Below are positions 1 to 64,000 of a DNA stretch of 64,000 nucleotides, in pieces (the stretch's first letter is position 1; each line of letters starts with the position of its first letter). A program made the translations under genes and the position numbers. The stretch comes from Lutraria lutraria (taxonomy: Eukaryota > Mollusca > Bivalvia > Venerida > Mactridae): contig OZ026839.1 of the NCBI GenBank assembly GCA_964023205.1, positions 15,034,386 to 15,098,385 on the forward strand, read 5' to 3'. The notes beneath the pieces were generated by a model that saw only the letters and a list, made by a program, of their open reading frames with translations, searched no databases and had not been told where the DNA came from.

Positions 1-522
1 ATTGCCTTTATTTGAAGACTCTTATCTCACTACTTTCAGCTTGAGAAGAATTGCTTTAATTGTCGAAAAGGTTTCGGTTAAAATCATAAAGGTGTACAAT
101 TAACAAATTAAGGAAAACATGAAACAATAGATATTTTCATGTATACATTCACTTAAAACAAATGGTCCTAATCATCCATATGAATCGTTATTTGGTCTAC
201 TATTCATCCTGTTATGTAAAATGACGCCTAAGTCAATAAAACATAATGTTATATCTATGAAAAATATTTAAAAAGTTCAATACAATCATGATATATGCTC
301 CGTAACTGCAATAAAATAGGAGCATTTTTAAATGCCGGTATCCCATTTGTGGTACACATGGTGTGAGTAATATTTCAAAACATAGTTGCAGATGTATAGA
401 ACAAAATTTTAACAACTTAATACTGTCCCATAATTGAAGTTTAAATTTTGCCATTTTGCATTTTGAATCTGAGTCAATTTTTGAAGAATGGCTGATTTTA
501 TAACACAAAGTTGAGTAACATT
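1..522. other. AT-rich sequence, no gene seen
   Basis: No coding sequence, RNA gene or repeat is recognised here. It lies downstream of the stop codon of the minus-strand gene that ends at 523 and may include its 3' untranslated region. Confidence 0.4.
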
Positions 523-3510
523 TTAAATGTCAAATTTCTCTTGGAGTAGTCTCCAAACTTCATCATCTAGTTTCCAAAGGCGTTTTGTAACTGGCTGTGG
601 TGGGTTTTCAAGTAGAGTTAAAACTTTCGATTTTGGATACCAGACTATGTCGTCGATCATAGGCCAAAAGTATCTGTTGATGCCTATTTTGTGCATAACT
701 TTAACCTCTAGCTCTTGTTCATCGACATCCTCGATAACACCTGGGTAAGGAATACCGTCGTACTCTACAACACAGAATTTGGAAACCATTGATTCATTCA
801 CATCATCAATAGGTGTCAAAACATCAGCCTGAAAATCAATAAATGCATAGTAAAGAAATGCTGCATTGTACAGTGCAATAGTAAAAAGATTATGAACTAT
901 CAGTACTTGTCAATATCCATCACTTTTGATCACGTGCTATATCCTTACGTAGAGTTAATATATTAATGTAGCATTTTTAAACAGTTGGATTATTAATTAA
1001 GGAATACTTACAGAAACTGTATCATTATTACTGATCGTTTTAGCATCGGAACCAGTGTTGTCTGTAGAGTATTGCTCCTGTTAAAAAAAGTTGATTACTA
1101 TTAACATTTAGGTATAAAATGTTTATTTGGTGTGCATTAATGTCAATGAAACAATATAAAGTATTTTCAATTATAAAAGATAATTTTGAAAATAAACTTG
1201 AGAAAATGTGTAGTAGGTATTTACATCAACTGGGAATCTTGTCTTCACTGGCTCGAAGCAACTGCATGCTGGCTGATCAGGATGCTGACAAAAACAGGAT
1301 AATACTCGTGACAAGACAACTCCAGGTTGGTTCGTAATCAGCTGAATTTTTTAAAAACAACGCGAACTTAAATTATAATGTTTATGTATTATATTGTAAC
1401 CAGGGGCGGTTACAGGATTTGGTGTTAGGGGGCGTAAATATTGACATGTCCCCCTTTTACAGGAAAATTGAGCAAGTGAAGCGAGTCAGAAAAAAATTAA
1501 TATTTTATAAAAGCAGCACGTTCCAGAAGTTAGACTGCGAGCGAAGCAGTCTAATTAAATATTTTAATTTGTTCATCATCTTGGATAGTGTTTTCAATAC
1601 ACAGGAAATGAACCCAAATACACATAGACTAATGTTTCAAATAACATAAATTTGCGTTTAACTTAGTTCAAACTTATAATGATACAAACGTATACCTGAT
1701 GGATCTTCATAGTTCCTGGTATGGAATCTACTCGTGTCAGTGAGGATTCAATTGTTGATATATCATCTTCGTTTATAAGGAAATACTTCACTTTGCTATC
1801 AATCTTTGATAAACATTCAATCATGTCTTGAGCGCAAACAATGTCCTTCCCTTGAACATTAACTGCAGTGTCTGCATTGCGTTTGACTGCAGCCCCAACA
1901 CCATCTGCAGCTCCCTTGCCGTGACCGGCTTCGAGAAAATTCCATGTAGCACTGTTGAAGTTGTATGCGAAGGTTTTCGTTGAAAATAGATAAAAGTTAA
2001 ACTTGTTTTTGTATTGCGTTGTAGGCCCATCACTTTATAGGCTACACCTGTGTGCAAAATTATTTGCCTTTGTGATGCACCGAAATGAATGCTCTGGATT
2101 TCTTCCTTGTATTTGCAGTTATAGTTTTCTGAGAAGTCAATATGTACCAATATGTCTGCATCTGTTATTTTATCTTTCAATTGCGAATACTCATATACTG
2201 ATGCTGAATATTATAAATATGCCTGGCCGCTCTTTGTAGTTCTTGGTTGGTTTCAGTAACTAATGTTATCTTGGTTCCTTGTTCAATATCCTTTAAAGTG
2301 AATGATACCATTTTAGGGCCACCACTATCATGCTTAGCATGTATTTCAATTCTTCGATGTTTCCATACATTCCAGGTGACTTGTATTCCATCATCAGCAG
2401 ATTTCATGGGAATTGTCTTGGTTTTACATGTTGTGCAGTCACGATACATGTATGTTTTGTTATTTTCATTACAGACAATGGATTTGATTAACTGGTTCAA
2501 GTCGCTGGTTTCAAAAAGGTCACACCGTTTTTGAAGGCACGTTTCACGGTCTTTACTGGTTGGTTTCAATACCCAAAACGGTTTAAGCTTACAAAACAAG
2601 CTGTATGAAATTTTCACGGTATTTTCTGAGTTATATTTCCTACAGAGTGTCTTCAGATCATCATTAACCAATTTAATCTGCTTTTTGTCAGATTTTAATG
2701 TCCGTGTGGCTCGTTTTCCCGCCTTTATTTTCTGGTGTTGTCATCTCGATCAAAGAAAGCCACAACAGAGCGTTTAATTCTTGTACTTTTTACCCTGATT
2801 TTTGGCTGGTGTTTGCTGTCAGATCTCTGAATACCATGTTTAGATATACCCAGTTGTATTCTGGCATATTTGCCTAATCGGTATTTTTTTAGCAACGCAT
2901 GACAACAGATAAGGCTCGAGATATGTTGTCACTCTTTGTGACTTTTTGACATCATATATCGCTGTCGAATTCTTTCTGTCATTAACCCATATAAAAGAAG
3001 AGCTTCCCTTTTATCTTTCCTATTTAGATATCTATCTTCGACTTTCTTAACACCTGAGGAGCTTTCATATTTTGACTTTAGCCTATAAAACCTTTTCTTA
3101 TATTTTTCCTTTGATCGCTTTTCTGCAGAGTTGTTTGTTCAATTGAAACAATCTTCTGTAGGCGCTAGCACGATCTCGTCTTATTTTTTTCCTTCCACGT
3201 TTTATTCTCTTCTGGTTATTTTCATTGATATGTCCGTCATTGTCTGTTGGCGTCATTGGTTGTGTTGCCAAGTTCTGTACATCCTCAAAAATTCTATTGT
3301 CCCGGCTGCGTTTTTTTTTTTGACACGCCACGTTCTTTTCTGATTTCTGTGCTCACGCTCAGTCATATCTTTGACTAATTTTATATTTCCATTTTCTTTT
3401 CTTTTTTGATATTTTGTTTTTTCTTTCTGGCGCAATTTTTCTTTTTTTGCAGGGTCAGCTAATTGCTTTGCTTGCCATCTGGCATAACGTTCTGCGTTTG
3501 ATAAAGGCAT
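523..3510 (-). pseudogene. Transposon-type multi-exon gene, decayed
   Basis: Pieces of one protein lie in order on the minus strand. The N-terminus is at 3510 (MPLSNAERYARWQAK, very basic). A 1-base frame change at the T-run near 3311-3321 leads to a second basic segment (3331-3098). A region with FFDRDD followed by a frame change and KRATRT lies near 2720, and a Cys-rich segment at 2671-2177 has CTTC. Then come ILVHIDFSENYNCKY (about 2150-2110) and, in another frame, GHGKGAADGVGAAVKR (about 1930-1880). From there the gene is open through a donor (CAG|GTATAC, about 1696), a 66-nt exon at 1077-1012 (AG acceptor, GTAAGT donor) and a last exon 828-523 with WPMIDDIVWYP. I recall such proteins as a large uncharacterised repeated family of invertebrate genomes, probably transposon-derived; I cannot name it. 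Three or more frame breaks make it a pseudogene. Confidence 0.6.
1380..1650. other. Intron sequence
   Basis: Lies between the donor near 1696 and the 66-nt exon at 1077 of the minus-strand gene. Contains a GGGGGCGTAAATATTGACATG-like stretch with nearby CCCCC but no clear element. Confidence 0.3.
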
Positions 3511-3713
3511 TCTAGTGTTTTCTTTCTTAATTGTACAATATCTTTAAAATCACATACTTGATCGAATAAATCACACACTTGTGTAGACCAAAGCCGACCT
3601 CCTCCACGTATACCAAGTTGCTGAAAAAATAATTTCTCTGTTTTAGCCAGTGCCTTGTCATAGTGCATCAAGTGACTTCGTTTGCTCTGAAAAATGGAAA
3701 ATAATGATATCAA

Positions 3714-4207
3714 TATTTTATTCTTAGATATATTATTTTAAAATAGCATTAATATCGTTATGTGTATATACCTGTATTATTCGTAATTTTATTGCCATTA
3801 TTGTAATACATTTTTGTATGATATTTGTAGATCTACTAGTATTATTTTTATGGTACACTAGCGTTTGTTTTTACTTATTTATCTACTTGTATTTACTTTT
3901 AAGTTCCTGAAAATAATCATGGTCCAGGTGGAAAAAATATTTTTAGACGCCAAAAGAATGAAACATTACATAAAAATTCTATTACATGTACATATATCGA
4001 TAATATAATATACTCTTATATGAAAGTAGACCTATTATAATCATTTTTATAAAAAAAGTAATATGTTTCGTATAAAGTAGCAATATACTTAACTATTTAT
4101 AGATATAGATCTATATATATATAACCTTTATAATATGATCAAGTATATTCATTTGTTGTTTATAAGTTGTTTAATAACCTATTTAACACATAATGTGAAC
4201 ATTTTGT
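3714..4207. other. AT-rich spacer
   Basis: Upstream of the decayed minus-strand gene. Very AT-rich with short TA runs near 4100-4125. Nothing else is recognised. Confidence 0.4.
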
Positions 4208-4610
4208 CATTCCCCTAACGTAAAGTGTCATTCCTCTAACGAAATATAAGAGCCAAGCTGTTAGGGGAATGACTGTTAGGTGAATGCCATTTGTATCATT
4301 TTTCCCCATTGGGACCTCAGACAGATCATATCAACAAAATGCTTGTGGGCAATGGAACCAGAACATGCATATATAGGCATGATATAAGATTGAATAAATG
4401 AAAATAGCTGATTAGCAAATAAAATGATGTTGGGGAATGACAGTCAAAAAGTATATTATGCATAATGTTCACTTTACCTGCAAAATCTTCTCCAGCACTC
4501 CAAAATTTCCCGCTCAAATACTTCTGCTATGACATCATCAAAAAGAGCACTTTGCGAAAATGACTCAGATATAATTGGCAATTAAGAAAATGTTAGGGAA
4601 ATGACAACCA
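4208..4610. repeat. GTCATTCCCCTAAC motif in both orientations
   Basis: GTCATTCCCCTAAC at 4208 and a one-base variant at 4229 are followed by the inverse form GTTAGGGGAATGAC at 4260 and GTTAGGTGAATGCC near 4275. Looser copies lie near 4429 and 4592. The two orientations could pair as hairpins. Function unknown; probably parts of a small transposable element. Confidence 0.5.
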
Positions 4611-4886
4611 AGGCAAGGACACTCTTTTAATGATTCATTACATAAGTTACATGGAAGTTACAGGTCTATAAACACTATTGTAGTAACAACTGATTAACTG
4701 TTAAAATGTACGTTCACTTTTTGGTTCTGATAACAATAAAAAAAAGAACAACAAATTACGTCAAAAATAGGCACCGTTTAAATGGGACATCAGAAAAATG
4801 AACATACCTCAATTTGAAATGGTAAATTTTAAAATAAAATGTTAAAATCATACAATTACACAAACATTATTTTAAATTTTAGTAAG

Positions 4887-6991
4887 CACTGGGGGCCAAC
4901 GACGTATCACGAGAGGCGGTTCGCATCGAAAACATGTGTATGTTATGCAACGACAAACGACACATGTTATGTACACATAACGTGGTTGAAAAGCTAAGGA
5001 CGACATTTCTCGTAGTTAGTGACATTGTATTTTGCTGGAATATCATATTCCAAGCACGAAACATGGTGAGTAGAAACGTTTAATACTATGAAACAGTTGT
5101 ATGCAGTTAACTGAGTACCAATTACGTATGAATTAGGCTCAAAAGTTAGGGATGTTCGTAGACAGTCTTGTTTTGGTAGATTTTTCATTAAAATATTTTT
5201 CGTGAGTATCATTTCTTATACATACTGGGTAAGGTTTACTTATTCAATAGTTTTGTCTTCATTAGAAAATGTTCTGTAGGTGTAATAAGCACATATGAAC
5301 GGGTTTTTTGAATACTACGACTGTGTTTGTTTCTCACAGAGTGTGTGTATGGTGCTAAACGAAGGTCACTCATGTGTACGTTGCTCATTGAAGTCAAAAT
5401 CAATTTCAGGATACAGACCACGCGGTGTGTATGTACTGCCGGTCACCATTTTCCAGCATTTTAGAAGCGCAAGGACACAGTGCAAACTCCAGCATATAGA
5501 GCGTTACGTTCATGAGGGAAGCAGATGATAGAGGTACAACTAAATATCACAATGCAACTTAAAATGAACTTAACACCCACCGCGTCCTGACAGGACGTTA
5601 GCAAATGAATGCATTTTGTTATTGTACCACCTGACAAGCCATTTGGATGCTGAAATTGCAGTTTTCTAAATAAGAAATAGAAGAAAAAGAAACATGAAGC
5701 AACTTAGATTATGTTGCGTTAGTGCATGACTATAAGCAGAAAGAAGACTTCTGTTTGGCCATCATGACCAGTTAATATAAATGGACACATATGGTACAGT
5801 ATACATACGGAGTTATGAGGACGTTATTGGGACCTAGGGAGAGCACAGTTCAGTCTGCATGGACGTAGTGAGCACATAATTTGGGCGTAGTATTAACGCA
5901 ATAGACCTGGTGACAACAGGAAGCTGCACGTGTAATGAACATACTGGCAACGTGATAGACGCAGTGAGAACCTGGCAAAGACGTTGTAAGGGCGTAGTGC
6001 GAGCCTGAGTGCATCATTTCTTTTCGAGTTTGACCCCGTCCCTGCCATGGCCATCAAAGTTTCAGGACGTGATAGGAACTTTGCGAGCGTGGTGCGGACG
6101 TGCTCTTGTGTGATGGGGGCATTATAACTGACCGTAGACGTCTTCAAGACTGGGTCACCTTTTTTCAAATGGTGGATATTGGCGAATTAGGTGCAAATCA
6201 CATTTGGATTGACGAGCACGGTGAAACATTGCTATAGATACTAATGAATGGGGCAATGGTGTTAACGAATCGAAGAAATGCAATCAAACTTTTTAGATAA
6301 CAGCAGATTTCTAAAATGTTCGAACTCGTAAATTATATAAGTATGTGCCTAAATCTATTATAATGCAGTTATTAAATGATAAGACCATCTAACAATTTTA
6401 ATTTTAAACCATATCACACATAATTAAATAGATATCTGTCAACTGCAAAATATTAATTGATATACACATTTGACTTCAGACTGAAACATCACACACTCTG
6501 TTAGTAACATATACATCAAAAAGAGACTTCAGTTGACACCACACACTTGTCTAGTGCGAAAGGCCTTGTTATATTAACGTGTATACATTCTATTGAATCT
6601 GATAAGCGGTGGGGGAAATGCTAAGTTATGTTCACAGACATGATGCCTGTATCATGAGTGCTAAATATTTTACAAATGGGTTTCATGTCACAATAATTTT
6701 GAGGAAAACTGTTTTTTACACAGAATAACGGACTAATCTGGCATAATTTGATGAATGACAACGCAATCATTGTACAGAAAACGCATTTTACAACGGCAAA
6801 TACAAACTTAATAAAAACAACTAACAAGACAAATCCAAAAAACTAACATTTCGTCCCCCTGCAGGTCAAACATTTCAAAATGGCATGTGGAGGTCAGAAA
6901 ACCAGAGACTGTTTACATAAAATTTCGTTGCATAACATACACATGTTTTCGATGCGAACCGCCTCTCGTGATACGTCGTTGGCCCCCAGTG
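4887..6991. mobile_element. DNA transposon with 67 bp terminal inverted repeats
   Basis: Positions 4887-4953 and 6925-6991 are reverse complements of each other, starting CACTGGGGGCCAACGACG. The flanks are GTAAG at 4882-4886 and GTAAG at 6992-6996, a 5 bp target-site duplication. The 2,105 bp element holds no transposase I can recognise, so it looks non-autonomous. A terminal CAC and a 5 bp duplication resemble Transib elements, but the heptamer is not a good match, so the superfamily is left open. Confidence 0.85.
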
Positions 6992-6996
6992 GTAAG

Positions 6997-7636
6997 GCGT
7001 ATTCTATAACTTATATACAAGCATTTATGCATTAAAATTATCACTGAAATAATACCAATCAGTGTCTGTGACAAAAGGTTAAAAAAAAAAGTAGAATGAT
7101 CCTACTATGGTTAGTACTTGATAAGTCTCAGACTCGTTTATTCATCGTTGTCGTCCGCCTATTGGCTATTATTGTTAATTTAGGGATACATGCTAAGTAA
7201 TTCTAGTTGATTATTATTTTTATAAGTGAATCTGTTTTGTAAACCTTGTGAAAATAAATTCATAATTTCCCAATATAGGCAAAGCAAATAATTTATTGAC
7301 ATCCTATTTTACAGTTTGTTTTATCTTATTATTGGTTATAGTAATTATATTTAGTTTAAATTAACCCGTTGGAGTCCAAAAGCTGCCATCAGATTTATCC
7401 TGACAACAGATACAGAAGGTACCAGTTTAGACTACACAGAGTAGTGCAACAATATCAAAGTAGTCCATCTGCCAAAGAACGAGTGTACAAACAAACTGGG
7501 TTAGGGTTAGGACTCTGCTCAACCGGAGTCAAATGCCCATAAGTGGATTTATGCGGCTAAAATCGGGTTTATGTGGTTAAATTTTAACAAATTTTAACAT
7601 GGGAAAGCCACTTAAGAATCCTATCGTTAGTATGAC
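6997..7636. other. No gene seen
   Basis: AT-rich non-coding sequence right of the inverted-repeat transposon. No repeat family or coding signal is recognised. Confidence 0.35.
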
Positions 7637-7714
7637 TGTACCTGCTGTGGCGCCTACTTCTCTACAAATCAACAGTTATGGGACCACATGTCAAAACATC
7701 AGGGGACAAAGTAG
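7637..7714 (+). pseudogene. Isolated C2H2 zinc-finger relic
   Basis: A 25-codon open stretch reads with a perfect C-x2-C-x12-H-x3-H spacing (Cys 1 and 4, His 17 and 21) and ends at TAG 7712-7714. It begins just after an in-frame TAG. There is no start codon and no continuing finger array. It may be a decayed exon of a zinc-finger gene or chance; the exact finger spacing favours a relic. Confidence 0.35.
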
Positions 7715-8142
7715 CCAGTACCGGTAAGCCTCGGGACTTTCAAGGCATAGGTCACAGGGTTATAAAAAGAAATAGATGAATGTTTATTTAATTAATATCA
7801 TTATGCATCCTGATGATAACTTTAAAGCACCGTTAGCTTTTTGAATGTCAAAATTGAAGTAGGTCTTATTTTACCTCGAAATATGTCTTATCACAGAAAG
7901 TGAGTTTTACTTGCAAATATATTCCGATAGTTTCTTACTTAATAAGAAATATTGGGCAGTGTTTATTTTTCAATGGTATTGGTAGGATTCCGTGATAATC
8001 GAGTTGAATCGAATAATCGTCGTCGGACGCGGAAATCGGTGACAATCGATTCTCTTGTCGGTAAATCGATGTCGATTGTTTAATATTTTTGGGGCAATAA
8101 CGGAACAAAGGGAAGCTACTCTCGCGTCTTTTTATACGAATC

Positions 8143-8283
8143 ATGGCGGACGATACAATTTTCAATTTTCCTGGTGAAGTTCGGTCGTCTGTTAGCCGGT
8201 TTTTCGGATTCAGGAAAAAATGGTCTGGCCCTCCTGTCAAACAGAACCTTGACATGACTATAGTAATATGCCGATTTGTCTAG
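8143..8283 (+). CDS. BED-finger-like first exon or fragment
   Basis: A 46-codon reading frame starts MADDTIFNFPGEVRSSV and continues with FFGFRKKW and an ICRF near the end. This resembles the start of BED-type zinc-finger proteins (ZBED, hAT-derived), where an S-S-V-W-x-x-F-G-F motif precedes the first V-C-x-x-C pair. Only the first of the expected cysteines is seen before TAG 8281. A TATA-like TTTTTATA lies just upstream (about 8130). It is probably a truncated gene copy; no later exon was found. The flanking 7,990-8,080 holds several TCGAT motifs. Confidence 0.45.
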   Translation: MADDTIFNFPGEVRSSVSRFFGFRKKWSGPPVKQNLDMTIVICRFV

Positions 8284-8644
8284 TCGTACGCGAACAAAAC
8301 AAAGGTACAGTATATAATACGATCGATTAGTACCCCATCATTTCGTATCCACCTTTTAATAAAAAAAGAAATCCGTTCGTTAAGGTGATTATTTTCCTAC
8401 TTTTTACATTAACAGTTTATTATGAAAATTAAGATGTTTTCATGGTTGCTTGTTTTTGTTTTGACTACTTGAAATGATGAATCCACCATTATACACACAG
8501 TCAGTATGTGGTTTTTTTCTCCAAATATTGAAATGAACCCTAAACCTTCCACTGTCAGGTTGAACACTGCCAACCGAGTACCGCTGTTCAGCCTATCTAT
8601 TTATACCAAGTCCCTACTAGTACCCGGCTACACATACTTTAGAT

Positions 8645-9150
8645 TAAATATTTGCGGGCTATATTGGATTCACGCTTCACGGTCGGTTGGTGCATCTGTA
8701 GACACAATTTGTCCGGACAATTACTCAGCAACTACTGACAGGATTATAATGAAACTTCAGAGAAGTGATTAGTAGTAAGGCTAGTTGTGCATGCTGAAAG
8801 CATTTTTCGTGTGGATTAATTTTCACTGAGTTATAGCCCTTTGTTGTTTTTATACAGTATATACAATTTCTCAACAACTTTTTTCGTTTGGATTATTTTT
8901 CACTGAGTTATGGCCATTTGTGTATATACAGTATCTCAGCAACTACTCATAGGAATTCACTGAATCTTCACAGAAGTTAAAAAAGTAAGTTATAAGCAGG
9001 TTTTGTTTGGATTAATTTTCACTGAGTTATGGCCCTTTGTTTTAAACAATAGTTAAATTTTGTCCGAACTGTTTCTTATTAACTACATGCAGGAATTCAG
9101 TAAAAACTTTTTAGAAGTGATTTAATTTATGTAAGTAGTTTGCCAAGTTG
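8645..9150. repeat. Family A tandem-core repeat, fragment
   Basis: Starts with a variant of the GGGCTATATTGGATTCACGC head also seen at 26,440. Degenerate units follow, containing TTTTCACTGAGTTATGGCC and CAGCAACTACTCA. The same units with a period of about 167 bp make up the full element at 26,415-27,763. It is truncated and fused to family B at its right end. Confidence 0.7.
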
Positions 9151-9850
9151 TGCATGTCTACAAATTTTCTAATCAAAGGGTCCATCACTCTTGAAGTTGC
9201 AGTCCGATTCCACCCATAACTTAACTTGTCCAAAACCATAAGGTCATACACATTAATTGTAAATATGATTAGGATTGGTGAATAAATGAAAGCGCTAGAG
9301 TGTAAACAAGCTAAAATATAGCAACTTTTCAAAGTCAAGGGCCCATAACTCTGGAAGATGTGGTCCGATTCCGACCATAATCGAACTTGTCCAAGATCTT
9401 TTCGTTATACTGATTTTCTGATAATATTATTAGGATCGGTGTATAAATGAAGGCGCTAGTGTGTAAACAAGCTAAAATATAGCAAATTTTCAAAATCAAG
9501 GGCCCATAACTCTTGAAGTTTGGGTTTGATTTCGTCCACAATCAAACTTGTCCAAGATCTTTTGGTTATACACATTTACTGAAAATATTATTAGGATTAG
9601 TGAATAAACGAATGCGCTAGAGTGAAAACAAACTCAAATATAGCAAATTTTCTAAGTCAAGGGCCCATAACTCTAGAAGTTATAATCAGATTTTGCCCAT
9701 AACCGAGACATTGTGACCATATACATTGTGAGGAAGTTTAATCACAATTCGTAAAGAGCTGCGGTTGCTAGAGTGTAAACAGACTAATTGTGGACGGACG
9801 ATGGACATTCACCGATCCTAAAAGCTCACCTGATGAATCAGGTGAGATAA
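9150..9850. repeat. Family B tandem-core repeat
   Basis: About four units with GGGCCCATAACTCT at 9339, 9500 and 9661, giving a period near 161 bp. It ends with the small palindrome CTCACCTGATGAATCAGGTG at about 9825-9844. The same family lies in the opposite orientation at 17,095-17,870. Open reading frames inside it only reflect the tandem units. Confidence 0.8.
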
Positions 9851-10070
9851 AAATGCTACAAACCAAATATCTAAGCTTTTCTGAAAAAGGGATTTTTTTA
9901 ATGCAAAATCAAGTAAATGTTTATACTTGGGTGGTACCAATTTTGGCCATAACTTGAACAAACTTGGTAGAGGTTCATTAGACAATGCTACACACTAAAT
10001 AGCTAAGCTTTTCTGACAAAAAGATTGTTTAAATTTTCTACACACGAACTATCTAAGCACTAGGCATTGT
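9850..10070. repeat. Family D fragment
   Basis: Contains TTTGGCCATAACTTGAACAA, ACTTGGTAGAGGTTCATTAG and TCTAAGC, which are parts of the roughly 160 bp unit that fills 29,565-31,270. Confidence 0.6.
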
Positions 10071-10990
10071 AGTTTACAAAACACAGGTGTTTATTTAATC
10101 ATTTGGTACGAAAATGCATGAGTACAAAAATGCTTCAGTACGAAATCACCACTGACAAATGACTGTATACTGACCTGTCTTGAAACAGTGCGAATGAAGG
10201 ACTTGCTTTCATATATGTTCAATGATCACACGATTTAAGTAGCCTAAGTGAATATTGATGTGCATGCTTTCAGAAGAGTGCTGAACGTAATCACAAACGT
10301 CTGAATGATGCAGAGTAAATTGAAGGACAAAATGGCAAGAGTGAAAGTTGCGCGCAATATCAGAATTCCTATTGTCTTCTGCTAAGTGAAGACAATTTAG
10401 AAGAGCACTGTCGAATTCAATTTTTATTGATTTAAAAAATGAAGATTTCGTCTATTGAAATGAATGTTTTGTTCGAGTGTCGTTTGAAAAGAAAATAAAC
10501 AACGCCATGACCCACTGCAGAGTTAGCTTAAGGTATTCAGCGTTCCCGGTTTACGATGTGATAGGACGGGTACGCTGAAGACAATGCCGTAAGGAAAGCT
10601 TACCAATTATCGTGTCACGAATCTGCCACAGTCGTGTTGGTTTATCCTGCATGCAATGGGGTAAATTGAAGTATATCCCGACAGAAAAATATATAATCTT
10701 TTTATATGGAAAATATCGAATAGATAAACCTAGCTTTACACATAAAACAACCTAAGAAATTCGGGTATAATTTCATCACTACGCCGCCATCTTGCCATAA
10801 TGTTTAGTCACGTGACCACGAGATCGTCCACGCAAACCGGTGAGAAACATGTGCTTTCAGTCCCGCAGCATCTGTACCCCGCACAATTTGTTTACAAACG
10901 TCTTATTTGTTAAAAAAAATAAACAAAGGTAGATCTTAGTTTCTGACGTTTTATAGTCTATATAATTGTATTAAGTCACATAATCATATA
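10071..10990. other. No gene seen
   Basis: Non-coding. It contains CCGCCATCTTG near 10,785, which resembles a YY1 site, but no gene start can be tied to it. Confidence 0.3.
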
Positions 10991-11285
10991 AATTTATCGG
11001 TCGTTATAGTTTCTGTTTGTTTTATAAATTTAAAGAGGATTTCGGTGTTTTTTCATCCCGTGTGTACTTAATAGCAAGAAAAAATTTTGCAAAATCACTA
11101 TCGTATTTCTTATTAATTAAATCATTGAAATAAATACTATTTACAGAATAGCTGTGTTATACCGCAGTCATCTTATGCACACGGCATGTAGTGACGTCAC
11201 GCGCTCTATATATTTCAAGTTTACAATTTTTAAAGCAAAATTCACAGCAAAATTGGTGTTTTTTAGAAGAATTTTTTTTCCATAT
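10991..11285. repeat. Dispersed repeat, copy 1 (upstream of RecQ-like exon)
   Basis: About 290 bp beginning TTTATCGGTCGTTATAGTTT and including GCACACGGCATGTAGTGACG and CTATATATTTCAAGTTTAC. It matches 32,925-33,190 with moderate divergence. It sits 100 bp upstream of the RecQ-like start codon, so it may be the 5' flank of a multicopy helicase gene. Confidence 0.65.
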
Positions 11286-11390
11286 ATTTTTTATTGCACA
11301 AAGCTAATGGGACTTAAAAGTACTAAGTGAAATTTAAGAAGAAAACCTAAGACGTATATTTTTTAATCACATGTCTCAAAATCATGTCAA

Positions 11391-11551
11391 ATGTCCGTGG
11401 CGGCAGATTCCGAAAAACTTAAACAAAATTACAATTTCTCATTTCAAAGTCTGAAATACGAACAGGCTCGTGTTGTTGACACTGTTGTAAATGGGAACAA
11501 TTGTTTTGTAATCTTTCCTACGGATGGTTATGGCAAGACGATCGATGATGT
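11391..11551 (+). pseudogene. RecQ-type helicase-like first exon
   Basis: An open frame from ATG 11391 runs 57 codons to TGA 11562. It contains L-K-x-E-Q-x-x-V-V (residues about 22-30) and then FPTDGYGKT (residues about 43-51). In RecQ helicases the first is motif 0 (Gln-binding of ATP) and the second is the Walker A loop, usually P-T-G-x-G-K-S. A donor-like GAT|GTACGT sits at 11551/11552, right after GKTIDD. The next matching segment is 3.2 kb downstream. The Walker A has an extra Asp, and later motifs (DEAH, motifs III-VI) are absent, so it is a fragment or a damaged multicopy gene. Confidence 0.6.
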
Positions 11552-11571
11552 ACGTTTTCCCTGATAGCAGA

Positions 11572-11720
11572 CATCAGTTGGGCCAACGACGAATATCCGT
11601 CAGCGGCACATCTTCGTTAGGCTATTAATGTACATTAATGGGTTCAAATCAGACATTGGGCCGGTAGTGGCTCAACAAATAATAGGCATTAATACCAATG
11701 TTGGACCACCGTTGGTTACA
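11572..11720. repeat. TTGGGCCAACG-type palindromic repeat, left cluster
   Basis: Contains TTGGGCCAACGACG, ATTGGGCCGGTAGTGGC and TTGGACCACCGTTGG. It is a looser copy of the cluster at 14,380-14,790, and both lie inside the apparent intron between the RecQ-like exons. Confidence 0.6.
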
Positions 11721-11729
11721 AAATACACT

Positions 11730-14340
11730 GTGATTTCTCTAGAGTCATCGACAGAATGCAGTTATTACGTTGATATTTAGATACAATCGATATTTAAACG
11801 TTGAATTACTTGTTACGAAGGTAAAGTAATGTTAATTAAAGCTTTCAATGCAGTATTATGTTTTAGTTCAATTACGGCCGTAAAAAATATATGCAATTGC
11901 ATGAATCAACGGAATCCTGGATGAAATTGAAAAACAAAAGTCACCTCAGTGATCGTCTAGAGAATTTTCGTTGAAATATACCTTGTTAACATATTAGTGA
12001 CGTCATATAGTGTTCAAAACTACGTCATAGCACGTCTGACAATAACAGCCGTATCACCGACCAAGATAATTGGACAAAAATCAGGAAAGTCGATACCTCC
12101 TTTCACCTCCTTTCACCTGGTAAATACTAATCTGTTATTGGTTATACACATTTAGGCACCAAAACAATAGAATACCTCGTAAAATTGTAAACGCTGATTA
12201 TTTGATATTTCGTTATTGTCATGTATTTTCGCGAAGTTGCCAACTTGATTAGTCACTAGATAAAGTTGGAAATAGCCATCTTAGTAAAAGTCTTATCAAA
12301 ATTGATAAACGATTTGACTCTAGCAAATTAGTTTTAAAACATGTGGTGTATTTTGGTCCGCCACACTGGGAATCACTGCTATAAACTGACATTTCAAATT
12401 TATAGGGGTGTCGGACATACGGACCCCTAACGTACCATTTCGACCACCAAGACATCTCGACCACTACTATTATGATTACTTTGAATCCTAGAATATCTCG
12501 ACTTTGTTATGTCTTAGGAAAGAAGTGGCTGTCGAAATGGTAAACGATTGATTTGGTGTACATATAAAGATGGTGACTATGGTATTCTTAACTTCAACTG
12601 CCTGTATATATATTTACTTATACATACATAAAATACAAGCTGCCTCGCAAATATATGACTGTGAAGCAATTCAGTCTGTCCCTCGACCATTCTTCTACAT
12701 GAAAAAATGATGAATGTGCACATATCATTATGAAAATATGTTTGCTAGCTTTATATTTTTTACTAAAATCCATCACAGGTCGCTAATCTGTCACTGGTTG
12801 GTGGGGAGACGGTGGCGGTAAACACTAGACGAGTGATGTCATGATCAATGACACGTGTGTTAATTTGACACGTATGTTAACTTCAACTGGGTAGGGAAGG
12901 GCACAAGAGAAGATTTCACTGAAACTCAAATAAGCAATCTTAGGTAGGTGTTTAAAATGTTATTTAGCTTTAACCAAATGGCAGAATAGATGTTTATAGC
13001 AATAAGGCACGTTCATATGGGCACAGTACATATCTTCATAGTAACCACATTGTACTTTAAAGTTATTTTTAACTAGAAATTATTGTCAAAATTTTGCAGA
13101 AAGGCAGATAAAATTACCAGGCAACTGTCATACTTTCCGAGCTTACAATACTATTTTGTTCCGTTCCTTTGTGGGAAGCATGGAACACTACTGATATAAT
13201 ATAGCTACAGCCATCCTTCGGTGGTCACAATTTGAGACCTGTCTTTTGAACTAATAGTATATTTATGTTTAGTTACTTAGCGTATTATATATGATGATGA
13301 TGATGCAATGAAATATCAGATATTTGAAAGAGTCTTAAATTCACACATATTCTAGTCAAACAAGAACCTTCGGGTCTAGCATCATGTTACATGAATTATA
13401 ATACTGTGGTGCCATTCACATGCAAAGAAATAATTATTTTATATTTGATCTAAACTGTGTCATCAAGAGGAAAGCTGAAGGTCCCCTTCTGATGATTTCG
13501 ATGCTTTAATGTTACATATAGGCTATGCTGTGCTCTGCTGTCAGATAGTGTCCGACTCATGATTGTGTTTTTTTGTGAAAACTGGTTATTAGAATGCCAA
13601 AAATGATGACCACTAATGAAGTCTTAGCGAAGAATTCTAGAGTACTGCGGTATTAAGCCATAGAAAACCTTGTTTCGTGGCACTGCCGCGTTTCTTGTCC
13701 ATATATTAATTTAAACTGTATATAAAAAATTAAAAATAACTAATATTCCATAGTTATTCCATCGGCTATTGAATTATATAATAATACTTATGGAATCTTA
13801 AGGTATTTTTCATTATTAAACTATATATAGGTTGAAACTATAGTGAATAATTTCATACATTGCATACATCATTTGATTATATTTCAGATGCTGTTCATTC
13901 ATGCAAATCTTCAGCCACGGATCATGAGATGGAAAATAATCAGAGTGAGTGGCTGAGATATGCAAAGGACCGGAGGGAAGCGTGAGGAAAAGAAGGCAGC
14001 AGCAGCAGCAGAATAAAATCAGAGACATTAAATAATTGAAAACAAAACCATAAAGAATGTATTATATATAAACAATGCCTTATGTCATAAAAATGAAATA
14101 TATAAAAATAGTTTAAACATGAGGAAGAGTATCAATTTCTTTAAAATTCTCTTGGTAAAGGTTAATAGATTGCCTATAATTGTGATCACCGTGCGTCTGT
14201 TTTTTAGCACAACTTTTCGAAGAAAATAAGAGCTGTTGTCCTAACCTAGACGATGACGTCAGCATTGGTCAAGTTCATTGTTTGAGGTCCTAAAACTAAA
14301 TTATTATTTAGTCTGTTCATCTCACACCATACTACAAGCA
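11730..14340. other. Long non-coding stretch (apparent intron)
   Basis: No genes seen. It holds an ATGATG microsatellite near 13,293 and a short CAG run near 13,990 on the plus strand. It would be the intron of the RecQ-like gene if the two helicase-like exons belong together. Confidence 0.35.
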
Positions 14341-14379
14341 AATCTTACATTTCTTTCAGCTGATATCTCTTTGAGGGGA

Positions 14380-14790
14380 AGGTTGAGCCAATGGTTGACT
14401 CAACTTTTCCTTTTGGGGGAACGTGGGACCAACCGTTGGCCTACAATATTGCAGATGGCTTATGTTGGGCCAACGGTTGGTTCCACAGTCCCCCGATAGA
14501 GTAAGACAAGTTAACCGTTGGCCCATCACTGGCCAAACAAAACTATGTTGAAATTCAAACATTGGGCCAACTATATACCAATGGTTGGGCCAATACTGAG
14601 CCAACAGTTGTATCATCGTTGGCCCAACGTATAGTATTTCATAAACATCGTAGGGCCAACGTTGAGCCAACTGTTGGCTCCATGTTCCCCCGATGAGCAG
14701 AGCTACATTGGCCCAACGTTGACTTCAGTCGTTGGCCCAACAAAGACAACTGCATTGGGCCAACGGTGGCCCAACATCTTACTGCTATCT
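14380..14790. repeat. TTGGGCCAACG-type palindromic repeat cluster
   Basis: More than ten copies of a near-palindrome built on GTTGGCCCAAC / GTTGGGCCAAC occur here, spaced irregularly at about 15-50 bp. Several form pairs such as GGGCCAACGGTTGG. The open reading frames overlapping it on both strands have the low-complexity look of repeats and are not annotated. Confidence 0.75.
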
Positions 14791-14799
14791 GTCCTGTTG

Positions 14800-14946
14800 A
14801 AGAAGCAGTATGGCTTCGTAGTGTTACCTCTGTGTGCAGTCATGGCTGACCAGGTCAGAAATCTCACAGCTATGGGTGTCAAAGCTATAGCGATTGGACC
14901 TGGCATTTCTGCAGAGGAGAAGAAATGTACACTATCAAAGAGTTGA
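14800..14946 (+). pseudogene. RecQ-type helicase-like second exon
   Basis: Reads YGFVVLPLCAVMADQVRNL followed by GVKAIAI. RecQ helicases have V-x-x-P-L-x-x-L-M-x-D-Q-V-x-x-L followed by a short hydrophobic segment (motif Ia region) directly after motif I. The order and strand fit the exon at 11,391. The frame closes at TGA 14944-14946 after SKS. No further helicase motifs were found to the right before the duplicated block at 15.6 kb. Confidence 0.6.
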
Positions 14947-15575
14947 CTATTTCAAGTCTTTATGAAATCTGCCTAAAATTCTGCTTAATGTTTTAAGGTT
15001 TTAAACAGAATAATTTTTTAAAAATATTGTCAGATTTGTGATTGCTGCTCTTTATTCACATTTCTGTAGTTTTAGCAAAGTTTAATTTACATACACCTTC
15101 ATACGTTCAGAAAATACAATATGTTAGACGGACATAGTATTATTATTATATATATAATGGACAAAGGACAGTTTTCAGTCATAAAAATTCAATGAACTTA
15201 AATGTTTGTTTAATTATCTTATAATATTCCTCTTCAATGTCCTGTTTCCATTCTTTAATTTCCATATCATATTGTTTTCCTAGCTTGTCTACAAGTTTTC
15301 TTGTTGTATTGATGTTCATACACAAACCAAATTTCTTGAACAATCTGAATATCTGAAATATGATTTTTTTTCTTATAATTTCATTTCATGTATTGCATTC
15401 AGTTTGTTTATATTTATACTAAGGTATATGTACTGAAAACTAAACAGTAAATTAATTTTATATCCTAAATTTCATAAACAAATACAGTTGTATTCATGCA
15501 TTTTAAAAATGCACTTCTTAAGTATCAAAATATTTACTTATCGGGTATCTTAACAAATAAATAATGCTGATATTA
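14947..15575. other. No gene seen
   Basis: AT-rich, with a TATTATTATATATATAA stretch near 15,140. Nothing is recognised. Confidence 0.35.
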
Positions 15576-15579
15576 TTCT

Positions 15580-16705
15580 AGAAATTGACTTACTTTTGTC
15601 TTTCATGGGGTGCTACACTTCCTTGGAGAAAAGCACATTTTCTTAGCAACCGGGGATGGTGAAAACAGGTTTTTCCACGACAAGCTCCGTCAGCTTCTTC
15701 TTTTCTGCAGATAACTCCCGCTTCCCCGAGGATACCTTTGCTGATAGTACAACCACACGACCTATATTTCTAAAGCATGCCTCACATACACTTCTACCTG
15801 GTGTTATATCAACATTAAGGCTTGTTTTCACACTTTCTAGCAAACTGCACTTTCATCCATGGCCTTTTATTTTAGTATCCACACCTCATTTCTTTGCTCC
15901 CCCATATCCCCTTTTCCCACTTAGCTTAACATTACATGATCGACAGACTTCCATCCTCTGATTCTACTGTTACGACTTATGACCTTTACAACCCTTTTAT
16001 ACTGTGCTCAGGGCTGGACAGGTATCAGGGAAATCTGGCACTTTTGACTCATGCAATTCCACTTACTGGAACGTCATACCAAAAAGGACCATTTAAAGCA
16101 TTCCATGCAGTAACTTATGCACGCCCATCAAAACATAGTCCTTTTACTTTGTTTAACACATGCCACTTGTCATCGTGTAACCACAGGGGACCAGAACCGT
16201 GTTTGGATAGTATATTGGGCTCTTATTGACCAAAAATGAATCTAAAACCAAAATTAGTATATAATGTATCATATATATAGACATAAACCGCCCAAAACAC
16301 CGTTCTGACCTCCTGTGTCTTGTACAGTTTGACAGGAATAGATATTTGGCCCGTGTCATTGGGTACAAATTTGGAAAAAAAACTTCTAGAGGATCAATAA
16401 ATAACATATCAATACATTCTTAGTTCCTCTCAAAAAAAAGAAAAGAAAAAAATCCCTAAGATCTTATATAGCTGGCTATATAGCGAACTTTGTTTACAAC
16501 CATATACAAGTCATGTTTTCTAAGCGGTTCGTGCGAATGACGTCATACGAGATCACACGAAGTAGCTAAGTGTCATGCCGGATGAAAGTTGACGTATACG
16601 CTATTTCGCAGAGAAAGAAGCAGACTTATCCGCTGTACTCTTTGTAGGGTATGAACTGATAGAAAAATAATTGCGTTATCGATTCATGGCCAGATTTACA
16701 CGAAA
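15580..16705. repeat. 1.1 kb dispersed duplication, copy 1
   Basis: Matches 18,375-19,515 in the same orientation (offset about 2.8 kb), with substitutions and small indels. On the minus strand it carries a short frame with C-x2-C pairs: CRSC near 15,950 and GRSVCEACF near 15,790. It looks like a decayed zinc-binding protein start. The frame is broken by TGA near 15,890 and differs between copies, so it is not called as a gene. Confidence 0.75.
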
Positions 16706-17094
16706 AGGCGTATTAAAGTAGCGACCACAATCCTTTTTTAAAGTTTATAAAACCTACATGTGTTTGTCTGGTGCGATTCTGCCGAATGGAACGTGTGATG
16801 CATAATTTATATCTAAGCTTTTAATATCATAATAGAAGGTTTTCCATGAAAGCAATTATCTGCTTCACTTACATATCAACAGGGCAGATATTTATTTTAT
16901 CAAGTTTTAAATATATTAAAGAGTTACTGCCCTTGCTAAAATACTAATTTGCATGAAATTCAAATATTTGCGTTACTGAATAAAATTCAAAAAGATTAAA
17001 ATCTAATATTTATTTTTGACAGTAAATGCTTAAATTATATGTATTTATCTTGCATATAAATTAACAGACAAAGATTATCACAATATTCTACTAC
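16706..17094. other. AT-rich spacer
   Basis: Nothing recognised between the duplicated block and the family B repeat. Confidence 0.3.
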
Positions 17095-17853
17095 ATCAGG
17101 TGAGCTTTTAGGATCGTTCAATGTCCGGCGTCCGTCCACAATTAGTTTGTTTACACTCTAGCATCCTCAGCTCTTAACGAATCTTAATTAAACTTGCTCA
17201 CACTGTATATGGCCACAATGTCTCGGCTAAGTTCGATTATGGGCAAAATCGGACAATAACTTCTTGAGTTTTGGGCCATTGAATTATAAAATTTGCTATA
17301 TTTAGCTTGTTTGTTTACACTCTTGCGCCTTCATTTATTCACCAGTCCTAATAATATTTTCAGTAAATGAGTATGTAAATGAGGCCCACATGGAAGATTG
17401 GTTTTATCCAAATGTGCAGCCTCTTGAAATAAAGTCATTATTATTATTAAAATTATAATCAAAAGATCTTGGACAAGTTCTATTATGGGCGGAATCGGAG
17501 CGGAACTTCAAGACTTATGGGCCCTTGACTTTGAAAAATTGCTACATTTTAGCTTGTTTACACTCTAGCGCCTTCATTTATTCACCGATCCTGATAATAT
17601 TTCCAGTAAATGAGTATAATCAAAAGATCTTGGACAAATTCGATTATGGGCGGATCGGACAACATCTTCAAGAGTTATGTGCCCTTGACTTACAATATTT
17701 GCTACGTTTTAGCTTGTTTAACAGAATGATACTTTCATTGTTAGTTTTGATCTTAAAATCTACGTAAAAATGAGATGGGAACTATATTACCTGGTCATTA
17801 ATTATTGGCCTTTGTTCTCAGGTGAGCAATAAAGGGCCATCGTGGCCCTCTTG
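17095..17853. repeat. Family B tandem-core repeat, opposite orientation
   Basis: Starts ATCAGGTGAGCTTTTAGGAT, with units containing GTTTACACTCTAGCGCC and ATCTTGGACAAGTTC; this is the reverse orientation of 9,150-9,850. It ends with the palindrome GGGCCATCGTGGCCC (about 17,833-17,847) followed by TCTTGTTT. An unrelated 60 bp stretch sits near 17,385-17,455. Confidence 0.8.
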
Positions 17854-17964
17854 TTTAAAAAAGCAGTAGCGTTGTTTATTACGGACAAAAAAAATCACAA
17901 AATAGTGAAGAAACGTTTTCATTTTTTCACAAGGTTGAAAGTACACACACATTTTGCCTGAACC

Positions 17965-18186
17965 TTAGTTGCACTTTTTTAAAGCGTCTTCTTTCTCTTT
18001 TAGGGTTTTTATTTTATTTAACTCTTCATCAACTTGTTGTCTGCTTTGCCACAGCCCATAATACAGCATATCTGTTGTTTCTTTTTCCAATCTTTCAATC
18101 CTTCTTTGCTCGTTATTGTTTTTTTCTCTGAAATCCTCCGCTTGTTTTTCAATTCTTTCATACTTAGTCCTCTTTCTTTGAATCAT
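17965..18186 (-). pseudogene. Coiled-coil protein fragment
   Basis: A 73-residue open frame is almost entirely charged heptads (E, K, R, Q) with YYGLWQSRQQVDEEL in the second half. I recall similar GLWQS-x-x-x-V-D-E-x-L segments in repeated, uncharacterised invertebrate genes. It has no visible partner domain here and the next bases upstream are the duplicated block. Treated as a fragment of a multicopy, probably mobile, gene. Confidence 0.35.
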
Positions 18187-18374
18187 TTTCTTTCTAACTT
18201 TATTTCACTCCTTGCCTGTTATATTATTTCCGAACAGTTTTCCTGAGATTCAAGACAGTTAAAGTGTTCTGTTCAGACCAAACGAAGGCCACACTCTTTC
18301 TGAACTCATTTTGGTTACAACATGAATTTTCATTGCATATCTTATCAAATTTCAAAAACAAATAATGCTGATAA

Positions 18375-19515
18375 TATTCTAGAAATTGACTTACTTTTGT
18401 CTTTCATGGGGTGCTACACTTCCTTGGAGAAAAGCACACTTTCTTAGTAACCGGGGATGGTGAAAACAGGTTTTCCACGACAAGCCCCGTCTGCTTCTTC
18501 TTTTCTGCAGATAACTCCTGCTTCCCCGAGGATACCTTTGCTGATAGTACAGCCACGCGACCTATATAATTAAAGCATGCCTCACACACACTTCTACCTG
18601 GTGTTACATCAACAATAAGGCTTGTTTTCACACCTTCTAGCAAACTGCACTCTAATCCATGGCCTTTTATGTTAGTATCCACACCTCATTTCTTTGCTCC
18701 CCCATCTCCCCTTTTCCCATTTAGCTTAACATTACATGATCGACAGACTTCCATCCTCTGATTCTACTGTTACGACTTATGACCTTTACAACCATTTTAT
18801 ACTGTGATCTGGGCCGAACAGGTATCAGGGAAATTTGGCCATTTTGACACATGCAATTCCACTTACTGGAACTGTCAGTCATACCAAAGAGGACCAATAA
18901 CAGCATTCCCCGCAGTAACTTATGCACGCCCATCAAAACATAGTCCTTATACTTTGTTTAACACATGCCACTTGTCAGCGTGTACTACAGGGGACCAGAA
19001 CCATGTTGGATAGTATATTGGACTGTTATTGAACCTAAATGAACCTAAAACCAATATCAGTATATATTGTACGTATATATAGGCATAAACAACCCAAACA
19101 CCGTTCTGACCTCCTGTGTCTTGTACAGTTTGACAGGAATAGATACTTTACCCGTCATTGGGTACAAATTTGGAAAAAAAACTTCTAGAGGATCAATAAT
19201 TAACTCATCAATACTTTAAAAAATAATTATTCTTAGTTCCCTTCAAAAAAAAAAAAAATACGAAAAAAATCCCGAACTTTGTTTACAACCATAATTATAC
19301 ATGTCATGTTTTCTAAGCGGTCGTGCGAATGACGTCATACGTGTTCACGCGAAGTAGCTAAGTGTCATGGCGGATGAAATTTGACGTAAACGCTATTTCG
19401 CAGAGAAAGAAGCAAATTTATCCGCTGTATTAGGTATTTTAACTCTTTGTAGGGTATGAAATGATAGAAAAATAATTGCGTTATTGATTTATGGCCAAGA
19501 TTTACATGAACAGGC
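18375..19515. repeat. 1.1 kb dispersed duplication, copy 2
   Basis: Second copy of 15,580-16,705. The minus-strand frame 18,682-18,404 is longer here (92 codons), with GRSVCEACFNYIGRV and a basic tail (SAEKKK). An upstream CRSC pair also appears on the minus strand near 18,750. It may be the start of a zinc-finger transposon protein; no downstream domain was found. Confidence 0.75.
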
Positions 19516-19684
19516 GTATTTGCGAATTTAAAGACGTTTTGGTAGTTCGCTACATTTTTTCACATAGACATTAAGGAAATATTAAAACTGATCAATGAAT
19601 TCATTTTTGAACTTTGCATGATCGTAGCATCTCATAATAGAAACATTTTACGCGAAAAAAATGGGGGTAACTGATCTCGTTTTT

Positions 19685-20730
19685 AGCTCACATGTCACAA
19701 AGTGAGCTATTAGGATCACTCTCCGTCCGGCGTCGTGCGGTGTGCGTCGTCAAACTTTTTGTTGTGACCACACTAGGGGCCACATTTTTGGCTCAATTTT
19801 AGCAAAACTGGGTCAGAATGTTAATATCAACAAAATCTCGGACGAGTTCGATATTGGGCCATTTGGGGTCAAAAACTAGGTCACCAGGGCCAAATAAGGG
19901 AAAACCTTGTGAACACTTTAGAAATCACTGTTTTGAATTTATCTTCATGAAACTTTGTCATTAGTTTATTTTAGTAATATGTAGGTCAAGTTTGAAAATG
20001 GGTAATTTCTGTAGTAAAATTAGGTCACTAGGGCAAATTGCTGGAAAAACTTGTGAACACTAGAAGTCACTGTTTTGATTGGATGATCATGAAACCTTGT
20101 CAGAATGTTTGTCTTCATAATATCTTGGACGAGTTCGAACATGGGTCATCTTGGGTCAAAAACTAGGTCGCTAGGTCAAATCTTATGAAAAACCATGTTA
20201 ACACTGTAGATTTCACAGTTATTATTGGATCTTCACCAAACTTTGTCAAATCGTTTGTTTTAATAATATAACGGTCAAGTATAAATATGGGTCATCTGGG
20301 GTCAATAACTAGGTCACCAGGTCAAATCTTAGGAAAACTTTGTTAACACTGTAGATGTCACAGTTTTAATTGGATCTTCACCAAACCTTGTCAAAATGTT
20401 TGCCTCAATGATATGTGGGTCAAGGATGAACATGGGTCAGCCGGGTTCAAAAACTGGGTCACAAGGTCAAATCTTAGGTAAAAATCTTGTAAAAGCTCTA
20501 AATGTCATGGTTTTGATTGGATCTTGGCCAAACCTTGTCATATTGTTTGTCTTAATGATATTAAGGGCAAGTTCAAATATGGGTCACCTAGGGTCAAAAA
20601 CCAGGTCACGAGGTCAAATCTTAGGAAAACCTTATTAACACTGTAGATGTCAAATTTTGATCGTATCTTCACCAAACCTAGTCAGACTGTTTGTCTTAAT
20701 GATATGTACAATGAAGAGTAAGTAAAATAA
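19685..20730. repeat. Family C tandem-core repeat
   Basis: Head TAGCTCACATGTCACAAAGT, where AGCTCA and TGAGCT can pair, followed by CTCCGTCCGGCGTCGT. At least six units with AACTAGGTCACCAGGTCAAA-like sequence follow, period about 146 bp. The same family occurs at 33,250-34,090 and, reversed, at 32,500-32,735. The reading frames in it (for example 20,396-20,638) are repeat artefacts. Confidence 0.8.
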
Positions 20731-23700
20731 AACTCCTGACATTAAACATTTTTTTATTCATTGTCAAGATGCAGATGCCCTACAGTAGCCTACTGTTCTG
20801 CTGGTTTGTTCTGCTGTCAAACCAGCTGTATGTGATGTACATTTCACTAATAAATTTTTACACCAAGATTCATTTTCATACTCCCAAAATCAGTGTCTCA
20901 TTTTACTCAAAAAACCTTTGTACCTCAGATTATATTCAGTATGTGTCAAGCTCTATGTAATTTATGGTAGAAATCAGATTGCGGTATTTAAATAATGACA
21001 ACAGCTACTATGAATATATATCACACCTTGTCCATATTTCCCCTAATTTCTTAAAATATGTTTCTCTCACCCTCTCTTTCTGTTCATAGTAGCGCATCTT
21101 CATCTTGGAGTGTTCTATTTCTTGTCTAAAATAGATGCACTGATATTGCAACATATCTGCAGCAGATCTTTTTTTCAATGTAAGTTGTAGTTCTGATGAC
21201 AGGTATAGGTGAATTACTTTGATAATAAAGTTTAACAACTTCAGAACATTGTTTTTGGTCGGTGCCATCATGCAAAACTAACCACAAGAAATGACGTCAT
21301 CAATGACGTTATGACGTTAACGTATTCCCGTACTTTTATGCATGTTAAAATATTTCATCCATCTGCTTTATTTTGATGTATAAAAAGTTACAACACGTTT
21401 TAAAATGATCAAACTTTGTAATGGGGACGCATATTATGAAACACCCTGTATATTATCGGTTTTATCTGTTTAAATGATCATGTAACACTGTTCATGTTAG
21501 GTACGATAAAGTATTCATAGCAGTGTATGAAATATTACTTTGAAACTCTACTCTTGAATTACTACTACTAATGGAGTAAGTGAACACATATTTCCTTTTG
21601 TTAGCTGATGGTTCAACACATTCACTGCTTTTCACAAACTGTAACATGGAAAATGTCATGCTTTTAAGTACCGGTAAAGATGTTGATGAAATCAATTTAA
21701 GCACTGTTCATGTATATGTCCAATATTTCCAATTTGTTTTCTATACTTTATAAAATGCTGTGTTTCATACAGAGTTAAATGGAACACAAAAATGTTCAGA
21801 ATTCGCAGGTCAAGTACAAGTCACAACTAATAGACATACCTCAACAGATATATAATTGCCGGATGCACTAACACCTCATTACCCACACACAACTCCACAG
21901 TCTTACTAGTGTCCTCATTTTCTATATCTGCAAGTTATGTATGTCCGCCACAGACAAAAATGTCTTACACGAAAAAATAATGATCTTTCACTACTTGAGA
22001 ACGGAACAATTAAAAACGCAGACACAACTTATGTTTAACAAGCATGTTTATTAAGTTGATTAAATAATAATACAAACATTACTACAGTGTAATTTGAGAC
22101 AATGGTGAGAAAACTGTTTTTTCTACCAAGGTTGCGTGATCATGGGGATAACATTGTTAGTCGTGGAAAATTTTTGGCAACTTCAGGCTTAAGATGAAGG
22201 AAATTTTGCTAGAAGAAAATCACCATTTAAGGCGGTAAAAATATATCGAAAAAAAAACACTACTCACACGGTATTGTTTTGTACTTGTGACAGTGTGTAT
22301 GAATGGAGAATGGACTTACTGTAACTTGTTTCATCAGTCATATCGATTCCGCCCTCTATGCCTCTTAACAATCTCATTGGGCAGTATTTAACACAATCTG
22401 TAATTCAAACAGTAATAGAACTAATTTGGATTTTAGGATTATTGTGTATAATATGAAACATGACCAACTGTTTTACACTTAATATGGAAGTTATGACATG
22501 ATTAGATTTCATCAGCTGTCAATAAATGCATGATGCTTTATTGTTGATTTAACTACACATTCACTGCATACATGTGTATACCTTCTCCTCCCAATGCTGC
22601 AATTTCATCGTATCATCATTCCCTCCTCCAGTCGTCCTCATCAATGTCTTTCTTGATGCTCCTTCATTTTGGTTTGACACTGAAAAATCAAATGAACTTT
22701 TACTATGTAAGTAATATAATGCTATTATTATGATCTAAAAATACGTTGTTCTATTAGTTAATATGTTAATATGTTCTATTAGTCCAAGAAGCTGGGAATA
22801 GCATTGAGTGTAATCCAAGTAAATCTGTTATGTAGTAGAACGCTACCAAATTATGAAGCGCCATGGACACCTCGGGAATGTCAAGTAGTATATGCATTCT
22901 CTCAGCGACTATACAATTGTGACAAGTTGGTTTTGCTTGTTTGTAGTACACAATTTAGGTGGTGACATTGGTGACGAAATTAACATTCTGTCGAGATTTA
23001 CTGACTGTCAACTGAAAATAAGAGAATTTTACAAGAAAATCGATTATTTATAAAAGTGAACGTAAAAAGAACATTTTTTTCTTTACTTGTATGATTGAGC
23101 AAATTGCTCTCGGTTCAGACTTGTCTGTTCAGAATTGAATTTTTCCCAGGCTTCAAAATTAAAACAAGGTCCCTTTGTGAACTGCTTCAACTGGATCAAT
23201 GTAATACGATATATAAATTGCCATGTGTAACTTGACCTCTTAAGAAAGATCATATAACTTCTCTTGCAATGGCCATGATCTGCACAAAACCATAGAAACA
23301 AATTTGTTGTTCATGGAGCAGATTCAAATTCTAATGCAGCATCAGTATGATCAATATTTCTTATCGAATCTCTCTATCATTGTCAATACTAAACTTACTA
23401 ATATCTCCCAATTTAAGTCTATTTGGATTAAAATAACAGGCCTTCCCAAATTCAACAGGGTTATAAGTACCAGGCTGAAAAACAGCAATCTGTGGATTAA
23501 GGAAACCTGTGACTCATTTATAAGAAACTGCAATTATAATAATCTGATACCCCCTGTTAAAAAAACTCGTTGTATAGCATAGATTCAGCAATCAAATTCC
23601 GTAGTTTTTGACAGTATGATCTCATTTCCCTAATGGTCTTGTTAAAACTTGCACCAGTATTATCAGGATCAGACACCAACTATTTTGAAGGCAAGAAACT

Positions 23701-24216
23701 TGTTACACATGCCGTTGTTGCTATCATTTTTAAAATGGATGCGTATACATAAAAAAATCTCTGAAAGGATGGAAGAAATTCTTCAGGCAACACTTGCTTA
23801 ACTTGATTGATTTTTTCCAATTTTTTGTGCAGCACATAAGATTTCTTCATTTTTCAGTTCACCTAGTTCTGTTCTAGCTTAATAATTTAAAGTTAATCTA
23901 TGTTCAACCATGAGGTTTTTTGTCTTAAGTGTTTTATATTTTTATTAATACTGTTTACAAACCTGATTTCCTTCGTTTTCAGGGTTCTTGTTCTTGTTTA
24001 CAAGCGTAAATTATGTTGTTCGGTTAATCAACGTTAACAGGACTGAGTAACCATAAAACGTCCTAGAAACTACAGTCAAGAATATTAAACATTATCTATT
24101 GATGCAGTTTAATTAATACTCTTTCTAAACATTCCTTCCTTGTAGACTGCCAAGCAAAACATGTTCAGTATGGATTCTTTTAGTACTGCCTGTTTCCTTG
24201 TCATAAGCTGTCGTAA
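20731..24216. other. Long stretch without a supported gene
   Basis: Both strands were read. The open frames are short, compositionally random and match nothing I recognise. No terminal repeats were spotted. It may be intergenic or intronic sequence. Confidence 0.35.
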
Positions 24217-24289
24217 GCCCGATTAGCTCAGTTGGTAGGGCATCTGACTTGCAAGCAGGAGGTCACGGGTTCGTGTCCCGAATCGGGTA
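24217..24289 (+). tRNA. tRNA-Ala (TGC)-like gene or tRNA-derived element
   Basis: A 73-nt cloverleaf can be drawn. The acceptor GCCCGAT pairs with ATCGGGT, with one G-T pair. The D-arm contains TAGCTCAGTTGGTAGGGC (A box). The anticodon loop CTTGCAA gives anticodon TGC. The T-arm holds GGTTCGTGTCC (B box, one departure from the usual G-G-T-T-C-G-A). There is one mismatch in the anticodon stem and one at the base of the T-stem. The discriminator is A. With these defects it may be a pseudo-tRNA or the head of a tRNA-derived SINE rather than a working gene. Confidence 0.65.
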
Positions 24290-24479
24290 CATCATTTTTC
24301 TCCTATTACACTTATATACAAGTAGCATAAAGTAATTATGATCCTCATGGATAATATTTGCTCAGTGACTTAGATAATTTCCACCAAATTCAGATAATTA
24401 TGCAGCTAGCACTATATAGTGACTGTGTAAGAATATTCAATAAATGAACTGCATTCGTTACCTTTAAATCCCTCCATTT

Positions 24480-25015
24480 TCAGGATCGAGCAATGTCCGT
24501 CGTCCGTCCGTAGTCAACAATTTCTTTAAACAACATCTTCTCCTTAACCACTGGGTCAATTTCAACAAAACTTCACAGGTGTGTTCCTTGCTTGAAGCTC
24601 TACCAAAGTTGCTAAAAAGTCCATTCCATGCAGCAACCAAGGATTTTTTTTGAAAATCTTCAAAAATCTACTCAAAAACCAGAAGTCCTAGAGCTTAGAT
24701 ATTAGCAATGTCTAATGAAACTCTACTTAGTTTGTTCAAATTATTGCCCTTGAATCAAAATTGGCCCTGCCCTGGGGTTACTTTAATATGTTTAGGAAAA
24801 TTGAAAAAATCTGCTTGCCGAAACCACAAGACCTTGAGCTACGTTATTTATTACGTAGCATTGTCTACTGGACCTCTACCAAGTTTGTTTAAATTATTGC
24901 CGTAGGGGCAAAATTGACCCCGCCCCAGGGTCACTTTATTTTACAAAGGCTCATGATAATTTCTAAGAGTATTTTTATCTGGTGATATATAGGGCCAGCA
25001 TGGCTCTCTTATTTT
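24480..25015. repeat. Family D fragments
   Basis: Contains GAGCAATGTCCGTCGTCCGT, then units with ACTCTACTTAGTTTGTTCAA and GGACCTCTACCAAGTTTGTT. It ends near AGGGCCAGCATGGCTCTCTT (about 24,991-25,010), a decayed form of the terminal palindrome. Orientation is opposite to 29,565-30,490. Confidence 0.65.
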
Positions 25016-25199
25016 CTTTGTTATGCAGTCGGAAAAACTTCCCGATATCAGCTGGTATAACTGCGTGCACTCTTCCTCACGCAGGCAGATTTCATTCTTA
25101 TTCCAATTTGCTTGTTTTGGTTCGTGAGTATGACGCACCGGAAGTTGCGCAATATAATAGACGGCATCTCGGATGTCATTGTCGTTAGACGAGGTTTTT

Positions 25200-25334
25200 T
25201 CGTAGCTACAACACTTCTCTTACGAGAGTGTTGATAAAACGGTCTTGCGACATCTTAAGTTTTTGTCGTAAGTTTCTGTCTTAAGATAAGACATGTCATA
25301 GCTACGACATGTTGATAAAACGGGCCCCTGGTGT
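25200..25334. repeat. Short inverted-repeat insertion
   Basis: Contains several copies of a GTTGATAAAACGG unit (25,230 and 25,310) with ACTCTCGTAAGAGAAG-type and TAAGAC/GTCTTA inversions. It interrupts the tyrosine-recombinase relic on its left side, so it behaves like a small MITE. Confidence 0.5.
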
Positions 25335-25679
25335 ACACACTTTCTCCCTGTTGAGTCAGTTTCAACAGCAAACGTGGATTTGGTCATGGCTCTTAGATTC
25401 TCTTGGTCTCTCCTGAGAAGGTTGTACATCATGTCGAACCACACTTCGTTCTGAAGACCACAAGGTGTGTTAATTTTTTAACGGGACACATTCATCATTC
25501 AACTTGTCTAGATCACTGTCAGAAATTACAGGTTTGTGGTAAACACTACCATGCTCACTTCGCTTGAGCTGCTTAACTTTCGACTTGTATGTGTCATTAC
25601 TTTGTAAAAATTGATGATCTTTCAAATTAATGTTATATGTGTCCAAAAGATGCTTCGAAATCCCACACTTCAGTGTCAA
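25335..25679 (-). pseudogene. Tyrosine recombinase-like (Crypton-type) relic
   Basis: Two minus-strand frames form one product. The right part (25,679-25,470) has LTLKCGISKHLL-like residues, then SEHGSVYHKPVISDSDL. The left part (from about 25,460) has VWFDMMYNLLRRDQENLR, then STFAVETDSTGRK. This is the core-domain start (including the first catalytic R) seen in KIAA1958/ZMYM2-type proteins derived from Crypton recombinases. The two parts are separated by a 1-base frame change at the A-run near 25,475, and the left part ends at a small insertion at 25,334. The C-terminal H-R-Y residues are missing. Confidence 0.55.
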
Positions 25680-25849
25680 TGGACTTTTTCTTCAGTTCCT
25701 CGCCATTTTTCTGACGAACAGAGGCATAAAACAGCGCAGATGGTTGTTGGTGTCGGGACTGACCGAACGATTTATCACATATGTACATAATGTAATCAAT
25801 CATTTACTTCCATGTGTGTTTTATATACAAAGGTAATTAAAGATCCAGA

Positions 25850-26100
25850 ATCATAGTAGACGAAGTTCACCAGTCATTGCTAAAAGAAATTCTGAATAAA
25901 AAAGTTCAAGACACTGTTGTAAAACGTCTAGTTAAAGACCCCAAATACATGATAAATATGACAGCAAACGTTTAATAGAAGAAGTTTCTCATTTACACAA
26001 TAGAAAAGGAACTGCTTTGAAAGTAACAACAGTTGAAGATATGCTAAATTTTTATTGGAAAACAGAGAAGATCGCTCACTAGATCAAAAGACTCTTAGAG
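25850..26100 (+). pseudogene. Unidentified protein fragment
   Basis: A protein-like stretch (IIVDEVHQSLLKEILNKK, then VQDTVVKRL) is open for about 40 codons to TAA near 25,975. More protein-like sequence follows in another frame (EEVSHLHNRKGTALKV). I do not recognise the family. It may belong with the recombinase relic to its left, although it is on the opposite strand. Confidence 0.25.
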
Positions 26101-26109
26101 AAAATTATT

Positions 26110-26400
26110 ATGAGGCTTTGTAAAATTAAGTGATCCTGGGGCAGGGCCAATTTTGACCCTAGGGCAATAATTTGAACAAACTTGGTAGAGTCAATGCTAT
26201 ATGCCAAATATCTTAGCTCTAGGCCTTGTGGTTTCGGAGAAGATTTTTCAAATTTTCCTGTATAAAACAGAATAAACCCCCAAGGCAGGGCCAATTTTGA
26301 CCCCGGGTCCATAATTTGAACAAACTTGGAGAGGTCCACTAGACAATGCTATATACCAAATATCTTAGATCTAGGCCTTTTGGTTTCGGACAAGAAGATT
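26110..26400. repeat. Family D units
   Basis: Two units with GGGGCAGGGCCAATTTTGAC, ATAATTTGAACAAACTTGG and TATCTTAGCTCTAGGCC, period about 160 bp. Directly abuts the family A element at 26,415. Confidence 0.7.
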
Positions 26401-26414
26401 GGTTCAGTTTTTTA

Positions 26415-27763
26415 TACCCCCAGATATGAAATATATGGGGGCTATATTGGATTCACGCTTGACGGTCGGTCGGCCGGTCGGTCGGTCGGTCCGTGCGTCT
26501 GTAGACACAATTTGTCCGGAGATTTTCTCAGCAACTACTTACAGGATTTCAATGAAACTTCACAGAAGTGATCAGTAGTAAGTCTAGTTGTGCATGCTTA
26601 AAGCATTTTTCGTTCGAATTAATTTTTGCTGAGTTATACCCCTTTGTTGTTTTTATTCAGTATATACAATAGGCAAATTTTGTCCGGACAATTTCTCAGC
26701 AATTACTCACAGGATCTCAATGAAACTTCACAGAAGTGATAAGTAGTAAGCCTATATGTGCATGCTTAAAGCAATTTTTGTTCAGATTAATTATCACTGA
26801 GTTATACCCCTTTGTTGTTTTTATACAGTATATACAAAGGCAAATTTTGTCCGGACAATTTCTCAGCAACTACTCACAGGATCTCAATGAAACTTCACAG
26901 AAGTGATCAGTAGTAAGCCTAGTTGTGCATGCTTAAAGCATTTTTTGTTCGGATCAATTTTCACTGAGTTATAGCCCTTTGTTGTTTTTATACAGTATAT
27001 ACAATAGGCAAATTTTGTCCGGACGATTTCTCAGCAACTACTCGCAGGATTTCAACGAAACTGCACAGAAGTAATAAGTAGTTAGCCTTGTTGTGCATGC
27101 TTAAATCATTTTTCATTTGGATTGATTTTCACTGAGTTATAGCCCTTTGTTTTTTTCTACAGTATATACAATAGGCAAATTTTGTCCTGACTATTTCTCA
27201 TTGACTACTGCCAGGAATTCAGCAAAACTTCTCAGATGTGATAAGTAGTTAGCCTAGTTGTGCATCCATTAAGCTTGTCTTGGTTGGTTAATTTTTCACT
27301 GAGTTATGGCCCTTTGTTGTTTTTTATACAGTGTATATACAATATCTCAGTAACTACTCATAGGAATTCAATGAAACTTCACAGAAGTTATAAAAAGTAA
27401 GCCAAGTTGTGCATGCAATAACCAGGTTTTGTTTGGATTAATTTTCACTGAGTTATGGCCCTTTGTTTTATATAATTAGGCAAATTTTGCCCGTACCATT
27501 TCTCAACAACTACATGCAGGAATTCAGTGAAACTTCTTAGAAGTAATAAGTAGTTTGCATGTTGTTGTGCATGTCCACAATAGGTTTTGTCCAAGTAAAT
27601 TTTAATGAGTTATGGCCCTTTGATATTTTTTATATAATGTATATTTAGAAACTGGTCAGGATATATCTAAGCAACAATTTGCAGGTATTAAAAAAATGAA
27701 AATGCATTATATTTCCCTCTGTAAAATGTAACAATAACTGTGTCAAGGCCGCATCTGGGGGTA
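26415..27763. mobile_element. Family A tandem-core element, complete-looking
   Basis: Bounded by the inverted pair TACCCCCAGAT (26,415-26,425) and ATCTGGGGGTA (27,753-27,763). Inside are a head with CGGTCGGTCGGCCGGTCGG (microsatellite-like) and about seven units with TTTTGTCCGGACAATTTCTC at roughly 26,510, 26,678, 26,846, 27,014 and 27,181, giving a period near 167 bp. The structure (unique ends, central tandem units, a microsatellite) resembles bivalve Pearl/Helitron-like non-autonomous elements; that label is an inference. Confidence 0.75.
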
Positions 27764-27784
27764 TTCATCACCTTTAGTGATAGT

Positions 27785-27995
27785 TCTAGTTCTATTTGTT
27801 GCCATAGCAACCAGAGCTTTTAATGAAATTTAATTTTTTGAACAACTTTGAAAGGAGACCACCCAAGGATCATTTCAGCAAAGTTTGGTTGCAATCGGAA
27901 TAGCGGTGTAGGAGATGTTGTTATAAGTAAATATGGACGCCACTTCACGACGAACGATGGATGCAGGGCGATCACATAAGCTGGTGAGCTAAAAA
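27785..27995. repeat. Family D 3' end
   Basis: Contains TTGTTGCCATAGCAACCAGA, GGTTGCAATCGGAATAGCGG and GGACGCCACTTCACGACG, ending GCGATCACATAAGCTGGTGA followed by GCTAAAAA. Matches 30,280-30,500, but without the internal hairpin found there. Confidence 0.7.
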
Positions 27996-28969
27996 TACTG
28001 AAGTGGTTTCGGAAACTTTTTTTTTTGCTAAAAAGTATGCACGGGAGGAAAACACCTGGTTATAGGACTGACAGAAACTATTACGACTTATTTAAGCTTA
28101 TGGGACTTTTGGCAGTTATTCAATGTTTGGTTTATGGGGGATGATGTCCTGACAATAGAAAGTGCATTTTTCGAACAGGAAGCCATGCAGAACAATGATT
28201 CGTCTTTTGACAATTAACGTGGTGTTGTTTACAGACCAGAAGGACCTCATAGACAGTTTATTTTTGTACAAGTAATACAGTGTCCTGGATGTTCCGCTGT
28301 TTCTGTTAAAAGTTAATTGTTCGCTTCAGTGAAAGTGTGTTTTATGGATCGATGAATGTCCGTCCACAATTAGTTTTTTACACTCTAGCATCCACAGCTC
28401 TTAAATTATCGTTATCAACCTTGGACACAATGTATATGGCCATTATGCCTCAGCTAAGTTCTTTAGGCACAAAAGTGTAACGTTTATGTACAAAATATTT
28501 CACTGATCCTAAAGATATTTTTTTTAGGTCTTTGTAGTGAAAGATCTTCGGTTATTTTACTTCGCTTTGGTGTGCATGCATGTAGGTTGAGTCTTTCGGA
28601 TGCTTAAATATCAAACAATAGAACACACATTTCTAAGTGTTAATTTCTTGTATGATTGTACCATTTGGCACAAACTTTGAAATGACAGATGTTATTAATC
28701 ATTGCTGTGTAAATCCTGTTATTGGAATATATTCTGCTATTAATGATCATGCATCTCCCATGCAAGTCCTCTGTTAAATGGTGTGTCCGAAAGTTGGCAA
28801 AGAGAACAACTTGAAGTCCTCGTTAAGCTGAATTTTATCTAAGAGGTGTTAAATTTTCTATGAACAATTTATTTGATTCAGAATATAATTAAGTGATTTA
28901 ATAAATTCAGTCTTTAATTGCTTAAAACGTGTTGGTTTTAATGAACCACCTGGTACTCTCTGTGCCAAG
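27996..28969. other. No gene; family B scrap inside
   Basis: Positions about 28,340-28,470 (GTCCGTCCACAATTAGTTTT, CACTCTAGCATCC) are a truncated piece of family B. The rest is unrecognised non-coding sequence. Confidence 0.4.
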
Positions 28970-29157
28970 GTGAGCTTTTATGATCGAGCTATGTCCGTCG
29001 TCGTCCGTCGTCAACAATTTCTTTAAACATCTCCTCCTTAACCACTGGGTCAATTTCAATAAAAGGCGTGTTCCTTGCTTGAAGCTCTACCAAAGTTGTT
29101 CAAAGAATTCCATTACACGAAGAACTCTGGTTGCCATAGCAACCGGAAGGATTTAAA
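28970..29157. repeat. Family D 5'-type fragment
   Basis: GTGAGCTTTTATGATCGAGC followed by GTCCGTCGTCGTCCGTCG and CTACCAAAGTTGTTCAAAG; the head of a family D copy cut off by the next element. Confidence 0.55.
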
Positions 29158-29555
29158 AACTAGAAATGTGTCCGTAGGACACGGATGCCCGCGCCATTTC
29201 ACACTGGACACAGAAATGAGTGTTGTGTGGGAAATATGTGAATACAACATAAAGCAGGTTGCTTAGGAATGCTGCCCATAGTGGGAAAATCACATAGGGA
29301 TGGTAAACACACAACTGCATGTACTTTCACTATTTCAATATAAGGAATGAATGTAAATATATAAGTGTCCACTATGACCTTGACCTTTGAGAAAACGACA
29401 CAGTTGTTGCGTATGACACATCCGTCTTGTTATGATGAACATTTGTGCCAATTTATTTCAAAATCCTATCATGCATGACAAAGATATGAGCCGGACACGA
29501 AAATTCCGTCACACACAGGGTAAACACTAAACACTGGCGGGGGCATATAAAAATC
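29158..29555. repeat. Interspersed repeat with GTGTCCGTAGGACACGG head
   Basis: Starts CTAGAAATGTGTCCGTAGGA, in which GTGTCC and GGACAC form a hairpin, and ends near GGCGGGGGCATATAAAAAT. It has no coding potential. It resembles a small non-autonomous element common in bivalve sequence; exact ends are uncertain. Confidence 0.5.
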
Positions 29556-29564
29556 TTCTAAAAC

Positions 29565-31270
29565 AAGAGGGCCATGATGGCCCTATAAATGCTCACAAGG
29601 AGAAAAGGTCATTTGGAGATTAACATTGTTGAAGTTTTCTATACGAGTCCAAGTAAGATCAAGTGACCCATCTGGGCCGTTTTTTATCCCATGGCCATTA
29701 TATGAAGAGATTTAAAAGAGGTCTATTAGACAAAGCTAGATACCAAATATCTTAGCTCTGGACCTTGTGGTTTCGGAGAAGATTTTTTTAAATGTTCCTG
29801 TATAAAATAGAATAAACCCCAGGGCAGGGCTAATTTTGACCCCGGGCCCATAATTTGAACAAACTTGGTAGAGGTCCACTAGACAATGCCACATACAAAA
29901 TATCTAAGCTCTAGGCCTTGCAGTTTCGGAGATTTTTTAATTTTTCCTATATAAGTCTATATAAATCAAGTCACCCCCGGGGTGGGGCCAATTTTTACCC
30001 TAAGGCAATAATTTGAACAAACTTGGTAGAGGTCCACTAGACTATGCTACACATCAAATATCAAAGCTCTAGGCATTGTAGTTTTTGACAAGAAGATTTT
30101 TTAAATTTCCTATATAAGTCTATGTAAAATCAAGTTACCCCCGGGGCGGAGCCTATTTTGACCCCAGGGGAATAATTTGAACAAACTTTGTAGAGTTCGA
30201 TTAGACAATGCCACATACCAAATATCTCAGCTCTAGGCCCTGTGGTTTCGGACAAGAAGATTTTTTAAGTTTTTTCTATTTGTTGCCATAGAAACCAGAG
30301 TTTTTAATGAAATTATTTTTTTTGAACAACTTAAAAAGGGGACCACCCAAGGATCATTCCAGCAAAGTTTGGTTGCAATCGGCATAGCGGTGTAGGAGGA
30401 GATGTTTTAAGTAAACATGGACGCCACGTAACGACGCACGATGGACGCAGGGCGATCACAAAAGCTCACCCTGAGCACATTCGTGCTCTGGTGAGCTAAA
30501 AACAGAGGACCTAGAGCTTTGATATGCAGCATTGCCTAGTGGACCTCTACCAAGATTGTTCAAATTATGGCCCCGGTGTCAAAATTGGCCCCGCCCTAGG
30601 GGTCACTTGATTTTATATAGACTTATATTGGGAAATTAAAAAAAATCTTCTCTGAAAGCACTGGACCTAGAGCTTAGATATTTGGTATGTAATATTGTCT
30701 AGTGGACCTCTACCAAATTTGTTCAAATTATTGCCTTGTCTAAAACTACAAGGCATAGAGCTTCAATATATTTATAAGTGACATTGTCTAGTGGTCCTCT
30801 AGCAAGTTTGTTCAAATTATGGCCCGGGGGGTCAAAATTGGCCCCACCCAAGGGTTTACTCTATATTTTATAGGAAAATTTTAAAATCACCTTGTCCAAA
30901 ACCACATGGACTAGAGCTAAGATATTTGGTATGTAGCAGTGTCTAGCAGACCTCTATTAAGTTAGCTCTAATTTTGGTTGGGGGAAATAGGCTGATATAG
31001 GAAATTTAAAAAATCTTCTTGTCTAAAACCACGAGGCCTAGGGCTGAGATATTTCGGATGTAGCATTTTCTTGTTGAACCCTACCAAGTTTGTTCAAATC
31101 ATGGCCCGTGGCAATATTGGCCCAGCCCCGGGGGACAGTTGATTTCAACACCTACGAGTTTTGGTAGATAATTCTTTACCATGTCAAATAACCTTTCCTT
31201 GATCAAATTATCCCTCAGTGTTACAATGCTCAGTAGAGCGATATAGGGCCATGATGGCCCTCTTGTTTAT
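29565..31270. repeat. Inverted pair of family D arrays (about 0.85 kb arms)
   Basis: From 29,565 to about 30,495 the units run one way (GGGCCCATAATTTGAACAAA, TTGGTAGAGGTCCACTAG). From about 30,495 to 31,270 they run the other way (AGTGGACCTCTACCAA, TTGTTCAAATTATGGCC). Both outer ends carry the palindrome GGGCCATGATGGCCC (29,577 and 31,247) next to ACAAGA / TCTTGT. Near the centre, at about 30,455-30,495, is GAGCACATTCGTGCTC nested in GCTCACC/GGTGAGC. The arms could fold into a long hairpin RNA or a cruciform. Confidence 0.75.
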
Positions 31271-31369
31271 TTTTTCAGTGATTCAGAGAACCATCCTGTT
31301 GGCAATTTCTGTACAGGATACAAGACAAACCATACCCCCAATTGACTTGAAATGACACAGACAGTTCTG

Positions 31370-31950
31370 TATTTTCAGAAGTAGACAAGTCGGATGATGA
31401 TGAAGATTATCCCCCTAGAGGAAAGTGGCATGTCTGAAAATGAAGTTCATTACATGACTGTGATGGTGAAATTGATATTGTTCCATTGCAAAATTTTGAA
31501 CTAATGCCTGAAAATGTAAATAGTGGGCCATTAATGGATGATGAACTTTAGCCTGAAAATGTAAGCAATGTTCCCTTGCAAAATAGAGAAAATTTGTCAG
31601 AAAATACTGATAAAATGCCAACTCAATCATTAATGAAAGAAATACATTTGTGTAGCCCCAAATGAAAAGAGTGAAATTGGCAAGAGAATATGAAAGAAGA
31701 AACACTCTTGTGTGTATTGTACTAAACAATTTGCCAACCTTAGAAGACATTTGGAACAGGTTCACTCTGGCAAAGTGGATATGCAAAGAGCCTGGCGTAT
31801 CAGAAAGGTTCAAAAGAGGGGAAAGGGGTTTGGAGAGATCTGATGAATAGTGGAGAATTTTCCCACAATGCAAATGTCTTTGCAATAGGGAATGATGTAT
31901 TTAATGGGGCATGCCCTGGAACTAGGGTATGTTGGTTGAAATGCCATAAG
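31370..31950 (+). pseudogene. C2H2 zinc-finger protein, decayed
   Basis: An acidic stretch near 31,380 (SEVDKSDDDEDYPP) is followed by several in-frame stops. Then comes a well-formed finger, CVYCTKQFANLRRHLEQVH (about 31,708-31,764), and, after a frame change near 31,828, LMNSGEFSHNANVFAIGND. The finger followed by a GDF/GEF-x-H-N segment is an arrangement I recall from repeated uncharacterised bivalve genes. Multiple stops and the frame change show it is dead. Confidence 0.55.
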
Positions 31951-31959
31951 TATGTTCAA

Positions 31960-32495
31960 CAAATATGGAATGTTAAAGAAGAATGTATGGTCAAAAATAT
32001 ATATTGATGCATCTGTTGGTGTTTTACATGTGTATTTGAACAATAATAAGTGTATATCAGATACACTAATAATATTGAGCTTGCACATCTTTAGTAATCA
32101 AAACTGACATTTGGCAAAATTCCTCAATTTGAAACCTCTTACACATTGTTAGAGGACGGGTGCATGATCAGACATATAATTCTACATGTAAAATCAGCTA
32201 TTTTTTAATTACTTCTCAGAAATAAAAGTTTTTATAACAAGAATATAGGTATGAAAATACATTTGTATATACTGTGGAACGCTTTAATTTCGCGAGGTCA
32301 AAGTTTCGAGTCTTTTGGGGTTAAATATCAGCTGTTATCTTGTTTATATATTAATTCGCGACGTCGTCAGACAGGATTAAAGTGCGATCAAAGACACACG
32401 CTGTTGTTGCTTTGGTATTTGGGTGTCTCATCTGATCGGTTAGACATTTATGTTGTAATATAGTGTTTTATTAGTTATTGATCCCAAATGACCAA
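31960..32495. other. No gene seen
   Basis: AT-rich sequence between the zinc-finger relic and a reversed family C piece. Nothing recognised. Confidence 0.3.
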
Positions 32496-32499
32496 TATT

Positions 32500-32735
32500 A
32501 GTAATTGACCGTGTTATCATTCAACAAACAATTTTGATAAACTTTGGTGAAGATCCAATAACTGAAATCTAGTGTTAACATTGTTTTTCATAAGATTTTG
32601 TCGATATTAGCATTCTGACCAAGCTGTGCGAAAATTGAGCTAAAAATGGGAGCCCTATTGTGTTCACAAGATAAAAGTTAGACGACGCCGGACAAAGACT
32701 GATCACCAAAGCTCACCCAAGTGCTCTTGTGTCTT
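32500..32735. repeat. Family C end, reversed and truncated
   Basis: Contains AACTTTGGTGAAGATCCAAT, the reverse complement of the family C unit, and ends with GACGACGCCGGACAAAGACT and GATCACCAAAGCTCACCC, the reversed head of the family. It faces the plus-orientation copy at 33,250. Confidence 0.65.
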
Positions 32736-32924
32736 AAAATGAGCTTAGCCAATCAAACGCGAAGTCGAGCACTATTGGAAGGGAAAGAGAACTATGGGTA
32801 GAAATTGCGTAAAAAAAAATGACGTCATTCTATATCCTGTTGAGCGTTTTTTCACACAGTAAACCGAAAGAGTTTAGAGAAACCTAACCATTTGTCTTTT
32901 GTTATAGTCCAATTACCATATTAA

Positions 32925-33190
32925 ATTTATCGGCCGTAGTAGTTTCTGTTTGTTCTATAAAAGAGAAATTCAGTGTTTTCCTCCCGTGCGTACTTTATGG
33001 CAAGACAAATGTTTACAAAACCACGATCTTTTTTTCATTATCATTGAAAAAAAGAACTAATTATAGAACAGCTGTGTATTCCCCACGGTCATATTATGTA
33101 TGCACACGGCCACGGCATTAAGTGACGGCACGCGCTTTATATATTTCAAGTTTACTAACTAAAAGCGAAATGAGTGTTTTTAGAAGAAAA
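32925..33190. repeat. Dispersed repeat, copy 2
   Basis: Second, more diverged copy of 10,991-11,285 (AATTTATCGGCCGTAGTAGT, GCGCTTTATATATTTCAAG). Here it is followed not by a helicase exon but by a family C repeat. Confidence 0.65.
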
Positions 33191-33249
33191 AGGACTCGTT
33201 TCGTCGGTAATAATTATCGTTGGGATAATATCAGCAATTGTTTGTTTTT

Positions 33250-34090
33250 AGCTTACATGTCTCAAAATGACAGGGTGAGCTTTTTGGATCAGTCTCCGTC
33301 CGGCGTCGTGTGTCGTCAAACTTTATTTTTAGCTCAAATTTAGCAAAACTGGGTCAGAACGTTATTATTGACAAAATCTCGGACGAGCTCGATATTGGGC
33401 AATTTGGGGTCAAAAACTAGGTCACCAGGGCCAAATAAGGGAAAACCTTGTGAACACTGTAGAAATCACTGTTTTGATTGGATCTTCATGAAACTTTGTC
33501 AGAATGTTGATTTTAATAATGTGTAGGTCAAGTTTGATAATAGGTCATTTTCGTAGTAAAACGAGGTCATTAGTGCAAATTTCTGGAAGACCTTGTGAAC
33601 ACTCTAGAACTCATTATTTTGATTGGATCATCGTGAAACCTTGTCAGAATGTTTGTCTTCATAATATCTTGGATGAGATTGCACATGGGTCATCTTGGGT
33701 CAAAAACTAGGACGCCAGGTCAAATCTCAAAAACCATGTTAACACTATAGATTTCACAGTTATATTTGGATCTTCACCAAAGTTTGTCAAATTGTTTGTT
33801 TTAATGATATAACGGTTAAGTACAATTATGGGTCATCTAGGCTCAATAACTAGGTCACCAGGTCAAATCTTAGGAAAACTGAACACTGTAGATGTCACAG
33901 TTTTAATTGGATCTTCACCAAACCATGTCAGAATGTTTGTCTTAATGATATGTAAGACAAATTCGACCATAGGTCATCTGGGGTCAAAAACTAGGTCACG
34001 TGGTCAAATCCAATGCTGTAGTTTCCATGGTTTTGATTGGATCTTCACCAGATTTTGTCAGAATGTTTGTCTTATTCATATGTAGGACCA
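33250..34090. repeat. Family C tandem-core repeat
   Basis: Same order as 19,685-20,730: head with CAGGGTGAGCTTTTTGGATC and TCCGTCCGGCGTCGTG, then about five units of AAAACTAGGTCACCAGG type. It abuts the left edge of the viral element. Confidence 0.75.
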
Positions 34091-34131
34091 GTATTAACAT
34101 CTGGGAGTAGTAATGGGCGTAACCCTGGTAC

Positions 34132-34168
34132 CATTTGTGTGTGTGTGCGTGCGTGCGTGTGTGTGTGT
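34132..34168. repeat. GT/GCGT microsatellite
   Basis: TTGTGTGTGTGTGCGTGCGT type run directly before AGACTTAGAC at about 34,169. It may mark the junction between host repeats and the viral element. Confidence 0.7.
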
Positions 34169-34210
34169 AGACTTAGACAATGAGAGAATTTTCTTTCGAA
34201 AAGACATGGT

Positions 34211-34226
34211 GGCCCTGAAAAGGGCC
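34211..34226 (-). terminator. Histone-type 3' stem-loop
   Basis: On the minus strand GGCCCTTTTCAGGGCC: 6 bp stem, loop TTTC, flanked by CCAAC before and ACCA after. It lies 38 nt past the stop codon at 34,264. About 12-20 nt further on is CGAAAGAAA (34,199-34,191), matching the purine-rich histone downstream element that pairs with U7 snRNA. This is the arrangement of replication-dependent histone mRNA 3' ends. Confidence 0.85.
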
Positions 34227-34263
34227 GTTGGTCATGGTTTCTTCATAGCTGTTAGTCGGATCT

Positions 34264-34962
34264 TCATTTCTTTATTTCTTTACCATACTTGCCCCGAGGT
34301 TGTTTCTCAAGGTCATGTTTTCGTTTCTTCGTTTCTGTCATCTCCGGTTTCTTTTTCTCATGCTCCGGTTTCTTTTTCTCATGCTCATGCTTTCGTTTCT
34401 TTGAATCATACATAAACTGTACAGGTACAATCATTTCTTGTGGCTTAAACCGTACTTCTTGATTCTTCATGAGTCTGACCATCTCTTGCATGACTTGATT
34501 CATTTGTACCATTTCTTCCCTGATACCTTGTAGAACAGACAATCCCGTTGTAGGCTTTGCATCACCCATTGTATTAGACTGTTTATCCGTCATAAGCTGT
34601 GTATTCGCCATAGGCTGTATAGGCTGTGTATTCACCATAGACTGTGTATTCGCCATAGGTTGTATAGGCTGTGTATTCGCCATAGGGGGTTGTGTATTCG
34701 TCATAGTGGGTTGTACATCTACCATAGGCTGTACATCTACCATGGGGGGCTGTACATCTACCATGGACTGTTGACTGTACTTGGGCAGGCTGTACAGTGG
34801 TTGACTGTATTGGCTGTACTGTGGTTGACTATACTGTAGTTGATTGTACTTTGGCTGGTTGTACTTCGGCTGGTTGTAATGCATACCCGCATTCGGGTCT
34901 ATCAACTCGGATGATTCTGGTGCTTCTCTCAATACATCGTATGGCATGTTGAAGGACTCCAT
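34264..34962 (-). CDS. Y/Q-rich repetitive protein of the viral element
   Basis: 232 residues from ATG 34,962, chosen over the upstream ATG at 35,079 because a TATA box sits at 35,005-34,998, inside that longer frame. Residues about 28-75 are repeats of YNQPK/YSQPQ type. Residues about 75-145 are MVDVQP/MANTQP repeats. A short amphipathic stretch (EEMVQMNQVMQEMVRLM) follows, and the end is a dense Lys/His/Glu tail with KKRKH motifs that would serve for nuclear entry. No family is recognised. Such a disordered, multivalent protein could act as a scaffold or core component; that is inference. It ends with a histone-type stem-loop. Confidence 0.7.
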   Translation of the reverse strand: MESFNMPYDVLREAPESSELIDPNAGMHYNQPKYNQPKYNQLQYSQPQYSQYSQPLYSLPKYSQQSMVDVQPPMVDVQPMVDVQPTMTNTQPPMANTQPIQPMANTQSMVNTQPIQPMANTQLMTDKQSNTMGDAKPTTGLSVLQGIREEMVQMNQVMQEMVRLMKNQEVRFKPQEMIVPVQFMYDSKKRKHEHEKKKPEHEKKKPEMTETKKRKHDLEKQPRGKYGKEIKK

Positions 34963-34997
34963 GCTAGATAATGAAAAAATAGTGTCTGCGCCGGGGG

Positions 34998-35005
34998 TAT
35001 TTATA
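34998..35005 (-). promoter_or_regulatory. TATA box of Y/Q-rich gene
   Basis: TATAAATA on the minus strand, 35 nt upstream of ATG 34,962, the same spacing as at the polymerase gene. Confidence 0.75.
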
Positions 35006-35093
35006 CTTTTTGCCTGCACGCGCCAGTGTTCTATTAGGTCAAGGTTATTTTTGACAAGTTTTTTGAATAAGTGTGACACTTCAAACAGTTTGA

Positions 35094-35137
35094 CACGTCA
35101 AGGTCAATTGTTACACGTCAAGGCCGACACGTCAAGG
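35094..35137 (-). promoter_or_regulatory. Triple CCTTGACGTG upstream motif
   Basis: CACGTCAAGG (plus strand) at 35,094-35,103, 35,114-35,123 and 35,128-35,137, about 90-130 bp upstream of the TATA box. Each contains TGACGTG, a bZIP/CRE-like half site. Confidence 0.5.
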
Positions 35138-35159
35138 TTATATTGTACACATCATACTA

Positions 35160-35455
35160 ACACAGCAATTTGAATACATCATACAATCACAGCACTTTGT
35201 AGAAAATATCATACATCATACTATCACAGCACTTTGCAGACTGTATACTTAATATATACTATCACAACACTTTGCAGACTGTATACTTAATATATACTAT
35301 CACAGCACTTTGTAGAAAATACATCATACAATCACAGCACTTTGCATACATTTGTTGAAAATGATTGTACATCATACGATCACAGCAATTTGCAGACTGT
35401 ATACATTTGTTGAAAATGATTGTACACATCATACTATCACAGCACTTATATTTGT
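35160..35455. repeat. ATCACAGCACTTTGCA repeat array
   Basis: Nine or so copies of a CATACTATCACAGCACTTTG-type unit at irregular spacing of 30-60 bp, linked by GACTGTATACTTAATATA and TTTGTTGAAAATGATTGTAC. It lies upstream of the Y/Q-rich gene and could be a regulatory array or part of a terminal or replication-origin region. Confidence 0.65.
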
Positions 35456-35593
35456 GGGAAATGTTTATAGAAAACTTACCTCACACCGTATATTAAGTTT
35501 GTATTTGGTGTTATCAGATAGGACTGTAAATATAGTAGTAAAGTATGATAATATTGACAATATGAGAGTGATTCTTTCTGAATTGTATGGGGG

Positions 35594-35631
35594 GGCCCTG
35601 AAAAGGGCCGTTGGTGGTCCTGAAAAGGACC
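35594..35631 (-). terminator. Tandem histone-type 3' stem-loops
   Basis: Minus strand: GGTCCTTTTCAGGACC (35,631-35,616), then ACCAAC, then GGCCCTTTTCAGGGCC (35,609-35,594), starting 20 nt past the stop codon at 35,651. CAGAAAGAAT, a histone-downstream-element-like sequence, lies at 35,580-35,571, 14 nt after the second loop. The two stems differ by a compensated change (GGTCC/GGACC versus GGCCC/GGGCC), so pairing has been kept. Confidence 0.85.
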
Positions 35632-35650
35632 GTTGGTGCTTGTATGGAGA

Positions 35651-35977
35651 TTAATGGCGTTGACCGCATCTCCCCATACAAGCGGGACACCACTTGTCCC
35701 ATTTCTGTACATCCTTCGGATCTGGCGTGGGTTGGTACAGGTTCGACGGAACCTCTACCAGTTCATCTTCCCAGTTCTCTGGGGTTGATTCTTGGGGGGT
35801 ATCCCCCCAGTCCTCTTCCCCAGAGCAGACCTCAACCTCCTCTACAAACTTCTCCTTCCCCTCTCTCAGCTCTTTCACCTCCAAGCGTAGCTCTTCTAGC
35901 TGCATCTCCAGCTGCTCAATATACCGCCCTAAGGCAGCATATTTTCTTTTAATAATGTTGAGTGTTCTCTGTGACAT
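35651..35977 (-). CDS. Acidic coiled-coil protein of the viral element
   Basis: 108 residues from ATG 35,977 (AAGATGTCA; good context). A longer frame starts at 36,046, but that start overlaps the promoter repeats. Residues about 5-50 form a leucine/isoleucine-rich coiled coil (YIEQLEMQLEELRLEVKELR). Residues about 55-85 are acidic (EEDWGD, ENWEDE). The end has DKWCPACMGRCG, a possible partial metal site. Unknown family. It is divergent from the MGN gene at 36,174, and both use histone-type 3' ends. Confidence 0.65.
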   Translation of the reverse strand: MSQRTLNIIKRKYAALGRYIEQLEMQLEELRLEVKELREGKEKFVEEVEVCSGEEDWGDTPQESTPENWEDELVEVPSNLYQPTPDPKDVQKWDKWCPACMGRCGQRH

Positions 35978-36036
35978 CTTGATACAGAATGAAACTAGAT
36001 CAAGGCAAGGCCACTGACTATGATACAAGGACTCTG

Positions 36037-36113
36037 ATTGGTCCATTTTAACAGTATTTCATTGGTCCAATTTAACGGTATTTCATTGGTCTATTTTAAT
36101 GACATTTCATTGG
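36037..36113. promoter_or_regulatory. 24 bp repeats, each with a CCAAT box
   Basis: ATTGG (CCAAT on the minus strand) occurs at 36,037, 36,061, 36,085 and 36,109, exactly 24 bp apart, each inside a unit of ATTGGTCYATTTTAAYRRY type. It lies between two divergent genes. Reiterated CCAAT boxes are typical of histone promoters. Confidence 0.75.
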
Positions 36114-36173
36114 TCTGTTCTAGGTCAGTGTTTTTTTCATGTTCCATAGCTCATTTATGTTTCATGATTCAAC

Positions 36174-36404
36174 ATGGGCAACTGCTTGAAAAGTTCTTCT
36201 GATGAACCTGATGAGTTACAAGAAGATGTTTGGGTGGTCAAGATGGGTAATTTGTACCCAAACTTGTCTGAATTTCAAGATGCATGTGTAGAAGTGAAGA
36301 TGGATATCAAGATGGGTAATTTATACCCTGACCTTGCCATTTACTATGATGAGGATTTGAGAGCCAACTATTGGCGATACTTATTTCTTGCAGAAATGCA
36401 ATGA
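36174..36404 (+). CDS. MGN protein, possible myristoylated small protein
   Basis: 76 residues starting MGNCLKSS, where Gly2 and Cys4 are in place for N-myristoylation and palmitoylation (the Ser is at position 7, so the match to the usual signal is not perfect). Two internal repeats begin KMGNLYP (residues about 23 and 46), so half the protein is a duplication. It is otherwise acidic, with an aromatic C-terminus (YYDED, NYWRYLF). Unknown family; membrane attachment is inferred. The stop codon is 10 nt before a histone-type stem-loop. Confidence 0.65.
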   Translation: MGNCLKSSSDEPDELQEDVWVVKMGNLYPNLSEFQDACVEVKMDIKMGNLYPDLAIYYDEDLRANYWRYLFLAEMQ

Positions 36405-36414
36405 ATTACCCAAC

Positions 36415-36430
36415 GGCCCTTATTAGGGCC
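36415..36430 (+). terminator. Histone-type 3' stem-loop (variant loop)
   Basis: GGCCCTTATTAGGGCC: the same 6 bp stem with loop TATT, preceded by CCAAC and followed by ACCA as in the other two sites. CAAGCAAAGA, close to the consensus CAAGAAAGA downstream element, is at 36,460-36,469, about 30 nt away, which is farther than usual. Confidence 0.75.
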
Positions 36431-36495
36431 ACCATATGTGTTAGATTCGTTTTGTTTCTCAAGCAAAGACAAAAGCATATTACATTGTCTATCAT

Positions 36496-36501
36496 TTTAT
36501 T
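36496..36501 (-). terminator. AATAAA signal of zinc-knuckle gene
   Basis: AATAAA on the minus strand about 130 nt past the stop codon at 36,632. It shows that this gene, unlike its neighbour facing it, has an ordinary polyadenylation signal. Confidence 0.6.
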
Positions 36502-36631
36502 TTTGAAAACAAATTATAAAGTACAACAAAGTACAATCAAGTTCAAAGTACAAACAACAAAGTACAACACAATACAACTCACTTAGTCTCCAATTTAAGT
36601 CTATACACAATTGTCCAACACATTGTCCGGA

Positions 36632-36982
36632 TTACACAAAGTCACTCACAGTTTTTGTTGGATTCTTTTTGTATTTACGTTTTTTCTTACTCTGTTCTGC
36701 GTCCTGCAGGTCGACCTGTTCACCTTGTTTCTTAGGACAGTCTGCGATGAAATGTCCTTGTTCATGACAATAAAAGCATTCATTGTTGAAGGGTTCCGTA
36801 CAGCTGGTAGAATAATGTCCTTTCTTTCCACAACGATAACACTTGATATGATCCCATGTTACATTTTTCTGTCCACAAAGCTGATCCGCTAAGTTGTTGA
36901 GCTCTTTAATTTTCTTCTTTAATGAATACATCAAAGTTTGATCTCGGTTCTCTTCAACTTGATTCATTTTAGGATCGCTCAT
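36632..36982 (-). CDS. Double CCHC zinc-knuckle protein
   Basis: 116 residues. Two knuckles are visible: CYRCGKKGHYSTSC (residues about 49-62) and CFYCHEQGHFIADC (about 69-82), each C-x2-C-x4-H-x4-C. The N-terminus (residues 1-45) is charged and possibly helical, and the C-terminus is Lys-rich (SKKKRKYKKNP). Retroviral nucleocapsid and CNBP-type proteins bind single-stranded nucleic acid with such knuckles. It is transcribed away from the polymerase gene through a shared 108 bp region, which suggests an early role, perhaps single-strand binding during replication (inference). Confidence 0.8.
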   Translation of the reverse strand: MSDPKMNQVEENRDQTLMYSLKKKIKELNNLADQLCGQKNVTWDHIKCYRCGKKGHYSTSCTEPFNNECFYCHEQGHFIADCPKKQGEQVDLQDAEQSKKKRKYKKNPTKTVSDFV

Positions 36983-37016
36983 GTTGAAATGATAAAAAAC
37001 TGACGGAGCGTACGTC

Positions 37017-37063
37017 TTTTATAGAGTGTCACGCGTTGTGACATTGAACCCGAAGTATAAAAA
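37017..37063. promoter_or_regulatory. Divergent promoter with two TATA boxes
   Basis: TATAAAA on the minus strand (37,023-37,017) is 35 nt from the zinc-knuckle ATG. TATAAAAA on the plus strand (37,056-37,063) is 35 nt from the polymerase ATG at 37,091. Between them is GTGTCACGCGTTGTGACA, a near-perfect palindrome at about 37,026-37,043, which could be a shared operator. Confidence 0.8.
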
Positions 37064-37090
37064 CGGCGGAGAAGTTCTAAGATCATAATC

Positions 37091-40000
37091 ATGTCAGATA
37101 CCGACAGTACTAGTGGTGAGGATGAACCTCCAACTAAACGAAGCAAGGTTGAGCCTGTGCGCGACTATTATGACATACAGTCACGCATGGAAAGAAAGTC
37201 AAGGAAATTCAAGACTCAATCCAAAGTATATGATGTGACATTTCAGCCGTATAATCAATCGTTTGAATTTACAAACAGGTTGTTTAATGATATGATGGAT
37301 CAGCTCTACAAGAGATGTGAAGTGAAGTCGAATGATCGAGTTCGAGTATCTATTCTACATCCTGATTTGGACTTTGGGATACATGTTCCGTTTAATAGGG
37401 CATCTCGTATTAGTGGAGATACATTGTTGGATGAAATTGAACGTGTGGCACAAAGTAACCGTCAATTTAAAATTCATGATGGGGCGGCACAGATGGAAAT
37501 TACGCATATTGCTATGCCACAGGGATCCGGAAAGAAAACGTTCAAGGCATCAAACTTATTCAGTATGCGGAAGTCAAAGACAAGTGTTGTGTGTATTGAC
37601 AATAGTAAGGACTCTATGTGTTTAGCTAGATCAATTGTGGTAGGACGGTGCAAAATACATGAAAATCAAACCCCGGAATGGAAAAAACGATGGAATCGTA
37701 TACGTCAGCCTAAGAAAAATCTTCAAAAATACGAAGCCGCAGCATTATTAAAGCAAGTGGGTATTTCATTTGATCAGTCGTGTGGTATAGAAGAATACCA
37801 AAAACTACAGGACTATCTCTATCCGAGCTATGTGATTAAAATCCATCCACAACATTATGGAAGTGAATTGTTATTCAAACCACCTGCTCTGACTGAAAAA
37901 AGTCGTGTGATTCATATCTTTCACCATGATAATCATTATGACTGTATCGTATCCATCACCGGATTTCTCGGACGGGTTTATTATTGTGAATGGTGCGATA
38001 TCAGTTATGATCACCGTGAAGGACACCAGTGTAGCCATATTTGTCAGTGTTATGCTCACACCATGTGCCCAGCAGGACAATCTATAAGATGTCCGGATTG
38101 CCGTCGCCTATTTCAGAGTCAGGCATGTTTTGACAATCATAAAACAAAAACGGGAAAACAACGTAAAACCATTTGTGAATCCGTATGGAATTGTAAGAAA
38201 TGTGGGCAAAAGGTGCTTGGAACGAAACGGAATCACGTTTGTCCAGGGACAAAGAAATGCAGGTGTTGTAAAGTCATAGTAGGACCAGATCATGACTGTT
38301 ACATTCCAACGTATGAACCACCCGATAGAAAACAACCAGAAGTACCATTCATCTTTTTTGATTTTGAATGTCGTTTTGATTCTGGAGAACATATCCCTAA
38401 TTTTTGTGTGGCTCAACGTGCTTGTGGTGACTGTATGTGTAAGTCAGTGTAAGCTCCATGTGAGTATTGTGAAGAGGTGAATGAAGCCAGGCAAATGACA
38501 TTCCGTGGTGAAAATACGTTACAACAATTCTGTACTTGGCTATTCCTCCCTACCCATCGAGGATCGACAGTGATAGCCCACAATGCTCAAGGCTATGACG
38601 CTCAGTTTATTCTTAGATATGTGGTCACTCAGGGGACGGCGAAACCCCAGTTGATTATGAATGGTAGTAAAATCATTCAATTGAGAGTGCATGGAATACG
38701 CATGATTGACTCCCTCAGTTTCCTGAGTATGCCTCTCTCCTATTTTCCCAATACATTTGGACTGACCGAGTTAGCCAAAGGATGGTTTCCATTCTATGCA
38801 AACACCTTGGCGTATCAAGATTATGTGGGACCTTATTTGCCGCTACACTTTTACAAACCGGATAGTATGAAACCAGAGCGACGTGAAGAGTTTTTAACCT
38901 GGTACAATGAAAGAAAAGGTGACGTATTTGATTTTCAAAAGGAAATGGAGAAATACTGTCAATCGGATGTGGACATTTTAAGGCGCGGATGTGGAGAATT
39001 TCGTCAACAATTATTGGACAGTGATCAAATAGATCCATTTACTGAAGCTACCACATTAGCTCAAGTGTGTAACAAAGCCTGGCGCAAAAATTCCATGCCA
39101 CCTCATAGTTTAGCTGTGATTTCTGATGCCGGGTATCCCAATAAAACCCGGTATTCCATGAAAGGCATACGTTGGCTACAAATGATGGCTGTCACCGAAG
39201 AGATACATATTCGACATGCCTTGAATAACAAAGGCGAAGTCAAAATTGGACCTTATTACGTGGATGGCTATTGTCAAGAGACCAACACCGTGTATGAATT
39301 CATGGGATGTTGGTACCATGGATGCCCCACCTGTTTTCCTAACCGAAGCACCATCAATCCGTATACTTTGAGAAGCATGCAACAGGCCTATCACGATACG
39401 TATAAGCGACTGAAGACTTTGAAAGAACAGGGGTACCCTGTTGTGGTCATGTGGGAATGTGAATTTGATCAGCGTTGTCAAAAGGATCCTGCCTATAAGA
39501 CAAGAGTGGAACGATTCTATCATGGTCAAGACCCGATACAACCCAGGGAAGCTTTGTTCGGAGGTCGTTCGAATGCCGTCCGACTGTATCATGAAGTAGA
39601 CAACGATCAAGAAATCAAATATGTGGATATTTGTTCTCTCTATCCGTATGTGAACAAGTACAGGGCTTATCCGATAGGTCATCCAGTGATCATGAGTCAA
39701 GAACAAATTGATCAACAGCATATTGAGAAATACAAAGGACTGATTAAATGCCGTGTTCTACCCCCGCAAGATTTGTGGATGCCTGTCTTACCCATACACT
39801 GCAATAGCAAAATGGTGTTTACGCTATGCCGTACCTGTGCTGAGAAGGAGATGGATTATTGTACACATTCCCCGTATGAACGATTCTTGTATGGCACATG
39901 GACTCATGTTGAATTGGCTAAAGCTTTTGCTTTAGGCTATCAAGTATCAAAAGTGTATCATGTATGGCACTGGGATGAATGGAGTACGGACGTCTATCGG

Positions 40001-40882
40001 CAATACATTGACAAATACTTGAAAATGAAACAAGAGGCTAGTGGATATCCTCCAGGGGTGGATACGGAAGAGGCTCAAGATAAATTTAAACAAGATTATT
40101 TTGAAGCAGAAGGAATTCGTTTGGAACAGGTGGAGAAAAATCCAGGAAAACGAGCTTTTGCCAAAACCATGTTGAATTGTCTCTGGGGTAAAAATGCTCA
40201 AACCAACCTCTTGCCTAAAACAGAGTATGTTCATCGATTGGACCAGTTCTACGGAATACTGAACGATCCTAAAAAGTCTGTGAAATATGCAGAGTGTTTT
40301 GATCATGATGAATTCATGTTAATGAATTATACTGATGAATCGGACAAAGCAGACCCTCATTCATCATCCAATCCTGTGGTGGCTTCATTTGTGACGGCTT
40401 ATGCTCGATTAGAACTGTACAAAGTGCTTGAACCTCTAGGAAAGAGAGTACTGTATTTTGACACAGACAGTTGTATGTGCATTCATGACCCTGATGGCTA
40501 TAATGTTCCTATTATCTCCAGTCGATTGGGAAAATGGACAGATGAGGTACCAAAGGGTCGTATTGTGAGATATGTCGCTTTAGGTCCAAAGAACTATGGC
40601 TATGAATACATTGAAAACGGTGAACTCCATCAAAAATGCAAAGTGAAAGGCATTACGTTAGACTACAATGCCACTCAACAAGTGAATTTCAATACGATGG
40701 TGGATTGTGTGAAAGACAGACATAATTATTCGACCGTAGTTGAATATGCTTCTCGGATTAAACGTCATAAGGACAGAACCGTGACCAGTGAGAAACAAGT
40801 CAAAACATTTCGTTCGGTGTATACCAAACGTATTGTGGTCGAGAATCATATGACTGTGCCTTATGGTTATCTACATGACTGA
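37091..40882 (+). pseudogene. Protein-primed family B DNA polymerase, one in-frame stop
   Basis: A single frame of about 1,263 codons is broken only by TAA at 38,450-38,452. The N-terminal 250 residues are the usual Polinton leader (CLARSIV near residue 178), followed by Cys/His-rich zinc-binding segments (residues about 297-410). 3'-5' exonuclease motifs are FFDFECRFD (before the stop), IAHNAQGYDAQF and YCQSDVDIL. Polymerase motifs are A, DICSLYPYV; B, KTMLNCLWG; and C, YFDTDS. All catalytic carboxylates are present. It would replicate the linear genome from a terminal protein. The single stop makes this copy defective unless read through. The gene lies upstream of the duplicated block, so there is only one copy in the window. 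Confidence 0.92.
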
Positions 40883-40941
40883 CCTTGACCTTTTAGGTAA
40901 TAACTAGAACAAGTCATCTAAAATTCATTATTCATAAAAAC

Positions 40942-41568
40942 ATGGATTGGATACCCTTACTACCGATAGAGCTGAGGCTTAAAATTTATCGTTATATCAT
41001 ATGGGCTAACGCTAAAACATGGAAGATGGAGTTAGTGCACACATGGGCTACTCATAATGCTATACATAGCTTACAACATACAAATCATCGAAAGATAGAG
41101 AAACTGTTGAAGGATGTAGGTGATCGCCAGGACTTGTCATTCAACCAAAAATTACCTATTCTACGAAAACTGAATGTGGTACAACAAAGCTTAGATCGTA
41201 TGTTATCTACGACATGGGATTTTTTAATCCACGATGCTAATTCGAGCGACGTATCTGCCTTAGCTAACAATTTTCGTTCTACCCCCAATGTGATATGGTT
41301 CAGTATGGCTGAAGAGGACAATGGGAGATCTCACCCCGGATGGCGTCCGTATTCACAGTTTAAAATACGTGGTATCATGGTATTTAAGAGACAGGTACCG
41401 TTCACTCATGTTATTCATATTCTACAGTATCGTGCCGTGTTCTATAAATTAAGGCATCGCTTAAGAGAAGTCAAAGACGAAATTGAATCCGTTCATGCGA
41501 ATCGACCTAGAATAGTGATTTGTTCAGGAAATATTCAATTATGGTTAAACCATCTAGACGATTTATAA
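40942..41568 (+). CDS. F-box-like protein of the viral element
   Basis: 208 residues. The N-terminus IPLLPIELRLKIYRYIIW (residues 4-21) has the L-P-x-E-L-x-x-K-I pattern of F-box or F-box-like domains, which recruit substrates to SCF ubiquitin ligases. The rest is helical and charged with no repeats I can name. It has no visible TATA box and overlaps the next gene by 28 nt. The assignment rests on one short motif. If right, it could redirect host ubiquitination, as F-box proteins of large DNA viruses do. It lies just outside the duplicated unit. Confidence 0.5.
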   Translation: MDWIPLLPIELRLKIYRYIIWANAKTWKMELVHTWATHNAIHSLQHTNHRKIEKLLKDVGDRQDLSFNQKLPILRKLNVVQQSLDRMLSTTWDFLIHDANSSDVSALANNFRSTPNVIWFSMAEEDNGRSHPGWRPYSQFKIRGIMVFKRQVPFTHVIHILQYRAVFYKLRHRLREVKDEIESVHANRPRIVICSGNIQLWLNHLDDL

Positions 41569-41828
41569 GTTTATATTACATTTTGGATTTTGAGCTGTAT
41601 ACGGATACGTTATACAGTATTGTACAAGATGACCTTGTTAAGGTCAAGGACATTCGCGCGTGGATTCTGAACCCTCACACGTTTGAACTATTTAGACAGA
41701 TGATTCGTGATGCTATGATCAGTGCACACTTAGACTTGAAAGCTATCCATCGAGACGATTGGAATACTTATGTATGTAACGATAGAGTGATTCACACGAT
41801 TCAAGAATGGAACAGTTTGATATTATGA
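41541..41828 (+). CDS. Unknown small protein, copy 1
   Basis: 95 residues from ATG 41,541. It overlaps the F-box-like gene by 28 nt and the next gene by 22 nt, in different frames. It is basic at the N-terminus, then mixed helical; no domain is recognised. The left edge of the tandem duplication (41,578) falls inside it, so only this copy keeps its start. Confidence 0.6.
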   Translation: MVKPSRRFISLYYILDFELYTDTLYSIVQDDLVKVKDIRAWILNPHTFELFRQMIRDAMISAHLDLKAIHRDDWNTYVCNDRVIHTIQEWNSLIL

Positions 41829-42169
41829 ACCATACCCTGTTGAGAAAAGCATTGGTATTTGCTTATCGTATGAAGATACCTGAAGGTCATCATTCTCTGG
41901 AATGGATTCGACAACAGTTGAGTACACCAGACATGTTTGAAGAAATGAAACATGGACTTCATGTGATGAATTCGTTTTATAAACAATCAGTACCCATGGA
42001 CTTGAGTGAAACGGATTGGTTCAAAAAGGTGGTGAACAATGACTCTGTGTTAACATTTCTGAGTCAATCTGGACATTCAGAATGTGTGTTTGAATTTTCT
42101 GACAAACTGTTGTTACCCTTACATGACATCTGTTGTTCTTGTTGTGATTATTCTTGTATTCATACATAA
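41807..42169 (+). CDS. Unknown small protein with Cys-rich end, copy 1
   Basis: 120 residues, helical in look, ending CCSCCDYSC, which could bind metal or be lipidated. Start ATG 41,807 overlaps the preceding gene by 22 nt. AATAAATAAA at 42,231-42,240 is an ordinary polyadenylation signal for this transcript. No family recognised. Confidence 0.6.
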   Translation: MEQFDIMNHTLLRKALVFAYRMKIPEGHHSLEWIRQQLSTPDMFEEMKHGLHVMNSFYKQSVPMDLSETDWFKKVVNNDSVLTFLSQSGHSECVFEFSDKLLLPLHDICCSCCDYSCIHT

Positions 42170-42280
42170 ACTTGTTATATAGTCATAAACATTCATGTTG
42201 TAAAGAACTCAATCATAAACTTGTTACACAAATAAATAAAATGTTTTTCTTCCAATAGTGTTAGTTGTGATTTTCACGTC

Positions 42281-42919
42281 ATGGAGTCCAGTTTACTTTT
42301 TAAGCATCCTTGCAATATGTTTATCTCAGGCCCTAGTGGCTCTGGTAAAACACAATTTGTAAAAAAGGTGTTGGAATACAAATCAGATTTGTTTCAAGTA
42401 GTACCAGAGCGTATTGTATGGTGTTACAAAGAATGGCAAGTAGCCTATGCACAGTTACAAGAACAAGAACCTAGTATTCGGTTCATACAGGGGATACCTG
42501 ACGAGGATGAAGAGATAGTAGAGGATACATCCATTCCTCATTTAATTATATTTGATGACATGCTTGGTGATAAAGATGAAGAGAAAACCAAATTATTGTT
42601 TACACGAAAAGGACCATCGTAATGCTAGTGTGATCTACATTACACAAAACATGTTTCAACAATCGAAAGCCAGTCGTACCCTGAGTTTAAATGCACATTA
42701 CATGATCTTATTTCAAAACACAAGAGATAAAGGACAAATCAAAGTGTTGGCGAATCAAATTCAATTGCCACACTTGTTACCCGCTTATCAACCTCATTAT
42801 TACCTCATGGGTATTTAGTGATTGACTTTCACCCTCAAACACCAGACAGTTATCGGTTAAGAACAGATATTTTTCATCACTGGATCACTGGAGAACGTGG
42901 GCCAGTTGTGTATATATAA
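42281..42919 (+). pseudogene. Packaging ATPase (A32/FtsK-like), copy 1, broken
   Basis: Starts with Walker A GPSGSGKTQFV (residues 17-27) and has Walker B LIIFDDML (about 88-95). Compared with the second copy, a 2-base loss near 42,612 changes frame and causes TAA at 42,620, and a 4-base loss plus changes near 42,790-42,805 restores the original frame to the end. ATPases of this kind pump DNA into capsids. This copy would give only a 113-residue stub. The intact counterpart is at 54,641. Confidence 0.88.
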
Positions 42920-42920
42920 A
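42911..42920 (+). promoter_or_regulatory. TATA box overlapping ATPase stop
   Basis: TATATATAAA, 40 nt upstream of ATG 42,951; it contains the ATPase stop codon TAA. Repeated at 55,277-55,286 in the second copy. Confidence 0.65.
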
Positions 42921-42950
42921 CGACATTCGTTTTGAGATCATTCAGTCATC

Positions 42951-44066
42951 ATGTCAGCCACAGCCATAGCTCAATCGTTAGAACATTTGGGTCAGGAACG
43001 AGACCCTACTGTACGGGAGCAAATGCTACGGTCTGGATTAAAAGAAATGCTCAAGTGGTTCACCTTAGCAGCAAAGGTGATTTTAAAAAAGAAAATTGTG
43101 CTACCTAAACAAACACAAAACTTTATGCAAAAACATCAGCATGAATTAGAGCAGCTAGGAGATGATCAAGTGGACATGGATACTAAACGTCAACTCATAT
43201 TGAAACCAGGAGGAGGTGGATTTCTTGGTGGAGTCATGATACGAAGTTTACTCCGATGGAATGGTCAAAAGACGATTCGTAAATTCGGAGCAAGAAAATC
43301 TCCAGCTAAAAAACCTAGAAAAGCGCCAGCTAAAAAAGCTAGAAAAGCCAGAAAATCTCCAGCTAAAAGAGCAAGAAAAGCACCAGCTAGAAAATCTCCA
43401 GCTAAAAAAGTAGTCAGAAAATCGCCTGCCAAGATCAATGAACGTTTTATTACTCTCCGTCGTCGAAAGCAAACCACTTCAACACCCTCTATAGCTGTAA
43501 CTCCAATCAGTAAGTTACAATGGTCTCCTATCAGTCCTGTGAGTAGTTTGAGTTTGAGTTCTTCAAGAAATTCATCTAGAAGTGGACCAAGCAGTTTGAG
43601 TTCTTCAAGAAGTTTATCTAGAAGTTATTCAAGCAGTGGGCCAAGTAGAAGTTTTACTTCTCAGAATTCATCTAAAAGCTCTTCTAGAAGTTCGCCAAGT
43701 AGTTTAAGTTCTTCAAGAAATTTATCTAGAAGTTCTTCAAGCAGTGGGCCAAGTAGCTTCAGCTAATCTAACAGTGGACCAAGTAGTTTATCTAGGAGCT
43801 CATCTCAAAATTCATCTAGAAGTTCGCCAAGTAGCTTCAGCTCATCTAACAGTTTGAGTTCATCCAGTAGATCATCTAACAGTTTGAGATCATCTCCCAG
43901 TTCAAGAAGTTCACCAGACACTCCATTGTGCCGTTTTTCACCCCTATCCTTGTCTACCTTATCAAGACAGGCTGTCTTGAAACCCCTTTTGAGACATCGT
44001 ATTCACCTGATGAGACAGGGCCCTATGGGTCCAGCTTCAAGACAAGCCTTTGATGCTTTAGTATAA
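42951..44066 (+). pseudogene. Histone-H1-like basic core protein, copy 1
   Basis: 271 residues to TAA 43,764-43,766. The same frame then continues open to TAA 44,064, so the inner stop is likely a mutation in one of the Ser-rich repeats; both copies share it. Residues about 1-100 form a helical domain ending KPGGGGFLGG, resembling the protein at 44,105. Residues about 108-160 are KSPAKK/KAPAKK repeats as in histone H1 tails and sperm basic proteins. After that come SSRSS/SGPSS repeats. It probably condenses viral DNA like adenovirus core proteins (inference). Ser-Arg repeats suggest control by phosphorylation. Confidence 0.75.
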
Positions 44067-44069
44067 AAG
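44062..44069 (+). promoter_or_regulatory. TATA box overlapping a stop codon
   Basis: TATAAAAG includes the distal stop codon of the basic-protein frame and lies 43 nt before ATG 44,105. Same at 56,428-56,435. Confidence 0.65.
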
Positions 44070-44104
44070 CTGTGAAGAAGTAAAAACAGGTATTATTTGA
44101 CATA

Positions 44105-44476
44105 ATGGCACCAAAGCGACCACTCCTGCATAAATACGGACATCTGGTTTTGGGTTTAACTCAAGCCCCAGATGGGTTAAGAAGAAAGATGATACATGGA
44201 GCATCTAAAGAAATGATTCAATGTGTGGCAGAATGCTGTCAGAATGTTATAAAAGGCAATGTTGCCTTATCCCCCTCTCAAAAGCAAAGGTTGAAGTCCA
44301 AGCGTCAACATCTCCGCACTTTAGCAGATAAAAGAGTATCCATTCAAAAAAAGAAACGTGTGTTGAATCAAAAAGGAGGATTATTTCCATTACTGGCTCT
44401 TGCTCCAATCATTGCTAAAGCTGTTGCTGCTGGAGCACTCAGTGGAGGTGTTGCCACACTGGTGAAAAAGATATGA
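44105..44476 (+). CDS. Polinton small protein with QKGG motif and hydrophobic tail, copy 1
   Basis: 123 residues. Helical basic region (residues about 25-80), then KKKRVLNQKGGLFPLLALAP and a hydrophobic Ala/Gly-rich segment to residue 118. I recall this layout (basic helix, K-K-x-L-x-x-Q-K-G-G-F/L-hydrophobic) from a small protein common in animal Polintons/adintoviruses. The hydrophobic tail could disrupt membranes like adenovirus protein VI peptides; this is a guess. Its stop overlaps the next start (ATGA). Confidence 0.7.
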   Translation: MAPKRPLLHKYGHLVLGLTQAPDGLRRKMIHGASKEMIQCVAECCQNVIKGNVALSPSQKQRLKSKRQHLRTLADKRVSIQKKKRVLNQKGGLFPLLALAPIIAKAVAAGALSGGVATLVKKI

Positions 44477-45217
44477 AGAAAATGGCTATCGTCCCGTTCA
44501 AAATGCTAGAAGAGATGAATCGATGGAAAACAGAACAACGACCACGTTTACCTCCTCCCCCGCAAGTCAGTCAAACATCCGATTTACAGAAACAAATGGG
44601 AGACGTATTACAAAATGAATCGTTGTCTGAATCAGAAAAAGCACAACAATATGGCCAAGTCTTGCAAAGGTTTCAACTGTCTCATCAAAAAGCACGTGAA
44701 CCGGCTACTCTGGCTGCACCGGTTGCACCGGTTGTTCCAGCTGCTCAAGGGGCACAAGGGGCTCCTGCTACATTGACGGATCGGATTCTTGAAAGTGTTC
44801 CTACTACCATGCATCGAAAAACTCAGCAGCTTTTATTACACTTTCTACAAAATCATCCCCACATGTCATGGAATGATCAAGGGATGTTGGAATACCATGG
44901 AAAACCAATACAAGGATCCAACATTATTGATTTGGTCAATGATGTCATACGTCATAGAAAAGGGTCAGAGCCTGCCTAGAGGATGGGAACAGTTTTCTAG
45001 TGGACTAAGAGATGTCAATGTACCACAAGAAGTGATAGGAAATAAACGGAGATGGTCATGGATGCAAAAAGCAGACGACTCGGAGGAAGATGAATTCTTT
45101 GATAGTTTTGTTGAGCCTCCTTCACCTATAAGTAAACCTGCCAAACGGATGAAAGCAGAACCTATAAGTAAACCTGTCAAACAGATTAAAGCAGAACCTA
45201 AGTGGGAACCCTACTAG
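44473..45217 (+). pseudogene. Polinton conserved protein, frameshifted, copy 1
   Basis: The first frame (44,473-44,979, 168 residues) starts KMAIVPFKML, has a Pro/Ala-rich middle, then SWNDQGMLEYHGKPIQGSN and DVIRHRKG. A frame change near 44,955-44,970 moves the coding into a second frame carrying PRGWEQF and VPQEVIGNKRRW, then an acidic segment (DSEEDEFFDSF), to TAG 45,215. This protein is frequent in animal Polintons; its role is unknown to me. The tail has two repeats ending RMKAEP and QIKAEP, both psi-K-x-E sumoylation consensus sites. Confidence 0.75.
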
Positions 45218-45222
45218 ACAAC

Positions 45223-46084
45223 ATGAACAAAAAGGTAGACAGTCTGTTACATCAGATTTGTTATGATCCCCACCATCCGGCTGGTTTTGGTGGGGTAGAA
45301 CGTCTTACTACAGCAGCTCGAACTCAACTGAAATCCATTACGCCAAGTCAAGTGCGATCCTGGTTGAAGGGACAAAAGACCTATACCCTGCACAAACCTA
45401 TCCGTAGGGCATTCTCGAGACGGAAAACGATTGTGGGTGGTATTGATCATCAATGGCAAGCTGATTTGGCAGACATGCAATCCCTGGCTCAGTACAACAC
45501 CCCTTATCGATATTTGTTGTGTGTCATTGACGTGTTTTCAAAATATGCTTGGGTAGTTCCCCTCAAGGATAAACGGGGCTCACATTGGTGGAAGCGTTTC
45601 GCTCTATTCTTAAAACGAGACAACCTAAAGCGTTGCAAACCGATAAAGGAACAGAATTCAAGAATCAAAGGTTTCAACAGTTTTTAGACAAAGTAGGGAT
45701 TCATTATTTTACGACTGAAAACCCAGAAACTAAGGCTAGTATAGTGGAACGTTTTCAACGGACATTAAAATCACGCATGTGGAAATACTTTACGCATCAT
45801 AAAACACGAAGGTATATTCAGGTATTGCCTGATCTCGTGCATGCCTATAATCATCGTGTTCATCGTAGTATACAAATGGCACCCGTATCCGTGAATGAGA
45901 ATAACGAATCTCAAGTGGCCTTGACCTTGTATGGAAAATCAAGAAAGAAAGCGTCGACGACCCTTCATGTGGGAGATATTGTTCGTATCAATAAAACAAA
46001 ACGTACATTTGATAAAGGTTATCTACCCAACTGGACCACTGAACTGTTTAAAGTGATCCAAGTCAAAAAGACCTCTCCTGCTAC
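45223..46084 (+). pseudogene. Retroviral-type integrase, copy 1, frameshifted and split
   Basis: ATG 45,223 is chosen because the upstream in-frame ATG at 45,202 lies inside the preceding gene. The first part (to about 45,590) includes the catalytic core start WQADLADM (first Asp). After a 1-base frame change near 45,585-45,600 the second part has LQTDKGTEF (second Asp) and KASIVERFQ (Glu), giving a D,D-35-E core. It continues into an SH3-like region (GDIVRINKTK). The LINE interrupts it at 46,085, and the C-terminal chromodomain lies beyond it at 51,474. Integrases of this type insert Polinton DNA into the host genome. Confidence 0.9.
46079..46084. other. LINE target-site duplication, left
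   Basis: TGCTAC, repeated at 51,468-51,473. Removing everything between the two would bring the integrase and chromodomain frames together. Confidence 0.8.
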
Positions 46085-46512
46085 CTGTAGGTCTTCAATT
46101 AGGCAGGCCGCTTGAAACAGAGCAGACGTGCGCTCTACGCTTAAATATCAATGAGCCGATTTATAATCATGGAGACAACTGATCTGTTGAAGAGTGTGAT
46201 CTCTGCTGAATCAGAGTACTTTATTTACTTTATTTAACATAACCACAATGAGAAGTGGACTTTGTGAATATGTGTTTATAGTGTTAAAAGGTTGATAGTT
46301 TAGGAATAATTTTGGATATAAACTGAGTTTTTCATCAATTTCTCTATACATAAACCATTGTGTATAAACGCTTGACTGATTTCAATACCATTGAATACAC
46401 AGTGACTATTGTAATGGTCGAATGAGTTATAATCTGTGTTGGATTAATACAAAGTGTACTGATGGGCTATTATTGAAAATTTCTACGGAAGCGGATAGGG
46501 GACAAAATAATC

Positions 46513-47718
46513 ATGGGAATTGATGTTAATACATATCGTGCTAGAATTGGTGTGTTCGCACTGTCTTCAAAAAAGAACAAACAACAAGTCAAACAGAAAT
46601 ATGAGAAATATAATAAATTCACAACAGGATCCGACATTCACCTGAGAACCTTTATATGTGGTGTATACGCATTATTCTTGGTATCAGCATTAGGTGGCAT
46701 TATGATTGCACATGAATGGTTGCTGGAAAACTTATCAGAGTCACATGCAGATATTTGTACGTGGACATCATCGTCATTACATGGGACTATGCAAGGTTAT
46801 ATGTCATCCTGTGTTCCGTTTGGTGGACTGTGTAGTTACTATTATATACGTATACTAATACTATCGTCAGATGTTGAAACGAACCCTGGTCCTACACATA
46901 GTCCGGGTATGAATAGTGATCCTGAGGACCCAATGATTGATCCAAATACAAGATTGATTCTAAATGCTATAGCTGAAACTAAAGCAGAAGTTAAATGTGT
47001 TAAAGAGCAGGTGGTATTTGTTCAAAGAGAGCTCAGTAATCTGAAAGACGAAATTATGTCAGTAAAGCAGAAAGTTGATTGCCTTGAATATGGACAAGAA
47101 GTACTCAATGACGATGTTGCGACGTTGTCTCTTGCAAACGAAGTGAAGGAAGAGCGTTTAACAAATATTGAAATTCAGTTAAATATCATGGAGTCGGAAA
47201 AATTGAAATCGTCACTACGGATTTTTGGACTCGAAGAAGCTGAATCAGATCTGAAACCTTTGAAGCAAGTGATATCTGAAAATGTTTTAGATGTAGCTGG
47301 GAACCCGGATGAGATTAACAGTGATTCAATCATAAATGCTAAAAGGGTCGGTGTATTGAAAGTCGACGAACCACGAATGGTAATTGTAAAATTTAAAAAC
47401 AGTGAACATAAATTTGAATTATTCAACCACAGAGAAACGTTGAGAAGCAGAGGAATCCGAGTCTCGAATGATCTGTCCTTCCTTCAACGACAGAAACTAA
47501 AAGAGCTTAAGAAGAAGGGACTATCTGGTTACTTTAAAAATGGCAAACTTGTATCGTTTAAACCGAAGGCAGCAGTGATGACAGGCGACTTTGATGGACA
47601 ATCTCGTACGTTTAAACGAGCTGCAAGACATAAGGATAATAGATCTGATCACATTATGGAGATTGTGACTTCTGGGGACGATGGACCAGCTGAGATTGAC
47701 CAACATTCTTCCAGATAG
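46513..47718 (+). CDS. LINE ORF1 with 2A peptide, copy 1
   Basis: 401 residues. Hydrophobic segment TFICGVYALFLVSALGG (about 46-62), then a ribosome-skipping motif DVETNPGP at residues 120-127, with the break expected between Gly126 and Pro127. A coiled coil follows (about 150-220), then an RRM/C-terminal region like L1 ORF1 proteins (LRIFGLEE at about 238, FKNSEHKFELF, RSRGIRVSNDL). These proteins bind RNA and chaperone it during retrotransposition. 2A motifs are known in ORF1 of several APE-type LINE clades. It ends at TAG 47,716, with ORF2 continuing in the same frame. Confidence 0.85.
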   Translation: MGIDVNTYRARIGVFALSSKKNKQQVKQKYEKYNKFTTGSDIHLRTFICGVYALFLVSALGGIMIAHEWLLENLSESHADICTWTSSSLHGTMQGYMSSCVPFGGLCSYYYIRILILSSDVETNPGPTHSPGMNSDPEDPMIDPNTRLILNAIAETKAEVKCVKEQVVFVQRELSNLKDEIMSVKQKVDCLEYGQEVLNDDVATLSLANEVKEERLTNIEIQLNIMESEKLKSSLRIFGLEEAESDLKPLKQVISENVLDVAGNPDEINSDSIINAKRVGVLKVDEPRMVIVKFKNSEHKFELFNHRETLRSRGIRVSNDLSFLQRQKLKELKKKGLSGYFKNGKLVSFKPKAAVMTGDFDGQSRTFKRAARHKDNRSDHIMEIVTSGDDGPAEIDQHSSR

Positions 47719-50700
47719 GATAAAGGTCAACGCCCTGCACAAGTAGATAGTGAAATACGTTTTTTATCTTGGAACATTGAAGGTCTAAAATCTAAATTAT
47801 TTTCAACTGATGCTATTGAATTTATAAAAGAATATGATGTTATTGGTATACAAGAAACTTGGGACTGTGACTCAGATTATCTTAACAAATACTTCAATGA
47901 ATACACACTTTTTTCTATTAATGCTAAAAAATCTCTTGTTGGAGGCAGGCCTATGGGCGGTGTTACGGTTTTGGTAAAATGCAATATTGCTAGTCATTTT
48001 AAGCGAGTATGTGACAAATTTAGTTTTGGGGTGATATTAGTTATAGATAGAAACTTATTGTCTTTGGATAGAGATGTTCTTTATGTATCTTTATACTTAC
48101 CACCAGCTTCTTCACCAGTCTATAATGACCAATCAACGCCTGTGTTGCAACAATTGGAAGATCATATTATAAGTAACAACTTTTTAGATTTTGAGCTACT
48201 CTTATGTGGTGATTTTAATGCCAGAACTTCAAATCTTCCTGACTTTACGGAATGTTCTGACAACATCCCAGAATTGGAAGAATTTAGTGCTGTGATTGAC
48301 AATAATATGGAAATTGAACGAAAATCGTGTGACACTAAAGCTAATAAGTTTGGTTATGATTTGTTAGAATTTTGTAAGGTATTTTCGTGTTATATTGTGA
48401 ACGGTCGTTTGAATAGACATGACGGAGGTGATGGATTCACGTTCATTAACCAAAATGGGTGTAGTGTCATAGACTATTATATTGTGTCTAAAATGTTGTT
48501 TGATATGATTAGATTGTTTGAGATAAACTCATGTACTGAAAGTAGCCATTTTCCTTTATCCATGATTGTCAATGTAGGTCAGGGCCATATACGTGAAACT
48601 AATTATACTCATAATGATATGTTCTATGATCTAAATCAGGATAATTGTGATGCTTATTTAAATTGTATATCTGAAAATATTTTGAATGGGCATTTTACGA
48701 GCTTAGATAATATGCTTACAGATGCTGATACAAATATAAATATTGTTTTGCAAGAATTTGAAAGTGTCATTTGTAAAAGTAGTACAAATTTTCAAAGGAT
48801 AAGACGAAAATGTAAACCAAAGAAAAATAATGAATGGTTTGATGTAGAATGCATACAGGCAAAACGTAATACTAGGAAACTCTTGAAAAGGTTCCGAAAA
48901 CACAGGAGTGATGAGAATTTAAGTGATTATGTACAAAGTAAATGCAGATATAAAAATGTTTGTAGACATAAACGAATGTTGTACAACAGGAAATACTTAC
49001 ATAGAGTAGAATCCTCTGTAAATAATTCCCGAAAGTTTTGGAGTGAAATTAAACGGGTTTTAAATAAACCTAAATCGGAGAATATTATATCTCTGGACAA
49101 ATGGTATGACCACTTTAGTATTTTATTTTCAAATACTACTGTAACTAATCATGTTTGTGATAACATATGTGACACTTTTGATAATGATGTTGATTTAGAC
49201 GTTATTGAACAATTAATTTTTAACTCTGACATTACCGATGAAATATTAAACGGTATAAAGGCGTTGAATATAAATAAAGCGACAGGAGGTAATCTAATAC
49301 CCCAGCAATTAGTGTATGGTGTACATGTATTGCTACCATTTGTACGAAAACTATTTAATAGATTGTTTTCCGGGGGAGAATTTCCAGATAACTGGGCAAA
49401 ATCGGTCATAATACCACTACATAAAAAAGGCAGTTTTAACAACCCGAATAATTACAGGGGTATAGCATTACTTGATGTTTTTAGTAAAGTGTATATATCA
49501 ATTATTACAAAAAGACTTACTTTTTATGTTGAAGCTTATAACATCCTATCGGAATCCCAAGCAGGATTTAGAAGTGGGTATACTACAGTTGATAATGCCT
49601 TTGTTTTATACTCTGTTGTAAGTAAATATTTGTGTGTGAAAGGAAAAGGTGTATATGTTGCATTTATCGATTTCCAAAAAGCCTTTGATTCGGTTGATCG
49701 TTCGATTTTGTATGATGTATTAAAAAGAAACCGTTTAAAGGGACATTTACATGTCCAGTTGGCTTACGTCAGGGATGTAGCCTAAGTCCAATTTTATTTG
49801 CATTGTTCATAAATGAATTGTATTCAATGTTAAGTGAAAGTAACACAAGAGGGATTCAGTTATTTCCTGATATTGTTGAAATTTTTCTGCTTATGTTTGC
49901 AGACGATATTGCTTTAATATCTGATGCTATTGTTGGTTTACAAAAACAATTAAATATACTTCATCGGTTTTGTTTGAAAAGTAAACTTATTGTAAATAAC
50001 ACCAAATCAAAAGTACTTGTGTTCAAACGAGGTGGTAGGATGTCTCGGAAAGAAATTTGGTCATATAATGGCAGACAATTAGAAATTGTCAATGGTTTTA
50101 CTTATGTTGGGATGTTCTTTTCAAATAGATTGTCAATGTATAAAATGGCAGAAAGCATGTCTGTGAAAGCGAAAAAGGTTCTTATGTTCATTCTTAGTTC
50201 TTTTCAACATCTTTCTTGTTTACCTTATAACACATTTTTTAAAGTATTTGACTCAAAAGTTGCTTCTATAATGTTATACGGCTCTGAACTTTGGGGCCCA
50301 AAACACCCTCAATGTATAGAATCATTACAAGTATATGCATGTAAAAGATTTTTGAATGTCAATATGATTGCATGTAATGATGCTGTACTTGGGGATACAG
50401 GGAGATACCCTATGTACATATATGCTTCAAAACGTTGTTTAAAATATTGGTTAAGATTAGTGAATCTACCTAGGGATAGATATACAAGACTATGTTACGA
50501 AATGCTTGTGTACTATGATAACTTAGGATATGAAAACTGGGTAACTGATGTTAAGCGTAATTTATTCAAAATGGTTATGGCTATGTATGGGAAGCCCAAA
50601 ATGTTGATAATCAAAAACTATTTTTAATGCAATATGTACAAACTTTAAAAGACAAGTTCGTACAGAACTGGCATTCTAGATGTAGAGATAATATAAAACT

Positions 50701-51094
50701 TCATTACTATAGCAACTTTAAACTTTTTTTTGATGTTGAAAAATATATTAATGTTATTGATGTAGAAAAGTTTAGAAATTGCATGGCAAGATTTCGCAGT
50801 TCCTCACATTATTTAATGATAGAGAAAGGAAGACATTATAAGATTCCAAGAGAATATCGTGTATGCATGTATTGTGAAACCGCATTAGAAGACGAATATC
50901 ATTTTATGTTATTGTGTCCGTTATACACTGATATTCGTAAAAAATATTTACCTATTTATTATCATAACCATCCGACTTTAGAAAAGTTCTATGCCTTGAT
51001 GTCATTGGAAAATGTACATATAATTAGAAATGTTGCAATGTATGTCTATTACTCATTTGAAGAGAGAGATGGTTATTTAGAAATGTTCAGATAA
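47719..51094 (+). pseudogene. LINE ORF2 endonuclease/reverse transcriptase, copy 1
   Basis: Open directly after the ORF1 stop, in the same frame. Endonuclease motifs: LSWNIEGLKSK, GIQETW, LLCGDFNART, IDYYIVS and SSHFPLSM. Reverse transcriptase: NNYRGIALLDVFSKVY, ESQAGFRSGYTT and FIDFQKAFDSVDR. The frame closes at 49,783. Some tens of residues between the FDSVDR region and PVGLRQGCSLSPILF (other frame, about 49,757 on) are missing, so there is an internal deletion with a frame change. FADDIALI follows at about 49,900. A second frame change near 50,620 leads to the C-terminal zinc-binding part (CMYCETALEDEYHFMLLC). This copy cannot make an active enzyme. Confidence 0.88.
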
Positions 51095-51473
51095 AATGAA
51101 AATATGTCGTTGTTATACGTCAATGTTGTATTATATTGATTGTATTTCAATGTCATAACCTCATGTATTGTGTTAATCTCAAGTTGTATATTATATATAT
51201 AACTTTAGAAATGTTCTATGCCTTGATGTCGTTGGAAAATGTACGTATAATTAGAAACTTTTGTAATGTATGTCTAAATATTACTCTTTTAAAGAGAGAT
51301 ATGGTTATTTAGAAATGTTCAGATAAAATGAAAATATGTTGGTGTTATATGTCAATTTTGTATAATATTGATTGTATTGTCATGTCATAACCTCATGTAT
51401 TGTGTCAATCTCATGTTGTATATATTGTGTTTGGGCCGGAGGCCATAAAATGCAAATAAATTGAAATTGCTAC

Positions 51474-51684
51474 TGTGAAATTGACTGATTTAGACGGAGA
51501 ACCCATATTAGGTTCGTTTTATTTCTCTGAAGTACAGGTTATAAAAGATGATGCCATCTATGAAATTGAATCAGTGCTCGCACATCGTCAGAGTAAGGTA
51601 GACGGAAGACGAGAAATTAAAGTGCATTGGAAAGGCTATCCTTCGAAATTTGACAGTTGGATTCCTGAATCCCATCTCGTTTGA
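51474..51684 (+). CDS. Integrase C-terminal chromodomain, copy 1, cut off
   Basis: About 69 codons after the LINE. The chromodomain shows Y and E near IYEIESVLAHR, then VHWKGYPSKFDSWIPESHL, with the aromatic cage residues Tyr, Trp and Trp. Chromodomains bind methylated histone tails and guide integration to certain chromatin. It belongs to the integrase interrupted at 46,085 and has no start codon of its own. Confidence 0.88.
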
Positions 51685-51708
51685 ACTGGTTAATAAAATA
51701 AATACATC

Positions 51709-51954
51709 ATGTCTCAAACTGATACGGCCAGTGTGGAAGTGACTGCCTCAGAGCAAGCCAAATTGTGTGAACCCAAAAATAAGGTCACTTTTTTGTCACA
51801 AATTGTAGTGGTATTTATCATTATTACCGTATCGCTATTTAATTTGTGTTTTCAACGACCCGATCGAGAATTGTGGCTTCTGCTTTTAAGTAGTTCTCTA
51901 GGTTATATTCTACCGAATCCCTCCTTGAAATTCAATAAACCTAAATCAACATGA
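51709..51954 (+). CDS. Small membrane protein of the viral element
   Basis: 81 residues. A strong membrane segment (SQIVVVFIIITVSLFNLCF, about 30-48) and a second hydrophobic stretch (LWLLLLSSSLGYILP, about 55-69). A similar two-segment protein just upstream of the penton gene is common in animal Polintons as I recall them. It may be a virion or assembly-membrane component. The stop overlaps the next start (ATGA). Confidence 0.7.
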   Translation: MSQTDTASVEVTASEQAKLCEPKNKVTFLSQIVVVFIIITVSLFNLCFQRPDRELWLLLLSSSLGYILPNPSLKFNKPKST

Positions 51955-52793
51955 GTTCGTTTTACATTACACTCATGAGTGATAGCTCTATGGATTTATT
52001 CCAAGACAATACGCAATGCTGTTTTCGTACCAAACTGGCAAAACCCATCCATCTCAATAAACAAGATTGGGAAATTGCCTTAGTGGAAATGATTGTTCCT
52101 AGTCAGGTCATTAATGTCACTGAAGAAGAGCGACATTTCTACATTGTCACACATGATCCTGTCCTGGGTAAGGCCTTAGAAAACTTTGAGACCTATTGTA
52201 CTCTCCCCAATAAAGAAGAAAAAGGTGTACGACTTTGTATTCCTGTAGGAACTTATGTCACACCCCAACATTTGATCGAGACGATTGACTTTACCGTGAA
52301 AGATCAATTAGGTAAAATATTTAGACAGAAAGGTCTTCGATTTACCATGGGTTTTTCAGGACAAAGTAAACGCGCAAAACTGGACAGTTCGGATCAACTA
52401 GGCATTCAGTTTCATCCTCACATGTTTATTAAACTGGGTGGAGCCCCTGATAGTTCTCCTACCATCTTTTTTAAAGACACTCCAGATCCGTTTCCTCATG
52501 GCGTGGATATTAACATGGGTCATAATCATTTGTTTGTTTATTCTGACCTCGCGTCTTATACCTATTTGGGAAACATAGAAGCCCCCATCTTACGTGTAGC
52601 TCCATTTGATCCGAGAACGAAAGCAGGAACTAACCCCCATATTCATTTCGAGTTCTTGAATTTACACTATGTACCACTGGCTAAAGCCGACTTTGACACC
52701 ATCACTATCCATATAATGGGTGACACTGGCCAGTCTATTCAGTTTATTCATGGGAAGTCTATGGTGAAACTACACCTACGTCAAAGACAATGA
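51951..52793 (+). CDS. Penton-like minor capsid protein
   Basis: 280 residues, full length for the class. The N-terminus FYITLMSDSSMDLFQDNTQ followed by WEIALVEMIVPSQV is the characteristic start of the single-jelly-roll penton of Polintons and adintoviruses. The middle has GTYVTPQHLIE and VYSDL, with HFEFLNLHYVPL near the end. It would form the pentameric vertices of the capsid. It is open without lesions and is placed directly upstream of the basic minor protein and the major capsid gene. Confidence 0.85.
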   Translation: MSSFYITLMSDSSMDLFQDNTQCCFRTKLAKPIHLNKQDWEIALVEMIVPSQVINVTEEERHFYIVTHDPVLGKALENFETYCTLPNKEEKGVRLCIPVGTYVTPQHLIETIDFTVKDQLGKIFRQKGLRFTMGFSGQSKRAKLDSSDQLGIQFHPHMFIKLGGAPDSSPTIFFKDTPDPFPHGVDINMGHNHLFVYSDLASYTYLGNIEAPILRVAPFDPRTKAGTNPHIHFEFLNLHYVPLAKADFDTITIHIMGDTGQSIQFIHGKSMVKLHLRQRQ

Positions 52794-53155
52794 TACCTAC
52801 TTACCAAGGTCAACCTCGACAATATGGACACGGACTTGGATCCATGTTTAAGAAAGCCATGAAAAGAATCATGCCTTTACTGAATCCATTGGTGAAATCT
52901 GGAGTTCACACCTTGAAAAAAGAAGGACTCCAGCAAGGAAGAGCCGCTATCAATGATATTTTGACAGGATCAAATGCTAAAAAAGTAATACGAAAACGTG
53001 GAGCCTCTGTGTTAAAAGATGTGGGTGAATCCTTGCTACGTGCTGTGGCCAGCCCTAAAAGACGTATAAAGAGCAAACCTGTCAAGAAAAGACCTCATTC
53101 GAAACTTCATCATCGCCGAGTTAAGCAGGCCAGACCTCTTGATATTTTCGATTAA
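52790..53155 (+). CDS. Basic minor virion protein (GHGLG type)
   Basis: 121 residues. Starts with YQGQPRQYGHGLGSMFKKA, followed by an amphipathic helix, and ends in an arginine/lysine-rich tail (KRRIKSKPVKKRP, HHRRVKQARP). A small protein with a G-x-G-L/I-G start between penton and major capsid genes is usual in animal Polintons. The pattern recalls adenovirus cement or lytic proteins, but function is unproven. It overlaps the penton stop by ATGA. Confidence 0.7.
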   Translation: MIPTYQGQPRQYGHGLGSMFKKAMKRIMPLLNPLVKSGVHTLKKEGLQQGRAAINDILTGSNAKKVIRKRGASVLKDVGESLLRAVASPKRRIKSKPVKKRPHSKLHHRRVKQARPLDIFD

Positions 53156-53157
53156 TC

Positions 53158-54030
53158 ATGATGCAACACGGTTCCTGTGAATGTAGTAAGACAGAGTTGG
53201 ATGTGTCTGTTGTGCCACCTACCATGACAGCCATGCAAGAAGGTCAATGGACTGAGCATTATCCCATTTCTGCCCTGGACAATAATGCTCCGATTGAATT
53301 TGTGATTCCTGCACAGACAGAAAAATGGACTGATCTGAATCAATCTTACCTGTACCTAAAACTAAAAATTATACAGGCAGATGGTACAGACCTAGCGGCC
53401 GACAGTGAAATTGCTACCGTCAACAATTTCTTTCACAGCATGTTCTCAAGCATCGATGTGTACCTGAATAATAAACTGATCACCAGCAATGCGGACACGT
53501 ATGGCTATCGGGCATACATAGAAAATTTACTCTCCTTCACCTCAAGCTGTAAAGACACTCAGCTTCAGGCGCTAGAGTTATGGGCTGAAGACACCGCTGG
53601 TCATATGCTCGAAAAAGTACATGACGGGAATAACAAAGGCTATGCTGAGAGGCGTGCTCGTGTCCATCAAAGTCGTGTGGTGGAACTATGTGGACGGCTT
53701 CATTTGGATCTGATGATGCAGGATAAATATTTACCCAATGGTATGGAAATACGCTTAAGACTAAACAAAGCGTCACCTCAATTCTGTCTCATGAGTACTT
53801 CACCGGCTAAAATCAAGTTTCTAGAAGCAGGATTCAATGTAAGAACAGTAGATTTACTGCCAGTGGTAGCCAATCAACTCAATCAACAGATTGCTCAACA
53901 TAACATGAAAATTCCCATCCGACGAACTGAAGTAAAAACATTTTGGATTTTGAGCTGTATACGGATACGTTATACAGTATTGTACAAGATGACCTTGTTA
54001 AGGTCAAGGACATTCGCGCGTGGATTCTGA
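53158..54030 (+). pseudogene. Major capsid protein (double jelly roll), truncated by duplication junction
   Basis: The first 260 residues match the N-terminal jelly roll of Polinton/adintovirus hexon-like proteins: PIEFVIPAQTEKWTDLNQSY, VNNFFHSMFSSIDVYLNNKL, YGYRAYIENLLSF and, late, IPIRRTEVKTF. Family members are usually more than twice this long. At 53,938 the sequence switches to the inside of the small gene at 41,578, adding about 30 unrelated residues before a stop. The complete gene, if it exists, would be in the second copy right of the window. Confidence 0.9.
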
Positions 54031-54188
54031 ACCCTCACACGTTTGAACTATTTAGACAGATGATTCGTGATGCTATGATCAGTGCACACTTAGACTTGAA
54101 AGCTATCCATCGAGACGATTGGAATACTTATGTATGTAACGATAGAGTGATTCACACGATTCAAGAATGGAACAGTTTGATATTATGA
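53938..54188 (+). pseudogene. Unknown small protein, copy 2, 5'-truncated
   Basis: Matches 41,578-41,828 but lacks the start codon and the first dozen codons, which lie left of the duplication edge. Its frame is not that of the upstream capsid gene. Confidence 0.75.
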
Positions 54189-54529
54189 ACCATACCCTGT
54201 TGAGAAAAGCATTGGTATTTGCTTATCGTATGAAGATACCTGAAGGTCATCATTCTCTGGAATGGATTCGACAACAGTTGAGTACACCAGACATGTTTGA
54301 AGAAATGAAACATGGACTTCATGTGATGAATTCGTTTTATAAACAATCAGTACCCATGGACTTGAGTGAAACGGATTGGTTCAAAAAGGTGGTGAACAAT
54401 GACTCTGTGTTAACATTTCTGAGTCAATCTGGACATTCAGAATGTGTGTTTGAATTTTCTGACAAACTGTTGTTACCCTTACATGACATGTGTTGTTCTT
54501 GTTGTGATTATTCTTGTATTCATACATAA
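54167..54529 (+). CDS. Unknown small protein with Cys-rich end, copy 2
   Basis: Same as 41,807-42,169, with one residue change near the end (Ile to Met in LPLHD-I/M-CCSCC). Confidence 0.6.
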   Translation: MEQFDIMNHTLLRKALVFAYRMKIPEGHHSLEWIRQQLSTPDMFEEMKHGLHVMNSFYKQSVPMDLSETDWFKKVVNNDSVLTFLSQSGHSECVFEFSDKLLLPLHDMCCSCCDYSCIHT

Positions 54530-54640
54530 ACTTGTTATATAGTCATAAACATTCATGTTGTAAAGAACTCAATCATAAACTTGTTACACAAATAAATAAA
54601 ATGTTTTTCTTCCAATAGTGTTAGTTGTGATTTTCACGTC

Positions 54641-55285
54641 ATGGAGTCCAGTTTACTTTTTAAGCATCCTTGCAATATGTTTATCTCAGGCCCTAGTGGC
54701 TCTGGTAAAACACAATTTGTAAAAAAGGTGTTGGAATACAAATCAGATTTGTTTCAAGTAGTACCAGAGCGTATTGTATGGTGTTACAAAGAATGGCACG
54801 TAGCCTATGCACAGTTACAAGAACAAGAACCTAGTATTCGGTTCATACAGGGGATACCTGACGAGAATGAAGAGATAGTAGAGGATACATCCATTCCTCA
54901 TTTAATTATATTTGATGACATGCTTGGTGATAAAGATGAAGAGAAAATCAAATTATTGTTTACACGAAAAGGTCACCATCGTAATGCTAGTGTGATCTAC
55001 ATTACACAAAACATGTTTCAACAATCGAAAGCCAGTCGTACCCTGAGTTTAAATGCACATTACATGATCTTATTTCAAAACACAAGAGATAAAGGACAAA
55101 TCAAAGTGTTGGCGAATCAAATTCAATTGCCACACTTGTTACCCGCTTATCAAGATGCTATCTCTACACCTCATGGGTATTTAGTGATTGACTTTCACCC
55201 TCAAACACCAGACAGTTATCGGTTAAGAACAGATATTTTTCATCACTGGATCACTGGAGAACGTGGGCCAGTTGTGTATATATAA
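54641..55285 (+). CDS. Packaging ATPase (A32/FtsK-like), copy 2, intact
   Basis: 214 residues, close to the usual length of Polinton ATPases. Walker A GPSGSGKTQFV (17-27), Walker B LIIFDDML (88-95), a sensor-like IYITQNMFQQ (about 118) and FQNTRDKGQIKVL with a possible arginine finger (about 143). It drives DNA into the procapsid. Compared with the broken copy at 42,281 it has three further residue differences (residues 45, 71 and 102). It is the only left-to-right complete morphogenesis ATPase in the window. A TATA box for the next gene overlaps its stop. Confidence 0.92.
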   Translation: MESSLLFKHPCNMFISGPSGSGKTQFVKKVLEYKSDLFQVVPERIVWCYKEWHVAYAQLQEQEPSIRFIQGIPDENEEIVEDTSIPHLIIFDDMLGDKDEEKIKLLFTRKGHHRNASVIYITQNMFQQSKASRTLSLNAHYMILFQNTRDKGQIKVLANQIQLPHLLPAYQDAISTPHGYLVIDFHPQTPDSYRLRTDIFHHWITGERGPVVYI

Positions 55286-55316
55286 ACGACATTCGTTTTG
55301 AGATCATTCAGTCATC

Positions 55317-56432
55317 ATGTCAGCCACAGCCATAGCTCAATCGTTAGAACATTTGGGTCAGGAACGAGACCCTACTGTACGGGAGCAAATGCTACGGTCT
55401 GGATTAAAAGAAATGCTCAAGTGGTTCACCTTAGCAGCAAAGGTGATTTTAAAAAAGAAAATTGTGCTACCTAAACAAACACAAAACTTTATGCAAAAAC
55501 ATCAGCATGAATTAGAGCAGCTAGGAGATGATCAAGTGGACATGGATACTAAACGTCAACTCATATTGAAACCAGGAGGAGGTGGATTTCTTGGTGGAGT
55601 CATGATACGAAGTTTACTCCGATGGAATGGTCAAAAGACGATTCGTAAATTCGGAGCAAGAAAATCTCCAGCTAAAAAACCTAGAAAAGCGCCAGCTAAA
55701 AAAGCTAGAAAAGCCAGAAAATCTCCAGCTAAAAGAGCAAGGAAAGCACCAGCTAGAAAATCTCCAGCTAAAAAAGTAGTCAGAAAATCGCCTGCCAAGA
55801 TCAATGAACGTTTTATTACTCTCCGTCGTCGAAAGCAAACCACTTCAACACCCTCTATAGCTGTAACTCCAATCAGTAAGTTACAATGGTCTCCTATCAG
55901 TCCTGTGAGTAGTTTGAGTTTGAGTTCTTCAAGAAATTCATCTAGAAGTGGACCAAGCAGTTTGAGTTCTTCAAGAAGTTTATCTAGAAGTTATTCAAGC
56001 AGTGGGCCAAGTAGAAGTTTTACTTCTCAGAATTCATCTAAAAGCTCTTCTAGAAGTTCGCCAAGTAGTTTAAGTTCTTCAAGAAATTTATCTAGAAGTT
56101 CTTCAAGCAGTGGGCCAAGTAGCTTCAGCTAATCTAACAGTGGACCAAGTAGTTTATCTAGGAGCTCATCTCAAAATTCATCTAGAAGTTCGCCAAGTAG
56201 CTTCAGCTCATCTAACAGTTTGAGTTCATCCAGTAGATCATCTAACAGTTTGAGATCATCTCCCAGTTCAAGAAGTTCACCAGACACTCCATTGTGCCGT
56301 TTTTCACCCCTATCCTTGTCTACCTTATCAAGACAGGCTGTCTTGAAACCCCTTTTGAGACATCGTATTCACCTGATGAGACAGGGCCCTATGGGTCCAG
56401 CTTCAAGACAAGCCTTTGATGCTTTAGTATAA
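55317..56432 (+). pseudogene. Histone-H1-like basic core protein, copy 2
   Basis: Same as 42,951-44,066, including the in-frame TAA (56,130-56,132) and the open continuation to 56,432. One silent A-to-G change in the KAPAKK region (55,742) separates it from copy 1. Confidence 0.75.
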
Positions 56433-56470
56433 AAGCTGTGAAGAAGTAAAAACAGGTATTATTTGACATA

Positions 56471-56842
56471 ATGGCACCAAAGCGACCACTCCTGCATAAA
56501 TACGGACATCTGGTTTTGGGTTTAACTCAAGCCCCAGATGGGTTAAGAAGAAAGATGATACATGGAGCATCTAAAGAAATGATTCAATGTGTGGCAGAAT
56601 GCTGTCAGAATGTTATAAAAGGCAATGTTGCCTTATCCCCCTCTCAAAAGCAAAGGTTGAAGTCCAAGCGTCAACATCTCCGCACTTTAGCAGATAAAAG
56701 AGTATCCATTCAAAAAAAGAAACGTGTGTTGAATCAAAAAGGAGGATTATTTCCATTACTGGCTCTTGCTCCAATCATTGCTAAAGCTGTTGCTGCTGGA
56801 GCACTCAGTGGAGGTGTTGCCACACTGGTGAAAAAGATATGA
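56471..56842 (+). CDS. Polinton small protein with QKGG motif, copy 2
   Basis: Identical in protein sequence to 44,105-44,476; the stop overlaps the next start. Confidence 0.7.
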   Translation: MAPKRPLLHKYGHLVLGLTQAPDGLRRKMIHGASKEMIQCVAECCQNVIKGNVALSPSQKQRLKSKRQHLRTLADKRVSIQKKKRVLNQKGGLFPLLALAPIIAKAVAAGALSGGVATLVKKI

Positions 56843-57583
56843 AGAAAATGGCTATCGTCCCGTTCAAAATGCTAGAAGAGATGAATCGATGGAAAACAGA
56901 ACAACGACCACGTTTACCTCCTCCCCCGCAAGTCAGTCAAACATCCGATTTACAGAAACAAATGGGAGACGTATTACAAAATGAATCGTTGTCTGAATCA
57001 GAAAAAGCACAACAATATGGCCAAGTCTTGCAAAGGTTTCAACTGTCTCATCAAAAAGCACGTGAACCGGCTACTCTGGCTGCACCGGTTGCACCGGTTG
57101 TTCCAGCTGCTCAAGGGGCACAAGGGGCTCCTGCTACATTGACGGATCGGATTCTTGAAAGTGTTCCTACTACCATGCATCGAAAAACTCAGCAGCTTTT
57201 ATTACACTTTCTACAAAATCATCCCCACATGTCATGGAATGATCAAGGGATGTTGGAATACCATGGAAAACCAATACAAGGATCCAACATTATTGATTTG
57301 GTCAATGATGTCATACGTCATAGAAAAGGGTCAGAGCCTGCCTAGAGGATGGGAACAGTTTTCTAGTGGACTAAGAGATGTCAATGTACCACAAGAAGTG
57401 ATAGGAAATAAACGGAGATGGTCATGGATGCAAAAAGCAGACGACTCGGAGGAAGATGAATTCTTTGATAGTTTTGTTGAGCCTCCTTCACCTATAAGTA
57501 AACCTGCCAAACGGATGAAAGCAGAACCTATAAGTAAACCTGTCAAACAGATTAAAGCAGAACCTAAGTGGGAACCCTACTAG
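56839..57583 (+). pseudogene. Polinton conserved protein, frameshifted, copy 2
   Basis: Identical to 44,473-45,217 with the same frame change (near 57,321-57,336), so the lesion predates the duplication or both copies have been homogenised. Confidence 0.75.
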
Positions 57584-57588
57584 ACAAC

Positions 57589-58450
57589 ATGAACAAAAAG
57601 GTAGACAGTCTGTTACATCAGATTTGTTATGATCCCCACCATCCGGCTGGTTTTGGTGGGGTAGAACGTCTTACTACAGCAGCTCGAACTCAACTGAAAT
57701 CCATTACGCCAAGTCAAGTGCGATCCTGGTTGAAGGGACAAAAGACCTATACCCTGCACAAACCTATCCGTAGGGCATTCTCGAGACGGAAAACGATTGT
57801 GGGTGGTATTGATCATCAATGGCAAGCTGATTTGGCAGACATGCAATCCCTGGCTCAGTACAACACCCCTTATCGATATTTGTTGTGTGTCATTGACGTG
57901 TTTTCAAAATATGCTTGGGTAGTTCCCCTCAAGGATAAACGGGGCTCACATTGGTGGAAGCGTTTCGCTCTATTCTTAAAACGAGACAACCTAAAGCGTT
58001 GCAAACCGATAAAGGAACAGAATTCAAGAATCAAAGGTTTCAACAGTTTTTAGACAAAGTAGGGATTCATTATTTTACGACTGAAAACCCAGAAACTAAG
58101 GCTAGTATAGTGGAACGTTTTCAACGGACATTAAAATCACGCATGTGGAAATACTTTACGCATCATAAAACACGAAGGTATATTCAGGTATTGCCTGATC
58201 TCGTGCATGCCTATAATCATCGTGTTCATCGTAGTATACAAATGGCACCCGTATCCGTGAATGAGAATAACGAATCTCAAGTGGCCTTGACCTTGTATGG
58301 AAAATCAAGAAAGAAAGCGTCGACGACCCTTCATGTGGGAGATATTGTTCGTATCAATAAAACAAAACGTACATTTGATAAAGGTTATCTACCCAACTGG
58401 ACCACTGAACTGTTTAAAGTGATCCAAGTCAAAAAGACCTCTCCTGCTAC
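57589..58450 (+). pseudogene. Retroviral-type integrase, copy 2
   Basis: Same as 45,223-46,084: frame change near 57,951-57,966 and LINE interruption after TGCTAC at 58,445-58,450. Confidence 0.9.
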
Positions 58451-58878
58451 CTGTAGGTCTTCAATTAGGCAGGCCGCTTGAAACAGAGCAGACGTGCGCT
58501 CTACGCTTAAATATCAATGAGCCGATTTATAATCATGGAGACAACTGATCTGTTGAAGAGTGTGATCTCTGCTGAATCAGAGTACTTTATTTACTTTATT
58601 TAACATAACCACAATGAGAAGTGGACTTTGTGAATATGTGTTTATAGTGTTAAAAGGTTGATAGTTTAGGAATAATTTTGGATATAAACTGAGTTTTTCA
58701 TCAATTTCTCTATACATAAACCATTGTGTATAAACGCTTGACTGATTTCAATACCATTGAATACACAGTGACTATTGTAATGGTCGAATGAGTTATAATC
58801 TGTGTTGGATTAATACAAAGTGTACTGATGGGCTATTATTGAAAATTTCTACGGAAGCGGATAGGGGACAAAATAATC

Positions 58879-60084
58879 ATGGGAATTGATGTTAATACAT
58901 ATCGTGCTAGAATTGGTGTGTTCGCACTGTCTTCAAAAAAGAACAAACAACAAGTCAAACAGAAATATGAGAAATATAATAAATTCACAACAGGATCCGA
59001 CATTCACCTGAGAACCTTTATATGTGGTGTATACGCATTATTCTTGGTATCAGCATTAGGTGGCATTATGATTGCACATGAATGGTTGCTGGAAAACTTA
59101 TCAGAGTCACATGCAGATATTTGTACGTGGACATCATCGTCATTACATGGGACTATGCAAGGTTATATGTCATCCTGTGTTCCGTTTGGTGGACTGTGTA
59201 GTTACTATTATATACGTATACTAATACTATCGTCAGATGTTGAAACGAACCCTGGTCCTACACATAGTCCGGGTATGAATAGTGATCCTGAGGACCCAAT
59301 GATTGATCCAAATACAAGATTGATTCTAAATGCTATAGCTGAAACTAAAGCAGAAGTTAAATGTGTTAAAGAGCAGGTGGTATTTGTTCAAAGAGAGCTC
59401 AGTAATCTGAAAGACGAAATTATGTCAGTAAAGCAGAAAGTTGATTGCCTTGAATATGGACAAGAAGTACTCAATGACGATGTTGCGACGTTGTCTCTTG
59501 CAAACGAAGTGAAGGAAGAGCGTTTAACAAATATTGAAATTCAGTTAAATATCATGGAGTCGGAAAAATTGAAATCGTCACTACGGATTTTTGGACTCGA
59601 AGAAGCTGAATCAGATCTGAAACCTTTGAAGCAAGTGATATCTGAAAATGTTTTAGATGTAGCTGGGAACCCGGATGAGATTAACAGTGATTCAATCATA
59701 AATGCTAAAAGGGTCGGTGTATTGAAAGTCGACGAACCACGAATGGTAATTGTAAAATTTAAAAACAGTGAACATAAATTTGAATTATTCAACCACAGAG
59801 AAACGTTGAGAAGCAGAGGAATCCGAGTCTCGAATGATCTGTCCTTCCTTCAACGACAGAAACTAAAAGAGCTTAAGAAGAAGGGACTATCTGGTTACTT
59901 TAAAAATGGCAAACTTGTATCGTTTAAACCGAAGGCAGCAGTGATGACAGGCGACTTTGATGGACAATCTCGTACGTTTAAACGAGCTGCAAGACATAAG
60001 GATAATAGATCTGATCACATTATGGAGATTGTGACTTCTGGGGACGATGGACCAGCTGAGATTGACCAACATTCTTCCAGATAG
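58879..60084 (+). CDS. LINE ORF1 with 2A peptide, copy 2
   Basis: 401 residues, identical to 46,513-47,718, with DVETNPGP at residues 120-127 and an in-frame TAG before ORF2. Confidence 0.85.
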   Translation: MGIDVNTYRARIGVFALSSKKNKQQVKQKYEKYNKFTTGSDIHLRTFICGVYALFLVSALGGIMIAHEWLLENLSESHADICTWTSSSLHGTMQGYMSSCVPFGGLCSYYYIRILILSSDVETNPGPTHSPGMNSDPEDPMIDPNTRLILNAIAETKAEVKCVKEQVVFVQRELSNLKDEIMSVKQKVDCLEYGQEVLNDDVATLSLANEVKEERLTNIEIQLNIMESEKLKSSLRIFGLEEAESDLKPLKQVISENVLDVAGNPDEINSDSIINAKRVGVLKVDEPRMVIVKFKNSEHKFELFNHRETLRSRGIRVSNDLSFLQRQKLKELKKKGLSGYFKNGKLVSFKPKAAVMTGDFDGQSRTFKRAARHKDNRSDHIMEIVTSGDDGPAEIDQHSSR

Positions 60085-63000
60085 GATAAAGGTCAACGCC
60101 CTGCACAAGTAGATAGTGAAATACGTTTTTTATCTTGGAACATTGAAGGTCTAAAATCTAAATTATTTTCAACTGATGCTATTGAATTTATAAAAGAATA
60201 TGATGTTATTGGTATACAAGAAACTTGGGACTGTGACTCAGATTATCTTAACAAATACTTCAATGAATACACACTTTTTTCTATTAATGCTAAAAAATCT
60301 CTTGTTGGAGGCAGGCCTATGGGCGGTGTTACGGTTTTGGTAAAATGCAATATTGCTAGTCATTTTAAGCGAGTATGTGACAAATTTAGTTTTGGGGTGA
60401 TATTAGTTATAGATAGAAACTTATTGTCTTTGGATAGAGATGTTCTTTATGTATCTTTATACTTACCACCAGCTTCTTCACCAGTCTATAATGACCAATC
60501 AACGCCTGTGTTGCAACAATTGGAAGATCATATTATAAGTAACAACTTTTTAGATTTTGAGCTACTCTTATGTGGTGATTTTAATGCCAGAACTTCAAAT
60601 CTTCCTGACTTTACGGAATGTTCTGACAACATCCCAGAATTGGAAGAATTTAGTGCTGTGATTGACAATAATATGGAAATTGAACGAAAATCGTGTGACA
60701 CTAAAGCTAATAAGTTTGGTTATGATTTGTTAGAATTTTGTAAGGTATTTTCGTGTTATATTGTGAACGGTCGTTTGAATAGACATGACGGAGGTGATGG
60801 ATTCACGTTCATTAACCAAAATGGGTGTAGTGTCATAGACTATTATATTGTGTCTAAAATGTTGTTTGATATGATTAGATTGTTTGAGATAAACTCATGT
60901 ACTGAAAGTAGCCATTTTCCTTTATCCATGATTGTCAATGTAGGTCAGGGCCATATACGTGAAACTAATTATACTCATAATGATATGTTCTATGATCTAA
61001 ATCAGGATAATTGTGATGCTTATTTAAATTGTATATCTGAAAATATTTTGAATGGGCATTTTACGAGCTTAGATAATATGCTTACAGATGCTGATACAAA
61101 TATAAATATTGTTTTGCAAGAATTTGAAAGTGTCATTTGTAAAAGTAGTACAAATTTTCAAAGGATAAGACGAAAATGTAAACCAAAGAAAAATAATGAA
61201 TGGTTTGATGTAGAATGCATACAGGCAAAACGTAATACTAGGAAACTCTTGAAAAGGTTCCGAAAACACAGGAGTGATGAGAATTTAAGTGATTATGTAC
61301 AAAGTAAATGCAGATATAAAAATGTTTGTAGACATAAACGAATGTTGTACAACAGGAAATACTTACATAGAGTAGAATCCTCTGTAAATAATTCCCGAAA
61401 GTTTTGGAGTGAAATTAAACGGGTTTTAAATAAACCTAAATCGGAGAATATTATATCTCTGGACAAATGGTATGACCACTTTAGTATTTTATTTTCAAAT
61501 ACTACTGTAACTAATCATGTTTGTGATAACATATGTGACACTTTTGATAATGATGTTGATTTAGACGTTATTGAACAATTAATTTTTAACTCTGACATTA
61601 CCGATGAAATATTAAACGGTATAAAGGCGTTGAATATAAATAAAGCGACAGGAGGTAATCTAATACCCCAGCAATTAGTGTATGGTGTACATGTATTGCT
61701 ACCATTTGTACGAAAACTATTTAATAGATTGTTTTCCGGGGGAGAATTTCCAGATAACTGGGCAAAATCGGTCATAATACCACTACATAAAAAAGGCAGT
61801 TTTAACAACCCGAATAATTACAGGGGTATAGCATTACTTGATGTTTTTAGTAAAGTGTATATATCAATTATTACAAAAAGACTTACTTTTTATGTTGAAG
61901 CTTATAACATCCTATCGGAATCCCAAGCAGGATTTAGAAGTGGGTATACTACAGTTGATAATGCCTTTGTTTTATACTCTGTTGTAAGTAAATATTTGTG
62001 TGTGAAAGGAAAAGGTGTATATGTTGCATTTATCGATTTCCAAAAAGCCTTTGATTCGGTTGATCGTTCGATTTTGTATGATGTATTAAAAAGAAACCGT
62101 TTAAAGGGACATTTACATGTCCAGTTGGCTTACGTCAGGGATGTAGCCTAAGTCCAATTTTATTTGCATTGTTCATAAATGAATTGTATTCAATGTTAAG
62201 TGAAAGTAACACAAGAGGGATTCAGTTATTTCCTGATATTGTTGAAATTTTTCTGCTTATGTTTGCAGACGATATTGCTTTAATATCTGATGCTATTGTT
62301 GGTTTACAAAAACAATTAAATATACTTCATCGGTTTTGTTTGAAAAGTAAACTTATTGTAAATAACACCAAATCAAAAGTACTTGTGTTCAAACGAGGTG
62401 GTAGGATGTCTCGGAAAGAAATTTGGTCATATAATGGCAGACAATTAGAAATTGTCAATGGTTTTACTTATGTTGGGATGTTCTTTTCAAATAGATTGTC
62501 AATGTATAAAATGGCAGAAAGCATGTCTGTGAAAGCGAAAAAGGTTCTTATGTTCATTCTTAGTTCTTTTCAACATCTTTCTTGTTTACCTTATAACACA
62601 TTTTTTAAAGTATTTGACTCAAAAGTTGCTTCTATAATGTTATACGGCTCTGAACTTTGGGGCCCAAAACACCCTCAATGTATAGAATCATTACAAGTAT
62701 ATGCATGTAAAAGATTTTTGAATGTCAATATGATTGCATGTAATGATGCTGTACTTGGGGATACAGGGAGATACCCTATGTACATATATGCTTCAAAACG
62801 TTGTTTAAAATATTGGTTAAGATTAGTGAATCTACCTAGGGATAGATATACAAGACTATGTTACGAAATGCTTGTGTACTATGATAACTTAGGATATGAA
62901 AACTGGGTAACTGATGTTAAGCGTAATTTATTCAAAATGGTTATGGCTATGTATGGGAAGCCCAAAATGTTGATAATCAAAAACTATTTTTAATGCAATA

Positions 63001-63460
63001 TGTACAAACTTTAAAAGACAAGTTCGTACAGAACTGGCATTCTAGATGTAGAGATAATATAAAACTTCATTACTATAGCAACTTTAAACTTTTTTTTGAT
63101 GTTGAAAAATATATTAATGTTATTGATGTAGAAAAGTTTAGAAATTGCATGGCAAGATTTCGCAGTTCCTCACATTATTTAATGATAGAGAAAGGAAGAC
63201 ATTATAAGATTCCAAGAGAATATCGTGTATGCATGTATTGTGAAACCGCATTAGAAGACGAATATCATTTTATGTTATTGTGTCCGTTATACACTGATAT
63301 TCGTAAAAAATATTTACCTATTTATTATCATAACCATCCGACTTTAGAAAAGTTCTATGCCTTGATGTCATTGGAAAATGTACATATAATTAGAAATGTT
63401 GCAATGTATGTCTATTACTCATTTGAAGAGAGAGATGGTTATTTAGAAATGTTCAGATAA
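60085..63460 (+). pseudogene. LINE ORF2 endonuclease/reverse transcriptase, copy 2
   Basis: Identical to 47,719-51,094: internal deletion with frame change near 62,115 and a second frame change near 62,986. Confidence 0.88.
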
Positions 63461-63839
63461 AATGAAAATATGTCGTTGTTATACGTCAATGTTGTATTAT
63501 ATTGATTGTATTTCAATGTCATAACCTCATGTATTGTGTTAATCTCAAGTTGTATATTATATATATAACTTTAGAAATGTTCTATGCCTTGATGTCGTTG
63601 GAAAATGTACGTATAATTAGAAACTTTTGTAATGTATGTCTAAATATTACTCTTTTAAAGAGAGATATGGTTATTTAGAAATGTTCAGATAAAATGAAAA
63701 TATGTTGGTGTTATATGTCAATTTTGTATAATATTGATTGTATTGTCATGTCATAACCTCATGTATTGTGTCAATCTCATGTTGTATATATTGTGTTTGG
63801 GCCGGAGGCCATAAAATGCAAATAAATTGAAATTGCTAC

Positions 63840-64000
63840 TGTGAAATTGACTGATTTAGACGGAGAACCCATATTAGGTTCGTTTTATTTCTCTGAAGTA
63901 CAGGTTATAAAAGATGATGCCATCTATGAAATTGAATCAGTGCTCGCACATCGTCAGAGTAAGGTAGACGGAAGACGAGAAATTAAAGTGCATTGGAAAG
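63840..64000 (+). CDS. Integrase chromodomain, copy 2, cut by window end
   Basis: Same as 51,474 onward; the window ends within the VHWKG part of the chromodomain. Confidence 0.85.

Follow-up and report, generated by a model that had tools for sequence, protein, structure and literature searches.

The genome of the bivalve Lutraria lutraria holds a Polinton-like element whose genes raise an unusual question: why should several of them, none resembling a histone gene, end in a hairpin of the kind that closes animal histone mRNAs, and do these hairpins serve the element as mRNA 3′ ends? In animals, histone mRNAs have been described as the only mRNA class that carries this stem-loop at its end and lacks a poly(A) tail (PMC12775136). 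The first-pass annotation of the window, that is, the whole stretch of 64 kb analysed here, had placed four such hairpins behind three genes of the element, and all four are present at the claimed sites, each 16 nt long with a 6-bp stem and a 4-nt loop. The features that bear on the question are as follows.

34106–34231, minus strand: left terminal inverted repeat (TIR) end of the Polinton copy, at the outward end of gene A, starting AGTAGT, the same terminus being read in the window
34189–34198, minus strand: purine-rich CGAAAGAAAA, candidate histone downstream element of gene A, aligned within the Rfam Histone3 match
34211–34226, minus strand: histone-type stem-loop GGCCCTTTTCAGGGCC of gene A
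34264–34962, minus strand: gene A (ORF), a 232-aa Q/P-rich repeat protein with a basic C-terminus
35571–35580, minus strand: CAGAAAGAAT, the purine-rich element downstream of the gene 2 hairpins, from conservation across copies
35594–35609, minus strand: distal member of the tandem pair of histone-type stem-loops behind gene 2
35616–35631, minus strand: proximal member of that pair, histone-type stem-loop GGTCCTTTTCAGGACC, with a C-G to U-A exchange (pattern scan and pair counts)
35651–35977, minus strand: gene 2 (ORF), a 108-aa protein with a C-terminal Cys motif, coiled-coil-like by eye
36030–36120, no strand: spacer of the divergently oriented genes 2 and 3, bearing CCAAT boxes about 24 nt apart
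36174–36404, plus strand: gene 3 (ORF), a 76-aa protein with the N-terminus MGNC
36415–36430, plus strand: histone-type stem-loop GGCCCTTATTAGGGCC of gene 3
36460–36469, plus strand: purine-rich CAAGCAAAGA 3′ of the gene 3 hairpin, a weaker candidate downstream element from its position only
36632–36982, minus strand: CCHC zinc-knuckle gene (Pfam zf-CCHC, 33.5 bits), a hairpin-free contrast gene
37091–40882, plus strand: DNA polymerase B (PolB), in two reading-frame pieces (37091–38452 and 38477–40882)

The assignment of the hairpins to the histone type, as proposed from the first reading, is borne out by a scan of the window with the full set of 4,227 Rfam families, in which three Histone3 matches lie just 3′ of the stop codons of three Polinton genes. 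The match at 34185–34231 (minus strand; 35.8 bits, E 1e-6) is the sole one in the window above the curated cut-off of 34 bits, those at 35569–35614 (minus strand; 33.2 bits, E 9.3e-6) and 36410–36455 (plus strand; 31.0 bits, E 6.3e-5) fall below it, and no further Histone3 match was found in the 64 kb at E values up to 5. Allowing up to three mismatches, the hairpin pattern occurs five times in the window, a number that includes one site also read in reverse; 0.11 occurrences were expected, and none of 100 shuffles reached five. Stop codon and hairpin are separated by 37 bases in gene A, by 19 and 41 in gene 2 (the tandem pair) and by 10 in gene 3, and behind the hairpins, at the sites given in the first-pass annotation, follow the purine-rich elements after gaps of 12 nt (gene A), 13 nt (gene 2) and 29 nt (gene 3). 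The products of genes A, 2 and 3, and of a gene B at the other end of the element, match no histone family in Pfam, gene A, queried from its second codon onward, matching no Pfam family at all. With the gene 2 protein of another copy (L037) as query, two relatives, 88 and 91% identical, were returned at E ≤ 0.001 among 5.8 billion proteins. The MGNC start of the gene 3 protein is presumably myristoylation-like, and the CCAAT-bearing region between genes 2 and 3 may act as a promoter.

That the carrier is a Polinton/adintovirus-like element follows from its gene content and termini. The second PolB piece matches PF03175 with 131.8 bits and the first matches no Pfam family; among the PolB relatives bearing animal names, the best-scoring ones come from bivalves, and PolB-C of a Rhodactis coral adintovirus is among the relatives at 43%. 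In the window, a Pox_A32 packaging ATPase scores 31.4 bits, above its cut-off, while the two frame-broken pieces of the rve integrase (16.9 and 23.6 bits) stay under its cut-off of 32.6. Capsid and protease genes, which match no Pfam family, were named by position, by the relatedness to others of a protein from a distant Polinton (L019), and by motifs that we take to be theirs. Elsewhere in the genome, six of six element pairs end in ...ACTACT with matching 6-bp target duplications, the length given for Polintons (PMC10045372). The element thus resembles Polintons/Mavericks and adintoviruses in its PolB, rve pieces, A32-like ATPase, capsid-like genes, TIRs and 6-bp target duplications, but differs from them in four accessory genes with histone-type ends.

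Across the genome the element, of about 16.9 kb, is present in many copies with Polinton-type termini and a fixed layout of seven hairpins at four gene ends, so that the initial description of left-arm hairpins at three gene ends was correct as far as it went but too narrow. The first 100 motif places, which reach 36.3 Mb into contig 1, cover 14 copies in full; all seven hairpins are present in 12 of these and six in the other two. The leftmost hairpin of the window lies inside the element's TIR, which terminates at 34106. In most of the other copies read this repeat holds two hairpins, and the opposite terminus also bears hairpins, 3′ of the fourth gene, gene B. The exact hairpin pattern occurs 2,577 times in the host genome and its reversal not once, a count that takes in host histone hairpins too, because the pattern permits their loop. 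Of 131,090 candidates, 75 were scored against Histone3, and 37 of the 44 matches listed exceed the cut-off. One host-like array of tandem genes (L046–L048), whose hairpin is a near match, was set aside as lying outside the element.

Among 54 distinct gene ends picked by hairpin, all 54 have the hairpin on the sense strand, starting 11–76 nt past the stop codon, and in copies picked in the same way hairpins stand 3′ of gene A in 16 of 16 distinct cases. The TIR comparison, too, and others used hairpin-picked copies, whereas a further set, the best-scoring 30 of 150, was picked by protein; these related elements within the genome keep their hairpins at the same gene ends, at gene 3 in 29/29 recognised ends, always starting 11 nt past the stop, and at gene 2 in 29/30. 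In this set the script recognised no gene 3 ORF in one copy (L093), and gene 2 of another (L085) terminates at a different stop. Copies of one element family are not independent of each other.

Two hairpins in most terminal repeats read would also suit a role at the DNA level, as an origin or as an integrase or packaging site, with the likeness to histone ends an accident. The same hairpins, however, stand internally after genes 2 and 3, oriented with the gene, their stems exchange U-A for C-G while loop positions 2 and 4 vary, and the hairpin of the distant Polinton described below likewise lies behind a gene, and we consider such a role very improbable. The stem-loop-binding protein (SLBP) contacts the A's 5′ of the stem, the GG-CC base of the stem, and the first and third loop bases, both U. 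All of these bases are kept in 19 of 19 distinct hairpins, although U at loop position 3 is the sole independent invariance, since AA before the stem, the GG-CC base and the first loop U were demanded by the collecting script; variation is seen at loop positions 2 and 4 and in the third pair. Of 20 distinct hairpins, 19 entered the alignment; the excluded one lies inside a LINE and occurs twice in the window. The evidence of covariation is modest, with one pair changed on both sides, a level that 407 of 500 shuffles also reached, while the covariation score of the alignment was reached by 2 of 500.

Hairpin regions are conserved at least as well as coding sequence. Gene 3, which has no internal stop in 149 of its 150 best-scoring genome matches, is followed by a hairpin block of 26 nt identical in 29/29 copies, with none of the 26 columns variable. 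This hairpin forms no sharp island of conservation, as identity stays at 96–98% up to +110 behind it; the CAAGCAAAGA stretch, farther from its hairpin than usual, is 97.8% identical and so not above its neighbours. For genes A, B and 2 the downstream element is present and conserved. Among 12 TIRs from hairpin-picked ends, the 16 nt that hold the gene A element show 94% pairwise identity, compared with 63% elsewhere in the TIR, and at gene 2 the 12 columns surrounding the element are 98.4% identical in 29 copies, the conserved block stopping just 3′ of it with a fall from 98% to 59%.

Hairpin gene ends differ from the protease and CCHC gene ends in their poly(A) signals. Of 113 hairpin gene ends, one has AATAAA or ATTAAA less than or equal to 300 nt past its stop codon, as opposed to 52 of 52 ends examined of protease and CCHC genes, the CCHC gene having it in 40 of 40 copies. 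The 52 do not include the capsid gene, behind which other genes follow and for which nine rows lack a poly(A) signal within 300 nt, or the window's PolB and integrase, which have neither a poly(A) signal within 400 nt nor a histone-type hairpin. Polintons are related to virophages, and in mimiviruses and virophages a hairpin past the stop codon marks the transcript end, where viral enzymes polyadenylate whatever stable palindrome is present. The position of the element's hairpins just 3′ of stop codons would fit that rule as well. Yet the palindromes of that system have no common sequence, whereas the hairpins here share one consensus and flanks throughout the element, with the same stem as host histone genes, and they occur on a subset of genes only; moreover, among 20 protein pieces from the window Pfam found neither a poly(A) polymerase nor an RNA polymerase domain. 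It is thus highly unlikely that the element follows this rule.

The closest counterpart of the hairpins is found in the host's own histone genes. Among 47 histone matches, the three gene ends read (H3, H2B and H2A) all carry AAC-GGCCCT-TTTT-AGGGCC-AC, starting 30–31 nt past the stop. The stem is that of the element's hairpins, while the loop is TTTT in these three ends and TTTC or TATT in the element. The likeness to the histone mRNA 3′ end (RF00032, Histone3; SLBP/U7) extends to the stem-loop sequence, its 5′ flank, its site behind the stop, the purine-rich downstream element and the absence of a close poly(A) signal; the differences are that the carriers are non-histone genes of a mobile virus-like element and that two hairpins often stand in tandem with a 22-nt period, an arrangement that, to our knowledge, is not usual in histone genes. 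The identical stem could mean that the hairpins are a functionless relic of a captured histone gene end; we hold this to be the least probable reading, given four gene ends with differing loops, conservation that equals or exceeds that of coding sequence and falls off sharply past the gene 2 downstream element, and the same signal in a distant element. The host has the protein that would read a functional signal: the SLBP RNA-binding domain (PF15247) is found at one place, C10:18184950–18185681, in two neighbouring pieces of 60.9 and 34.5 bits. A U7 candidate scores 29.2 bits, below the cut-off of 34, and has no clear pairing to the downstream elements.

Related elements were found to carry the signal beyond this family as well, in one distant Polinton (L019; 35% PolB identity) at a gene end. 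Its hairpin (Histone3, 35.8 bits) lies 28 nt behind a C2H2 zinc-finger ORF, adjoined by integrase (rve 40.2 bits, above the cut-off of 32.6), capsid and PolB genes. The zinc-finger gene also has AATAAA 115 nt past its stop, and histone genes of other animals may likewise have a poly(A) signal besides (PMC1924863). Of seven Polinton pieces found by PolB, the six others, 3.2–8.5 kb long, have no Histone3 match at E ≤ 1. In viral contigs, PolB as a single query returned no relatives and a PolB alignment nine distant loci. Four of these loci (L010–L013) gave no Histone3 match at E ≤ 0.1, and the hairpin script, by which alone L014–L018 were covered, listed among L013–L018 one loose hairpin each in L016 and L013, neither with an ACC flank. 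A capsid search of viral contigs, for which the earlier alignment was too diverse, gave 38 stretches fitting a pattern, none coding a relative.

A bare hairpin is not proof of such a signal. AAMGGCYCTTTTMAGRGCC occurs at nine loci in eight viral contigs. At all nine an A-run stands directly before the stem, none has the ACC flank and none reaches the Histone3 cut-off; they are taken to be phage terminators. Two further candidates of one sequence (L026, L027) were put down to chance, with no forward ORF of at least 40 aa ending within 150 nt before the hairpin. A Histone3 match of 14.7 bits within the coding region of SARS-CoV-2 (PMC7786107) is likewise regarded as chance. The first-pass annotation knew of no description of histone-type gene ends in Polintons or adintoviruses, and none was found in literature searched at the level of titles and abstract openings; in a 2025 collection of Polinton-like viruses (PLVs) and virophages, however, six 'histone 3′UTR stem-loop' matches had already been counted, without discussion in the part consulted (PMC12220804). 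These concern the same RNA family in Polinton-related viruses, but, in that part, stand as a bare count with no site, gene or function, and none is in cryptophyte PLVs.

Taken together, the hairpins are very probably genuine histone-type mRNA 3′-end signals, used by this bivalve Polinton/adintovirus-like element to give part of its mRNAs SLBP-bound, poly(A)-free ends. From the sequence we infer a course in which the accessory genes A, 2, 3 and B end with stem-loops of the SLBP type, behind which A, B and 2, at least, have the purine-rich element, and in which the host's histone 3′-end machinery would cut their transcripts just past the last hairpin, without addition of poly(A). Histone mRNAs of C. 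elegans terminate 3–6 nt past their hairpin (PMC1924863). Where SLBP is present, in S phase and probably in oocytes and early embryos, these mRNAs would be stabilised and translated, and when replication stops they would be destroyed together with histone mRNAs, while ordinary poly(A) signals would close the CCHC gene and, at its end, the run of capsid and protease genes. Part of the element's mRNAs is thereby probably coupled to S phase. Less probable, though a serious variant, is that the functional signals serve the germline and embryo, through SLBP-bound storage in the egg and translation after fertilisation, and not S phase as such. Vertical spread requires germline expression, and histone mRNAs are stored in eggs; one hairpin would serve both uses, and no observation here separates them. 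Maternal histone mRNA must, for its part, be stabilised independently of the cell cycle (PMC12803260).

The histone hairpin at the end of several of its genes suggests that, for part of its expression, the element depends on dividing cells. It seems reasonably likely that a lineage of animal DNA viruses and transposons follows a two-class programme, with SLBP-gated, poly(A)-free accessory mRNAs confined to replicating cells, or to eggs and embryos, set against polyadenylated CCHC and virion-protein transcripts, S phase being sensed through RNA 3′-end processing, and that this trait is common to distant Polintons of other animals. If so, no earlier mobile element, as far as found, would be known to exploit the metazoan histone pathway, which would thereby prove open to takeover. 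Poly(A)+ RNA-seq would be blind to these genes, and their tandem hairpins would offer natural non-histone substrates for SLBP and U7 studies. The signal would also explain how an endogenous virus could time its expression to host DNA replication.

The genes from 34106 onward are those of a Polinton/adintovirus-like element, a Pfam scan assigning its PolB to PF03175 (131.8 bits) and finding an A32-like ATPase (31.4 bits), while the rve integrase pieces of the window copy score below the cut-off. The element also carries small genes, a gene for a CCHC protein and others that are capsid-like, and the top-scoring animal-named relatives of its PolB come from bivalves (Mercenaria 64%, Saccostrea 45%). 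Pfam assigns no family to its 'protease' or 'capsid' products, and these labels are presumptive names based on gene position, relatives and motifs. The window copy is damaged, PolB and integrase being frame-broken. A non-LTR retrotransposon (LINE; about 46513-51094, with endonuclease and reverse transcriptase ORFs) is inserted behind the element's integrase gene, and a 10-kb direct duplication (41578-51634 / 53938-64000, 99.85% identical), its junction inside a capsid-like gene, is either a recent tandem event or an assembly artefact. A long imperfect palindrome at 14591-14687, which the Rfam scan matched weakly to mir-266/mir-250 on either strand with scores far under the cut-offs, is probably a transposon relic.

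Several accessory genes of this element end in hairpins of the histone-mRNA type, located by sequence reading and motif search and listed here with the region between genes 2 and 3:

34211-34226, minus strand: 16-nt hairpin behind gene A
35594-35609, minus strand: 16-nt hairpin behind gene 2
35616-35631, minus strand: 16-nt hairpin behind gene 2
36415-36430, plus strand: 16-nt hairpin behind gene 3
36030-36120: CCAAT-box region between genes 2 and 3

An all-Rfam scan returned three Histone3 matches at the hairpins (35.8, 33.2 and 31.0 bits, with E from 1e-6 to 6.3e-5; only the first passes the curated threshold of 34) and none elsewhere in the 64 kb at E up to 5, bearing out the first-pass annotation, which had placed histone-type stem-loops behind three gene ends. 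With up to three mismatches allowed, the hairpin occurs five times in the window against 0.11 expected, and none of 100 shuffles reaches five. The bare hairpin was rejected as a specific mark, as examples in viral contigs resemble a phage terminator and none of nine loci reaches the Histone3 cut-off; specificity comes from the flanks and the position behind a stop codon.

In the 728.5-Mb host assembly, which contains the window, a search started from the gene-3 protein yielded 436 candidates; 150 matches were scored, of which 149 are free of internal stops. The best 30 of the 150 were taken as copies chosen by protein rather than by hairpin, and 29 gene-3 ORFs were recognised by script. All 29 carry an identical block of 26 nt in which the hairpin begins 11 nt past the stop, and gene 2 is followed by one hairpin or more in 29 of the 30 copies and by two or more in 27; related elements lacking hairpins at the same ends, which would have spoken against the annotation, were thus not what this within-genome comparison found. 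In the 29 aligned copies no column of the 26 in the block varies, while the codons before it have 17 variable columns out of 160. Behind the gene-3 hairpin, identity holds at 96-98% to +110, drops to 49% between +110 and +150, and then reads 91% and 87%; since the convergent CCHC gene also uses this stretch and identity stays high, the hairpin is no isolated conservation island there. At gene 2, identity is 95-99% across the hairpins and the purine-rich downstream element (the candidate U7 site), 59% directly behind and then 59-76%. Twelve terminal repeats, themselves selected by hairpin, share 99% identity in the hairpin, 92-94% in the next 36 nt and 63% in the remainder.

The exact pattern AACGGYCCTTWTYAGGRCC, which admits the loop of the host histone hairpins and so counts these too, occurs 1,324 + 1,253 times in the genome, against 0 + 0 for the reversed control. 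Among the 100 places listed, 14 complete copies could be distinguished, 12 with seven hairpins and two with six, and one solitary hairpin adjoined a gene A remnant. The two hairpins behind gene A lie in one terminal repeat; in the interior come gene 2 with two hairpins and, on the opposite strand, gene 3 with one (loop TATT); the other terminal repeat holds the two hairpins behind gene B (mostly 152-166 aa), or a single one in older-looking copies. The termini are 5'-AGTAGT, with matching 6-bp flanking duplications in six of six pairs, the target duplication length that PMC10045372 states for Polintons. The many intact gene-3 copies and the matching duplications suggest that the element was recently active or still is.

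The hairpin genes differ from the protease and CCHC genes in their near-total lack of a poly(A) signal (AATAAA or ATTAAA up to 300 nt past the stop): it was found at 0/29 (after dropping four doubly fetched rows), 1/25 and 0/59 hairpin gene ends in three sets, against 10/10 and 2/2 protease and 4/4, 8/8 and 28/28 CCHC gene ends, a contrast that, the copies being related, amounts to four hairpin genes versus two poly(A) genes. Neither hairpin nor poly(A) signal lies near the capsid gene (nine rows), PolB or integrase, behind which other genes come next.

The known contacts of SLBP are the AA that precedes the stem, the GG-CC pairs at its base, and U1 and U3 of the loop. Among 19 distinct hairpins loop U3 is invariant, as are the AA, the GG-CC base and loop U1, all three of which the collecting script required; T, A or C occurs at loop position 2, C or T at position 4, and C-G, U-A or U-G as the third pair, and covariation is modest because most stem pairs scarcely vary. 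The host histone array lies on contig C6 at about 24.99-25.10 Mb, and the three of its gene ends that were read (those of H3, H2B and H2A, assigned by their C-termini) each show AAC-GGCCCT-TTTT-AGGGCC-AC, beginning 30-31 nt behind the stop. The stem is identical to that of the element, whereas the element's loop and 3' flank differ, which rules out a fresh copy of these three ends. At one locus the host genome encodes the RNA-binding domain of SLBP. For U7 there is a single sub-threshold candidate (29.2 bits against a cut-off of 34), with matches also in 6 of 14 prokaryote control genomes, and its pairing with the downstream elements is not clear; this U7-like sequence, at G000:C18:11176273-11176321, combines AATTTATCTAG with a short hairpin on its 3' side.

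CCAAT and CRE sites are frequent in histone and other cell-cycle promoters. The divergent upstream region common to genes 2 and 3 has CCAAT boxes, five in the window and three in another copy (L037), mostly at 24-nt spacing, and TGACGTCA sites lie upstream of gene B (two) and of the hairpin-bearing gene of L019, a distant Polinton piece (three), with one ATTGG at each. The resemblance to cell-cycle promoters is suggestive only; TATA boxes occur at PolB and the CCHC gene and also at gene A, so promoter type gives no clean division of the genes.

The PolB alignment, run against contigs of bacterial and archaeal genomes, hit seven Polinton pieces; they sit in bacterial MAGs and are regarded as contaminating eukaryotic DNA. 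L019, an 8.9-kb piece whose PolB is 35% identical, gives a Histone3 match (35.8 bits, E 7.2e-7), the only one reported in its 2.9-Mb bin with 150 of 547 candidates scored. Its hairpin lies 28 nt behind an 89-aa C2H2 zinc-finger ORF adjoining integrase, capsid-like and PolB genes; the zinc-finger gene additionally has AATAAA 115 nt past its stop. Its upstream region (7800-8040; TGACGTCA three times and one ATTGG) resembles that of gene B. The other six pieces gave no Histone3 match at E<=1. Separately, viral contig L009 holds two type II hammerhead ribozymes (13-80 and 5897-5960; 43.6 and 50.0 bits).

In a host-like array on contig C12 (G000:C12:22875000-22917000, read as pieces L046-L048), repeats of about 1.5 kb carry a 109-aa gene (MPSRIQSLDK...SDSD), its product without a Pfam family, that stops some 40 nt ahead of a hairpin nearly matching the histone one, GGCCCTTTTCAGAGCC (10 copies in the pieces read), followed by a CAAGAAAA-type element. 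This makes it another type of non-histone gene that ends in the histone manner.

The first-pass annotation knew of no such description in Polintons or adintoviruses; this stands in that no paper linking the histone stem-loop to a Polinton or transposable element was found in the open-licence literature, where absence is weak evidence, and needs qualifying in that a 2025 paper (PMC12220804) gives a count of six hits to the histone 3'UTR stem-loop for its PLV/virophage collection, undiscussed in that section. We judge the hairpins to be a new use of a known signal. The hairpin sequences, their position and conservation, the difference from the poly(A) genes, the SLBP domain of the host and the agreement with its histone ends are shown, while RNA processing, tail state and timing are inferred. 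Most likely, SLBP and the U7 snRNP would cut element transcripts behind the distal hairpin, the proximal one being retained in the message, and the resulting mRNAs would be poly(A)-free, stable and translatable while SLBP is present and lost along with histone mRNAs. The element could thereby gain expression restricted to DNA-replicating cells, or storage in the egg.
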